Shown: one piece after another, positions 1 to 64,000 of the stretch | Position numbering within the stretch: position 1 is the stretch's first letter | Layout of the letters: each line of letters starts with the position of its first letter | DNA from: Ziziphus jujuba | Taxonomy: Eukaryota > Streptophyta > Magnoliopsida > Rosales > Rhamnaceae | Assembly: GCF_031755915.1 (NCBI RefSeq) | Contig: NC_083384.1 | Coordinates: forward strand, 21,140,001-21,204,000 | Reading direction: 5' to 3' | Length of the DNA: 64,000 nucleotides | Notes under the pieces: generated by a model | Seen by the model: the letters and a program-made list of their open reading frames with translations, nothing else | Told to the model about the DNA's origin: nothing | The model's database searches: none | Program-made: the position numbers and the translations under genes

Positions 1-915
1 GAACCACTTCCTTAAGATTAGGATTAAGCCTCCTTTGATGTTCTACAGTTGGTTTATGGTCTTCCTCCATAAGTATTTTGTGCATACAAATAGAGGGGCT
101 AATTCCCATAATATCAGCTATAGTCCAGCCTTGTACAGTTTTATGTTCCCTTAAGACTTCTAAAAGTTTGGCTTCTTGGTCCTCACTAAGGGCGAATGAA
201 ATTATTACCGGAAGGGTATTACTAAATCCTAGAAAAGTATATTTTAAATGACTAGGTAGTGGCTTCAAATCAATTATAGGTGGGTGCTCCACACTCGATA
301 TCTTTCTAGGTCCACTCTCACCTAAATCCTCAAACTTTCCAACATAATCTACGTCACAGTGGGTGGCTATATCTATGATGTTACACTCTTGTTTTTCTTC
401 TTCTTCACATGGTCTAAATAACTCACTCAATCCTAAGGGATCTAAATTACTTTCCTTTGCCATATCATTTACCAATTCATCACATGCATCAATAAGAAAG
501 CAGGAAGAATTTTCATCAAGATTAGGAAATTTAACAACATTAGGGATTTGAAAACTTACCTCCTCATTAAGTACTCTAAGGAGTACTTGCCTTTGTTGTA
601 CATCAATGAGGGCACATCCGGTTGCAAGAAATGGTCTTCCAAGAATGATTGGAATGTTGTCATCTTCCTTCATATCAAGTATCACAAAGTCTGTAGGGAA
701 TATGAACTTGTTTACTTTTACAAGTACATCCTCCAATATTCCCCTTGGCCTTTTGATGCTTCGATCCGCCATTTGAAGAGTCATTGTGGTAGGCTTCACA
801 TCTCCCACTCCAAGCTTCCTGTAATGCTATATGGCATCAAATTAATACTAGTACCTAAATCATAAGGAGCCATAAAATTATAATGTCCAATGTTACACGG
901 GATATCAAAGCTTCC
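1..915 (-). pseudogene. Athila-like pol remnant: protease and start of RT region
   Basis: This continues the gag frame on the minus strand after one in-frame stop at 918-916. The protease part (about 905-600) has the D-x-G-type active site within APYDLGTSINLMP. Reading down to base 1 gives wording close to the conserved pre-RT segment of Athila polyproteins (KLYKAG, then a CTKYL stretch and KGGLI). Many stops and shifts interrupt it, so no product is expected. The RT catalytic core would lie beyond the left edge. Plus-strand ORFs here (363-551, 548-865) are antisense shadows. Confidence 0.7.
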
Positions 916-2930
916 CTAATTTTTTAACTTAGGTGGAATCCTATGGTGTAACCTAGCACTACTCTCCTCACTTAAAGCTACTAACTCATAATTCTCCCAC
1001 CTCCTCTTGTTTGACAATATCTTCTTCATAAACTTAACATAGGAAGGCATTTGTTCTAAGGCATCTATGAAAGGGATATTTACATGCAATTGCTTAAATA
1101 CATCAAGAAACTTTTTAAATTGATTATCTAACTTTGCATTCCTAAACCTAAATGAGAAAGGTGGAGGTGGGGTCTTCTTGTAGGCTTGATTCTTCTCCTT
1201 ATCTTTGCCATGCTTGTTAATAGGTTTACTTAGGTAAGGTGCTGGCTCAACATTTTGTGATTCAATCGGTGAGCTCTCGGCCTCTCTTGCATGTGGTGGT
1301 ATGTACTTTGTTGGTGGAGACTTCATGGCATCACTTGAAACTTCATCTTTTCTCCTATCAGCCTCATTATGCTCCACATTTGATTTTGAGTTGTCATGTG
1401 TGGCCAAGTGTGATGTTGAGTCTATGGGGCTCTCCTCATCTTCATCATCAAGAATCATCATCCCTTCATCACTTTCTTTAGGCTCGGCAACTTGCTTTCC
1501 ACTTCTTAATGTAATGGCTTGAACCTACTCCGTTAGGCTCTTCTCCGTTTGGCTTGGCAAAGTTCCTTGACTTTTTTGGAATTGAGTTGCAAATTGACCT
1601 ATTTGGTTCTTCAAGCTTTTGGGTGGTTCTTTGCATGAAAGAATTAGTATTATGAGATAACTCTTTCAAGGATTGTTCAAGAGAAGAAATTTGAGTTTGA
1701 GCGTGAGAAGAATTTTGATTTTGATGTGCAAGTGGCGGCTTTTGGTAGAGTGGAGATTGGAATTGTTGTCTTTGAAACCCTCCGCTTTGTCCTTGATTAG
1801 ATCCTTGCTGGTTGTTGTTAGACCATGAAAATTTTGGGTGGTTCCTCCATCCTGGATTATATGTGTTAAAATAAGGATTGCTTTGTTACTTTTGAAAGTT
1901 CCTTACAAAATTAACATCGTCAGAAGCAAAGGGATTTCCAATTTGCCAATCCACATATTATGATCATGAGCACCACATAAATCACAAAATAAAAAATTAT
2001 TAGTAGATTGGATAGAATTCACCCCTATTTGACCAAATTGAGTGTTCAAGGTCTTCATGAATTGGTTTGCAAGTTGAGCCCCTAAGTTGTTAATATCAAC
2101 ATCTTCTGTGGCCTTTACTTGACTTCTTCCATTTAGTCTCCTCTCACTTGGATATTGGTAGTTATTATGGGCCATCTCTTCGATTAATTCAAATGCTTCT
2201 TATTGCCTTTTCTTCATTAAAGAACCTCCTGCAGCTACATCTACCAATTGTTTGTTACCATAATCTAGACCATTATAGAAAATCTGTACCTATATCCATG
2301 TTGGAAATCCATGGTGTGGGCATCTTCTTAATAGTTCCTTGAAGCGCTCCCATGCATCATACAAAGTCTCTTGGTCGCATTGACAAAAATTATTCATATC
2401 ACTTTTCAATTTTGCGGTCTTTAATGGAGGAAAAAATTTGTCTAGGAATTTTGCCTCCATAGCATCCCATGTAGTGATAGTACCTGCAAGCAAAGAATTT
2501 AACCACACTTTTGCCTTGTCTCTAAGAGACCAAGGAAAAAGTTTTAATCGAAAAGCATCATCAGAAACACTATTTTGTTTAGACGTATTACACAATTGAA
2601 GAAAACTAGAAATATGCATGTTAGGATCTTCATGAGGCAAACCACAAAATTGAACATTATTAAGCAAAGAAGTAGCAGATGCTTCTATTTTAAATTGTTT
2701 GCTTCAATGGGTGGTCTCCTTATGCAAGACAAATCACCAACTTTCTTGTGAGTGGCATACTTGCATATGGGCAAATTATCTTCTCTTTGGTTGGCCATTG
2801 CACCTTCTTGAGTTCCTTGGTCTATACGTACCCAAGTACCCCTTATGGCTTGTTTTCTAGGTGCTGGTTTATTTTCCAAGTCAACCTCCTCCTTGAACTC
2901 TTGATCACCACTATGACTCATACACAACAC
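916..2930 (-). pseudogene. Athila-like gag (broken)
   Basis: The structural (capsid-like) protein of T1. The stretch 2667-2290 carries the retrotransposon gag domain, with motifs such as FLQLCNTSKQ, LFPWSLRDKAKVWL and LYDAWERFKELLRRCPHHG. The stretch 1461-916 is the C-terminal part, rich in acidic and proline residues, ending IPPKLKN. An upstream segment at 2930-2685 (PICKYATHKK, RRPPIEANN) belongs to the same protein. A one-base loss in an A/T run near 2686 shifts the frame between them. More stops occur between 2290 and 1500, and one stop at 918-916 separates gag from protease. The assignment rests on recognised family wording; I cannot align it here. Confidence 0.8.
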
Positions 2931-2966
2931 CTAATTCCTAAAAAGAGAGCAAGGAAAATAAATTAG

Positions 2967-3496
2967 AAAGAAAATTAGAAAATTGAACAAGAAAACAAAA
3001 ATTGGAATTCTAATGCTGTTAACTAACCTAAAAATTAAAATCAATTAGCAATAAAGAAAAACAAACTAACACTTAACTAAAAGATAAGTGAAAATAACTC
3101 TAGGAAATAAGGAACCAAAGGAAAAGAATGCAAAAATTAAACCTTTTTGTGCAGGTATGCTTTTAAAGTAAACAATTATGCCAAATTAAAATTTCAACTA
3201 AAAGTAAGCTAAACCTAATCTTATTCAACCAAACAAATAAATAATAATAATAATAAAATCCCTAAGTATGCTAAACTTATAACCTAAACACCAATAAATT
3301 AAAAACGCAATTTTGGTTTCAAGTACCACAAAATAAGTATTAAAATTCAAAGCAAGTTGGCCAAACAAGTAAAGAATTAAAACCTTAGCATGCACCACTA
3401 AAACATAAATTAAGAAATAAATATAAAAAAACTAAAATAAGAAAAGAATGTTTAAAATACTACTAAACCCAATCCGAATTAATATTAATGCCTTAA
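2967..3496 (-). other. Athila-like 5' leader, non-coding
   Basis: AT-rich sequence between the primer binding site and gag of T1. I see no ORF or structured element in it. The length (about 530 bp) suits an untranslated leader. Confidence 0.6.
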
Positions 3497-3514
3497 TCCC
3501 CGGCAACGGCGCCA
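3497..3514 (-). other. Primer binding site, tRNA-Asp type
   Basis: On the minus strand this reads TGGCGCCGTTGCCGGGGA, the classic Athila/Tat primer site complementary to the 3' end of tRNA-Asp. It lies six bases inside the LTR end and sets the element's orientation. Confidence 0.93.
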
Positions 3515-3520
3515 AAAACT

Positions 3521-5275
3521 TGACGTGTAAAATCAACTCGCAAGTGCACGAATCGTTTTCAAGTAATAAAGTGGAAAAATAGGGTTGTTGTACCCAAGGG
3601 ATTAAGAATTAAGTACCAAAGATAATTAGATTTTGATAATATTTGAACTAGCAATTAAGATGGCAATTGAAAATTAAATAAACTAAGTTAAACAAAAATA
3701 AGAAATTAAAATTAGATCAATTTCAAGTGAAGATAGTGAGTTTAATAATTATGAATACTAGGGCATTTGATTTCACTACTAACTATTCCAATTTAATTAC
3801 TTAAATATGCGAATTTAATTAACTAGTAATTTTGTTAACCACACCTAATCATAAAATTAATCAAAAGTAGTTTCCACTCATAATTGATAATATTCACATA
3901 AACTAATTTATTCCTTCTGGCCTATAAATTAAATTATGCAAATTCATCAAGCATAGATTAAGCAAATAATATGGTATGAGACATAACTATTTTCCAATCA
4001 ATTATGCATGCATGCAAATCATTGGAGATCCATAATATTATCCTTTTCCAAGCTCAAATATTATTAAAATCATTCATTCCTTCCGGCTTATGAAAGAATT
4101 AAGGATACCAATAATTTATTAACAAAACATATTACTAATTAAGCAAAACTCAACATTTATTAAAATAATTAAACCTTCATAATTATGGCTACTTCATAAC
4201 CCTAGCTATGAAATTAGTTCATGCTAAAAATAATTTCAACATCCATAATTATAAAGAAAAAAAAAACAATAATATTTACAATGAAAGAGCTTTAAAGAGA
4301 AGAGAAAAAAAACTATTGAAGAAATCTTCCTCCAAAAGCTCTCCAAGTCATAGCTTTCTTCTCCAAGCAAGCCCACGTCTCTATGCCCCCTCCAAACTCT
4401 CCAATTGATCTTCTAAAACTCTAAAACTTTAAAATCCTAGAATCTTTAAGAGAACCTTAAAAACTCCCAAAATTTTGTTTGTTTCTATTTAAGCCTCATA
4501 AAAGCTCTTAAATAACTCTCTAAACTTGTATATCTTCCTTCAATGTGGTGGGAGCTATATATTTATAGGACCTTGACAATCTTTTTCTCTCTTTAATTTC
4601 AATGTGGGAGTCTTGGAAGATACCTTTTTTACGCCATCAAAAGGGTTGGACGAATTTCATGTGTACAAAAAAAACTTGATATTCCTTGCTCTCCAGTACT
4701 TTCCTTTTCTCTAATTCCTCCTAAAAAAATAGTTAATTATTCTAATTTACCCTTAATGAAGCATGTGACATGACATGTACCTCATTAAAGATAAATTAAC
4801 CTATTATTGCCCCTTGTCTTTATGTTGGCCCTCAAACTGCCTTGATTCCCTCTTTTGATCAATCGTGGAGATATAACTAGAATATCTGTTTTTATAAATT
4901 CTAAATTTTAAATGACGATAACTCTTTGCTCGCACCTTGAAATTCAAAATTAAATGAGACATTTAAGATCGTCAGATCATGATGATTCATATGACATCCA
5001 CTTCCATCATGAAATTCCCGATAGAATCTTTATGGAATTTTCAAGGTATATTTTTTGAATCTTTTTAATGCTTAGTCCGTTCGAGCTTAAATCTTGCTTC
5101 CCACCATAATTCAACCCAAGGAATTCATTTTTATGGTTGTTTTCTTGAAATTCTTCCTCCGTCACCTAGATTAAGAAAAATACATAATTGAGTATCTTTC
5201 ATAACAAATTAACACAAACTAACAAATATTAAGCTATAAATATGGCATAAAATCATCAATATTTTAGGTCTAACA
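3521..5275 (-). repeat. LTR of T1 (Athila-like, about 1.75 kb)
   Basis: Minus-strand termini are TGTTAGACC at 5275 and ACGTCA at 3521. A second copy of the same LTR family is split in T5 (17599-18584 plus 27475-28220, about 1.73 kb). The shared landmarks are the start TGTTAG, a block with 'gccagaaggaataa', and the end 'acacttgcgagttgatttta'. T/A-rich tracts are present and the LTR has no coding capacity. The short ORF at 4208-4408 is chance. Confidence 0.85.
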
Positions 5276-5618
5276 ATGACCAGCTTAGCTTCGGTCTTGA
5301 TCAGTTCCCATGAATTCTTAATGATATCAAGTGAATTCAAAAATATTTGACCCCATTTCCCACTGCCTGAAATTCATAAATGCATCAATACCGCTACCCG
5401 AGTCCGTATCTACTTTCACCACCTGTATGCTCAAAGCAGGCCATGTTTCTTTAGGTGTGGGCAAACCTTCTTGAGAATGAATTACTCCTTAGATAAAGCC
5501 AGCAACATTTTCCCTAAACCTCTTAGCTTGAGCCCTAGTGATCAGCTCGATCTTCATCTGTATCGGGTCAACGCCTCAGTGGGTTGTCAGTTGTACGGGC
5601 ACAGGTGGATTCTCATCA
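5276..5618 (-). repeat. 3' LTR of T2, first 343 bp (interrupted by T1)
   Basis: The LTR starts at 5618 (minus strand TGATGAGAATCC) directly after a polypurine tract at 5632-5619 (AAAGAGGAGGGGAA). The rest of the LTR was pushed beyond the left window edge by insertion of T1 at 5275/5276. Its minus-strand start still encodes remnants of the pol tail that runs into the LTR in this family. Confidence 0.8.
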
Positions 5619-5648
5619 TTCCCCTCCTCTTTAAAAGGATTTTTTGCC

Positions 5649-6660
5649 CTAAATGTAGCATATAACATTATACTCACCCGGAAAATCAAGCTTGTAAGCA
5701 TTGTCATTTATCCGCTTAAAAACTTGAAAAGGTCTATCTCCACACGGCATAAGCTTGGACTTTCCTTGCTTGGGAAACCTTTCCTTTCTTACGTGCAACC
5801 AAATCCAATCTTCAGGTTTAAAGACAACTTGTTTTCGGCCTTGATTAGAACTCCTTGCATGTACTTTTCTCCTTCTCTCAATATTTACATTAGTCTTGTC
5901 ATGAATCTGCTTCACAAAATCAGTTTTTTGTTTTCCATCTAGATTAGCACGCTTACTTAAAGGTAAAGGTGTTAAATCTAATAGAGTCAAAGGATTAAAC
6001 CCATAAACTATTTCAAAAGGAGTAAACTTAGTCATTAAATGCAAAAACCTATTATAAGCAAATTCAACATGTGGCAAACATTCCTCCCAAGTTCTCAAAT
6101 TTCTACTAATTAATGCTCTTAACAATGCAGACAAAGGCCTATTCACTACTTCAGTTTGCCTATGAGTTTGTGGATGACAAGTAGTTGAATATAAAAGCTT
6201 AGTACATAACTTAGCCTACAAAGTTTTCCAAAAATAACTTAAGAACGTAGCATCCCTATCCAAAACAATGGTCCTAGGCATTCCATGCAATCTCACAGTT
6301 TCTTTGAAAAATAAATTAGCAGCATTAGATGCATCATCAGTTTTATTACATGCAATAAAATGTGCCATCTTAGAAAATCTATCCACAACAACAAATATTG
6401 AATCCTTACCTATCCTTCACCTAGGCGAACCAAGAATAAAATCCATAGACAAATCGACCCAAGGATAGGAAGGAATCGGGAATGACCCATTAAACCACCC
6501 CCATGACCTTCCCGAACTAGTAACTCACCAATGATACAATTAGGCACACAAAGGTTGTTTGCTCTAAACAAATACCCCTTAAATATGTAAAATTTATTAA
6601 ATCCATGTTTCAAACAAGTTCTAAATATTTTTCCAAAGTCACTATCGTGCTCATAAAGTT
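5649..6660 (-). pseudogene. T2 integrase, partly open
   Basis: Integrase inserts the DNA copy. The 165-codon open stretch at 6146-5649 covers the end of the core and the C-terminal domain: [21 protein letters not shown], then VFKPEDWIWLHVRKERFP and GPFQV-like wording. It is useful because it shows the uninterrupted form of a region that has three stops in T10. Upstream (6613-6410) the N-terminal part [14 protein letters not shown] jumps directly to the segment before the core: about 60 codons holding the zinc-binding region are missing, with the breakpoint near 6485. Between 6410 and 6150 the core is broken by shifts and stops. Confidence 0.75.
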
Positions 6661-8239
6661 CCTTTAATTATTCAAAACCAAGCAATCTAGCATCTAAGGT
6701 AGAAAATAGTACATACCTTCACGATAATGCATCGGCGACCACATTTTCCTTACCTTTTTTGTAGCAAATTACAGAAGGAAATGTTTCAATAAATTCAATC
6801 AACTTGTCATGCCTTCAGTTGAGCTTCCGTTAGCCTTTAATGTGCTTCAAAGATTCATGATCTATAAGAATTATAAATTCTTTTGGCATTAGATAGTGCT
6901 GCCATATTTCCTAAGCCCTCACCAAAGCATACATCTCCTTGTCATATGTTGGATAGTTTAGTGTAGCTCGATTTAATTTCTTACTAAAGTAGGCTATGAG
7001 CCATCCTTCTTGCATCAAAACAACTCCAATACCTACAGCTAAAGCATCACACTCAATTTTAGGTCTTAGAAAAATTTGGCAAAACTAGTAAAGGTGCATT
7101 GTATAATTTTTCTTTCAACAAATTAAAAGATTTTTTTTTTGTACTTCCTCCCAATTAAAGCCAACATTATTCTTTACAACTTCATTCAAAGGTGCTATGA
7201 TGGTGCTAAAGTCCTTGACAAATCTTTGATAGAAACTAGCCAGACCATGAAAGCTCTTCACTTGTATGATTTGGCCAATCTTGGATGGCTTGAACTTTAG
7301 ATTGATCAACTTTTATAACTGTAGCACTTATTACAAATCCTAGGAAAACAAATTCATCTTTGAAAAAATCACACTTTTTCATGTTAACAAATAATCTTTC
7401 CTTCCTAAGAATATTTAAAACTTGCCTTAGATGGTCCACATGTCCATCAAGATTTCTGCTATACACTAAAATATCATCAAAATACACAACTACAAATTTA
7501 CCAATAAGTGGATGCATAACATGATTCATAATCCTCATGAAAGTACTAGATGCATTAGTTAAACCAAAAAGCATGACTAACCATTCATACAACCCATATT
7601 TAGCCTTAAATGCTGTCTTCCATTCATCACTTTCTTTCATCCTAATTTGATGGTATCCATTCCTAAGATCAATTTTAGAAAACATGCAAGCACCATGCAA
7701 TTCATCAAGTATATCATGTAATCTAGGAATTGGATGGTTATATTTGATGGTGATATTATTTATAGCCCTACAATTAACACACATTCTCCAAGAACCATCT
7801 TTTTTAGGCACTAACAAAATAGGAACAGCACATGGACTCATACTCTCACGAATGTACCATTTTTCAAGTAACTCACCTGCCTTTGTAGCTCCTTTGTCTC
7901 CTCAAGATTACTTCTATATGAAGATCTATGGGGTATGGCAGCCCCTGGAACAAAGTCAATTTGATGTTCAATCCCTCTAATAGGTGGTAATCCATTTGGA
8001 ATTTCATCTGGAAAGACATCTTCAAAATCTTACAAAAGAGAAAAAATTGAACTTGGCAATTCAAGTTCTTCAAAGTTAGCTTCATCATTAAAATAATTAT
8101 CTTCATAAATCATGACCAGCAATGGTTTCTTACCCAAGATAGCCTTATTAACATCCCCAAAACTCAAATAAAATATTTTACTTTTCCTTTCTTTTCTTTC
8201 TTTTCCTTTCTCTCTCTCGGCTTTCTCTATTTTTTTCAC
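6661..8239 (-). pseudogene. T2 reverse transcriptase and RNase H (broken)
   Basis: The minus-strand ORF 7841-7236 holds the RT palm: [33 protein letters not shown] and the catalytic [13 protein letters not shown] box. A frameshift near 7250 moves the frame to 7309-7115 ([19 protein letters not shown]), the RT-RNase H connection. RNase H remnants follow to about 6660 with stops. Upstream, 8239-7873 is the spacer between protease and RT (YLSFGDVNKAI, ELELPSS). All parts match T10 in order, so T2 was once a full autonomous-type element. Confidence 0.8.
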
Positions 8240-8399
8240 TCCACTCTCAGCTTTCTCATGGTTTTTCCACTCGATTCAAGTCTTAGAATGCTTACCTTGA
8301 ATAGCAAACTTGGACTCACCTTCTTGGATGGATGGTGAAGCCATAGGTGCCATACTAGCTTTCTCCTTGAGCTTTTCGGCTTCCCTCCTTTGTTGGTAT

Positions 8400-8945
8400 T
8401 TGTAATTGATCTCTATACACTTCTTTGGAAGTCAATAGCTATAGCTGTACCTTCTTTCCCTTAAATGTAAAAATAATACAATTCTCTCGACCATAATGAA
8501 TAGCATTTTTATCAAATTGCCATGTCCTACCTAATAGAATATGTCCGGCATGCATAGGCACAACATCACACAAAACAACATCCACATATTTATCTATGCT
8601 AAATTTAACTTTGGCTTATTTATTCACTTTCATCTCACCACTATCATTAAACCATTGTAATCTATATGGTTCTGGATGTTTAATAGTTGTTAAGCCTAAA
8701 TTATCAAACTACAAATCTTACCTTGGATTTCACATCAGGTGTGGAAGATGTTTTCTCTTTGAACTTGATCCTCATCCTTGTATACAGCCAGCACACTCCA
8801 AGAAACCAAGTTTAATTCAACATTGATGCATGCAAGGTTTCGGCTTCATCCTTAAAGTCTTCCTCCTCTTGGTCGGCTTCATCTCCACTTTCCTCACTTT
8901 CTAATTCTAGTTCTCCATTACCGTTTAACACCATGATTCTTCTAT
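8400..8945 (-). pseudogene. T2 protease, active site deleted
   Basis: Aspartic protease region of the polyprotein, matching T10 around 36960-37380. At 8697-8710 the minus strand reads straight from 'tttgtag' into 'ttgataa'. T10 has about 50 extra bases here, which encode the IID-x-GSC active-site segment. The lost block is flanked by TTGTAG repeats in the intact sequence, so this looks like a short-repeat deletion. It removes the catalytic Asp and shifts the frame. Confidence 0.75.
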
Positions 8946-9787
8946 TAGGGCATTGGCTAATGATGTTTCCTCATCCATAGCACTTAAAACAAACAATTTC
9001 TCTAGATCTTGAAGGTTTAGGATCAAATTTTACCTCTTTCTTTGGTTCTTGGATAGATTCAGCTTTTACATCCTTCCTTAGTCGATTGGAGCTCTCATCA
9101 CCTAGCTTCGATTTTTGTCTTGCCCCAAAGGTGGGATTGCTTCTCCAAGCACTTGGATTTGATCTTCCACTGTCAGAAACACCCTCAAACTATGAGCCTA
9201 CAACCCTCCTCTTGAATCGATGCTCTAATTTAATAGCCACATGTAACATCTCCTTCAATTCCACATATTGTTGCAATTCTAATTGATTGGCTATTTCATG
9301 ATTCAAACCACCAAGAAACCTTACCATGGTTGCTTCTCTATCTTCATTCATGCTCAACCTCATCATAAGCATCTCCATCTTCTTGTAATAATCCTCCACA
9401 GACCTAATTCCTTGAGATAAAGATTGAGGAAAGATTGAAGTCTTTGATGCAATAACCTATGATAGTGTGATGGTATGAATCGCTTCCTCATGGCTCCTTT
9501 CATTTGACGCCATGTAGTGATCAATTCATCACCTACTCTCCTTTGGGTGTTTTGCTCATTAGTCCACCATTGGAGTGCATAATGGCCAAATTACATTGCT
9601 ACCAATTTCACCTTCTTAGCCTTCAAATAGTTGGGGTAATCAAAGATCATATCCATACGCTCCTCCCATTCCAAGTAAACCTCCAGGTTACTTTTACCCG
9701 TAGCTCAGGAATCACCATGGAATCTGATGGATTCTTCTCAATAATTCTTAGTGGTGGATCTCCTCTTCTCAACCTTGAATCTACCAT
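8946..9787 (-). pseudogene. T2 gag (broken)
   Basis: Gag starts at the ATG at 9787, equivalent to the MADSR start in T10 and T6. Recognisable pieces are 9399-9190 ([30 protein letters not shown]) and the zinc knuckle near 9000-8960, where the conserved Cys/His codons are partly mutated. There are several stops and shifts, and the middle of the protein is poorly preserved. Confidence 0.7.
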
Positions 9788-10863
9788 GTTAGTATAAATA
9801 ATGCAAAATAAAATAAATTCTCACCAAAAATCACTCCCTCACATGTTTCACTCAATCAAGGTCTCGACACTCATGTTTTCACACTAGTTTTGGCTTTTAC
9901 CCTCTTTAAGCTCACACACTTTTGTCTTTTTCCACTCAAAGAATTATCTCAAAGTTCTAATTAAAACACCTACAAAACAAAAATTGGATGGCAAGTATGT
10001 TTTAATTAAACTTATCAACAAAACAGTAGCAATAAGCAAGTAATACCGATGAATTTAACAAAATATAGTTTTCGGCTTTTCTATGCAAAATAAGGCAAAT
10101 TAACAAGGAAAATTTTGGAATCAATAAGAATTGGACCAGATGGTAAGAAATTTAGGATTCAAGAATAAAAATTTAGAAAAAGAATTTCAAACACGAACAA
10201 GAATCAATTCGAACAAAATTAAATAATAGTGTTGGTTTGTTATTCTCCTTATTTAAGTTTTTGTATCAATTCCTTTAACTAATTATAATCAAAATAAATT
10301 AATCACCAAAAATTCAAATATCCAACAGTAAAATAAATTCCCAGCAACTCATAATATTACAATTTTCCAGCAACCAAATTGCAAACTCCAACTTCAACAA
10401 TTGGCCTTTTGGTGTAGTTTTTTTTTTTTTTAATTCGGCTTTTTTTTTCACTCATTGATTAGCGAAAACAACTCTGGTAGCAAGAATCAACAATAAAATT
10501 GCAATTCCAACACCAAAAATTGCAATTGTTTTTTTTTTTTTTGTAAATCTATATATGTTGCCGCAAACACACTTTTTTTTTTCTTTTTTTGAATACGTGA
10601 ATGTGAATATTTAAGATCAAAACAGCAAAGAAAAATCAACAATAACTAAATTAACAAGAACAATAATGAAAATCAACCAACAAAATAGGAAGCAAAAATA
10701 CGGTAAAATAAGGAAACCTAATTTAACTAGGAATGAGTTTTTTTTTTTTTTTTTTTAAGATGCTGAATGTGTATGATGATAGAAGCAACCTTAACCTAAT
10801 GCTAAAATTGCAGATTAACATAAAAAAAAATAAAGCAAATAGAGATAGATCAAACAAAATTTG
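9788..10863 (-). other. T2 untranslated leader
   Basis: A non-coding stretch of about 1.08 kb between PBS and gag. On the plus strand it has long T runs (about 10415-10432, 10528-10542, 10737-10757), which are A runs in the element's RNA. The same A-rich leader occurs in T6, T10 and T11, so it is a family trait. No ORF is supported. Confidence 0.65.
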
Positions 10864-10875
10864 GCTTTGATACCA
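10864..10875 (-). other. Primer binding site of T2, iMet type
   Basis: Minus strand TGGTATCAAAGC: one mismatch to TGGTATCAGAGC, the site complementary to initiator tRNA-Met used by most plant copia and chromovirus elements. It is two bases inside the LTR end. Confidence 0.85.
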
Positions 10876-10877
10876 AA

Positions 10878-11743
10878 TGATACGAACCTAGGACGGCTTG
10901 TGCCTAAACCCATATTAAATTATCTCGGATCTAATTATTTTCAAGTTATAATGGTCACCTTGACCCCTAACCAACCGGTGATTAGAAACCTTGGTATAAT
11001 GAAGACGCCACGCTAGGTAATGGATTTCCTATTCATAAGTCAAACTAAAACACTCACTCACTAATGGTATTTTAGGTGTTCAAAGAGAACAAAAAGAATT
11101 CAATCTCACAAATAATTTTCTGTATATTATTAATAGTGTGTTCTTCCTCAAAAACAAGCCCTTAAATATGCTAGAAAAGTTACAAAATAAAACCCTAGAA
11201 ACTAAGACAAAACCAGCCAGCATAAGGAAACTAAAGTGTTGACCGAAATTTTCAACCTTTATGAATCTTAATTTGATTAATTAATTCCTTTATTTTAATT
11301 AGGAATTAATTAATTTATGACCCAAATAATAAAATTCTAACTTTCTTGAAGTTCTTTGTATAGAAAATAAACAAATAAAAACCAAAGGTAAAGGTAATTT
11401 ATAAAACAAAAAGTAGAAATCAAATTAGGAAACTAAAATACTATCTTTTTGACTAAGTTGACTTTGACCAATCTTTGACAAATTTAAGCTTCAAATAAGC
11501 TTCCACATGCCTTTTAGGAAGCCAAATAGGATGGTCATCCAGTCCTACACATTGCCCTTACTTGGATCAAAGAGAAAAAGCCAACTCAACAAAATACAAT
11601 AAAGTCAGCAAGAAAAATCGTAAAAACGGGCCAATTTCTCTCTCATGCGCACAAGCCTTAAATGACCAGCTTATCTTCGGTCTTGACCAGTTCCCATGAC
11701 TTCTTAATGATATCAAGTGAATTCAAAAAGATTCGACCCCATA
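10878..11743 (-). repeat. 5' LTR of T2, truncated
   Basis: The LTR end TGATACGAACC (plus-strand view) lies at 10878. The LTR is recognisable to 11743 (...GACCCCAT) and then changes abruptly into plus-strand gag of T3. About 250-300 bp of the LTR start are missing. The T1 target sequence ATGACCAGC is visible uninterrupted at about 11662. Confidence 0.8.
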
Positions 11744-11953
11744 CAAGCAGATGGAGATGCTTATGATGAGGTTAAGTATGAATGAGGATAGAGAAGCAAT
11801 TATGGCAAGGTTCCTTGGTGGTTTGAATGGTGAGATAGCCAATCAACTCAAGTTGCAACAATATGTGGAATTAGAGGAGATGTTGCATGTGGCTATTAAG
11901 CTTGAGCATCAATTCAAGAGGAGGGGTGTAAGCTCATGGTTTGGGGGAGTTTC
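11744..11953 (+). pseudogene. T3 gag fragment
   Basis: Open from 11751 to the solo LTR, with [42 protein letters not shown] and RFGGV-like wording as in T10 residues of about 250-310. The N-terminal 250 residues are lost at the T2/T3 junction. The frame is split after GGVS by the LTR at 11954, and the sequence resumes at 13096 after the TSD. Confidence 0.8.
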
Positions 11954-13095
11954 TGATGTGATTCTGCCCGAGCCCGCTCCACCGATAACCCGCTAAGGTG
12001 CTGACTCAACACAGATGAAGACTAGGCCAATCACAAGAGCTCAAATTAAGAGATTTAAGGACAACCTGGGAGTATTTATACAAGGGGTAATCAATCTCAA
12101 CAGAGCTTGTCCATACTTGAAGATACAAAGCCTATTCTAAGCATCCAAGTGGTGGAAGTCGATACGGACCCGGGTGACGGTTTTGGTACATTTTTGGAGC
12201 CCTAGAAGCATGAAATGGTTCCAATGCTGTATGGGTTCAATACATATGCCTAAGAGGTCATATAATCAAGTTAAAGCAGCCTCAAATGCAATCAAAAAGG
12301 GCTTGTACGGACAGCTTCAACAATTTGGCCGAATTTGCTATATTGCTTGCTGGCTTTACTGTATTTTACTGCATTAGCCTTTTCTTATTTTTCCAAGCAT
12401 GGGAAACGTGTGGGACTTCATATTCAGCTTATTTGGGATCCTAAAAAGCATCTAGAAGCTGATTTGAAGCTCAAAGAGGTCAAAGATTGATCAAAGTCAA
12501 CTTGATCAAAAAGGCTAGCATTTTTAGTTTCCTAATTTGTTTTTACTTTTTGTTTTAGGAAACTAACATTACTTTTTGGCTTTTATTTATTTATTTTCTG
12601 GAAAAAATAACTTTAGGAATGTTTTTATTTTATTCTTTCCATTGTAAATTAATTAATTCCTAATTAAATATAAAGGAATTAATTAATCAAACTTAGATTA
12701 GGAAAGGAAGTATAGTTTTAGCCAACTAGGTTTCTTTATGTGTGGTGGCTGGTTTTCTTTATGTTCTAGGGTTTTATTTCATGGCTTTGTAGCCTATTTA
12801 AAGGCTTATTTTTCAATAAGAATACAACTTTGATTTGATTAAGAAAATACTTGTGAGATTAATTATCTCTTTTTTCTTTGAGAACACCTAAAACACCATT
12901 AGAGAATTGGTTGTTTTAGCTTGACTTATCAATAGGTTTTCCATCCCCTATTGTGGCGTCTACATTATACCAAGGTTTCTAACCACAGGTTGGTTAGGGG
13001 TTGAGGTCAATTCCATTAGAACTTGAACTTAATTAAGATCCGGGCTAATATAATACGGGTTTAGGAGCAGGTCGTCCTAGGTTCGTATCAGTTTC
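11949..13095 (+). repeat. Solo LTR of family 1 with GTTTC target duplication
   Basis: The LTR spans 11954-13090 (1137 bp, TGATG...CGTATCA). It is flanked by GTTTC at 11949-11953 and GTTTC at 13091-13095, and it interrupts the gag of T3 at one codon. No internal sequence remains, so the element was reduced to one LTR by recombination between its LTRs. It includes the TATA-like CTATTTAAAGG (about 12797), the palindrome near 12650-12690 and the two 3'-end hairpins. Confidence 0.95.
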
Positions 13096-14261
13096 CAATA
13101 GTGGAGGATCAATTCCAAGTGGCTGAAGAAGCAATCCTACCTATAAAAGCAATCCAAAGCCGAAAATTGGAGAAGAAAGTTCAAATCGGCCAAGGAGAGA
13201 GACTAGAACGGAATCAATCCAAGCACATTAAAGTGAAGGTAAATCTGATCCTAAGCCTTCTAAAACTCATGAAATTTGGTGTTTTAAGTGTCAAGGATGA
13301 GGACACATCGCTAGCCAATGCCCAAATATGAGGATTATAGTGTTGAAAGGTAATGGCGAACTAGAATCCAAAAGTGAAGAAAGTGATGCTGAAACTGAAA
13401 TTGAAGATGGAGAAGTCGTAGATGATGAGCATGAGGAACCCAAAACACTCCAACCTTTAAGGGCTGACTTGAGCTTAGTTGCAAGGAGGGTCCTTACTGC
13501 ATACAAAGATGAGGATGAAGTACAAAGAGAGAACATCTTCCACACCCGATGTGAAATTCAAAGTAACATATGTAGTATGATCATAGATAGTGGGAGTTGT
13601 GCAAATGTAATTAGTAGCATGGTAGTTGAAAAATTAGGCTTAACAACTATTAAACATCCAGAACCTTATAGATTACAATGGCTTAATGATAGTGATGAGA
13701 TGAAAGTTAATAAACAAGCCAAAGTAAAATTCAATATAGATAAAAATGTGGATGATGTGTTGTGTGATGTTGTGCCTATGTATGCTAGTCATATATTGTT
13801 GGGGAGGCCATGGTAATTTGATAAAGATGCCATACATTATGGGAGAGAGAACTAGATTATTTTTAAGATTAATGGAAAGAAGGTTAAGCGGGAGTCATTG
13901 TCCCCGAATGAGGTTTTTAGAGATCAACTGCAAATGCAACAAAGGAGGCAAGCCGAAAGGCTCAAAGAGAAGGCTAGTATGGTACGAAGGGTTCCAACAT
14001 CCATTCAAGAGGGGAAAGGTGAGCTTGCTATCCAAGGTAAGTCCTCTAAAACCCAAGTTAAGTGGAAAAATTTAAACAAATCTGAGAGTAAGAAAATTGG
14101 AGCAAAAGCCGAGAGTGATGCAAAATTCAATGAATCCGTGAGTGAGAAACGGAAAGAAAGAAAAGAGAGGAAAAATAGATATTTTTATCTTAGCTTTGGT
14201 GATGTTAATAAAGTAATTATGAATAAGAAATCATTGCTGGTCATGAATATTAAAGACACTT
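13096..14261 (+). pseudogene. T3 gag C-terminus and protease
   Basis: The zinc knuckle follows at about 13280-13320 (CFKCQG, then a stop in place of [10 protein letters not shown]). The 162-codon open stretch 13328-13816 is the protease, with an intact DSGSC active site (IIDSGSCANVIS), LQWLND and HILLGRPW. Stops at 13814-13816 and near 13852 interrupt, but the frame continues (13898-14314: LQMQQRRQAERLKEKA, then lysine/glutamate-rich sequence and YLSFGDVNK) up to the mini-pol junction. Protease is the only pol enzyme this element ever encoded. The acidic and basic linker is typical of the family. Confidence 0.75.
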
Positions 14262-14400
14262 ATTTAAAGATGTTTTTGTTGCATAGAAATTTATCTGCAT
14301 TATTGAAAGCTTGACTTAGCGGAAATTTGAAAATTTGGGAGAGATTATTTGCTAAAATTAAAAAGTGTGATGAGCTTGTATTTCTAGTATTTGTTGTGAT
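14262..14400 (+). pseudogene. T3 rearranged mini-pol (IN scrap then RT scrap)
   Basis: After YKD-like wording the sequence jumps at about 14283 to an integrase scrap (matching T10 39824-39882, NRTLSALLR), then at about 14341 to an RT scrap (matching T10 38409-38480, KKC...LVFLGFVV), then at about 14400 to the IN C-terminus. RT and IN scraps are in reversed order relative to normal pol. The catalytic YFDD, RNase H and integrase D,D,E are absent. Junctions are in frame, and one later stop sits at 14312-14314. The same junctions occur in T6 and T11. Confidence 0.85.
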
Positions 14401-14651
14401 AGTCTTTGACCAGGAGATTGGTTTTGGTTTCAACCAAGGAAGCAGAGGTTTCCTGGACAAAGAAAGTCCAAGCTTATGCCGCGAGGAGATGGATCTTTTC
14501 AAGTTAAGGAAAGGATTAATGAAAACACCTACACACTTTATTTACTTGGTGAGTATAATATGAGTGCTACATCAAAAGATGCTGATTTGTTTCCTTTTTC
14601 TGCAGGTGATGGACTAGATTTGAGGACAAATCCTTTTCAAGAGGAGGGGAA
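14401..14651 (+). pseudogene. T3 integrase C-terminal domain and polypurine tract
   Basis: Matches T10 40137-40390: VFD-x-E/GD, PRGDGSFQVKERINENTY and [13 protein letters not shown] one-base loss near 14410 shifts the first part. The polypurine tract AAGAGGAGGGGAA occupies 14639-14651, immediately before the LTR. The open frame runs a further 14 codons into the LTR. Confidence 0.75.
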
Positions 14652-15808
14652 TGATGTGATTCCGTCCGAGCCTGCACAACCGATAACCCGTTAGGGTGCT
14701 GATCCGATATGGATAAAGACCGAGCCAATCAGAAGAGCTCAAATTAAGAGATTTAAGGAAAACCTGGGAGCATTTATATAGGGGCTAATCAATTCTCAAT
14801 AGAGCTTGTCCATACTAGAAGATACAAAGCCTATTCTAAGCATTTAAGTGGTGGAAGCGGATATGGACCCGGGTAGTGATTTTGGTGCAAATATGGACAC
14901 CGAGCAGCATAAAATGGTTCCAACTCTTTATGAATTCAATACATATGTATAAGAGGGTTTTGAATCAATTCAAACCAGCTTCAAAGGCATTCAAAAAGGG
15001 GTTGTACGGACAGCTTCAAATTTGGCCTATTTTCACTGTATTTTGTGCTGGTTTTACTGTATTTTGCTGAGTTGGCTTTTTCTCTTTCTTCCAATCAAGG
15101 GAAACATGTGGGACTTCATGGTCAGCTTATTTTGCATCCTACAAAGCATATTGAAGTTGATTTGGAGCTCAAATTGGTCAAAGAATGGTCAAAGTCAACT
15201 TAGTAAAAAAGCTAGTATTTAGTTTCCTAATTTGATTTTATTTTTTGTTTAAGGGAATTAGTCTTTTATTTTGATTTTTATCTATTTATTTTCTGGAAAA
15301 ATAAGTTTAGAAAAGTTATTATTTTAGTATTTCAATTGTAAATTAATTAATTCCTAATTCAAAATAAAGGAATTAATTAATCCAAATTAGTTTAGGAAAC
15401 TACACAAAATTAGGCACTTTCCTTTTCTCTACTTTCCTTTTCTCTACTTTCTTTTTCTCTGCACTTTGAGTCTAGTTTTGAATTAATTTTTTTAGGGTTT
15501 TTGCTTTTAATCTTAGCCTATTTAAGGCTTATTTTCAATGAGAAATCAGGCTTGAATTTATACAGAAAATTACTTGTGAGATTGAATTCTCTTTGTTCTT
15601 TTGAACACCTAAAACACCATTAGAGAGTGAGTGTTTTAGTTTCACTTATTAATAGGACTTCCATCACCTATTGTGGCATCTTCATTATATACCAAGGTTT
15701 CTAAACACAGATTGGTTAGGGGTCAAGGTGACAATTAGAACTTGAACATAATTAGATTCGGGCTAATATAATACGGGTTTAGGAGTAGGTCATCCTAGGT
15801 TCGTATCA
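14652..15808 (+). repeat. 3' LTR of T3
   Basis: TGATGTGATTCC at 14652 to CGTATCA at 15808 (1157 bp), with typical family 1 landmarks: TATA-like 'cctatttaagg', inverted repeat near 15345-15380, and the hairpin AATAGG/CCTATT. It is bounded by T4 reverse transcriptase sequence. The matching 5' LTR is not in the window. Confidence 0.88.
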
Positions 15809-17598
15809 TTAAGTCCCTGTGCAGTTCCATCTCTCATTGTGGCAAAGAAAGATCAAACTTGGAGAATGTGTGTCGATAGGAGGGCCATTATTAAGATAAC
15901 AATTTAGTATACATTTCCTATCCCTCAGTTAGAAGACATGTTGGACAAATTAGAAGGCTCTCAAATCTTTTCTAATATTAATCTTAAAAGTGGCTATCAC
16001 CATATACGAATTTGACCTGGTTGAATTGAAAACTGCTTTTAAGACAAAAGAAGTTCTTTATGATTGCCAAATTATGCCATTTGGCCTCTACAATGCACCT
16101 AGAACTTTTATACAACTAATTCAAACCTTTCATTGGACATTTTGTTATTATGTACTTTGATGATATTGTCGTGTATAAAAAAAAAAAACAAATATGAGCC
16201 CTTACTCCAAGTTCGAAAAGTATTTCAAGTGCTACGAGAACACAAACTGTATCTTGTATACAGCAAAAATGAAGATGAGCACTTACTCCAACTTTGAAAG
16301 GTATTTCAAATGCTACAAGAACACAAACTGTATATCAGCATCCAAAAATTTAAGTTTGTCATTAATAGCTTACTATTTTTGGCTTCATAATGATCAAAAA
16401 CAGAATACACATAGACCCAAAGAAAATTAAGCCATTCTTAACTATAAGCCATTTAAAAATGTGATTGAACTCTGTAGTTTTAATGGCCTTGCCACCTTTT
16501 ACCAAAGACTCACTAAAAATTTCTATAAGATAGATGCCCCTTTAACTACTAGCCTTAAGAAAAATGAATTCTGATGGAAGCAAGCATAATACAAAATTTT
16601 TTAACTTGATGAAACAACGACTCATTCAAGCCTTGTCCTAACTTTACCAAATTTTGACAAAGTATTTGAAGTGGATATCGATGCCTCTAAGGTAGGAATT
16701 AGGTAGTCTTAATTTAAAAGGGCAGACGCATTGAGTTCTTCTGTGATAAATTATGCCCTGCTTAACAAGATAGACTACTCATAAACAAGAATTGTATGCA
16801 GTTATTTGGGCTCTCAATCAATGAACATTACCTTATGCAAAAAGATTTCATTCTACATAATGATCACCATCCTCTTAAGTATCTCACTTGGAAAAAGAAA
16901 CCCAATGACCTCCATTCTCGATGGCTCAAATTTTTGTAAAAAACTTCATTATGCTTTTAATAACAAAGTTTGCCATAAGAACACTGTAGTTGATACCCTT
17001 AGTTGTAAGTACACCTTACTTACTATTTTGAATTTCAATCTACAAGAATTTACTCAGATTAAATATTTATTTGTTGATGATGGAGATTTTTCATTTATAT
17101 GTGAACAATGTAAATAACATAATAAGATGGAGTATTATGATATTGTTGAAGGATTCCTATTCAAAATTGATTCCATATCGAAGACTTCTTTTTAATAGTT
17201 CATTATACGAGATGTACATTAGAAAGCATTCGCTACCCATGCTGGATGAGATAAAACAACAATGCCATAACTGAATGTTTCTTCTAACCCAAAATGAAAC
17301 CAAATATTGCTTCCCATGATGCTCGATGTTCCATATGTTGGACAGCCAAAGGCCACTCCCAAAATGTTAGCCTCTATACACCGTTACCAATTCCTTCCGC
17401 TATTTAGGAAGATTTATCCATGGATTTTATTACCAACGACCATTCAGCAAGCTGACTCCATTTTTGTTGTTGTAGATAGATTCTCCAAAATGGACAATTT
17501 TATTTCATGTAAGAAAGCTTCTGATATGAGTTACGTAGCTATTCTCTTTTTTCGTAAGGTAGTACATCTTCATGGAAATCCAAATCCATTACCTCTTA
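15809..17598 (+). pseudogene. T4: old gypsy pol, RT to integrase core (first part)
   Basis: A degraded Ty3/gypsy polyprotein of another family, on the plus strand. RT motifs: LSPCAVPSL, then [23 protein letters not shown], and MYFDDIV at about 16150. RNase H remnants lie at about 16640-17010 (DIDASKVGI, a HNDHHPLKYL-like block, TVVDTLS). Integrase lies at 17140-17598, with [23 protein letters not shown] in the 103-codon stretch 17307-17618. Dozens of stops and shifts mark it as one of the oldest elements here. A 79-bp near-repeat occurs at about 16193-16335 (two copies of MSPYSKFEKYFKCYENTNC-like wording). It is interrupted at 17598 by T5 and resumes at 28221. Confidence 0.75.
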
Positions 17599-18584
17599 TG
17601 TTAGGACTAAAATATTGATGATTTTATGCCATATTTATACATAAATATTTGTTAGTTTGTGTTAATTTATTTTGGAAAGATACTTAATTATCTATTTTTC
17701 TTAATCTAGGTGAGAGAGGAAGAACGTCAAGAAAACAACCATCAAAATGGATTCTTTGGGTCGACTTATGGTGGGAAGCAAGAATAGAGCTCAAATGGAC
17801 CAACCATTAAAAAGATTCCTTGAAGACTCCATAAAGATTCTATTGGGAATTTCATGGTGGAAGTGGATGTCATATGAATCCTCACGATCTGACGATTTCA
17901 AATATCACATTATTTTTGGATTTCAAAGTGCGAGCAAAAGGATATTATCATTTGAAGTTTGGAATTTATAAAAGGAAAATTATAATTAGATCTCCATCAT
18001 TAATTAAGAGAGGGAATCAAGGCAATGTAAGGACCAAGATAAAAACACTTAATAGTTGGTTTATTTATCATTAATGAGGCACATGTCATGTCACATGCTT
18101 CATTAAGAGTAAGTTAGACTAATTAAATATTTTTTTATAAGGAATTAGAGAAAAGGAAAGTAGTGGAGAGCAAGTAATATTAAGTTTCCTTTTTATACAT
18201 GACATTCATCCAACCTTCTTAATGGCTTAAAAAATGTATCTTGCAAAACTCCCACATTGAAAATAACGAGAGAAAAAGGTTCCCAAGGTCCTATATCTAT
18301 AGCCCCCACTTCATTGAAGGAATATACACAAGTTTAGAGAGTTATTTAGGAGCTTTTAGGAGGCTTAAGTAGAAACAAACAAAATTTTGAGAGTTTCTTA
18401 AGTTCCCTTAAGAGTTCTAGGGTTTTAAATGTTAGGGTTTTGGGAGATCAATTAGAAAGCTTGGAGAAGGCATGGAGATGTGGGCTTGCTTGGAAACGAA
18501 GGCTGCAATTTGGAGAGCTCTTGGAGGAGGATTTCTTCAACAGTTTTTATTCTTTTCTCTTTTCTCTTTAATTGTGAACTTTAT
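17594..18584 (+). repeat. T5: Athila-like solo LTR, first part, with target duplication
   Basis: The LTR starts TGTTAGG at 17599, directly after the 5-bp target copy TCTTA (17594-17598). It is homologous to the reverse complement of T1's LTR (5275 downward) to 18584, where T6 is inserted. With the second part (27475-28220) it makes about 1.73 kb, the same length as T1's LTR. No Athila internal sequence is present, so it is a solo LTR. Confidence 0.88.
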
Positions 18585-19140
18585 TGATGAGAATTCGCCC
18601 ATGCCCGCACAACTGACAACCCACCAGGGTGCTGACCCAATATGGATCAAGATCGGACCAATCACTAGAGCTCAAACTAAGAGATTTGATGATAAAAAGG
18701 CTTGTCAATACCCAAAGATACAAAGCCTGTTTTAAGCATCCAAGTGGTGGAAGCTATTACGGACCCGGGTAGCTGTTTTAGTGCAAATATAGACTCCGAG
18801 CAACAACAAATGGATCCAATACTTCTTAGATTCAATGGATATCACCAAGAGACCATGGAATCATGTCAAGGTATAATCAAAAGCATCTAAAACCAGCTTG
18901 TACGGACAACATCTCAGTTTGGCCAAAAATGTGATCTTTTTGAACACCTAAAACTCCATTAGAGATTGAGTGCTTTAGTTTTGACTTATCAATAGGACTT
19001 CCATAACTTATTATGGCATCTTCATTATACCAAGGTTTCTAATAACAGGTTGGTTAGGGGTTAAGATTTTCATAAGAACTTAAATTTAACTAAGATCTGA
19101 GCTAATATAATACGGGTTTAGGAGCAAGTCGACCTAGGTT
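18585..19140 (+). repeat. 5' LTR of T6 with two deletions
   Basis: Starts TGATGAGAATTCGCC. Compared with T6's own 3' LTR, about 530 bp are missing after 'aaaatgtg' (18935): U3 jumps directly to 'ttttgaacacctaaaac', so the TATA region is lost. At 19138/19141 'ctaggtt' runs straight into 'tgatctatc'. The last 7 bp of the LTR, the whole PBS and about 20 bp more are gone. AGGTT is present at both ends of the missing block in T10 (34403 and 34440 areas), so this is a short-repeat deletion. Confidence 0.8.
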
Positions 19141-20457
19141 TGATCTATCTTTATTTTCTTTATTTATTTTTTGTTATTTTGCAATTTTAACATTAGGTTA
19201 AGGTTGTTTCGTACTCCTACAAGTTCCACATCTTAAAAAAAAAATTCATTCATAACCGAAATTTGGTTCCTTGTTTGACCGTATTTTTGCTTCCCAGTTT
19301 GTTGGTTGTTTTTCATCGTTGTTCTTAGTAATTTAGTTTATTGTTGATTTTTCTTTGCTGTTTTAATCTTAATTAGTTGCATTCATATATTCAAAAAAGA
19401 AAAAAAGAAGAAGAGAGTTTTGAAAGCATATTGCATAAAAACCTAAGCTTGTAATTGTTTTTCCTTTTGTTGGAGAATCGAGTTTGTTGAATTTTACATT
19501 AAAGTTTGCAGATTGTATTGTTTTTGGTACTTCTGGGATTTGTGTTAGCCTTATTCTATTTGTGATAAAAAAAAGAATAAAAAAAGAGGGTTTGCGGAAA
19601 CACACGAAAAAAAAAAATTACAAAATTCGTAAGTTGAATTTTGGAGGTCACGGGTTGGTTGAAATTTTGGTGTTGGAATTGCAATTTTTGGTGTTGATTT
19701 TTGATATGGGAGTTGTGTTTTATATTCTATGAGTAGATATTTAAAAAAAATAAAAAAAATAAAAAAAAGAAGAAGAAGAAGAAGAAAAGTCAAAGAAAAA
19801 AAATTAAAAAAAAAAATCATAAAAGGCCGATATTTAGTTGAATTTGGAGTTTGAATTTGTTTGCTAGAAATTTGTTGAAGCTGCTGAGTTGTTGTTTATT
19901 TAATCAATATTTCGTGTTACTGGAAATTCAATCTTGCTGCTGGATATTTGAATTTTGGGTGCTAAAATTGTTTGGATTAAAATTGGTAAAGGATTTGACA
20001 CATAAAACTTGAATTACAAAGAACAAAAACCAACAACTATCCTATATTTTTGTTCAATTTGATTCTTGTTCATGTATAAATTTATTTCTTTAAATTTTAT
20101 TCTTGAATTCTTAGTTTCTTACCATTTGTTCCAATTCTTATTGACTTCGAAATTTCCGTTGTTAATTTGTCTTTTTTTGGCTAGAAACCCGAGAATTAGG
20201 TGTTCAAAAATTCACTCGGTATTGCTTGCTTTCTGCTACTGTTTTGTTGATAGGTTTAATTAAAACATACTTTTGATCTAATTGTTGTTTTGTGGGTGTT
20301 CTAATTAGAACTTAGATATAATTCTTCGAGTGGAAAAAGATAAGAGAGTGTGAGCTTAAAAAGCCAAAACTAGTGTGTAAACACGAGTGTCGAGACCTTA
20401 TTTGAGTGAAACATGTGAGGGAGTGAATTTGGTAAGATCTGTTTTATTTTTACTAAC
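19141..20457 (+). other. T6 untranslated leader
   Basis: Matches the T10 leader (34440-35594) in order: 'gatctatctttatt', A-rich tracts (19741-19820 especially), then 'gtgagggagtga' just before gag. ORFs here come from A/T runs on both strands and are not supported as coding. Confidence 0.7.
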
Positions 20458-21227
20458 ATGGCAGATTCAAGGATGAGAAGAGAAGTAGGTGATGGATCAT
20501 TGAGAATTAATGAAGAGGAGTCCATAGGAGTCAAAGGTGATTCCCGAGCTATGGGGATGGGAGATGAGCACACGGACATGATGGTGGTCTTGGAGCAATT
20601 ACAGCTGATGAATGCTCGCTTTGACCACCTAGATCAAAGGATAGATAGGTTGGAAACATCACAAGGAGAGCCAAATCCAAGGTTAGATGTACATGGAGGC
20701 CGAGGTCAAGGTCGAGGAGGCCAAGGGCGAACTAGAGAAGAATTCAAGAAAGGTAACTTTAGAGATAATTTTAAAGAGGAAACTGATGATATTTTTGAAG
20801 TCCAAGGAAGACCAATCCATGGGAGACCAGCAAGGAATGAGGATGATGATCTTGGAAATATTAAGGTCAACATACCACCTTTCATGGGAAAAAGTGATCC
20901 GGAGGCATACCTAGAGTGGGAGGAGCGAATGGAGATGATATTCGATTGACATAACTATTCAGAGACTAGGAAGGTAAAAGTGGTAGCAATTGAATTTGGA
21001 CATTATGCACTCCAATGGTGGACCAATGAAAAAAATACCCGAAGTAGAATAGGTGATGAATTAATTACTACTTGACGACAAATGAAGGGAGCCATGAGGA
21101 AGTAATTTGTACCGACTCATTACCATAGATTGCCACATCAAAGACTCCAATCATTATCACAAGGTAGTAGGTCCACGGATAATTATTACAAGGAGATGGA
21201 GATGCTCATGGTGAGATTGAGCATGAA
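20458..21227 (+). pseudogene. T6 gag, N-terminal part
   Basis: Starts ATG at 20458 (MADSRMRRE), the conserved family start. A Gly/Arg-rich segment (GGRGQGRGGQGR) precedes the gag domain ([23 protein letters not shown]). In-frame stops stand at 20947-20949 (TGA where T10 has Cys TGC), about 21073 (TGA for Trp) and about 21103. At 21227 the gene is cut by T7 in the RLSMN-EDRE stretch. It resumes at 24628, where the target duplication repeats ATGAA. Confidence 0.82.
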
Positions 21228-24200
21228 TGTCAGGACCCATCCAAAATTCTCACCGGAACCTCAAACAAGGCCTGATCCCATGGAAACTCTGCAGGATCCT
21301 CAAGTAGGAAATTCGGTAGCATCCCCCCTAAGGGTTGGACTTACCACAAAATTTCTTGCACAGAAAACACACTTCTATATGCACGACCTTACTACAATTT
21401 AATTCCACAATTTCCAGCACTTCAAATAAAAAATAGGGAATAAGTGCAATATTAATTAATAAATCTAGTGTAGAATACAGAGCATCACATTATCTACAGT
21501 TGATAATAGGATTTCTTACTACACCAGATAGAATAAAAAAATTTACAAGATTGAAGGAAAAGAAAGAAGGGTTTCTTGAAGTGCATCAATGAATGATGAC
21601 GTCGAATTCACTTCGGACGATCACGTCTACTAACCTGGCTCTAAAGAAACAAATTAAACAAAATATGAGATGCTAATCATCTCAGTGAGCAACCCTGTCT
21701 ACTATAATAATAATAATAGTCGTATAATAATGTAATAATTTGGCTAATCAATAATATTAGAAAATAACATTTTCCCTCAAAATCCTTACAACTCACTCAG
21801 TTGGAAGTGTTCCCCTTTTGAAAAGCATTTCACAAAACCCAACATTTTATATAACCCAAAAACCAATAAAGTAATTAACCAATAAAACAAATAGAATACA
21901 AATAAATTTAGAATCTAAAATTTAACACTTCTAGATTAATATAATAACAATTAGTTGAATTTATAATAATTATCATAAGATAAAATCCAATCATAAATAA
22001 ATTAACCAAGCCAACATTTAATTCAACACATAATCATGACATTTATTAATCAAGCCAAGGGAATAATCAAGGAATACTAATAAATAAAATGTAGATAATA
22101 TGCAACAAGTCAATTTAGTAATAAAGGGGTTCAACGTAAAACAAAATTGATTTTAATAAATAATTTCTAAAATTTATGCTCAATAATTTAATAAAATAAT
22201 ACGAGGTACCATAGAAAATCTTTTGGATAAATCTTAAATTTATGTAAGCCTTGAAAACATGTAAAATATATATTTTTGACACAATTTAAATAATAATAAA
22301 ATCATAATTAAATACTTTTAATTTAAAATATAATTTTGAAAACTTTTAATTTTTGAAAATCGGATCAGGAAAATAACTTAACGTATGCACTATATACCAA
22401 TGGTGCCTGATGGTGTCCAACATCCCAAAGCACTGCCTGACGGGGAGGTTATGGAGAGAAACCTACATGCAAGCTACCCTGGCATCCTAGCAGTGCCGAT
22501 GCTATAAACCTCAATCCCGGCCATAGAAAGGGGTGGCTATGGCCAATCTCAAACTTGCCTACCCTCAGTTTAATGGCAGCCACGGGAAAGTATAAACCTG
22601 CGCCCTCATCACATCCACAACTATCAAACACTGGTACTATGTAGTGCGTCTTAAAAACCATATAAATATATATATACCATTTTCAAATACCAAAATCTTA
22701 TCATTACCATTGGATTTAATATCTATCTCCACATCCATAAATTCACGTTAAAATCCATTATAATTTCATTGATGCAAATATATCAAAATCCTAGTGGCAT
22801 AAAATCAATCCATAATCTTAAATCCAACAGTATATATATATATATCCTAAATTTTCCAATACCATAAAATAATTTTCGCACCATTGTTTCAATGCGTAAT
22901 AAATTGAAATAAATATTTTCTTCAAATCGTCCAGATTCAATACAATTGAAATCACATTGAAATTCATATAAAAATCCATATATGCCTGAATTCATATAAA
23001 TATAGTTTTATCAAACATAAATTAACCGCAATTAATTTCAACAAAAAAAAAATTAAATATAATTTCTTCAAAAACCCAAAATATAAATTTTGATGCATAA
23101 GTCCACATAAATCATCATCAAAATTTAATTGATAATCTCTTTAAATATTAAACATAACACATTTTTCAAAAATCAATTAATACCGTATGTATGTATTTTC
23201 ACAACCTTAAAATATAATTTGGTAGCATCTCATATTATCATAAACAGGCAATATAATTTATATAACCATTTTTTTAATTTTATATCAAACATAAATATCC
23301 AACACATAATCAATTAATATAAAAGATACATAGTTTAATGCCCGAAAACAAATTTCAAGGTGAGTCACTCACCTTGAGCATGCTTATCAACCAAAATCCG
23401 CTACAGGATCATTTTCACAACTCACACGTGCTACTAAAACATCAAAGTCATACAACACCGACTAAAATATTATTTTAATCGGACAACTTATATAAGTGTA
23501 CCAGGGCAATTAACACAAATGGTATCCAAAATTCACAAATAATATACCGAATCGAAGCTTAAAATGCGAGAGTTAAGAATTGGGACTTACCTTCCTGAGA
23601 TTGGACTTGTGGTGGCCATATTCTCACCAGAAAGCTCTCAGAATTAGAGTCCTCACATCTCACATACCACCATGAACTGGAGGAAACCAACCTCAAATTT
23701 GTATTCAGGGAGGTCAAATTAGTGGGAAAGGGTAGATGAGGTGATCGGGAAGTCACCGAAGTTGGATTTTCTGACGAGCAGCCGTGGTCACCAAAATCCA
23801 CCACCGCCGGTGGTGCGTCCGGTAGCCAATGGCCGTGAAATTTAGTGGGGAGGTAGACCTGGTGATAGGTAAGACAATGGGGCCAGCGATGAAACAAACA
23901 AAGGTTTGGTTTGGGAAAAATTTGCCAGAGAAGAAAAATGGGCCATCGCCGAAAAATGTCTCAATCCATGTGCGTCGCTAGCAATCTGGGCTTTAAATTT
24001 AGGTGGCTGGTCAATTTTCAGATGGGCATCATGGTGGCAGGAAAAGAGTACACGACAGTTGGCTGGTCCTCCCTCTTTATCCACTTTCTCTTTCTCTTTC
24101 TCCTTTTCTCTCCCCCTCTTTTCCCTTCTCACCCAATCAAAATGCCTGTGGGTGCCACTGTGCACTCACGGGTTGGTCCAAAATTGTGACATGTGGCACA

Positions 24201-24632
24201 CTATTCACATACACACATATTGATGAATAGTAAATGTTATCTCGGAAAAACTTCATGAGTCCGTAACTTTCAAACCACATGTCCAAATTAGATGTGCCAT
24301 GTTTATGAACTCGTATTGATGAGTTCTTCACAACCATACATGAGTGAAAGCTCAATTTTGCAAGAATAAAAAGTTAACTCCTATACCCTCGGACAGTTCA
24401 TACCTCAACTTGTTTTACTTATAACTTTCAAATCGTAGCTCCTTTTTTAACGTGCTACTAGTCTATGAACTCGGGTCATATGTACTTCATCATGGTGCCT
24501 CGATCAGCCTAGAATATTATCCAAATCAAAAAGTCAAAGTTTGACCCCTTTTTGCCAACGATGGTCAATCCTAGTCAACTTCGATCAACTTAAGAAAATT
24601 TCGGTTTACTTCGGGATAGGGTGTTACATGAA
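21223..24632. mobile_element. T7: 3.4-kb non-coding insertion, probably a long solo LTR
   Basis: The element starts TGTCAGGACCCATCC at 21228 and ends GATAGGGTGTTAC(A) at 24627/24628. It splits the T6 gag, and ATGAA occurs on both sides (21223-21227 and 24628-24632). The TGTCAGGACCC start and GGGTGTTACA end resemble long LTRs of Del/Tekay-type gypsy elements. I find no gag or pol in 3.4 kb, nor an obvious pair of terminal repeats, so a solo LTR fits best. Orientation is uncertain, and ORFs at 23559-24230 occur on both strands with low complexity. A 33-bp box near 21811 (ttccccttttgaaaagc) is also found at 31791. Confidence 0.65.
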
Positions 24633-25930
24633 TGAGGATCGTGAGGCAACCATGGCAAGGTTGTTGGGCAGTTTGAATCAAAAGATAGCCAATCAAGTTG
24701 AATTGCAACAATATGTAGAATTGGAAGAGGTGTTTAATGTGGGCATCAAGATTGAAAACCATTTCAAGAGGAAGGTACAAGCTCATGGTTTGGAGGAGTT
24801 ACAAACAGTGGCAGGTCAAATCCAAGTGCTTGGGAAGCAATCCTGTCTATGATTTAAAGCCAAAATCGAAGTAAGGCAAGGAAAGCACCAACCGACCAAG
24901 GAGAGATGATAGGGTCGAGCCTACTCAAGCACATAAATCTAAAGGTAAAACTGATCTTAAACCTTCAAGAACTAGAGATATCGTTTGCTTTAAATTCCAG
25001 GGCTGAAGACATATTGTCAAGCAATGCCCAAACTGAAGAATCATGGTGCTGAAGGACAATGGCGAGTTGGAATATGATAGTGATGAAGCTGAAGTTGAGT
25101 CCAAGCATGAAAAGGAAGAAATTGGAGATGAACCAAAAAACCTAAAGGCTTCGAATTCTGAATTGACCTTGATGGCAAGGAGAGTGTTGAGTGTATACAA
25201 GGATGTGGATCAAGTTCAAAGAGAAAACATCTTCCATACCCGATATAAAATTCAAGGTAATGTATGTAGTATGATAATTGATAGTGGAGGTTGTGCTAAT
25301 TTAATTTGTAATATGGTAGTTGATAAATTAGGATTAGCAACCATCAAACATAAGAACCATATAGATTACAATGGCTTAATAATAGTGGTGAGATGAAGTA
25401 AATAAACAAGCCAAAGTAAATTTTCGCATTGATAAATATGTGAATGCTGTATTGTGTGATGTTGTTCCTATGCATGTGCGTCATATTTTGTTAAGTAGAC
25501 CATGGCAATTTGATAAGGATGCCATACATTATGGGAGGGGGAACTCCATTGTATTTAAATTTAAAGGAAAAAAAGGTTAAGCTGGAGCTATTAACTCCAA
25601 TGGAAGTGTTTAGAAACCAACTTTAAATGCAACAAAGGAGGGAGGCCGAAAAGGTTAAAGAAAAGGCTAGTATGGCACCCACAGCTTCAACAACTGTTCA
25701 AGGAAACAAGGCCATGCAAGAACAACCAGGTAAGTGTCCTAAACTCAATGTTGAGGGGAAAAACAATGATAAAGCCAAGAGTGAGAAGAAACTTGAAAAA
25801 GTCGAGACTGAGAAAAAAAAAAAAAGAATCCATGAGTGTGAAAGAAAAAGAGAGGATAGAAAGGAAAAAGAAAATTTTTTATCTTAGCTTAGGTGGGCTT
25901 AAAAAGACATTTGTGAGTAATAAACCTATG
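24628..25930 (+). pseudogene. T6 gag C-terminus and protease
   Basis: Resumes [13 protein letters not shown] at 24628. A knuckle remnant lies near 24985-25030 (CFKFQG, stop, RHIVKQCPN), where the second Cys is Phe. The protease stretch 25043-25396 keeps IIDSGGCANLI (DSG present) but ends in a frameshift (HKNHIDYNG for the [10 protein letters not shown] stretch). A second stretch (25627-25887) is the Lys/Glu-rich linker [16 protein letters not shown] run of A residues at 25808-25820 shifts the frame. Confidence 0.75.
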
Positions 25931-26100
25931 CTAGCTATGATTTATAAAGATGTTTTTGTTGTATAGAACTTTATCTGCATTGTTGAGAGTTTTACTTAGT
26001 GGAAATTTGAAAATTTGGGAGAGATTATATGTTAACTTTAAAAAGTGTGATTTCTGCAAAGATAAATTGGTATTTCTAGGATTTTTTTATTATAGTGTTT
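25931..26100 (+). pseudogene. T6 rearranged mini-pol
   Basis: Same structure as in T3 and T11. After MIYKD (25940-25950) comes an integrase scrap (25964-26021, [12 protein letters not shown]), an RT scrap (26022-26088, KKCDFCKDKLVFLGF), then the IN C-terminus from about 26095. RT YFDD, RNase H and the D,D,E core are absent. A further small loss (AAAGATG repeat) removed about 13 bp at the first junction, after the founder rearrangement. Confidence 0.85.
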
Positions 26101-26341
26101 GACCCAGGAGATTTGGTTTGGTTGCACTAAAGGAATGAGAGGTTTCCCGAACAAGGTCCAAGCTTATGCCACGTGGAGATGGACCATTTCAAGTTTTGGA
26201 ACGGATTAATGAAAATGCTTGCAAACTTGATTTACCGAGTGAGTATAATGTTAGTGCTACATTTAATGTTGTTGACTTATCTTCTTTTACTGCAAGTAAT
26301 GATTTTTATTTGAAGGCAAATCCTTTTCAAGAGGAGGGGAA
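26095..26341 (+). pseudogene. T6 integrase C-terminal domain and polypurine tract
   Basis: [15 protein letters not shown] sequence with a shift, then an open stretch from 26166 ([45 protein letters not shown]) that runs 14 codons into the 3' LTR. The polypurine tract AAGAGGAGGGGAA lies at 26329-26341. Confidence 0.8.
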
Positions 26342-27474
26342 TGATGAAAATTTGCCTGTGCCTTCACAACCGACAATCCGCTGAGGTGCTTACTCGATAC
26401 GGATAAAGATTGGGCCAATCACTAGAGCTCAAGCCAATAAATTGAAGGACAACCTGGCTGATTTTATACAGGGACTGATTAATTCTCAAAAGGGCTTGTC
26501 AGTATCCAAAGGTACAAAGCTTGTTGTAAGCATCCAAATGGTGGAAGCCATTACGGACCCAGATAGCTATTTTAGTGCAATTATGGACTCTGGGCAGCAA
26601 TGAGTGGATCAAACACTTATTTTATTCAATTTATATCACCAATATACCATGGAATCATTTCAAGGTAGAATCGAAAACATCTAAAACCAGCTTGTACGGA
26701 AAACATCTCAATTTGGCCGAAAATGTGCTGTTTAGCCGCTGGCTTTGACTTTTCTTCTTGTTCAAGCAAGTTTGACTTATTCCAATCAAGGGGCAATGTG
26801 TGGGAATCATTATTAATCATATTTGGAATCCTACATGGCATATGGAAACTAATTTGGAGCTCAAACAAGCTGGAAATTGGTCAAAGATACCTTAGTAGTC
26901 AAACTAGTCAACTAGTTTCCTAATTTGATTTTGACTTTTTGTTTTAGGAAATTAGTTCTATATCTGGTTTTATTAATTTATTTGCTGGAAAAATCAACTT
27001 AGGAAATTTATTATTTTATTATTTTCATTGTAAATTAATTAATTCCTAATTCAAAATAAAAGAATTAATTAATCCAAATTAGTTTAGGAAAGTAGGTGAA
27101 TTTCAGCCAACATGTTTCCTTTTCTCTTTGGTGGCCGATTTTAATCTAAATTTTTAGGGTTTATTGTTTTGTCACTCAAGCCTATTTAAGGGCTTATTTT
27201 TTAGGAAGAACACATGTTTAATAATATTCAGAAAATTAATTGTGAGATAGAATTCTCTTTGTTCTTCTTGAACACCTGAAACACCACTAGATAGTGAATG
27301 TTTTAGTTTTGACTTATCAATAGGACTTCTATAACCTATTATGGCATCTTCATTATACCAAGGTTTTTAATTATAGGTTGGTTAAAGTTAAGGTTTCCAT
27401 AAGAACTTGAACTTAATTGAGATCCGAGCTAATATAATACGGGTTTAAGTGCGAGTCGACCTGGGTTCGTATCA
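26342..27474 (+). repeat. 3' LTR of T6
   Basis: TGATGAAAATTTGCC to CGTATCA, 1133 bp and full length. It has the palindrome near 27035-27072, a TATA-like 'cctatttaagggc' near 27181 and a partly decayed second hairpin. It differs visibly from the 5' LTR, so the insertion is old. Confidence 0.88.
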
Positions 27475-28225
27475 CTTATTATTTTTAATAATTATGGATG
27501 TTGAACTTATTTTTTCCATGAACTAATTTTCATAGCTAGGGCTATGATGTAGCCCTAACTATGAAGGTTTAATTATTTTAATATATGTTGAGTTTTATTT
27601 AATTAGTAATATGTTTTGTTAATAAATCATTAGCACGCTTAATGTTTTCATAGACCGAAATGAATGAATGATTTTAATAATATTTGAACTATGAAAAGGA
27701 TAATATTATAGATCTACAATGATTTACATGAATGCATAATTGATTGGAAAATAGTTATGTCCCATGCTATATATTTGCTTAATCTATGCTTAATGAATTT
27801 GCATGATTTAATTTATAGGCCAGAAGGAATAAGTTAGGTCATGTGAATATCGTCAATTGTGAGTGGAAAGTAATTTTGATTAATTTTGTGATTAAGTATG
27901 GTTAACATAATTACTAGTTAATTAAATTCACATATTTAAGTAATTAAATTAGAATATTTAGTGGTGAAATCAAATGCCCTAGTATTCATAATTATTAATT
28001 TTACTCCCTCTTTACATGAAATTGATCTAATTTTAATTTATTGCTTCTGTTTAATTTAGTTTATTTATTTTCGATTGTCATCTTAATTTTTAGTTCAAAT
28101 GTTACCAAAACCTAATTATCTTTAATACTTCATTCTTAATATCTTGGATACGACAACCCTATTTTCCACTTTATTACTTGTAAAACAATTTGTACACTTG
28201 CGAGTTGATTTTACACAGCATCTGA
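27475..28225 (+). repeat. T5: Athila-like solo LTR, second part, with target copy
   Basis: Continues T5 after T6 (ATAATTATGGATGTTG..., matching the reverse complement of T1 around 4245 downward). It ends ACTTGCGAGTTGATTTTACACAGCA at 28220. The next five bases TCTGA (28221-28225) match the TCTTA copy at 17594-17598 except for one base. Confidence 0.88.
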
Positions 28226-29070
28226 TCATGATGTCAAGTTTGTAAGCCATTTTTAAAAGGTCTTATGGAAAAAGTTTCAAACCAAATTGCAATACAATAG
28301 CCTTTACCACCTTCAAACTAATGGACAAACAGAAGTGGCCAATCGTACTATTGTAAATATGCTTAATATCTTAGCATTAGACAAATCGAAACAATGGGAC
28401 TCCATTATTCCTCAGGTTGAATTTGCTTATAACAACATGGTCAATTGCTCCATCAATTTGTAGCCTTTTGCTATAGTTTATGCCTAGGTGCCAAACAACA
28501 CTACTAATTTCATTCTTTATTCCCATGCCTCATCACAAAGGAGTTACCACTTTTGCAGATAACTATGCTCAATTTCACCAAGAAGTTCAACATAGCATCA
28601 AACAAGCAAATCTTATAAAGTAGATGCTAATGCTCATTGCTAGCACAAGACTTATTAGGAAGGCAATGGCCATGGTTTACCTTTGTAAGGAAAATTTTCC
28701 AATTAGGAGCTATAACAAATTATAGCCCTAAAAAATTGGCCCTTTTGTCAAAAAAGTTGGGTGATAATGCGTACCATGTCACCCTTCCTAATGATCTCAA
28801 AATCTCTCCAGTTTTTCACATAGCTAACCTTAGCCTTTAATTTATTCTTGATGGCTCTCCTACTATTCTTACACCACTCAATGACAAGTTCCCAAAAACT
28901 AGGGAGGAAATGATATAGTCAGATAAAATAATTGAGCCTCTCAATGGTAACTTGAAGATACCAGAAGCCAAAATTTAAATTTATAACCATTGGAAAATGT
29001 CTCGTGCCAAATTTAAAACTCACATGACCACTTCAAAGTTCAAGTTCTTAATCCATACTATTTCATCCAC
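28221..29070 (+). pseudogene. T4: old gypsy integrase, second part
   Basis: Continues the integrase cut at 17598: the SDHDVKF catalytic-Asp segment, then TNGQTEVANRT-like wording (about 28312-28350), EFAYNNMVN (28420) and the C-terminal stretch 28637-28840 (LSKKLGDNAYHVTLPNDLKISPVFHIANLSL). Joining the halves at the target copy restores the ITSDHDVKF reading, which confirms that T5 inserted here. Multiple stops. No chromodomain is recognisable up to 29070. Confidence 0.7.
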
Positions 29071-29479
29071 TTTAAGGATTTTCTTCTTATCTGTGGTTTT
29101 TTTTTTCCTTAGCCAAGAAGAATTAGTTTTATTATCTGTCCAAAACCATTATTGAAAATGCTGCATTTTTATGTGTCTAGGCAAGAATTAAGCCAACTTC
29201 AATTTGCTAGTTTTGCCAAAATCTTTTCTTTCTAGCTTTTCTTTGTAAAACAAAGACTTAAAGCTTAAGTTTTCTAAGGAAGAACACTTGACATCAATTA
29301 CTCCTAGATCTGCCAATGGGTTAATAATTGGATTTTCTTAGTTTGTTAAGCTCCTGCATATTATAGTTAAAAGTGCTTTTTGAAAGAAGAAGTTGTTCTC
29401 ATACTTAAGCACCTATATGTGGAGTTAATCGTGAAGATTGTTTTACATTGCACCTTAATGATTCTAGTATTAATTCAGT
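29071..29479 (+). other. Non-coding, probably the 3' end of T4
   Basis: A T run (29098-29107) and AT-rich sequence without ORF. It could be T4's 3' untranslated region or LTR; I see no terminal repeat to prove it. Confidence 0.3.
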
Positions 29480-30605
29480 AAAATTGGATTATTGGGTTGC
29501 ACGCTGGATGGGGAGTGGTGCAAAATTGGACTATCTAAATAGGGTAAGAAAAAAAAAAGTAATTGGTGGAGATTTATATGGTATTAAAGATTCAAAGTGA
29601 AATTAAAATATTTTTGTGGGAAGCTTGCACTATAAGTGATTCTTTTTGTTGCCAAAATATTTCAAAGGAAAACCAAAAGAATTATGGTATGTGATTTATG
29701 CCATAGTAATGATGAATCAATTTTCATGCATTGCAGGGTTGTTCTAATGCTAAATCAATTTGGAAGATGGCTAAATTATATGGGTTTTCAAGGAAAGAAA
29801 TCATTGCTTCTTTTTGGATTTGTGCTATGAAACACTTACTAGATTGTATAATTTTCATCGAGAATGATTTCCTTACTTTAGTTGCACAATAAGAAGTAGG
29901 TGGAATCCAATTATTCATGAGGATTTTGCAAAATTTGTTAAGGTGTTGCATAATAGCCTGGCTGAGTTGCACTTGTAATATAAAGGAAGCAAATCAGTCA
30001 TCTATGGTGGTAAATGATAATTTAAAATTTTGTGTTAGCAATTTCCAAAACCAAGTGATTGAGGGATCAACGTGGATTGATCAATTTTTAAGGATGCAAG
30101 AGACATTTGGTGTTGGTTTTGTGATTAAAAATGATAAAGGGAAGTTAACGGTAGCTATTGCAAAACCTTGTAGGAAATTATGCAGTCCGTTAACAGTGGA
30201 ACTCATGGCTATTAAGGAAGCTTCGTTATCTTTTAGGTATTCGGGTTTTAGTGAAGGAAATATCATTAATGACTCAAAAATGTTAATGGTTATTCTTTAA
30301 AATGGTGAGGTTTTTATAGGGTTTGTTTATTGAACGTGATTGGATTGGACAAGATTGGACTAATACACTTGTTTATTAATAGAAGATATTAAGAGTTTAT
30401 TATTTTCTTGTGAAAATTTTAGAGTTTATTTTGATTCAAGAGAATCAAAATCATATTGCTCATGAGTAGCTCCATATGCTTTATCAATTTAGTATTTTAA
30501 AACCTGGATGGAGGAAGGTTTTAATTGGTTATCTAAATGTTTTTACAAATGGATGTAAATTTTAGTTCTATTTCTATAATGAATTATTTTTATGTTAAAA
30601 AAAAT
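29480..30605 (+). pseudogene. T8: LINE-type 3' fragment (zinc finger and RNase H-like domain)
   Basis: From about 29585 the wording KIQSEIKIFLWEA...CDLCHSNDESIFMHC (29690-29735) resembles the zf-RVT zinc-binding domain at the C-terminus of plant L1-type LINE polyproteins. The stretch 29917-30300 resembles an RNase H-like RVT_3 domain: FGVGFVIKNDKGKL, VELMAIKEA, then IINDSKMLMV, where the expected Asp is retained. Beyond a stop, DSRES...APYAL and WMEEGFNWLS (about 30430-30530) fit the usual end of such proteins, with a one-base insertion near 30443. The AT/A-rich end near 30605 may be the poly(A) end. The RT part is absent: 5' truncation. Confidence 0.6.
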
Positions 30606-31559
30606 TTTACATACACTGCTTTTTTCCTTCTTTTTATCATTACTAGAAGAGGGGGCATATCTTGAGTAAATGATCTTATGAAGTAGGTATGAGGAGCTTA
30701 TCAACCTCATTTGATAAAATTGAATGCTTAGATTAGGCTATTAATCTACCAAGTGTACACAAATCATTATTTGATCAGTTTACATTTAGTTTTATTTATC
30801 ATTTCATTGGTTCATTTATTAATATCTAGCTTAGATTAATATTTTTAACTAATAAACTTATGATGCATATACATTTAGTGGATTTCTTAGTAGACTAGAA
30901 TGTACCATAAACATTACTCTATTGGGTAATCCAATTAAGAATGGATGAAAAGAATGGTTACATTATTCGAAACCTTTTCTGCAGATATTTTTTTTTCCAG
31001 TAATAAAACAACATTACTAACCAAAACAAATAATAATAATAATAATAATGACATTAATTTACAATCTTAAAGTATCCTTAGGTCTCGCGCAATTATTTAG
31101 GTGAAATATTTTAGCTTCTTATATAAATAAGAAAATAAAAAGGGTTAACTGTACTTTAGTATCCTAAACTTTAAAAGTTATGCGATTTAGGCCCTAACCT
31201 TTGAGATTGTGCTGTTTGAGCCCTAGTGACAAAACACACCCTAGGAATCCCACCAAGATTCTTAGGTGGCCCTGTCTAGGGAAAGTCCTATTAGACAATC
31301 CTACAGAGTATTCTACATAACCTTCTTCTAAAGTATGGGCAACATAAACATTTTTACAAATAAACCTCACCTGAAAAGTATCAACATAATCCCCAAACTA
31401 CAATTCATTGACCACATTAGCCATAAAGTCGAAACCTAAACTTAAAAGTAATACCACTAGTATCCAAATGTTACTACAATCATTATCAATGTATATCAGA
31501 GCAATCAATAAAAGTCTGTAGAATTCAAATCAATGCAAGTGAAAAGAATAAAACAAATG
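30606..31559. other. Non-coding, unassigned
   Basis: AT-rich, with a TAA run (31030-31049) and a stretch near 31141-31215 with the wording of common plant dispersed repeats ('taactgtactttagtatcc...'). No gene is seen. Confidence 0.35.
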
Positions 31560-32830
31560 AATTAAAAGATGCAAGAGAAATATGGGACATTATTTTTGTG
31601 GATCACCACGATAGATGTGAGGTGACAGGAACAACTATCAGCCAACATTGAAGACCTAGAGGAATGAACTTAAACCAATAGCACTTGTGATAAAGATATC
31701 TTAGTGAGTGGATTAGTTAATAGAAGAAAAATATTTGTTTAACCTTAGAAAATCATTTCCTTTCAAACCTTACATTTCCCTCTTTGAAAAATTCCCCGTT
31801 TGAAAATTATTTCACAAAACCTATTATTATAATTCCAAAGGTTTATTAAATAAAATTTGATACTTGATGAATAAATCAAATTTGATACTTGATGAATAAA
31901 TCAATGTTTAAATCCACCTTACTATAAACAATTAAATAGGCTAGAAGCATCAATAACTATGTACATAGAATATTGTACTTAAGCACAAACCATATAAATA
32001 TCACTATAGAAAATAACTTAATAACATAAGTAAACCACCAAATTTATCTACTTAAATACAAAAAATTTCATAACTAAAACATTTTTACAGTTTCCAATCC
32101 TTGAATATGTAACTTTGTCTATCATGTTGTATACCAAGTATTGACATCTTGTTCTTAACATCTCACAATGCCACAAGTCAATCATGGAGGCAGGAAAACT
32201 TATCACGGTCCTTTAGTGTCCTGAAAGCATTTTGGTAGGATCTTATCATCACTCTCTATAGTATAGGATAACAATTTATGAATCATGGTCATAACCAATA
32301 TCCAATATACCCACTAGGATTGTATGGTCTACAAATGTCATCATATCTAATATCATCGTTTGTTCATCTGATCCATATACATATAAATATATATTCCATA
32401 GTTTCAAATCTCAATCTCATCAACCATTTCAGATAAACCAACATTTTTCATGCCATAAAATCAAATAAGTAACAATTTGACTAAAACATTCATTCAAATA
32501 TCAGAACAATTAAACATCAACATTCCAAATGCTAGACTAACCAATATGTCAAAATTTATTGAATAATATTGTTAAGTTCCACTATTTTCAATCCATGATT
32601 TCCATTTCATAAAATTCAGGTTAATAGCAATTGGATTAAAACATAAGCTCAAAAACCTAAAAAGTTTGAGTAGTAAGATTCAAAGTTTACCATGAGCATA
32701 TGAAAGCTTGGAATTATTTAAAATGTTATAAAAAATCACATGAAATAATAACATTTATATTTATATGTTCATATAGCTAAACATATATATAATCATAATT
32801 ACTCATAATTCATGTGTGGATTTAATATTT
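31560..32830. repeat. Fragment related to T7-type long LTR
   Basis: Non-coding. The box at 31791-31823 (ttccccgtttgaaaat, tttcacaaaacc) matches T7 at 21807-21840 with few mismatches and lies at a comparable distance from a 'tagtgagtg / cagtgagca' motif. This suggests a diverged copy of the T7 family. It ends where T9's truncated LTR begins. Confidence 0.4.
31854..31904. repeat. 25-bp tandem duplication
   Basis: AAATTTGATACTTGATGAAT followed by AAATC, present twice head to tail with no mismatch that I can see. A local duplication, period 25. Confidence 0.85.
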
Positions 32831-33279
32831 AGGAATTAATTAATTTACAATGAAAATAATAAAATAATAACTTTTCTAAGTTGATTTTTCCAGCAAATAA
32901 ATAAATAGAAACCAAATAATAGACTAATTTCCTAAAACAAAAAGTCAAAATCAAATTAGGAAACAAATTGACTATCTTTCTAACTAAGCTGTCTTTGACT
33001 AATCTTTGACCAATTTAAGCTCCAAATCAGCTTCCATATGCCTTGTAGGATGCCAAAAAGGATGACTATTGAGTCCCACACGATTCCCTTGATTGGAACA
33101 AAGAGAAAATGCCAACTCAGCAAAATACAGTAAAGCTAACAACAAAAATCCAGCAAAATCGGCCACTTTTCCTTTTATGCGCTCAAGCCCTTTTTGATTG
33201 CTTTTGATTCTACCGTGGCTTGATTCCATGACCTGTTATTGATATTTATTGAGTCCATAAAGTGTTGGAACCATTTCTT
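32831..33279 (-). repeat. T9 3' LTR, distal part (truncated)
   Basis: Family 1 LTR sequence on the minus strand, from the palindrome arm AGGAATTAATTAA (32831-32843) to 33279, where T10 is inserted. The other part is 41526-41784. About 450 bp of the LTR, containing the TATA box, hairpins and the LTR end, are missing. The break falls at the inner edge of the palindrome arm. Confidence 0.82.
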
Positions 33280-33972
33280 TGATGCGAATCCACCCGAGAC
33301 TGCTCGACCGACAACCCGCTGGGGTGCTAACCCAATACAAATGAAGGTGGGACCGATCACTAGGGCCCAAGCCAAGAAGTTCAAGGACAATCTTGCTGTC
33401 TTCATACAAGGAATAAGTCATAGTCAAGAGGGGCTGGCCACATCTAAAGAACCAAGGCTTGTTTTACTCATACAAGCAATAGAAGCCAAAACAGGGTCAG
33501 GTGACGTTTTTGGTGATAATAAGGAGGCCGGGTTGTATGAATTGGAACCCCATCCTTATGGGTTCAATTCATATGGAGGATGAGTCATAGAAACCAGCCA
33601 AAGCAGCTTCAAAGCCGACCAACAAGGTGGTTTGCGCACAAGGAGAAGGAAAGGCCGGATTTGCTGTATTCCTTGCTGGCTTTACTGCATTTTATTGTAT
33701 TAGCCTTTTCTCATACTTCCAAGCAAGGGAAACGTGAGGAACTTCACAATAAGCTTATTTGGCATCCTACAAAGCATATTGAAGCTGATTTGGAGCTCAA
33801 TTTGGTCAAAGATTGGTCAAAGTCAATTTAGTCAAAAACGCTAGTATTATAGTTTCCTAATTTTATTCTACTTTTTGTTTTAGGAAACTACCATTATTTT
33901 TTAGTTTTTATTTATTTATTTTCTGGACAAATAAGTTTAGGAAAGTTATTATTTTATTATTTTCATTGTAAA

Positions 33973-34010
33973 TTAATTAATTCCTAATTCAAAATAAAGG
34001 AATTAATTAA
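33973..34010. repeat. 13-bp perfect inverted repeat in the family 1 LTR
   Basis: TTAATTAATTCCT and its exact complement AGGAATTAATTAA, separated by 12 bases. The same palindrome recurs in the LTRs of T2, T3, T6, T11, T12, T15 and the solo LTR, with spacer changes. Confidence 0.9.
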
Positions 34011-34118
34011 TCCAAATTAGTTTAGGAAAAGGAAAGTTTCGGCCAAGGTAGACTTCTTCATTGTGTGGCCGGTTTTTCCTAGGGTTTTTAGGGTTTATTT
34101 TGTTTCTTTCAAAAGCCT

Positions 34119-34125
34119 ATTTAAA
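34119..34125 (+). promoter_or_regulatory. Putative TATA box of T10 5' LTR
   Basis: TATTTAAA within the near-palindrome AGCCTATTTAAAGGCT, about 290 bp before the LTR end. It is conserved in family 1 LTRs and in the T14 LTR (CCTATTTAAAGGC near 55546). The position suits the U3/R boundary; function is inferred. Confidence 0.6.
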
Positions 34126-34252
34126 GGCTTATTTTTCAATAATAATACAACTTTGATTTGATTAAGAAAATACTTGTGAGATTAATTATCTCTTTGTTCT
34201 TTGAGAACACCTAAAACACCATTAGAGAATTGGTTGTTTTAGCTTGACTTAT

Positions 34253-34320
34253 CAATAGGTTTTCCATCCCCTATTGTGGCGTCTACATTATACCAAGGTT
34301 TCTAACCACAGGTTGGTTAG
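34253..34320 (+). promoter_or_regulatory. Two conserved hairpins in the R/U5 part of the LTR
   Basis: Stem 1 is CAATAGG (34253-34259) with CCTATTG (34270-34276). Stem 2 is CTAACC (34302-34307) with GGTTAG (34315-34320). Both are present at the same place in T12 (51736-51805) and in the other subfamily T14 (55682-55750). Stem 2 shows compensatory changes. They would lie in the 5' end of the RNA, just before the PBS. Confidence 0.6.
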
Positions 34321-34416
34321 GGGTTGAGGTCCATTCCATTAGAACTTGAACTTAATTAAAGATCCGGGCTAATATAATACGGGTTTAGGAGCAGGTCGTC
34401 CTAGGTTCGTATCATT

Positions 34417-34430
34417 TGGTATCATAGCTA
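34417..34430 (+). other. Primer binding site of T10, iMet type
   Basis: TGGTATCATAGCTA, two bases after the LTR. One mismatch in 12 to the initiator tRNA-Met site TGGTATCAGAGC. Confidence 0.9.
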
Positions 34431-35594
34431 AATTTTGTTCAGGTTTGATCTATCTTTATTTGCTTTATTTGTTTTTGTGTTATTCTGCAATTTTAGCATT
34501 AGGTTAAGGTTGCATCCATCCTATACACGTTCAGCATCTTAAAAAAAAAAAAAAAAAAAATTCATTCCTAGTTGAATTAGGATTTCCTAGTTTTATCGTA
34601 TTTTTGTTTCCTAGTTTGTTGGTTCTCTTTTATCATTGTTCTTGTTAATTTAGTTTTTGTTGATTTTTCTTTGCTGTTTTAGTCTTAAATATTTGCATTC
34701 ATATATTCAAAAAAAAAAAAAAAAGAAAACAGGAAAAAAAAAAAGTTTGCGGCAACATTTAAAAAAAAAAAAAAAAAAAACTGCACATTTTGTTTATTTG
34801 GAGGTCACGGGTTTGGTGTTTGTTTTGGAGTTGGAATTGCAATTTTGGTAATTATTCTTGCTACTGCAGTTGTTTATGTTCTGTGAGTGAAAAAAAAAAG
34901 AAGAAAGAAGGTAAAGCCGAATAAAAAAAAAAAAAAAGAGGAAAAAAAAATTATTTCGGTTTGTTGGAGTTTGATTTGTTTGCTGGAATCTTGTTGGAGC
35001 TGCTGGTTTTTTTTTATTATTTATTCAATATTTGAGTTGCTGGGAAATTATTTTTGCTGCTGGATATTTGGATTTTGGGTGTTTAAATTTTTTGGATTAA
35101 AATTAGTTAAAGGAATTGATACAAAACTTGAATTACAAGAACAACAACCAACACTTTTCTATATTTTTGTTCTCTTTGATTCTTGTTCGTATTTGAATTT
35201 CTTTTTCTGGAATTTTATTCTTGAACTCATAATCTACTACCATCTGGTGCAGTTTTCAAAAATTCCAATGTTTTCCCATTATTTTGTGTTTTCTTGACTA
35301 GAAAGCCGAAAAATTAGGATTTGTTGGATTCTTTCGGTATTGCCTACTTTTTGCTACTGTTTTGTTGATAAGTTTAATTAAAACATACTAGTGATCTAAT
35401 TGCTGTTTTGTGGGTGTTTTAATTAGAACTTTGAGATAATTCATTGAGTGGAAAAAGGCAAGAGTGTGTGAGCTTAAAAGAGGGTAAAAGCCGAAACTAG
35501 TGTGTAAACACGAGTGTCGAGACCTTGTTTGAGTGAAACACGTGAGGGAGTGATATTGTGAGGATTTATTTTATTTTTGTAGTATTTTACTAAC
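34431..35594 (+). other. T10 untranslated leader, A-rich
   Basis: About 1.16 kb with long A runs (34542-34560, 34711-34724, 34760-34781, 34922-34950). It ends with 'gtgagggagtga...actaacatg' before gag. Two overlapping ORFs at 34657-35297 are lysine tracts made by the A runs and then hydrophobic T-rich stretches. They are not conserved as coding in T6 or T11. Confidence 0.75.
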
Positions 35595-38500
35595 ATGGCA
35601 GATTCTAGAATAAGAAGAGGGGATCCACCCTTGAGGATCAATGAGGAAGAGTCCGTAGCATTCCATGGCGATGACCGAGCTACCGGGAATGGAGACCAAG
35701 TGGATATGAGAGCTGTCTTGGAATCAATACAGCGGGTTAGTGCTCAAGTTGAGCATGTGAATCAAAGAGTGGGAAGACTAGAAGCCTCACAAGGAAGGCC
35801 GAATACAAGAAATAGGCAAGAATTCCATGGAGGACGAGGCCGAGGACGAGGAGGTCGCGAGAGGCCGAGAGAGGAATTTGATGAGGATCCATTCGACGGT
35901 GACTTTGAGGAAGGTATGGACGAAACCTTTGCTGTCCAAGATAGAGCTGGCCGTGGGAGATATAGGAGGGAAGATACAGATGATGATTTGGGAAATATCA
36001 AGGTTAATATCCCACCTTTTATGGGTAAAAGTGATCCCGAAGCTTATTTGGAGTGGGAAGAGAAAATGGAGATGATTTTTGACTGCCACAACTATTCGGA
36101 AGGTAAGAAGGTGAAGTTGGCAGCAATGGAGTTTGGCCATTATGCACTCCAATGGTGGACAAATGAGCAAAGCACCCGAAGGAGAGTTGGTGATGACTTA
36201 ATTACAACATGGCGACAAATGAAAGGAGCCATGAGGAAGCTGTTTGTGCCATCCCATTACCATAGGTTGCTGCATCAAAGGCTTCAATCTTTGTCTCAAG
36301 GAAGTAGGTCCGTGGAGGATTATTACAAAGAGATGGAGATGTTAATGATGAGGCTGAATATGAATGAGGATAGGGAGGCAACCATGGCAAGATTTCTTGG
36401 AGGGTTAAACCGAGACATTGCCAACCAACTTGAATTACAACAATACTTGGAATTGGAGGAGATGTTGCATGTAGCCATTAAGCTTGAGAACCAATTCAAG
36501 AGGATGGGTGTTAGTACACGGTTTGGAGGAGTTTCTAGCAGTGGAAGGACAAGTTCAAGTGGCTGGAAAAACAATTCCACTTATGAAAACAAGTTGAAGC
36601 CGAAATTGGGAGAAGAATCTACCAACCGGCCAAGAAGGGAGGTCAAGACCGAATCTGTCCAAGCACTTAGAGGTGAGATAAAATCTGATCCTAAACCTCA
36701 AAAATCCAGAGAAATAATTTGTTTTAAGTGCCAAGGAAGAGGACACATAGCCAGCCAATGCCCAAACAGAAGAATCATGGTATTAAAGGGTGATGGTGAG
36801 CTGGAATCCGCAAGTGAAGAAAGTGGGGCTGAAACCGAGCAAGAGGAGGATTGCAATGAAGATGAAGCCGAACCTGTAGATACATCTAATGCCGAGTTGA
36901 GCTTGGTTTCAAGGAAAGTACTTGCTGTCTACAAAGATGAAGAGCAGATACAAAGAGAAAACATCTTCCACACTCGCTGCGAAATACAAGGTAAAATTTG
37001 TAGCATGATTATAGATAATGGGAGTTGTACTAATGTGATAAGTAATCTTGTAGTTGATAAATTAGGCTTGAAAACAATTAAACATCCAGAACCTTATAGA
37101 TTACAATGGCTTAATGATAGTGGTGAGATGAAAGTAAACAAACAAGCCAAAGTAAAATTTAATATAGGTAGATATGAGGATGTAGTTTTATGTGATATTG
37201 TGCCCATGATTGCTGGACATATACTATTAGGTAGACCATGGCAATTTGATAAAGATGCTACTCATTGTGGTCGAGAAAATAGTATTGTTTTCAGGTTTAA
37301 AGGGAAGAAGGTCAAGCTGGAACCATTATCTCCTAAAGAGGTTTACAAAGACCAATTAGAAATGCAACAAAGGAGAGAAGCCGAAAAGCTCAAGGAAAAA
37401 GCAAGTATGGCACCAACGGCTTCACCATCCTTTCAAGAAGGTAAGATTGAGGTTGCTGACCGAGGTAAGGTTTCTAAGGTTCATATTGAGTGGAAAGACC
37501 AAGAAAAAGCTGAGAGAGGGGTGAGAAAAGAGAGCAAACCCGAGAGCACAAAAAATCTGGAAGTTTCCGCCAATGAGAGCCAAACCGAGGAAAGAAAAAA
37601 AAAAGAAAGAAAAGAGAGGAAAAACCAGAATTTTTATTTGAGTTTAGGGGGTATTAATAAGGTTATTGAGTGTAAGAAACCTATGCTGGTCATGCTTTAC
37701 AAAGAAAATTATTTTAATGATCAAACTAACTTTGAAGAACTTGAATTGCCAAGTTCAATGATTTCTCTTTTGAAGGAATTTGGAGATGTCTTCCCAAGTG
37801 AGATTCCAAGTGGACTACCACCTATTCGAGGGATAGAACATCAAATTGACTTTGTTCCAGGGGCTGCCATACCAAATAGACCAGCTTATAGGAGCAATCC
37901 CGAAGAAACAAAGGAGCTGCAAAAACAGGTAAGTGATTTGCTTGATAAAGGATACATTCGTGAGAGTTTAAGTCCATGTGTTGTTCCTGTTTTGTTGGTA
38001 CCTAAAAAGGATGGTTCTTGGAGAATGTGTGTTGATTGTAGGGCTATAAATAATATTACCATCAAATATAGACATCCCATTCCTAGATTAGATGATATGC
38101 TTGATGAGTTGCATGGTGCTTGCATGTTTACAAAAATTGATCTTAGGAGTGGTTATCACCAAATTAGGATGAAAGAAGGTGATGAATGGAAAACCGCATT
38201 CAAAACTAAATATGGACTGTATGAATGGTTAGTTATGCCTTTTGGATTATCCAATGCACCTAGTACTTTCATGAGGCTTATGAATCATGTAATGCGTCCA
38301 TTTATTGGTAAATTTGTGGTTGTTTATTTTGATGACATTCTAATATATAGCCGAAATTTGGATGACCATGTGGATCAACTTAGGCAAGTTTTGCAAGTTC
38401 TTAGAAAGGAAAGATTATTTGCTAACATTAAAAAATGTGAATTTTGCAAAGAAGAGCTTGTGTTTCTAGGTTTTGTAGTAAGTGCTGCAGGAATCAAAGT

Positions 38501-40037
38501 TGACCAAGCTAAGGTGAAAGCAATTCAAGAGTGGCCGGTTCCTACTTCTATCACCCAAGTGAGGAGCTTTCATGGCTTGGCAAGTTTTTACCAAAGATTT
38601 GTCAAGGATTTTAGTACCATAGCAGCACCATTGAATGAAGTTGTCAAGAAGAATGTTGGTTTCAAATGGGGGGAAGTACAAGAAAAATCTTTTAATTTGT
38701 TGAAAGAAAAATTGTGTAATGCACCTTTGTTAGTTTTGCCAAATTTTTCTAAGACTTTTGAAATTGAATGTGATGCTTCGGGTGTAGGTATTGGAGCTGT
38801 TTTAATGCAAGAAGGAAGGCCCATAGCCTACTTTAGTGAAAAATTGAATGGAGCTGCCCTAAACTACCCGACTTATGACAAGGAGATGTATGCTTTGGTG
38901 AGGGCTTTGGAGACGTGGCAGCATTATCTTATGCCAAAGGAGTTTGTGATTCATACGGATCATGAGTCTTTGAAGCATATCAAGGGTCAAGGAAAGCTCA
39001 ACCGAAGGCATGCTAAGTGGATTGAGTTTATTGAAACATTTCCATATGTGATCCGCTACAAAAAAGGTAAGGAAAATGTGGTTGCCGATGCATTATCCCG
39101 AAGGTATGTGCTCTTTTCTACCTTAGATGCTAGGTTGCTTGGATTTGAACAATTGAAAGAACTTTATGAGCATGATAGTGACTTTGGAGAAATTTTTAGA
39201 ACCTGTTTGAAACATGGATTTAATAAATTTTACATATTTGAGGGATATTTGTTTAAAGAAAACAAACTTTGTGTGCCTAATTGTAGTATTAGGGAATTAT
39301 TGGTTCGGGAAGGACATGGGGGTGGTTTAATGGGTCATTTTGGTATTTTAAAAACTTTATCCTTGCTGCAAGAACATTTTTATTGGCCTAACATGAGGAG
39401 AGATGTTGAGAGAATTTGTGAAAGATATTTGAAGTGCCGAAAAACAAAATCAACATTGAAACCGCATGGATTGTATAAGCCTTTGCCGATTCCTACCTAT
39501 CCTTGGGTAGATTTGTCTATGGATTTTATTCTTGGGTTGCCTAGGTCAAGGACAGGTAAGGATTCAATATTTGTTGTGGTAGATAGGTTTTCTAAGATGG
39601 CACATTTTATTGCATGTAACAAAACTGATGATGCATCCAATATTGCTAACTTATTTTTCAAGGAAATTGTGAGATTGCATGGAATGCCAAGAACTATTGT
39701 GTCGGATAGGGATGCTAAGTTCTTAAGCTATTTTTGGAAAACATTGTGGGCTAAATTAGGTACTAAGCTTTTATTTTCAACTACTTGTCATCCACAAACT
39801 GATGGACAAACCGAAGTAGTAAATAGAACCTTGTCTGCATTGTTGAGAGCATTAATTAGTAGAAATTTAAGGACTTGGGAAGAATGTTTGCCACATGTTG
39901 AATTTGCATATAATAGGTCTTTACATTCAGCAACTAAATTTACTCCATTTGAAATTGTTTATGGTTTTAATCCTTTGACTCCATTAGATTTAACACATTT
40001 GCCTTTAAGTGAGCGTGCTAATCTAGATGGAAAATAA
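35595..40037 (+). CDS. Gag-Pol polyprotein of T10 (CRM-like), truncated at its C-terminus
   Basis: Single ORF of 1480 residues. Gag: the MADSR start is shared by T6 and the equivalent start in T2 and T11; Gly/Arg-rich region about 76-95; gag domain about 135-305 ([36 protein letters not shown]); CCHC knuckle 376-389 ([14 protein letters not shown]). Protease: Asp474 in IIDNGSC (usual DSG is DNG), [11 protein letters not shown]849 ([10 protein letters not shown]), YFDD 911-914. RNase H: D1060 (ECDAS), an acidic YDKEM near 1097, D1122 (HTDHE). Integrase: HGGGLMGH zinc region with CERY where CERC is expected, D1310, D1371 and E1407 (spacing DX35E). The protein would stop at TAA 40035-40037; T2 has Gln there (GKQKTDF). 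All enzymatic cores are complete, so it may supply functions to defective copies. That role is inferred. Confidence 0.93.
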
Positions 40038-40463
40038 AAAGCTGATTTTGTAAAGCAGATTCATGAGAAGACCTGAGCAAACATTGAGAGGAGGACCGAG
40101 CAATATGCAAGGGTGGCTAATCAAGGCTGAAAATCAATGGTGTTTGAACCTGGAGATTGGGTGTGGCTGCATTTAAGGAAAGAAAGATTCCCCGAACAAA
40201 GGAAATCAAAACTCATGCCGAGGGGTGATGGACCTTTTCAAGTTTTGGAGAGGATAAACGACAATGCCTACAAACTTGATCTACCGGGTGAGTATAGTGT
40301 TAGTGCCACCTTTAATGTTGCTGATTTATCTCCTTTTGCTGCAGGTGATGACTTCGATTTGAGGACAAATCCTTTTCAAGAGGAGGGGAATGATGCGAAT
40401 CCACCCGAGACTGCTCGACCGACAACCCGCTGGGGTGCTGACCCAATACAAATGAAGGTGTGA
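40038..40463 (+). pseudogene. T10 integrase C-terminal domain and pol tail, cut off by stops
   Basis: In frame with the preceding ORF but separated by TAA (40035-40037), TGA (about 40074) and TGA (about 40129). All three are explainable as C-to-T changes or single substitutions relative to T2. The open part 40137-40463 has [46 protein letters not shown] and [12 protein letters not shown], then crosses the PPT and enters the LTR ([12 protein letters not shown]) to a TGA at 40461. In the 5' LTR the equivalent codon is open (GGA), so the frame there runs on to 33583 through GPITRAQAKKFKDNL. No classical chromodomain is seen. Confidence 0.82.
40378..40390 (+). other. Polypurine tract of T10
   Basis: AAGAGGAGGGGAA immediately before the 3' LTR. 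The identical tract is at the same place in T3 and T6, and it lies inside coding sequence (QEEGN). Confidence 0.92.
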
Positions 40464-41525
40464 CCGATCACTAGGGCCCAAGCCAAGAATTTCAAGGACA
40501 ATCTTGTTGTCTTCATACAAGGAATAAGTCATAGTCAAGAGGGGTTGGCCACATCTAAAGAACCAAGGCTTGTTTTACTCATACAAGCAATAGAAGCCAA
40601 AACAGGGTCGGGTGACGTTTTTGGTGATAATAAGGAGGCCGGGTTGTATGAATTGGAACCCCATCCTTATGGGTTCAATTCATATGGAGGATGAGTCATA
40701 GAAACCAGCCAAAGCAGCTTCAAAGCCGACCAACAAGGTGGTTTGCACACAAGGAGAAGGAAAGGCCGGATTTGCTGTATTCCTTGCTGGCTTTACTGTA
40801 TTTTACTGTATTAGCCTTTTCTCGTACTTCCAAGCAAGGGCAACGTGAGGAACTTCACAATAAGCTTATTTGGCATCCTACAAAGCATATTGAAGCTGAT
40901 TTGGAGCTCAATTTGGTCAAAGATTGATCAAAGTCAATTTAGTCAAAAAAGCTAGTATTATAGTTTCCTAATTTTATTCTACTTTTTGTTTTAGGAAACT
41001 ACCATTATTTTTTAGTTTTTATTTATTTATTTTCTGGACAAATAAGTTTAGGAAAGTTATTATTTTATTATTTTCATTGTAAATTAATTAATTCCTAATT
41101 CAAAATAAAGGAATTAATTAATCCAAATTAGTTTAGGAAAAGGAAAGTTTCGGCCAAGGTAGACTTCTTCATTGTGTGGCCGGTTTTTCCTAGGGTTTTT
41201 AGGGTTTATTTTGTTTCTTTCAAAAGCCTATTTAAAGGCTTATTTTTCAATAATAATACAACTTTGATTTGATTAAGAAAATACTTGTGAGATTAATTAT
41301 CTCTTTGTTCTTTGAGAACACCTAAAACACCATTAGAGAATTGGTTGTTTTAGCTTGACTTATCAATAGGTTTTCCATCCCCTATTGTGGCGTCTACATT
41401 ATACCAAGGTTTCTAACCACAGGTTGGTTAGGGGTTGAGGTCCATTCCATTAGAACTTGAACTTAATTAAAGATCCGGGCTAATATAATACGGGTTTAGG
41501 AGCAGGTCGTCCTAGGTTCGTATCA
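40391..41525 (+). repeat. 3' LTR of T10
   Basis: 1135 bp, TGATGCG to CGTATCA, followed by the TTCTT target copy. The last 575 positions appear identical to the 5' LTR. The first 560 hold at least 13 differences, 9 of them transitions, including the G-to-T that creates the TGA at 40461-40463. Confidence 0.96.
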
Positions 41526-41784
41526 TTCTTGCTGCTTGAAGTCCGTATTTGCACGAAAACAGCTACACAGTTCCGTATCAGCCTCCACCACTTGGATACT
41601 TCAAATGGGCTTTGTATCTTCGGGTATTTATAAGCCCTTATGAGAGGTAACTACTCCCTATATAAAGGCAGCCAGGTTGTCCTTAAATCTTGGCTTGAGC
41701 TCTAGTGATTGACCCGGTCTTCTTCCGTATCGAATCAGCACCTTAGTGGGTTGTTGGTTGTGCGGGTTAGGCGGATTCTCATCA

Positions 41785-42780
41785 TTCCCCTCCTCTTGAA
41801 AAGGATTTGCCCTCACCCGATAAATCAAGTTTGTAAGCATTGTCATTTATCCGCTCCAAAACTTGAAAAGGTCCATTTCCATGTGGTATAACCTTGGACT
41901 TTCTTTGTTCAGGAAACCTCTCATTTCTTAGGTGCAACCAAACCTAATCTCCAGGTTCAAAGACACCTTGTTTTCGGCCTTGATTAACACTCCTTGCATA
42001 TTGCTCGGTCCTTCTCTCAATATTTCCTTTGTCTTTTCATGAATTTGCTTTACAAAATTAGCTTTTTGTTTTCCATTTAGATTAGCATGTTCACTTAATG
42101 GTGAAGGTATTAAATCTAATGGAGTCAATGGATTAAAACCATAAACAATCTGAAACGGTGTATATTTAGTGGCTGAATGCAAAGACCTATTATGACCAAA
42201 TTCAACATGTGGAAACATTCCTCCCATGTTCTTAAATTTCTACTAATTAAAGCCTATAACAATGCAGACAAAGTTCTATGTACTACTTCCATTTGTCCAT
42301 CAATTTGTGGATGACAAATAGTTGAAAATAAAAATTTAGTGCCTAAATTAGCCCACAAATTTTTCCAAAAATAACTTAAGAATTTAGCATCCCTCTCCGA
42401 AACAATTGTTCTAGGTATACCATGCAATCTTACAATTTCCTTAAAGAATAGTTAGTAACATTATATGCATCATCAGTTTTGTTACATGCAATGAAATGTG
42501 TCATCTTAGAAAATCTATCCACAACAACAAATATTGAATCCTTACCTGTCCTTGACCTAGGTAAACTAAGAATAAAATCCATAGACAAATCCACCTAAGG
42601 ACAGGAAGGAATCGGCAATGGAAGGTACAAACCAAGCAGCTTCAACTTGGACTTGGATTTTTGGCACTTCAAGGATCTTTCACATATTTTCTCCACATCT
42701 CACCACATGTTAGGCTAATAAAAATGTTCTTACAGCAAGGATAAAGTTTTTTAAACACCAAAATGACCCATTAAACCACC
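41785..42780 (-). pseudogene. T9 integrase (broken)
   Basis: The C-terminal part near 41940-41800 ([12 protein letters not shown]..., ERIND-like) and the stretch 42227-41928 ([45 protein letters not shown]) are recognisable. A frameshift follows at about 42030. The core ([13 protein letters not shown], about 42545-42490) and zinc region (ICERSLKC-like near 42680) are present but with shifts. Confidence 0.72.
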
Positions 42781-44316
42781 ACCATGACCTTCCCTCACCA
42801 ACAATTCTCTAATGCTACAATCAGGCACACAAAGTTTGTTTTCCCTAAACAAATACCCCTAAAAAATGTAAAATTTATTAAAACCATGTTTTGAATAGGT
42901 CCTAAATATTTCTCCAAAGTCACTATCATGCTTATAAAGTTCTTTTAATTGTTCAAATCCAAGCAATCTAGCATATAAAGTAGAGAACAATGCATACCTT
43001 TGGGATAATGCATTGGTGATCACATTTTCCTTACATTTTTTGTAGCGGATGACATAAGGAAATGTTTCAATAAACTCAATCTACTTAGCATGCCTTCAGT
43101 TAAGCTTCCTTGGCCTTTAATGTGCTTTAAAGATTCATGATCCGTATGAATCACAAACTCCTTTGGGATTAAATAGTGCTGCCATGTTTCCAAAGCTCTC
43201 ACCAAAGCATACATCTCTTTGTCATAGGTTGGGTAGTTTAGCCAACATTCTTCTTCACAACTTCGGTAAAAGGTGCTACAATGGTGCTAAAATCCTTGAC
43301 AAACCTTTGGTAAAAACTAGTCAAACCATGAAAGCTCCTTACTTTGGTAATGGATGTAGGTTTCGATCCTTCTTGGATTGCTTCCACCTTGGATTGATCA
43401 ACTTTAATACCTACAGTTGGATTGATCAACTTTAATACCTGCAGCACTTACTACAAATCCTAGAAAAACAAGTTCACTTTTGCAAAAATAACACTTTTTC
43501 AAGTTAGCAAACAACCTTTCCTTCCTAAGAATATTTAAAACTTGCCTAAGATATCCTACATGCTCATCTAGATGCCTACTATATACAAGAATATCATCAA
43601 AATAAACCACAACAAACTTTCCAAGGAATGGTCGCACAAAATGATTCATTAATCTCATGAAAGTGCTAGGTGCATTAGTTAAACCAAAAGGCATTACTAA
43701 TCACTCATACAATTCATACTTAGTTTCAAATGTGGTTTTCCATTCATCACCCTCTTTCATTCTAATTTAATGATATCCACTCCTAAGATCAATTTTTGTA
43801 AACATACATGTACCATGTAATTCATCTAACATGTCATCTGACCTAGGAATTAGATGCCTATATTTAATGGTAATATTATTTATAGCTCTACAATCTACAC
43901 ACATGCACCATGAACCATCTTTTTTAGGAACTAATAAAACAGGGACATCACATGGACTCAATACTCTCACGAATATACCATTTATCACGTAATTCACTTG
44001 CCTACATTTGTAGCTCCTTTGTCTCCTCGGGATTACTTCTTTACGCAGGTCTATTTGGAATCGCAGCTCCCGATACATTCAATCCTCGGATAGGTGGTAA
44101 ACCGTTAGGAATTTCATCCAGAAAGACATCATTAAATTCCTGCAAAAGAAAAGAAATAGAACATGGCAATTCAAGTTCGTCATGGTTAGCTTGGTCATTT
44201 AAATACACATCTTTATAACTCATAACCAGCAATGGTTTAGATGGCTTTATTAACATCTCGAAAACTGAGATAAATTTTTTTAATTTTCCTCTCTTTTTTT
44301 TCTTTTCCTTTCTCAC
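42781..44316 (-). pseudogene. T9 RNase H and reverse transcriptase (broken)
   Basis: RNase H remnant 43214-43020 ([31 protein letters not shown]). Near 43242 the sequence jumps from the RNase H middle to NVG of the RT connection, a deletion of roughly 65 codons that removes the first RNase H Asp. RT: 43694-43404 ([28 protein letters not shown]) and 44078-43767 ([34 protein letters not shown]). A 28-bp tandem duplication at 43389-43444 shifts the frame. The linker 44316-44041 ends in the pre-RT part (SFLLQEFNDVFLDEIPNGLPPIRG). Confidence 0.78.
43389..43444. repeat. 28-bp tandem duplication in T9 RT
   Basis: TTGGATTGATCAACTTTAAT plus ACCTACAG (43389-43416), then the same with one base changed (43417-43444). 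It duplicates the IKVDQS coding segment and breaks the frame. Confidence 0.9.
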
Positions 44317-45036
44317 TCACGGGTTGCCTTTTCTTTACCTCACTCTTCGCCTTTTCAGGTTGTTCTTCACTTTCTGCTTTTTCGACTTTTCTCACTCCAC
44401 TTTCTGCTTTCTCATGATTTTTCCACTCAATTTGAGTTTTAGAATGCTTACCTTGGACAGAAAGTTTGGACCTACCTTCTTCGATAGATGATGAAGTTGT
44501 GGATGCCATCTAACCTTTTCTTTAAGCTTTTCGGCCTCCCCTCTTTGTTGCATTTGAAGTTGATCTATAAATACTTCCTTTGGAGTTAATGGTTCAGCTT
44601 AAACTTTTTCCCTTTAAATTTAAATACAATGGAATTCTCTCTCCCCTAATGTATGGCATCCTTATCAAATTTTCATGGTCTACCCAACAAAATATGACCC
44701 GTATGCATAGGAACAACATCACACAATACAACATCCACATATTTATCAATGCTAAATTCTACTTTGGCTTGTTTATTTACTTTTATCTCACCACTATCAT
44801 TAAGCCATTATAATCTATACGGTTCTGGATGTTTAATGGTTACTAACCCTAATTTATCAACTACCAAATTACTAATTACATTGGCACAACTCTCACTATC
44901 AACTATCATCATACTACAAATGTTACCTTGAATTCCACATCGGGTGTGGAAGATGTTCTCTTTTTGAATTTAGCCCTCATCTTTGTGCACAGTTAGAACC
45001 CTCCTTGCCACCAAACTCAATCAGCCCTAGATGCTT
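44317..45036 (-). pseudogene. T9 protease and linker, truncated
   Basis: Linker at 44509-44317 (lysine/glutamate-rich, EWKNHEKAESGVRK). Protease at about 44960-44600, with the active site at about 44905-44885 reading VDSESC (DSG changed to DSE). It breaks at about 45036, upstream of the zinc knuckle, against T11 LTR sequence. Confidence 0.7.
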
Positions 45037-45183
45037 TGAAAATGAATTACCCCCTGGATAAAGGCAGCAAGATTTTCATTAAACCTCTAAGCTTGAGCCC
45101 TAGTGATCGGTTTGGTCTTCATCTGTATCGGGTTAATACCCCAGCGGGTTGTCGGTTGTGTGAGCTCGGACGGATTCGCATCA
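45037..45183 (-). repeat. T11 3' LTR, first 147 bp
   Basis: Starts TGATGCGAATCC at 45183 after the PPT. The pol reading runs on through it ([24 protein letters not shown]), as in the ORF 45440-45087. It is cut at about 45037, where T9 protease-linker sequence begins. Confidence 0.8.
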
Positions 45184-45440
45184 TTCCCCTCCTCTTGAAA
45201 AGGATTTGTCCTCAAATCAAGATCATCACCTGCAGAAAAAAGAGATAAATTAGCAACATTAAATGTCGTACTAACAATATACTTACCTGTTAAATCAAGT
45301 TTGTAGGGATTCTCGTTAATCCACTCCATAACTTGAAAAGGTCCATCCACACACGGCATGACCTTTGACTTTCTTTGTTTTGGAAACCTCTCCTTTCGTA
45401 AGTGCAACCAAACCAAATCTCCTGGGTCAAACACTATCAC
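45087..45440 (-). pseudogene. T11 integrase C-terminal domain with tail into the LTR
   Basis: A 117-codon open stretch: [59 protein letters not shown], then the LTR-encoded [20 protein letters not shown]. It joins in frame to the RT scrap upstream. This is the clearest case of the pol tail extending into the LTR next to the mini-pol. Confidence 0.8.
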
Positions 45441-45600
45441 AACAAAATCTAGAAATCCATGCTCATTATGGCAAAAATTACACTTTTTAAATTTAGCAAA
45501 TAATCTCTTTCAAATTTTCAAATTTCCACAAAGTAAAGCTCTCAACAAGGCAGATAAAGTTCTATACTACAAAAGCATTTTTAAATAAGCATCTTTATAA
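45436..45600 (-). pseudogene. T11 rearranged mini-pol
   Basis: Minus strand: YKDAYLKMLL ends in a TAG (45569-45567), then the integrase scrap 45566-45511 ([12 protein letters not shown]), the RT scrap 45510-about 45440 ([13 protein letters not shown]...FVV), then VFDPGDLVW in the same frame. The second junction lies in a shared 'gaaaGA/gggaGA' context. Stops here (TAG, one TGA at the IN/RT border) are later mutations; T3 and T6 are open at those codons. Confidence 0.86.
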
Positions 45601-46440
45601 TTCATGACCAACAATGATTTCTTATTCAAAATAGATTTATTAACATCCCCAAAAGTCAAATAAAAATTTTTATTTTTCCTTTCTTTTCTACCTTTTCCTT
45701 TCTCACTCACGGTTTCATTGAATTTTGCATCACACTCGGCTTTTTCTCTAAGTTTTTCTTTCTCGAGTTTGTTAAAATTTTTCCACTCAACCTGGGTTTT
45801 AAAGGACTTACCTTGGACAGCAACCTCACCTTTTCCCTTTTGAATGGATGGTGAAATCGTTGGTGACATAGTAGCCTTTTCTTGGAGCTTCTCTTTCCCA
45901 TAATGTATGGCATGTTTATCAAATTGTCATGGCCTCCCCAACAATATATGACCAGCATGCATAGGCACAACATCACACAACACAACATCCACATATTTAT
46001 CTATGCTAAATTTTACTTTGGCTTGTTTATACACTTTCATCTTACCACTATCATTAATCCATTGTAATCTATATGGTTTGAGATGTTTAATAGTTGTGAA
46101 GCCTAATTTATCAACCACAATGTTACTAATTACATTTGTATAACTTCCACTATCAATAATCATATTACAAATCTTACCTTGGATTTCACATCGGGTGTGG
46201 AAGATATTTTCCCTTTGAACTTGATCCTCATCCTTGTATACAGCAAGTACTCTCTTAGATACCAAGTTTAATTTGGCATTGGATGCATGGAGTGTCTCAG
46301 CTTCATCTTCAAGTTCTTCCTCTCCTTGCTCGGTCTCACACTCACTTTCTTCACTTTTCGATTCTAGCTCACCATTACCCTTTAACACCATGATTCTTCT
46401 ATTCGGGCATTGGCTAGCGATGTGTCCTTATCCCTAGCAC
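45601..46440 (-). pseudogene. T11 protease and linker
   Basis: The 154-codon open stretch 46391-45927 starts after the knuckle (IMVLKGNGELESKSEES) and holds IIDSGSYTNVISN (DSG present, Cys changed to Tyr) and HILLGRP. Around 45900 the sequence jumps from YGK to the EKATM part of the linker, removing about 90 bp, probably between GAGA repeats. The linker 45869-45600 follows (YLTFGDVNKSIL). Knuckle remnant near 46440-46400 ([11 protein letters not shown]). Confidence 0.78.
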
Positions 46441-47557
46441 TTAAAATAAATAATTTCTCTAGATCTTGAAGGTTTAGGATCAGATTTTACCTTATTCTTT
46501 GGTGCTTTGACAGATTCGGCTTTGGACTCCCTTTTTGGCTGATTTAACTTTCTTCTCCAACTTTTGACTTTAGGTTGTTTTCAAAGGTAGGATTGTTTCT
46601 CCAGCCACTTGGATTTGATCCTCCACTATTGGAAACACCTCCAAACCATGAGCCTACAACCCTCCTCTTGAATTGATGCTCTAATTTAATAGCCACATGA
46701 AACATCTCCTCCAATTCCACATAATATTGTTACATATCTAGTTGATTGGCTATTTCACAATTCAAACCACCGACAAACCTTGCCATGGTTGATTCTCTAT
46801 CTTCATTCATACTTGACCTCATCATAAGCATCTCCATCTCCTTGTAATAATCCTCCACAGACCTAGTTCCTTGAGATAAAGATTGAAGTCTTTGATGCAG
46901 CAATCTATGATAATGTGATGGTACGAACCGCTTCCTCATAGCTCCTTTCATTTGTCGCCATGTAGTGATCAAGTCATCACCAACTTTCCTTTGGGTGTTT
47001 TGCTCATTGGTCCACCATTGGAGTGCATAATGACCAAATTCCATTGCTGCCAATTTCACCTTTTTAGCCTCTGAATAGTTGTGGCAATCGAAGATCATTT
47101 CCATACATTCTTCCCATTCCAAGTAAGCCTCCGGGTCATTTTTCCCCATGAAAGGTGGTATGTTTACCTTGATGTTGCCAAGATCATCATCTACCTCCTC
47201 TCTCCTATGCCTCCCATGGCCTAGCCTATCTTGGACAGCAAGTGTTTCATCTGTTCCTTCCTTAAAATCATCTCCAAAATATTCCTTTTCAAACACCTCT
47301 CTACACTGTCCATGGCCTCCTCGACTTCCATGGAACTCTTGCCTCAAATTTGGTCCACCATGAAATATTTCTATTCTATCCATCCTTTGATTTATGTGGT
47401 CAAATTGAGCATTCATCCACTGCAATTATTCCAAGATAGCCCTCATGTCCGTTTGTTCACCACTCCCCATAGCGCAGGAATCACCATGGAATCCTACGAA
47501 TTCTTCTTCATTGATTCTTAGTGGTGAATCTCCTCTCCTCAATCTTGAATCTGCCAT
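46441..47557 (-). pseudogene. T11 gag
   Basis: Starts ATG at 47557 (MADSR-like). The 231-codon stretch 47425-46730 is the gag domain: [82 protein letters not shown]. It ends at a stop where T10 has LQQYLEL. C-terminal remnants continue to 46441. One of the best preserved gag copies after T10. Confidence 0.82.
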
Positions 47558-48640
47558 GTTAGTATAATAATACAAAATAAAATATATTCTCCCTCACGTG
47601 TTTCACTCAATCAAGGTCTCGACACTCATGTTTTCACACTAGTTTCGGCTTTTACCCTCTTTTAGGCTGACACACTCTTGTCTTTTTTCACTCAATGAAT
47701 TATCTCAAAGTTCTAATTAAAATGCACAAAAAATAGCAATTAGATCACAAGTATGTTTTAATTAAACTTATCAAAGAAATAGTAGTGAAAAGAAAGCAAT
47801 GCTAAATGAATTAACAAAACCTAGTTTTCGGCTTTTAAGGCGAAATAAGGCAAATCAACAAGAAAATTTTGGAAATAATAAGAACTGGACTAGATGGTAA
47901 GAAATTAATAATCCAATAATGAAATTTTAGAGAAAGAAATTCAAACTCAAACAAGAATCAATTTGAACAAAATTAAAGAGTAGTGTCGGCTGTTGTTATT
48001 GTAATTCTAGTTTTGTATCAATTCCTTTAACTAATTTTAACCTAATAATTTTAGCACCTGAAATTCAAATATCCAACAACAAAAATAATTCTCCAGCAAC
48101 TCCAAGAAATTTCCTAAATAATCAACAAATCAGCAGCTCCAAAAAATTTCCAGCAACAAATTTCAACACCAAATTCAACAAACCGAAATTTTTTTTTATT
48201 TGGCTTTTTTTTCTTTTTTTTTTCTTTTTTTTTTTAACTAACAGAACATAAGACAACTGTAGTAGCAATAATCAACACAAAAGTTCCAATTCCAACACCA
48301 AACAATACCAAACCTGTGACCTCCCAAACAAAATACAAATTGTGCAGTTTTTTTTTTTTTTTTATATATGTTCGGCTTTTCTTTTTTTTCTTTTTTATTT
48401 TTGAATATATGAATGCAAATATTTAAGACTAAAACAGCAAATAAAAATCAAGAAAAACCAAAATTAACAAGAACAATGATGAAAAACAACAAATAAACTA
48501 GGAAGCAAAAATACGGTAAAACTAGGAAATCCTAATTCAACTAGGAATGATAGAAGCAACCATAACCTAATACTAAAATTGCAAATTAACACAAAAACAA
48601 ATAACAAAAATAAAGATAAATCAAACCTGAACAAAATTTG
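47558..48640 (-). other. T11 untranslated leader
   Basis: About 1.08 kb, with T runs on the plus strand (48189-48196, 48219-48235, 48350-48363, 48380-48400), i.e. A runs in the RNA, as in the other family copies. No coding signal. Confidence 0.68.
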
Positions 48641-48652
48641 GCTCTGATACCA
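48641..48652 (-). other. Primer binding site of T11, iMet type
   Basis: Minus strand TGGTATCAGAGC: an exact match to the initiator tRNA-Met site. The adjacent LTR end has one changed base (48655, G instead of T). Confidence 0.92.
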
Positions 48653-48654
48653 AA

Positions 48655-49774
48655 GGATACGAACCTAGGATGACCTACTTCTAAACTCGTATTATATTAG
48701 CCCAGATCTAATTATGTTCAAGTTCTAATTGTCACCTTGACCCTAACTAACCTGTGGTTAGAAACCTTTATATATAATGAAGATGCCACAATAGGTGATG
48801 GAAGGACTATTGATAAGTCAAACTAAAACACTCATTCACTAATGGTATTTTAGGTGTTTCAAAGAACAAAGAGAATTCAATCTCACAAATAATTTTCTGT
48901 ATAAAATTCAAGCTTGATTTCTCATTGAAAATAAGCCTTTAAGTAGGCTTTGAATGAACAAAATAAAACCTTAAAAGGATTAGGAAATTTTGGCCAACGT
49001 AAAATCCAATTAGGAAATTGCCTAATTTCACACCCTTACCTAATCTAATTTGGATTAATTAATTCCTTTTTTTTGAATTAGGAATTAGTTAATTTACAAT
49101 GAAAATAATAAAACAATAACTTACCTAAACTTATTTGTCCTGAAAATAAATAAAGAAAAACCTAAAGTAAAGGTAATTTCCTAAAGCAAAAAGTAGAAAT
49201 CAAATTAGGAAACTAGAATACTAGCTTTTTGACTAAGTTGATTTTGACCAAGTTTTGACCAATTTGAGTTCCAAATCAGATTCTATATGCTTTTTAGATG
49301 CCAGATAAGATTATTATGGAGTCCCACATGATACCCTTGCTTGAAGGAACGAGAAAAAACCAACTCAGCAAAATACAATAAAGCCAGCAAGCAATACAAC
49401 AATTTTAGGCCAAATTTTGAAGCTGTCCGTACAAGTTGGTTTTACTTCTGCCTTGACTTGTTTCCATGACTTCTTATTGATATTTATTCAATCCATAAAG
49501 AGTTGGAACCATTTATTGCTAGTTGGACTCCATAAATGCACCAAAATCGCTACCCGGGTTTGTATCGACTTCCACCACTTGTATGCCCAAAACAAGTCTT
49601 GAATCTTCGTATATGGACAAGTGCTCTTGAGAATGAATTATTCCCTGAATAACGGCAGCAAATATTTTCCTAAATCTCTTAGCTTGAGCCCTAATAATCG
49701 GCCTGATCTTCATCCGTATCGGGTCAGCAATCCAGCTGATTGTCGGTTGTGCAAGCATAGAAGGATTCGCATCA
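48655..49774 (-). repeat. 5' LTR of T11
   Basis: 1120 bp, from TGATGCGAATCC (minus strand, 49774) to CGTATCC at 48655. The palindrome near 49055-49090, TATA-like element and hairpins are present. The flank after 49774 is CCACT; its partner was lost with the other end. Confidence 0.88.
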
Positions 49775-50785
49775 CCACTACTACTCCTCATTGGGTTTGG
49801 GGAAAATTAACCCATCTCCAGCCATCTATGAGCAACAAATGGTGGCTAGACCACCAAATTTCACAACAAATGGTGGCCAAACACTTTCAAGATTAGCGAC
49901 CTAAAATAGGCGGTTGCTGTTGACTTTCTCATTGAATTTTAACCAATTTCCCAAAAAAAACTTAATCCCCATGCCTTGTAGCAAAATTATCCATGGAAGT
50001 CCAACAAAACAGGCTGAGTTTTTGGCTAAATTACTACCGAGCTCCCTAGATCGATCTTTCTTCCTATGGCAATGTGATTTTTTATTGGTCAAAAATTTGT
50101 CGGATATTGTTTGTTTCAGGTCATGCCATATCTTCTCCCCCACATCCATTAGCACTTCTGTTCTTTCTACACATGAATTGAAAAATCTATCAATAGGTAA
50201 TTTGGCCGATTTTTATGACATGTTTTTCAACTACCAGCAACACTTTTGAACCAATGTTAATACACCAATGTATTCCCTGTCTCTTGGGCTTTCTATTTAT
50301 ATAAAGTTTGTAAATTTTGGACATCGTTTGATAGTTTTTTTATTTTTGGATTAATTAGTTTAACACCAGATAAAATTAAACTGTGTTTGAAAAAACAATT
50401 AGATAAATTTGATGAAATTGAAGTTGGACTTATGTAATTATATGTTAATAGATCATATTAGAATGTTAAATTTCATTAAATTGGTCTTCAGATGAAAAAC
50501 CCTAATTTTGGGTGTGGGAATTAAATTCTTATAGTAATTAGCCCCTTTTACGACAAATTTTTGCAATTGGAGTATTGCAAAAGCTATTTTAGGACATTTA
50601 ATATGCACCAATTTCTTTAGTTTAGTTTTCGAAAGCCTAAAAAGTGTTTTTGTTATATTCTAGGCATCAAGATAGAGACAGGAGGTGAGCCGGCAGCAGA
50701 TCAAAAGTGAGTTTTATCTCTATGAGTGGATTTATTTCCTAAACATTTTTAGGGCATACTGAATTGATGGTTCATGATATTCAAA
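49775..50785. other. Non-coding, probably a long-LTR fragment
   Basis: No supported gene. Near 50665-50745 'aggcatcaagatagagacagg...gtgagccgg' and 'tgagtggatttatttcc' resemble the middle of long gypsy LTRs read in sense direction. The same sequence resumes after the solo LTR at 51895, which proves it was one piece before T12 inserted. Confidence 0.35.
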
Positions 50786-51899
50786 TGATGTGAATCCGCC
50801 GAAACCCACTCAACCAACAACCTGTTGGGGTGCCAACCCGATACGGATGAAGACCGGGCCGATCACCAGTGCTCAAGCTAAGAAGTTTAAGGACAATCTT
50901 AATTCATATTCAAAATGGCTTGTCCATACCCGAAAATCCAAGACCTATCTTGAGCATACAAGTGGTGGAAGCCAGTACGGACCCACGTAGCAGTTTTGGT
51001 GCAATTATGGAGGCCGAAAAGCATGAAATTGTTCCAATGTTTCATGTATTCAATACATATGTCTAAGAGGACATGGAATCAAGTCAAAGTAACTTCAAAG
51101 TCGTCCAAAAAGGGGTTGTACAGACAGTTAGGAAATTTGGACTGTTTTTGCTCTATTTTGTGCTCGCTTTATTGTATTATGTTGAATTGGATTTTGTTTT
51201 TCTTTCAAGCAAGGGAAATGTGTGGGACTTCATAATAAGCTTATTTGGCATCTAAAAAGCATATAGAAGCTGATTTGGAGCTCAAAGTGGTCAAAGATTG
51301 GTCAAAATCAACTTAATCAAAAATCTAGTATTTTAGTTTCCTAATTTGATTCTACTTTTTATTTTAGGAAATTACCATTACTTTTTGGTTTTTATTTATT
51401 CATTTGCTGGAGAAATAATTTTAGGAAAGTTATTATTTTATTATTTTCATTGTAAATTCATTAATTCCTAATTCAAAATAAAGGAATTAATTAATGCAAA
51501 TTAGATTAGGAAAGGAGTGAGAATTTCGGCCACCATAGGAAACCACTTTGTATGGCCGGTTTTCCCTTTGTTTTTAAGTTTTATTTTGTGACTTTGTAGC
51601 CTATTTAAAGGCTTATTTTTCAGTAAGAATTAAGCTTGAATTTTATACAGAAAATTATTTATGAGATTGAATTTTCTTTGTTATCTTTGAACACCTAAAA
51701 CACCATTAGTGAATGAGTGTTTTAGTTTGACTTATCAATAGGCCTTCCATCACCTATTGTGGCGTCTTCATTATATACCAAAGTTTCTAATCACAAGTTG
51801 ATTAGGGGTCTAGGTGATCATTAGAACTTGAACATAATTAGATCTGGGCTAATATAATACGGGTTTAGGAGCAGATCGTCCTAGGTTCGTATCATCAAA
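50781..51899 (+). repeat. T12: solo LTR of family 1 with TCAAA target duplication
   Basis: The LTR spans 50786-51894 (1109 bp, TGATGTGAATCC to CGTATCA) between TCAAA 50781-50785 and TCAAA 51895-51899, an exact duplication. Hairpin stem 1 CAATAGG/CCTATTG (51736-51759); stem 2 CTAATC/GATTAG (51787-51805), a compensatory variant of the T10 stem. The open pol-tail reading at its start persists for 66 codons (PITSAQAKKFKDNL). Confidence 0.95.
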
Positions 51900-52264
51900 G
51901 TTTTATGAAATTTTATATACATTTTGTAAAAGCTATCATTTCATGTCCAATTTTTAATATACTCACGATGAAATTGTGGATCTTGGTATTTGAAAGTTTT
52001 GGTAGTTGGATTGATTACTGTTATATTCACATGGTAATATTTTAGCATCAAAGAAATATTTATTAATTGATTATTTTATTTGGTTTATTTATATATGATT
52101 TGCATATGATATGTCAAATAGTTACATTGAGCTTTTATGTATGACTATAAGGAAATATATGATATTTTGTTACGTGATGTATGTGAAATACAGATTGGTG
52201 ATACTGTGTGCCAAGCAATACCAAGGTTACAGATACAAATATGGATTCAGTTATGGATATAGTT

Positions 52265-52292
52265 ATAATTATATATATATATATATATATAT
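52265..52292. repeat. (AT)n microsatellite
   Basis: An uninterrupted AT dinucleotide tract of about 13 units within 52265-52292. Confidence 0.9.
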
Positions 52293-53291
52293 TACTCAAC
52301 CTCCATATTATCACATAATGTGGAGGCTAGCTAACACGTTCTAGCTCTATGACAGCTCTTGGATGCTAAGGGTTGTATGACAGTTTCCCTTTTTCTCATT
52401 GGCTTTGTATTGCCTTAGGATGCTAAAGGTTGTATAAGAGGATTTCGTATGGGGCATGGTACACAGGTTCTAGTATTAGCTGAGTTATGGTTATAAAATT
52501 TATTTTGTTAAGCATAAGAAGTTAAGGCTGGTATCATATTTACAAATATATTTCAATGAAATATTAAATTTGCTATATTTTTAGAAAAAAATTCATAGAT
52601 TTTGTGAAAGATATTTTCCAAAACTAGGGAATTTTCAATAGAGTGGAAGTGAAATTTTATGAGAATTATTTTAAAAATAAATGATTATTTTCATATTTTT
52701 ATTTTATTCCGCCAGTTGAGCTTGTCTAATGGTTTTGTTTTTAAACTGATCTCATAGGCCTCAGCAGATAATTATGTTCATCAAGTCCAAGCATCTTCAT
52801 TGTTTATATGATATTCGGCTGCTGATGTATTATTTATTTTTCTTTGACTCTAATAATAGCAAATATTCTTCTTTTTTTTTATTGAATTCTAATGTATACA
52901 ATATATTAAGCATTTTTAACATTTTACATTGGTTCATTGTACTTCTTAGATTGTTTTAATGGATTAACGTAATATGTATGACTTTTATACTATTTTTAAT
53001 TGATGATTTTTTTAAGAATTCCCTAAAAAAATGTTTATATTATTCCATATATATTATTGAATTTCATCCAATTACGGGATGTTTTATCAGATTTTCAATA
53101 GAAAACTTAGTATGGCTTTCCTAGATGGGACCGCTTTGTATGTCTGAGATGGACTTAAGAGTAGTCCTGTCTAAAATCCCAACAGAAAATTTTAATAGCC
53201 CCTAAAAGTGATCATATCCTTTATTTTTGCCAATAATATAATTTTAAAATAAAATAATACTTGATAAAAATAATTAATAATAAACAGTACA

Positions 53292-53329
53292 AAAATGCAT
53301 AAGTAGGTGTAAAATGCATAAGTAGGTGT
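53292..53329. repeat. 19-bp tandem duplication
   Basis: AAAATGCATAAGTAGGTGT twice in a row (53292-53310, 53311-53329), no mismatch seen. Confidence 0.9.
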
Positions 53330-53638
53330 GCATTCTAGTTAAAACATTTTAGTTAAAAAAAAATTACTATTTTGGAAGAAAAAAATTAATTAATAATTTA
53401 ACAAAACCTTTTTTTTTTTTTTTGGTGAGTAAGTTTAAAGATAAGTTTTTCTTGTGAATAATGCACCTAGTACATTTTTATTTTTCATAGTTAATTTTAT
53501 TATATTTAAATTTTAATTAAAAATTTGACTATTTAAATCGCACAGTTGGATTGTTTAAATTGCGTGTTAATAAAAGCTATGGTCTAAACCGCTCAAATCT
53601 AAAATTTAAAAAAAGTATAATTAAAAGAGGTCACATGC

Positions 53639-53678
53639 AATGTACATGAATAGTTGGAAATGTACATGAATAGTTCAT
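53639..53678. repeat. 20-bp tandem duplication
   Basis: AATGTACATGAATAGTT followed by three variable bases, present twice head to tail (53639-53658, 53659-53678). Confidence 0.85.
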
Positions 53679-54239
53679 TTGTAATTGGATCAATTGGCAT
53701 AGAATTTAAAACTTCAAAGCTTAAATCACACAATTTCAAAATTGTATGCTTAAATTATACAACCTAAAATTTTAAAATACTAAAATGCAACTAACTCAAA
53801 GATAAATTCAAATAAATTGTTTGCAATTTTTATGGCTAGTATTTACTCTAAATTTATGGCAAAAGATGAAAAAAAGAAAAAAAGAAAAAAAGGTGACATT
53901 CTTTATACATGGCCTGAATGATTGATGTCTTAACTGCATAACTTTTTAAATTCTTACCAATGGTTTTTAAAAGATTAAAATTACATTAAAAGGAAAAGCC
54001 ACAAAAGCCACCATACAATGTGTCTATTTATGCTAGTTTTTTTTGTTTGAAAAATAAATCACCAAAAAATTACAAAATATCCTTTATATTTTTATTCAAT
54101 CTTCAATTTGTCTGCTAAACATTTATTTGAAACATTTTCCCTCTAAGCTTTTGCATTGTATTAATTTACTCGCTCTTTAAAATTTGTTATTAAATTTTGA
54201 TGAAATTAACCAACCAATACTACAACTGCTTGCTTATAT

Positions 54240-54775
54240 CACTGCAAAAAAATGGGAATTAGTGACTAAATCTTTTGCATCCAAAATTTTTTTGTCCTTT
54301 AAGGGGAACATTAGTGACCATATTATGGTCGCTAAATATTTTGGTATCTCATATTGGAAAAATGGTAAGGTACCATTTTTAGCAACCAGGGATTGGTTAC
54401 TAAATCTTAGTTTTCAGTGACCAATTAAGTTTTGGTTACTCAATGTGAGAGTGGAAAAATTTTTCCCCCTTTTTTTTTGGCGGGAAGAAGATTTTTCAAT
54501 GACCAAACATATATTGGTCACTGAAATTAATTATCACTAACCAATAGTTTGGTTATTAATAGTTTAAATAATTAAAATTGAAAAAAATATATAAATGCAT
54601 GAGATTGGTGACCATTCTTTGGTCACTTAAAATTTTGTATTAGTAGCCAATAAATTGGTCACTAATACTAATAATGTGTAAGCAGATGTAGGTTGGTTAC
54701 ATAAAAAGAGCACAAATAAATTGTTTACTAGATGCAACTTTTGGTGCAACATAATTGCTATATATAGTTGTAGTA
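54240..54775. mobile_element. T13: CACTA-like non-autonomous element or terminal fragment
   Basis: Starts CACTGCAAAAAAATGG followed by GAATTAGTGACTAA, close to the CACTACAAGAAAAAT-type ends of plant CACTA (En/Spm) transposons. About 500 bp follow with many short motifs in both directions (AGTGACCA, TTGGTCACT, TTGGTTACT), the subterminal repeats typical of such elements. A possible other end is TAGTTGTAGTA near 54775. The 3-bp target duplication is not clear (TAT against ATT). No transposase. Confidence 0.55.
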
Positions 54776-54948
54776 ATTAAAATAATATAACAAAATATTA
54801 ATATAAGACTTCTTGTTTTTTTTTTTTTTTTTTTTGGATAGAATATGAATATAACACTCTAGGTGATCTAAAAGCTTTTATTGTTAAAATGTTGCATGAG
54901 TGAACAAAAGGTTGATAGTTGAAATTTTTTGAAATTAAAAAAAAAAAA
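54776..54948. other. Spacer before T14
   Basis: AT-rich, with a 22-base T run (54815-54836) and an A run just before T14. No gene. Confidence 0.4.
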
Positions 54949-55844
54949 TGACGATATAGTACATGATGAGGACATGACAAGGAGCACCCCAAGATGGAGT
55001 CCAGAGCCACTTCAAATCTCTACGGGACCAATAACCAGGGTAAAAGTAAAGAGGTTTAAAAAAGCACTAAATGGTTTAATCCAAGAGGTGTTCACATCCC
55101 AAGGAAGCAAGTTCACTACTGAAGATGAACCAAAATTAGTCCATATGATAGGAACAGAGGATGCCAATATGAAAGAAAGCATAACGCATGGAATCCAACA
55201 ATATGGTGATGTGGCACGGTTTGATGACGTCGATGGTGATGTGGCATCATATGGTGACATGGCACTTTTGCCATGTGGAGGGTGATATGCGCCTACATGG
55301 CATTGGCTGAATTTTATAATTAGGAAATATTAGTTTTTATTTTATGTCTTGATTGGATTTTGGCATGTTGCCTATTTTATTTTTTCAATTTAGTTTTATT
55401 AGGTTTTTAAAGTACTTTCCTATTTTTATTAGGAAACTAAGAGATAAATTAGGTTTCCTAAACCTATCAACATTATGTTTCCTAAACCTAATTTTCATCC
55501 ATAATTATTTTTAGCAAATTTAGGAAATCTTTGTAATTTATTTTGCCTATTTAAAGGCACACAAGTCATGAATAAAATTCAGATTACAATTTTGATTCAA
55601 AGTGAGAGTGATTCTCTTGGTTCTCTAAGAACTATATCAAACTTTTTCAAGCTTTGCTTGTGGAGTTCAAATTCGATTTATCAATAGGTTATTCCGCACC
55701 CTATTGTGGCGTCTTCACCATACCAAGGTTCTTACCTCAAATATAGGTAACGGATTGAGGTCTTTCATTGATAACTTGTAATTAGACGGTCTAAATCAAC
55801 CTTTGTTACGGGTTTAGGAGCAGGTCATCCTAGGTTCGTATCAA
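54949..55844 (+). repeat. 5' LTR of T14
   Basis: Ends TTCGTATCA at 55844. The start is less certain: TGACGATAT at 54949 (after an A run) or TGATGAGGAC at 54964. Open reading to 55285 (RSTPRWSPEPLQ, GPITRVKVKRFKKALNGLIQ) is homologous to the pol tail in family 1 LTRs. TATA-like CCTATTTAAAGG near 55546; hairpins 55682-55706 and 55732-55750. The motif ATGGTGATGTGGCA occurs at 55203 and 55233, with a variant at 55251. Confidence 0.75.
55682..55750 (+). promoter_or_regulatory. R/U5 hairpins of T14
   Basis: Stem 1 CAATAGG (55682-55688)/CCTATTG (55700-55706), loop 11. Stem 2 TTACC (55732-55736)/GGTAA (55746-55750). In family 1 stem 2 is CTAACC/GGTTAG: different bases, pairing kept. Confidence 0.6.
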
Positions 55845-55847
55845 TTT

Positions 55848-55859
55848 GGTATTAGAGCT
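55848..55859 (+). other. Primer binding site of T14, iMet type
   Basis: TGGTATTAGAGC, one mismatch to the initiator tRNA-Met site, three bases after the LTR. Confidence 0.85.
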
Positions 55860-56633
55860 AGTTTCTAATTACAGGTTTGATCTATCTATCTTTGTTGTCA
55901 TTATTTTTCTTTGTTCTTTGTTTTTTTGGTGAGTTTTAGCATTAGGTTAGAAATTGCATCTTTGATTTCTTCGGTTGTTCTTTGTGTTTGGGTTGCTATG
56001 TTTTTCTTTGCATTTTGTTTTTGTTTTCTTTATTCATTCAAATCAGATCGTATTTAAAAAAAAAAAACAAAAACAAAAACAAAAACAAAACTTCGTTCTT
56101 AAATTTTTTTTTTCTTATTCTTGTGGTTTGTGGCATTGAATTATTGAGATTTCAAGAGAAACCAGGTAGTGAAATTTTTTTTGGTTGATTTGAGGAGCAC
56201 CAAAAACAAGCCAAAATCAACACCAAAAATAAGGTTTGTTGAATATTCACTAATTCCACTTTGTAAATCTCATTCCAATTTGTTCTTCATATTCTAGTTT
56301 CTTTTGTTTGTGCCAAATTTCTTGTTGAGCTTTCATCGTTGCCTTTTTCTTGTTACTTTTCATTTTATTTATCTTTTTAGCCTTATTTTCACAACTGTTT
56401 GGTAGGTCTATTTGGATTGTTACTTGCTAATTTGTTTTCGTTTAAAATTAGTTTGCAAAGAACCAAATAGAATTACTAGAGTGGTAAAAGGCAAGAGAGG
56501 TGAGAATTATAGAGGGTAAAAGCCGAACTATAACTAGAGTGCAAACACGAGTGAATTGAGACCTTGAATTTGAGCAAAACACGTGAGGGAGTGGTGTGAG
56601 GTCCTTTTTACTAACAAGTTCTATAGAAAAATC
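55860..56633 (+). other. T14 untranslated leader
   Basis: Contains an A-rich simple repeat of CAAAAA units (about 56055-56090). It ends with 'gtgagggagtg' like family 1. No coding signal. Confidence 0.65.
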
Positions 56634-57790
56634 ATGTCACAAGACCAAAGCAAAGAAAGCGTGGAAGGAACTCCAGGTGTGGCTGATCCAAAGTTATACA
56701 TTCAAGCCATGGTGGGAGAACTTCAAAGAGCACTACAGTTGGAGATGGGGCAGATTCATGATTGGTTGGATAGGATGGAATCATTTATCCAAATGCCACA
56801 GCAACGACCTCCACAAAGGTTTGCTCATGGACGTGGTAGAGGAAGAAATAGTCCAAGAAGGGAAGACTGGGAACCAGTGGGAGATGACTATGAGGAAGAA
56901 GAGGAAGACATTTGTTCGGGAACCAATCAATTCCATGGGAGAGATAGGTTAGACCGAGGCAATGACTATGGAGGAATTAAGATCAAAATACCATCATTCC
57001 AAGGTAAAAGTGATCCAAAAGCATATCTCGAGTGGGAGAAGAGAATTGAGATGGTATTTGATTGTCAGAACTACTCCGAGGCTGAAAAGGTTAAATTAGC
57101 CACCATTGCATTCACAGACTATACTATTGGATGGTGGGACAAAAAGACACTTTCTGAAGGTGAGCAGGTCAAAGACCTATAGATACATGGGTGGAGATGA
57201 AGGCTTTGATGAGGAAGCGTTTCGTACCTAGCCATTACTATGGAAGCATTTTTTAGAAACTACAAAGCTTGTCTAAAGGAAATAGGAGTGTGGAGGACTA
57301 TTATAAGGAGATGGAAATCCTTATGATGAAGGCCAATGTTGAGGAGGATAGGGAGGCTACAATGGCACGTTTCTTGGCTGGTTTGAATAAGGAAATAGCA
57401 AATCAAGTGGACTTGCATCATTATGTGGAGATTGAGGAGATGTTGCATATGGCCATCAAAGTAGAACAACAACTCAAAAGGAGGGATACCACAAGACCTA
57501 GTATTGCTCAAAACACTTGGAAAGCAAGCCCATCCACATGGAAACACAATCAGCCCAAGTTTGAAGATAAAGCCACCACATGGCCTAAATCCAAAGTTAA
57601 GGCCGAACCATACTCATCCAAGCAAGTAAGTAAATCCGATTCATCTTCAACTAGATATCAAGATATCATGTGCTTTAAATGTCAAGGCAGGGGTCATATT
57701 GCAAGTGAATGTCCAAATAAGAGGGTCATGGTGATTTGGGAAAGTGGAGACATTGAAACTGAAGAGGAAGAGTCAGATAATGAATCCATG
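56634..57790 (+). pseudogene. T14 gag (frameshifted)
   Basis: Starts ATG at 56634 (MSQDQSKESVEG). An Arg/Gly segment (HGRGRGRNSPRRE) and an acidic stretch precede the gag domain (GGIKIKIPSFQGKSDPKAYLEWEKR, CQNYSEAEKVKLATIAF). A shift and stop at about 57180 break it. The second frame, from 57269, continues [29 protein letters not shown] and LHHYVEIEEMLHMAIKVEQQLKRR. The CCHC knuckle [14 protein letters not shown] at 57670-57711 is intact. Confidence 0.83.
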
Positions 57791-58754
57791 CCACCATTGG
57801 AAGATGTTGGTGATGAAGATGAAGGAGATTACAAGTATCCAGTTGGTGGGGACTTGTCATTGGTCGCTAGAAGAGCTTTAACTATGTATAAAGATGAGAA
57901 GGAAATGCAACAGGAGAACATCTCTCATACTATGTGCAAAGTCAAGGATAAGGTATGTAGTATGATTATTGATGGTGGGAGTTGTACTAATGTTGCTAGT
58001 GTTACTATGGTTGAAAAACTAGGTTTACCCACTATGAAGCATCCAAAACCATATAAGCTACAATGGCTCAATGATTATGGGGAATTGAAGGTGAATAGGC
58101 AAGTGAAGATTGCATTCTCTATTGGTGATTATGAAGATGAGGTTAATTGTGATGTGGTACCAATGCAAGCTGGTCATTTGTTTTTAGGATGTCTATGGCA
58201 ATTTGATAGAGATACTAATCATCATGGTTGTATTAACAAGATTGTCTTCAACTTCAAGGGTAAACGAGTGGTAATTATGCCAATTACTCCTAAATAGGTT
58301 TTTGATAATCAATTGGCATTACAGAGGAGGAAAGAAGATGAACAACAACAAAATCAAGTTGTGTTCAACAACCAAGAGAAGAAAAAGAGCGGTGAGCCTG
58401 AAAGTGTGAGAGAAAAAGAAAAGAAAAAAAGTGAAAAGAAAAAGAAGTGTTTATACAAAACAGAGTGAAATGAATAAGCTTTTTTGTTGTAAAAAGCCTA
58501 TGATTGTAAGGATGTACAAAGAAGCATATATGAATCATTTAACAAACCCTGATGAATCTATTTTGCCTAGTTCCATTGTTTTTCTTTTGCAGGAGTTCGA
58601 TGATGTCTTTCTCGATGAGATTCCAAGTGGGTTACCACCGATTAAAGGGATCAAACATCAAATTGATTTTGTTCTAGGATAAAAAATTCCAAACCAGCTG
58701 GCTTATAGGAGTAATTATGATGAGACAAAGAAACTTCAAAGGCAGGTAAGTGAA
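57791..58754 (+). pseudogene. T14 protease and linker
   Basis: In frame with gag to the stop at 58295-58297. Active site IIDGGSCTNVA (DSG changed to DGG, as seen in several CRM-type elements), then HPKPYKLQWLNDYGELKVNRQ and HLFLGCLWQFDRD. Beyond a TAG (probably for Glu in PKEVF) comes the linker and the pre-RT segment 58431-58682 ([23 protein letters not shown]), ending in TAA. Confidence 0.8.
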
Positions 58755-59190
58755 TTGCTTGAGAAGGTATATGTTAGAGAAAGCATGAGTTCATGTGTTG
58801 TACCTGTGTTATTAGTCCCTAAGAAAGATGGAACATGGAGAATGTGTGTAGATTATATGGCTATTAACAATATAACTGCCAAATATCATCATCCTATTCC
58901 TAGGTTAGATGATATGCTTGATGAATTGTATGGTGCATGCATGTTTTCAAAAATTGATCTTAAAAGCGGTTATCATTAAATTCGCATGAAGGAAGGTGAT
59001 GAATTGAAAACAGCATTTAAAATAAAGCATGGTTTGTATGAGTGGTTAGTTATGCCATTTGGGTTAACTAATGCGCCTAGTACTTTTATGATACTTATGA
59101 ATCACATTTTGCATGCTTACATTGGAAAGTTTGTGGTTGTGTACTTTGATGATATCCTTGTATATAGTAGGAGTTTAGAAAAGCATGTAG
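58755..59190 (+). pseudogene. T14 reverse transcriptase, cut by T15
   Basis: [38 protein letters not shown] (first catalytic Asp), a stop at 58977-58979 (TAA for Gln), then [10 protein letters not shown] and [13 protein letters not shown]. It ends in EKHV at 59190, where the minus-strand LTR of T15 begins. Target copy TGTAG at 59186-59190; the other is outside the window. Confidence 0.85.
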
Positions 59191-59848
59191 TGATACGAAC
59201 CTAGGACGACCTGCTCCTAAACCCGTATTATATTAGCCCGGATCTTAATTAAGTTCAAGTTCTAATGGAATGGACCTCAACCCCTAACCAACCTGTGATT
59301 AGAAACCTTGGTATAATGTAGACGCCACAATAGGGGATGGAAAACCTATTGATAAGTCAAGCTAAAACAACCAATTCTCTAATGGTGTTTTAGGTGTTCT
59401 CAAAGAACAAAGAGATAATTAATCTCACAAGTATTTTCTCAATCAAATCAAAGTTGTATTCATATTGAAAAATAATCCTTTAAATAGGCTACAAAGCCAT
59501 GAAATAAAACCCTAAAAATAAAGAAAAACCGGCCACCACACATAAAGAAACCTAGTTGGCCGAAACTATACTTCCTTTCCTAATCTAAGTTTGATTAATT
59601 AATTCCTTTATATTAAATTAGGAATTAATTAATTTACAATGGAAAGAATAAAATAAAAACCTTCCTGAAGTTATTTGTCCAGAAATAAATAAATAAAAGC
59701 CAAAAAGTAATGGTAGTTTCCTAAAATAAAAAGTAAAAACAAATTAGGAAACTAAAAATGCTAGCCTTTTGATCAAGTTGACTTTGATCAATCTTTGACC
59801 TCTTTGAGCTTCAAATCAGCTTCTAGATGCTTTTTAGGATGCCAAATA
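59191..59848 (-). repeat. T15: family 1 LTR in the RT of T14, split by T16
   Basis: Plus-strand view starts TGATACGAACCTAGG (59191), the family 1 LTR end. It continues through the hairpins, TATA-like element and palindrome (about 59595-59635) to 59848, where copia T16 is inserted after AAATA. The rest, and whether this is a solo LTR or a whole element, lie past the right edge. Confidence 0.87.
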
Positions 59849-60884
59849 TGTTGGGGTGAGAAGGTTATGACCAAGAGCAAGCTAGCTTGAAGTGTTAGCA
59901 ACAAGCAAGCTTTTGGTGATGCTCTTGGGAATGGTTGTGTGTGAGTTGTGTTTTTAGGTTTTGGTTATGGTGTTTTCTGGTTTTTAGGGTTCCTAGAGTG
60001 TTCTAAGGTGTTGAAGAAGAGATGAGAAGAAGGGGACCACGTTGGGTTTTGAAAATGAGGCTTAGATGTATAGCCATTTCATTCATTTTACAATATAAGC
60101 TTGAAATTACAACTAGTTCACACATGCCAAGCATGTGGGCTTACAAAATGATTAAAGTATTTGAAATTTAAAAAGTAAAATGGTCAACACCTAACTTTTC
60201 ATACACAAAAGAGTCAAAAACCAGCTGCAACATGTCTATTCCAAATATAGTAAAAGTGGCACATGGTTTTGAACTAAGTTCATATTGTTTAACTAGTTTG
60301 GGTAAACAACCAAACTAGCTTCACCTACTTAGTTCCCCTTTGTATCTGCTTATGAAACTTGGTTTGAAGCATCCTTGGTCATCCATAAATATTGTTCCAA
60401 GAGCTAGGAAAGTTCTGGAACCAGATCATGGGCCAAACAGCTCCAAAGCTGACCCATACTCTGCATACTGGGCCCATCAGATACAGCAATCTGTTTGGAA
60501 TAGAAAATGGACTTTCCTATGTCATTTGGACCTGAAATTTGAACCATAGTCTTCTATATATGTCTGTAGACATCCCTCAAAATTTCAGCCCAACAATCCA
60601 TTTGCAACCTGAGATATAAGATAAATAGTGGAACTATGTTGCTGGAAATTATGAATCCAGCACCATAGGCACTTCAAGCATAACATTCCTACTCTTTTGT
60701 GCATAATTTTGCCTATAATTTTGCATACATAACTTAGGCACAAAACATTATCAAAATATATCTTGCATAAATTAAAACATACAAAAAAAAATATAAACTC
60801 ATAAAAGGAAAGGATTTGATACCAAGGTGTGCATGCTAGCCGGTGACATGCACCATCAAGTGGCAAAATTGCCACACTTCAACA
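59849..60884 (-). repeat. 3' LTR of T16 (copia)
   Basis: 1036 bp with 5-bp terminal inverted repeats TGTTG/CAACA. On the minus strand it begins TGTTGAAGTGTGGCAA at 60884. The pol stop codon (TGA, 60881-60879) lies at LTR positions 4-6. Its non-coding ORFs (60340-60549, 60585-60875) are not supported. Confidence 0.87.
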
Positions 60885-63800
60885 CTCCTCCTTGGCAATT
60901 TTGTATGAGACATTGAGAAGTCCTCTCAATATCTCAAATCTCTTCTTTCCCAATGGCTTGGTGAAGATATCCGCCAAGTTCTCCTCGGAAGTCACATACT
61001 CCAACTTCACTTCACCACTTGCTTCAAATTCCCTTAAGGAATGATACTTGACCGGTATATGCTTGGTCCTCCCATGTTGGACTGGATTTTGTGCAATTGC
61101 TATTGCTGAAGTATTGTCACACAATATTACCATGGCTTCCTCTTGCTTTAAGCTCAAGTCCTCCAATAATTTCCTAAGCCAAACACCTTGATTAGCACAA
61201 CTTGAGCAAGCAATATACTCGGCTTCCGCGGTGCTTTGTGCAACGGTTTGTTGCTTCTTGGAATTCCATGAGAAAGGACCATTTCCAAGAGTGTAAATGT
61301 AGCCCGATGTGCTCTTGCTATCATCCAAAGAACCAGCCCAATCACTATCACTATAACCAAGCAAAGCTTCATTCATGCCATCCTTGTACCATATACCAAA
61401 ATCACTAGTACCTTTCAAATACCTTAGGATTCTTTTTGCACAACTAAGATGATTTTGTGATGGACTATGCATAAATCTTGACAAAACAGCCACACTAAAC
61501 ATGATATCCAGTCTAGTAGAGCATACATATAAAAGGCTACCAATTAAACTTCTATAGATGGAAGGATTTACCTTTGGAGAATCATCATCCTTCACCAACT
61601 TGGTGCCTTCATTCATAGGTGTGGCAACGCTATTACAATCTTCCATGTCAAACTTCTTGAGCAACTCCTTCACATAGCTTTCTTGAGATATGAAGATGCC
61701 CTTGGATGATTGGACAACTTCAATTCCAAGAAAGTATTTCATCTCTCCAAGGCTAGACATCTCAAAGTTCAATTCTAGCTCACTTTTGAAATTGCTCACT
61801 TCTTTCTCATTACCACCGGTCACTAGAAGGTCATCAACATAAAGAGACACCAACACCATGCAACCATGAGTCCTAATATACAATGTAGGCTCATTAGGAC
61901 TCCTCCTAAATCCATGCTTTGTCAAAAAACCATCTATCTTGGCATACCATGCCCTAGGATCTTGTTTAAGGCCATACAAGGCCTTGTGTAGCTTGTATAC
62001 CTTCTCTTCACTTCCTTTCTTCACAAAACCTTCGGGTTGCACAACATAGACCTCCTCCTTCAATATTCCATTCAAGAAGGCTGACTTCACATCAAGGTGA
62101 TATACTTTCCAAGACTTTTGTGCCGAAATTGCAAGAAGAAGTTTTATGGTTTCCATCCTTGCAACCGGTGCAAAAGTCTCTCCATAATCCACACCGGCTT
62201 GTTGTGCATATCCTTTGACAACAAGCCTTGCCTTGTGCTTATTTATGGACCCATCCGGATTGTACTTGGTCCTAAAGATCCACTTCACCCCAATAGCATT
62301 CTTTCCCTTCGGTTTTGTTACCAAGCTCCAAGTGTCATTCTTGTTTACCACATCGATTTCATCTTGCATGGCTTGTCTCCACTCTTTTCTTACCATAGCC
62401 TCATGGACATTGATTGGATCACTCAATGCCACATTACACCTTTCATAAATCTCATTAAGAGGTCTTGTGCCTCTCACACCATCACCAATCTCCAAATCAG
62501 CCCCTATGGAGATTTCTAGCTCATTCTCATCATATTCATCATCATGGGCAGCACCTTTATCATTTCCTTGTTCCTCATCATTATCATGAGCTTCAAGCCG
62601 ATTGTCTTCATCCACACTAGCCAACTCCTCCTTACTACAAACCCATTTAGCTTCCTCATCAACTTTTACATCTCTACTTATCACAAGTTTCTTGGTTTCC
62701 AAGTTATACACTCTATATCCCTTGGTCACATCACTATAGCCAACCAAGACACCAACTTGTGACCTTTCATCAAGCTTTCCTCTCTTCTCTTGTGGTACTA
62801 GGATGTAACAAATGCTTCCAAATACCCTTAGATGATCAAGAGAAGGCTTATATCCAAACCAAAGCTCAAATGGGGTTTTACTCCTTAAAGACTTGGAGTA
62901 AAGCCTATTTTGGATGTAGATGGATGTATTAACTCCTTCGGCCCAAAACTTCTTTGGCAAGCCACTTTCAAACAACAAACATCTAGCCATCTCCACCAAT
63001 GGCATGTCTCTAACAAGTTCATGTGTGCCTACTAATGACTTAAAGCTAGCATGGCCTAGTCTTTTATGCCAAAGTTGAGAGGTGTTCTCAACTTTGGTGT
63101 TCAATGCAACCGATGCACCATTTTCATCCATATTCAACCTAAAATTCTTGTTCTTCATTCCAACACACATTAATTCATTTCCATGTGGATCAACTATAGT
63201 GCATGTCATGTTTGAGAAGTGTAATGCATATTTGTTCTCAAGCATTTGACCTACACTAAGTAAGTTCTCATATAAAGAAGGTACATAGAGAACATCATTG
63301 ATAGTTTTGATACCTTTGGTGGTGTGTATCACCACATCTCCTTTGCCTTTCACTTCCATCAAGGCTCCATTTCCAATTTTGACTTTGTTGTGGCTGCTCC
63401 TATCCAAGTTTGTGAACCACTCATGCTTGTGAGACATATGGTGTGTTGCTCCACTATCAATGATCCATCTTTCATCATTCTTGATGCTACTAAAACAAGT
63501 AGCAACAAACAACTCTTCGGATTCACTATCACTTGCATTATCTTTAGCAACATTTGCTTGTTGCTTATCTTTCTTGTTTGCCTTGCATACTCTCTCCACA
63601 TGACCTTTTTGTTGGCATTTATGGCAAAATGCATCCGGGCTCCACCAACACCTTTTTGGATGATGACCTTTCTTCTTGCAATGGTGACAAGGTTCATAGG
63701 ACTTCCTCTCGGGTTTGCTAGTTTCACCTTTCTCCTTTATGACCTTAAGCTTGTTCTTCTTTTGATTTTGTGTCTTTTGATGTTGTTTAGACACAAATGC

Positions 63801-63962
63801 AGCCTCCATTGATTCTTCATGTCTAATCCTCCTCCTTTGCTCCGTAGCTTGCAAGGCATTCACCAACTCGGTCAAGGAAATTTCATTTAGGTTCCTTGAC
63901 TCCTCCAATGAAGATATCTTAGCTTCAAACCTCTCGGGCAAGGAGACCAACACCTTCTCCAC
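60879..63962 (-). CDS. Ty1/copia Gag-Pol polyprotein of T16, integrase core deleted
   Basis: 1027 codons from a GTG at 63962; this is not a real start, because the frame continues upstream past a TAA at 63971-63969 (Glu in relatives: SD-E-KIVEK) and out of the window. Order: gag end; two CCHC knuckles C92-C105 and C113-C126; protease D169 (WIIDSGATHHMS); GAG-pre-integrase LWHKRLGH near 295; then at about 324 (nt 62990) MPLVE joins MARCLLFESGLPKKFWAE. The integrase catalytic core, usually about 180-200 residues with D,D,E, is missing with the frame kept. Then the integrase end, RT (LDVKSAFLNG, YVDD 708-711) and RNase H (YSDSDWAG near 871, AEAEY, LCDNTSA). KQDPRAWY replaces the usual KQAPRAWY. 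Function would need integrase in trans; that is inferred. Confidence 0.92.
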   Translation of the reverse strand: MEKVLVSLPERFEAKISSLEESRNLNEISLTELVNALQATEQRRRIRHEESMEAAFVSKQHQKTQNQKKNKLKVIKEKGETSKPERKSYEPCHHCKKKGHHPKRCWWSPDAFCHKCQQKGHVERVCKANKKDKQQANVAKDNASDSESEELFVATCFSSIKNDERWIIDSGATHHMSHKHEWFTNLDRSSHNKVKIGNGALMEVKGKGDVVIHTTKGIKTINDVLYVPSLYENLLSVGQMLENKYALHFSNMTCTIVDPHGNELMCVGMKNKNFRLNMDENGASVALNTKVENTSQLWHKRLGHASFKSLVGTHELVRDMPLVEMARCLLFESGLPKKFWAEGVNTSIYIQNRLYSKSLRSKTPFELWFGYKPSLDHLRVFGSICYILVPQEKRGKLDERSQVGVLVGYSDVTKGYRVYNLETKKLVISRDVKVDEEAKWVCSKEELASVDEDNRLEAHDNDEEQGNDKGAAHDDEYDENELEISIGADLEIGDGVRGTRPLNEIYERCNVALSDPINVHEAMVRKEWRQAMQDEIDVVNKNDTWSLVTKPKGKNAIGVKWIFRTKYNPDGSINKHKARLVVKGYAQQAGVDYGETFAPVARMETIKLLLAISAQKSWKVYHLDVKSAFLNGILKEEVYVVQPEGFVKKGSEEKVYKLHKALYGLKQDPRAWYAKIDGFLTKHGFRRSPNEPTLYIRTHGCMVLVSLYVDDLLVTGGNEKEVSNFKSELELNFEMSSLGEMKYFLGIEVVQSSKGIFISQESYVKELLKKFDMEDCNSVATPMNEGTKLVKDDDSPKVNPSIYRSLIGSLLYVCSTRLDIMFSVAVLSRFMHSPSQNHLSCAKRILRYLKGTSDFGIWYKDGMNEALLGYSDSDWAGSLDDSKSTSGYIYTLGNGPFSWNSKKQQTVAQSTAEAEYIACSSCANQGVWLRKLLEDLSLKQEEAMVILCDNTSAIAIAQNPVQHGRTKHIPVKYHSLREFEASGEVKLEYVTSEENLADIFTKPLGKKRFEILRGLLNVSYKIAKEEC

Positions 63963-64000
63963 AATCTTTTAGTCACTTAATCTTTCACCTAGCACCCTAA
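63963..64000 (-). pseudogene. T16 gag continuing off the window, with one stop
   Basis: In the same frame as the large ORF: LGERLSD, stop TAA (63971-63969), KIV. A single nonsense change in gag. Confidence 0.8.

What the first reader, a model, noticed from the sequence alone, without database searches (positions are those of the whole stretch)
14262..14400. A recurrent, frame-preserving scrambled mini-pol defines a non-autonomous CRM-like subfamily
Three elements (T3 at 14262-14400 +, T6 at 25931-26100 +, T11 at 45600-45436 -) have the same three junctions. After protease and its linker comes an integrase scrap (T10 39824-39882), then an RT scrap (T10 38409-38480), then the integrase C-terminus (T10 40140 onward). 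The two scraps are in reverse order compared with normal pol, so a simple deletion cannot make this; template switching during reverse transcription could. The ancestral frame stays open across all joins (clearest in T11 and T3). RT YFDD, RNase H and D,D,E are all gone, while gag, DSG protease, PPT and LTRs (and, where preserved, the PBS) remain. Three separate insertion sites with the same junctions mean the founder multiplied in this form, presumably using RT and integrase from full copies like T10.
Basis: partly seen in the sequence, partly recalled or inferred. Interest (0 to 1): 0.88.

Follow-up and report, generated by a model that had tools for sequence, protein, structure and literature searches.

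The report
Jumping gene family with scrambled pol
Hundreds of copies of a stripped-down plant retrotransposon share one odd rearrangement of their replication gene, and surviving relatives suggest it arose in two steps, a plain deletion and then an out-of-order patch; this is a new variant of a well-known kind of parasite-like mobile DNA.

Summary
T3, T6 and T11 carry protease linker | integrase (IN) scrap | reverse-transcriptase (RT) scrap | IN C-terminus, with the two scraps in reverse order relative to full-type T10. It is a genome-wide subfamily: 949 places match the IN|RT join at <=3 mismatches, reversed-pattern control 0. It multiplied in this form: 6 of 10 LTR pairs examined have perfect, mutually different 5-bp target duplications.

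The RT|IN-C-terminus join also occurs alone, as a collinear deletion with RT running unbroken into it (81 exact places; 21 of 21 loci read). Matched patterns give full type 671, RT-bearing deletion 81, scrambled 206, the fourth combination 1. Simplest history: a plain deletion first, then most of RT replaced by a patch of IN from another element.

Gag-protease carries a codon-position signal of past selection; the scraps carry none and the IN C-terminus little.

The kind is known: non-autonomous CRM elements (hop, coffee, sorghum, rice) and 'semi-autonomous' gag-protease elements (wheat). New are this two-step chimera and its preserved intermediate. The host is inferred to be jujube.

The parts
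13331..13939 (+). T3: gag zinc-knuckle/protease region
   Evidence: tblastn 70% to T10; Pfam Asp_protease_2 on 13301-13813
13940..14266 (+). T3: protease linker
   Evidence: tblastn to T10
14284..14340 (+). T3: IN scrap (junction J1 at its start, J2 at its end)
   Evidence: BLASTN to T10 39824-39880
14339..14397 (+). T3: RT scrap, with the 12-nt in-frame deletion
   Evidence: BLASTN to T10 38409-38479
14402..14659 (+). T3: IN C-terminus after junction J3, running into the 3' LTR
   Evidence: BLASTN to T10; Pfam SH3_Tf2-1
14652..15810 (+). T3: 3' LTR (TGATG...TATCA), preceded by the polypurine tract
25964..26020 (+). T6: IN scrap
26019..26084 (+). T6: RT scrap (no 12-nt deletion)
26095..26346 (+). 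T6: IN C-terminus
45520..45564 (-). T11: IN scrap
45439..45506 (-). T11: RT scrap
45174..45434 (-). T11: IN C-terminus; its frame runs on into the 3' LTR
45891..47203 (-). T11: gag and protease region
   Evidence: tblastn; Pfam Retrotrans_gag
33280..41527 (+). T10: full-type element used as yardstick; LTRs 33280-34416 and 40391-41527, target duplication TTCTT
38409..38480 (+). T10: RT stretch corresponding to the RT scrap
39824..39882 (+). T10: IN stretch corresponding to the IN scrap

Best explanation
A large non-autonomous subfamily of CRM-type (Ty3/gypsy chromovirus) LTR retrotransposons. Shown: copies keep gag, protease, primer-binding site, polypurine tract and LTR ends, lack the catalytic parts of RT, RNase H and integrase, and inserted with their own target duplications. 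Inferred: they replicate in trans, their RNA being packaged with that of full-type relatives and copied and inserted by the relatives' enzymes, while the copies may themselves supply Gag and protease. Pol was most likely lost in two steps. First, a collinear deletion fused RT, shortly after its YFDD region, in frame to the IN C-terminus (J3); that RT-bearing form multiplied. Second, in such a lineage, synthesis jumped at short homologies (seen by eye) from the RT tail into the IN gene and then into the protease linker, replacing most of RT with a ~57-nt IN patch (J2, J1). As the first-step form lacks that IN segment, the patch would have come from a different, IN-bearing element, as co-packaging and template switching would give. 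The product multiplied into the scrambled subfamily. The scraps look like a leftover, not a working domain.
For: Joins and order. Numbers: J2 949, J3 2026, controls 0. Of 20 exact-J3 places sampled down the list, 18 are scrambled, 1 (L059) has RT running unbroken into J3, 1 (L075) has linker|RT tail. RT+J3 query: 40 of 40 scored places, the query itself included, span the join at 86-100%; 21 of 21 loci read confirm it. Four-way exact counts 671/81/206/1. The single fourth-class element L099 has its own different join, and with it as query 39 of 39 other scored places stop at J3. TSDs 6 of 10 (2-22 end combinations tried per element). Shared cis signals. Gag-protease codon signal p 4e-9.
Against: The order of the two steps rests on class counts; recombination is common (mosaic linkers; interleaved IN C-terminus tree), so the RT+J3 class could itself be a recombinant. 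RT-tail diversity does not separate ages (RT+J3 0.176, scrambled 0.165). The RT+J3 class was not dated and its gag, protease and LTRs were not read. The gag-protease signal may partly be imported: 42 of 170 shared minor alleles equal the T10 state versus 6 of 247 singletons. No expression, packaging or helper evidence. Pattern sensitivity differs by class (11 of 21 known RT+J3 loci tagged).
Confidence: 0.7

Rival explanations
1. One multi-jump reverse-transcription event made all three joins in a single founder; the RT+J3 class arose later by recombination of scrambled copies with full-type elements inside the ~70-nt RT tail.
For: Recombination among these elements is evident; scrambled copies are more numerous than RT+J3 (206 versus 81) and about as diverse in the RT tail.
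Against: Needs a crossover in ~70 nt followed by amplification to at least 81 copies; J3 alone is an ordinary deletion and needs no scrambling; in the IN C-terminus tree most RT+J3 copies sit apart from scrambled and full-type ones (short alignment, weak).
Confidence: 0.18
2. The IN patch was put in at the DNA level (break repair with filler, or nested insertion and illegitimate recombination in repeat-dense pericentromeres) in one genomic copy, which was then transcribed and multiplied.
For: The elements are nested and dense here, and a 57-nt patch at a deletion looks like filler DNA too; PMC4079200 (passages) names illegitimate recombination of nested copies as an alternative to template switching.
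Against: Both ends of the patch fall at short homologies in frame with homologous template positions (by eye); no single-copy DNA-level precursor was found. The two are not separated by my data.
Confidence: 0.25
3. The mini-pol encodes a working small protein (for instance a targeting tail) kept by selection.
For: All pieces are joined in one frame; 28 of 33 blocks have no stop and the common 12-nt deletion is in frame; the C-terminal SH3-like domain is still recognised.
Against: No codon-position bias of shared variants in the scraps (3/4/4 and 7/6/7); IN C-terminus p 0.47 and 0.07; 10 of 33 blocks carry a stop or frameshift.
Confidence: 0.1
4. Segmental duplication or assembly artefact.
For: Two of the three window copies lie about 12 kb apart in a repeat-dense region.
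Against: 949 places genome-wide, six different TSDs, LTR pairs each diverged by their own amount (K 0.042-0.129).
Confidence: 0.01

Closest known systems
noaCRM of hop, Humulus lupulus (PMC12371157; section 19 read in full, other passages)
   Same: CRM element with gag and protease kept, RT, RNase H and INT missing, C-terminal targeting side kept, shared PBS with autonomous copies, several hundred copies (446 dominant), centromeric
   Different: No reordered scraps or RT-bearing intermediate are described in the section read; host differs
Non-autonomous coffee, sorghum and rice centromeric elements (PMC5818461, PMC4079200, PMC2222647; passages)
   Same: Non-autonomous derivatives of centromeric retrotransposons, multiplied; sorghum ones lack or truncate RT and integrase
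   Different: Passages seen describe deletion or absence, not an out-of-order patch; the rice source paper (Nagaki 2005) is not held
RLG_Sabrina_SA, 'semi-autonomous' GAG-Pro element of wheat (PMC9744471, passages)
   Same: Keeps a gag-protease frame only and is thought to be part of a cooperative set with an autonomous helper
   Different: Different lineage and host; works alike, not a relative by any test here
TR-GAG elements, e.g. AT5TE33540 (PMC8704663, passages; Chaparro 2015 not opened)
   Same: LTR element with gag but no pol; transposition observed in Arabidopsis ddm1, so mobilisation in trans is real for this kind
   Different: TR-GAG has a gag frame only; here protease and an IN C-terminus remain; copia in that example
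CRJ / CRM-type elements of jujube centromeres (PMC12596083; parts 1-2 of the text, sections 8-9 and find results read)
   Same: Probably the same host and centromeres; CRM-type LTR clade J2 dated 2.46 Mya, of the order of the ages found here
   Different: The string 'autonomous' does not occur in its main text, and this subfamily is not described in the parts read

Membership tests
CRM clade chromovirus, group A (features from passages of PMC3059260) | LTR ends TGATG ... (T/C)ATCA | tested here: met
   TGATG...TATCA in T10, T3 and most of the 11 elements printed
CRM clade chromovirus, group A (features from passages of PMC3059260) | PBS complementary to the 3' end of tRNA-Met | tested here: met
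   TGGTATCAGAGC right after the 5' LTR; identity as tRNA-iMet complement is recalled
CRM clade chromovirus, group A (features from passages of PMC3059260) | Polyprotein frame extends into the 3' LTR | tested here: met
   T10 frame 40131-40460 runs past the LTR start at 40391; T11 frame 45509-45087 likewise
CRM clade chromovirus, group A (features from passages of PMC3059260) | RT falls in the CRM clade | not tested
   No reference tree was built
CRM clade chromovirus, group A (features from passages of PMC3059260) | CR motif at the IN C-terminus | tested here: inconclusive
   A stretch in T10 and T11 resembles the motif as I recall it; no alignment to reference motifs
CRM clade chromovirus, group A (features from passages of PMC3059260) | Concentrated at centromeres | tested here: met
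   29 of 81 exact-J2 places within 1 Mb and 54 of 81 within 3 Mb of published jujube centromere midpoints, versus 6.1% and 18.3% of the genome; depends on the host inference
Non-autonomous CRM (noaCRM-type) | RT, RNase H and IN catalytic domains missing, gag and protease retained | tested here: met
Non-autonomous CRM (noaCRM-type) | Multicopy with LTRs and target duplications | tested here: met
   949 places; 6 of 10 TSDs
Non-autonomous CRM (noaCRM-type) | Mobilised by autonomous relatives | not testable with these tools
   Full-type relatives coexist (671 matched places), but helper use was not tested
TR-GAG | Single gag frame, no pol-derived sequence | tested here: not met
   Protease and IN C-terminus remain; it works like a TR-GAG but is not filed as one

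The most novel reading that the evidence does not exclude
The IN patch is a fossil of template switching between two co-packaged RNAs, a first-step (RT-bearing, IN-less) element and a full-length one. The genome keeps the whole series: intact, RT fused to the IN tail, and scrambled. The stepwise decay of an autonomous centromeric retrotransposon into a gag-protease passenger, through an intermediate that kept RT but not RNase H or IN and still multiplied, can be read directly.
Probability: 0.5. Interest if true: 0.55.

Novelty: new variant of a known kind. Interest (0 to 1): 0.42.

Why it matters
Gag-protease passengers of centromeric retrotransposons are known in several plants, but how they lose pol is usually only inferred. 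Here the joins are exact markers, and the classes (671 / 81 / 206 / 1 in matched patterns) coexist in one assembly, so the order of losses, recombination between helpers and passengers, and what passengers still need to encode can be tested by counting and dating. If the host inference is right, it also names a sizeable component (about 950 junction places) of jujube pericentromeres that the papers I saw do not describe.

Tried and rejected
Segmental duplication and assembly artefact: rejected by TSDs and genome-wide spread. Scrambled copies outnumbering full types: tested, not so. Selection on the scraps: tested, no signal. Dating the class order by RT-tail diversity: inconclusive (one search crashed on an empty row, on an indentation slip). 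IN C-terminus tree (55 of 55 rows): not usable for the order because classes interleave. In one search minus-strand loci were not turned, so only its plus-strand rows are used. An 11th LTR pair (L057, printed) was dropped before the counts because its 5' partner lies at an odd spacing; shorter or mismatched pairs of L040, L050, L052, L053 and L054 were not used. The proximity contrast between full-type and scrambled places uses only listed exact matches on three contigs and may reflect age as well as targeting. Rice noaCRR source paper: not held. Paper searches for template-switch or reordered-pol origins (listings only) listed nothing that I recognised as this arrangement; that is no proof of absence.

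Full report
Observation. BLASTN inside the window confirms that T3, T6 and T11 carry protease linker, then about 57 nt of integrase (T10 39824-39882), then about 60-70 nt of RT (T10 38409-38480), then the integrase C-terminus (T10 40140 onward). The two scraps are in reverse order compared with T10. The pieces are in one reading frame. None of the three copies is open across the block: T3 has a stop at 14312 and a 1-nt deletion, T11 two stops, T6 a 1-nt insertion. Pfam on single pieces finds gag, protease, RT, RNase H, IN zinc finger and core and the SH3-like C-terminus in T10, but only the C-terminal domain in the mini-pol pieces of T3 and T11.

Host. The assembly has 393.8 Mb in 14 contigs, 12 of them large. 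Contig layout and clusters of copies fit the published jujube chromosomes and CENH3-mapped centromeres (PMC12596083); the window, at C6 21.14-21.20 Mb, falls inside the reported ChrB06 centromere, 20.68-21.25 Mb, though not inside ChrA06, 18.92-19.49 Mb. The tool names no organism, so this is an inference.

A dispersed subfamily. The join between IN and RT scraps occurs at 949 places with up to 3 mismatches in 28 nt, reversed-pattern control 0. The block is contiguous in all 40 scored places of each of two searches, T3 itself included (only the 40 best of 3515 and 1853 candidates are scored). Of 20 T3-like copies fetched with flanks, ten LTR pairs were used. Six of the ten have perfect 5-bp target duplications, all different (2-22 end combinations were tried per element). 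LTR divergence is K 0.042-0.129, about 1.6-4.9 My at the 1.3e-8 rate quoted in PMC5818461, against 0.0115 for T10. These ten were chosen by likeness to T3, so they are not a random sample. PBS, PPT and LTR ends match T10 in most of them.

Intermediates. The RT|IN-C-terminus join J3 occurs at 2026 places, twice as many as the IN|RT join; part of the difference may be drift in the J2 stretch. Twenty exact-J3 places taken down the list (100 were listed) were read: 18 carry the scrambled block; L059 has RT, with an intact YFDD, running in frame into J3; L075 joins the protease linker directly to the RT tail. With RT+J3 of L059 as query, all 40 scored places, itself included, span the join at 86-100%, and 20 of 20 further loci fetched confirm it, though several have mutated YFDD or frameshifts. 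So a simple collinear deletion is a multicopy class of its own.

Four-way count. Exact gapped patterns of similar length, first checked on known loci, gave: RT upstream and RT downstream 671; RT upstream and J3 downstream 81; IN scrap upstream and J3 downstream 206; IN scrap upstream and RT downstream 1. Sensitivity on known RT+J3 loci was 11 of 21, so these are relative counts. The single fourth-class element, L099, has RT continuing about 130 nt beyond J3, interrupted by an inserted LTR, and a different join to the IN C-terminus. That join is spanned at 3 further places of 40 scored. With L099 as query, 39 of 39 other scored places stop at J3. L099 is therefore most easily read as a recombinant, and the class counts favour J3 first and the IN patch second. 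If so, the patch came from another element, since the RT+J3 form has no such IN segment to copy. The order is inferred: recombination is clearly common (the linker comes in two types beside nearly the same block; the IN C-terminus tree interleaves scrambled and full-type rows), and RT-tail diversity does not separate the ages.

Selection. In 28 T3-like copies (31 taken, 3 dropped for disrupted flanks) variants shared by at least three copies in gag-knuckle/protease fall on codon positions 52/40/118, against 102/111/92 for singletons (p 4e-9). In 18 copies with like linkers the protease core gives 29/19/59 against 37/39/40 (p 0.003). The linker gives p 0.03 in the first set and 1.0 in the second; the IN C-terminus p 0.47 and 0.07. 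The scraps give 3/4/4 (IN) and 7/6/7 (RT) in 33 copies; 28 of 33 blocks lack a stop and 23 of 33 lack both stop and frameshift. In the RT+J3 class RT gives 26/11/36 against 45/56/55 (p 0.06) and the IN C-terminus p 0.33. Gag-protease was thus under coding constraint in the history of these copies, while the mini-pol shows little or none. Part of that signal may have come in from full-type relatives (42 of 170 shared minor alleles equal the T10 state versus 6 of 247 singletons).

Distribution. Of 81 exact-J2 places, 29 lie within 1 Mb and 54 within 3 Mb of centromere midpoints that I took from PMC12596083, against 6.1% and 18.3% of the genome. On C1-C3 the median distance is 3.1 Mb for 23 exact-J2 places and 5.9 Mb for 100 exact full-type IN places (p 0.001).

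Comparison. Non-autonomous CRM elements with gag and protease kept and RT, RNase H and IN lost are described in hop (PMC12371157, section 19 read), and non-autonomous centromeric elements in coffee, sorghum and rice (PMC5818461, PMC4079200, PMC2222647; passages; that rice noaCRR is the non-autonomous form is recalled). Semi-autonomous GAG-Pro elements exist in wheat (PMC9744471, passages), and transposition of a gag-only element has been seen in Arabidopsis (PMC8704663, passages). The main text of the jujube centromere paper does not hold the string 'autonomous'. This case is therefore a new variant of a known kind; the novelty lies in the reordered patch and the preserved RT-bearing intermediate.

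Noticed in passing
L075 (G000:C7:19572236-19573063, minus strand): A further derivative: protease linker joined directly to the RT tail (apparent GATCA overlap) and then to the IN C-terminus at J3, without the IN scrap.
   Followed up: partly
L099 (around G000:C7:23690865-23690951, plus strand): The only found element with the IN scrap but RT continuing past J3; it has its own RT|IN-C-terminus join and an inserted LTR with an AAACC duplication. That join spans three more places.
   Followed up: partly
window 56946-59189 (+): A partial element with gag, protease, linker and RT (79% to T10) cut off where an LTR-like stretch begins at 59191.
   Followed up: no
window 15806-17582 (+): RT, RNase H and IN pieces only 34-38% identical to T10, so a different Ty3/gypsy-like lineage next to T3's 3' LTR.
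   Followed up: no
window 11954-13093 (+): An LTR-like stretch (81% to T10's LTR) inserted in T3's gag.
   Followed up: no
T3-like copies, linker equivalent of window 13900-14262: Two linker types (about 72-74% alike) sit beside nearly the same block (about 96% alike), a sign of recombination between element lineages.
   Followed up: partly
G000 contigs C1-C3: Exact full-type IN places lie farther from the centromere midpoints (median 5.9 Mb, n 100) than exact scrambled-join places (3.1 Mb, n 23).
   Followed up: partly
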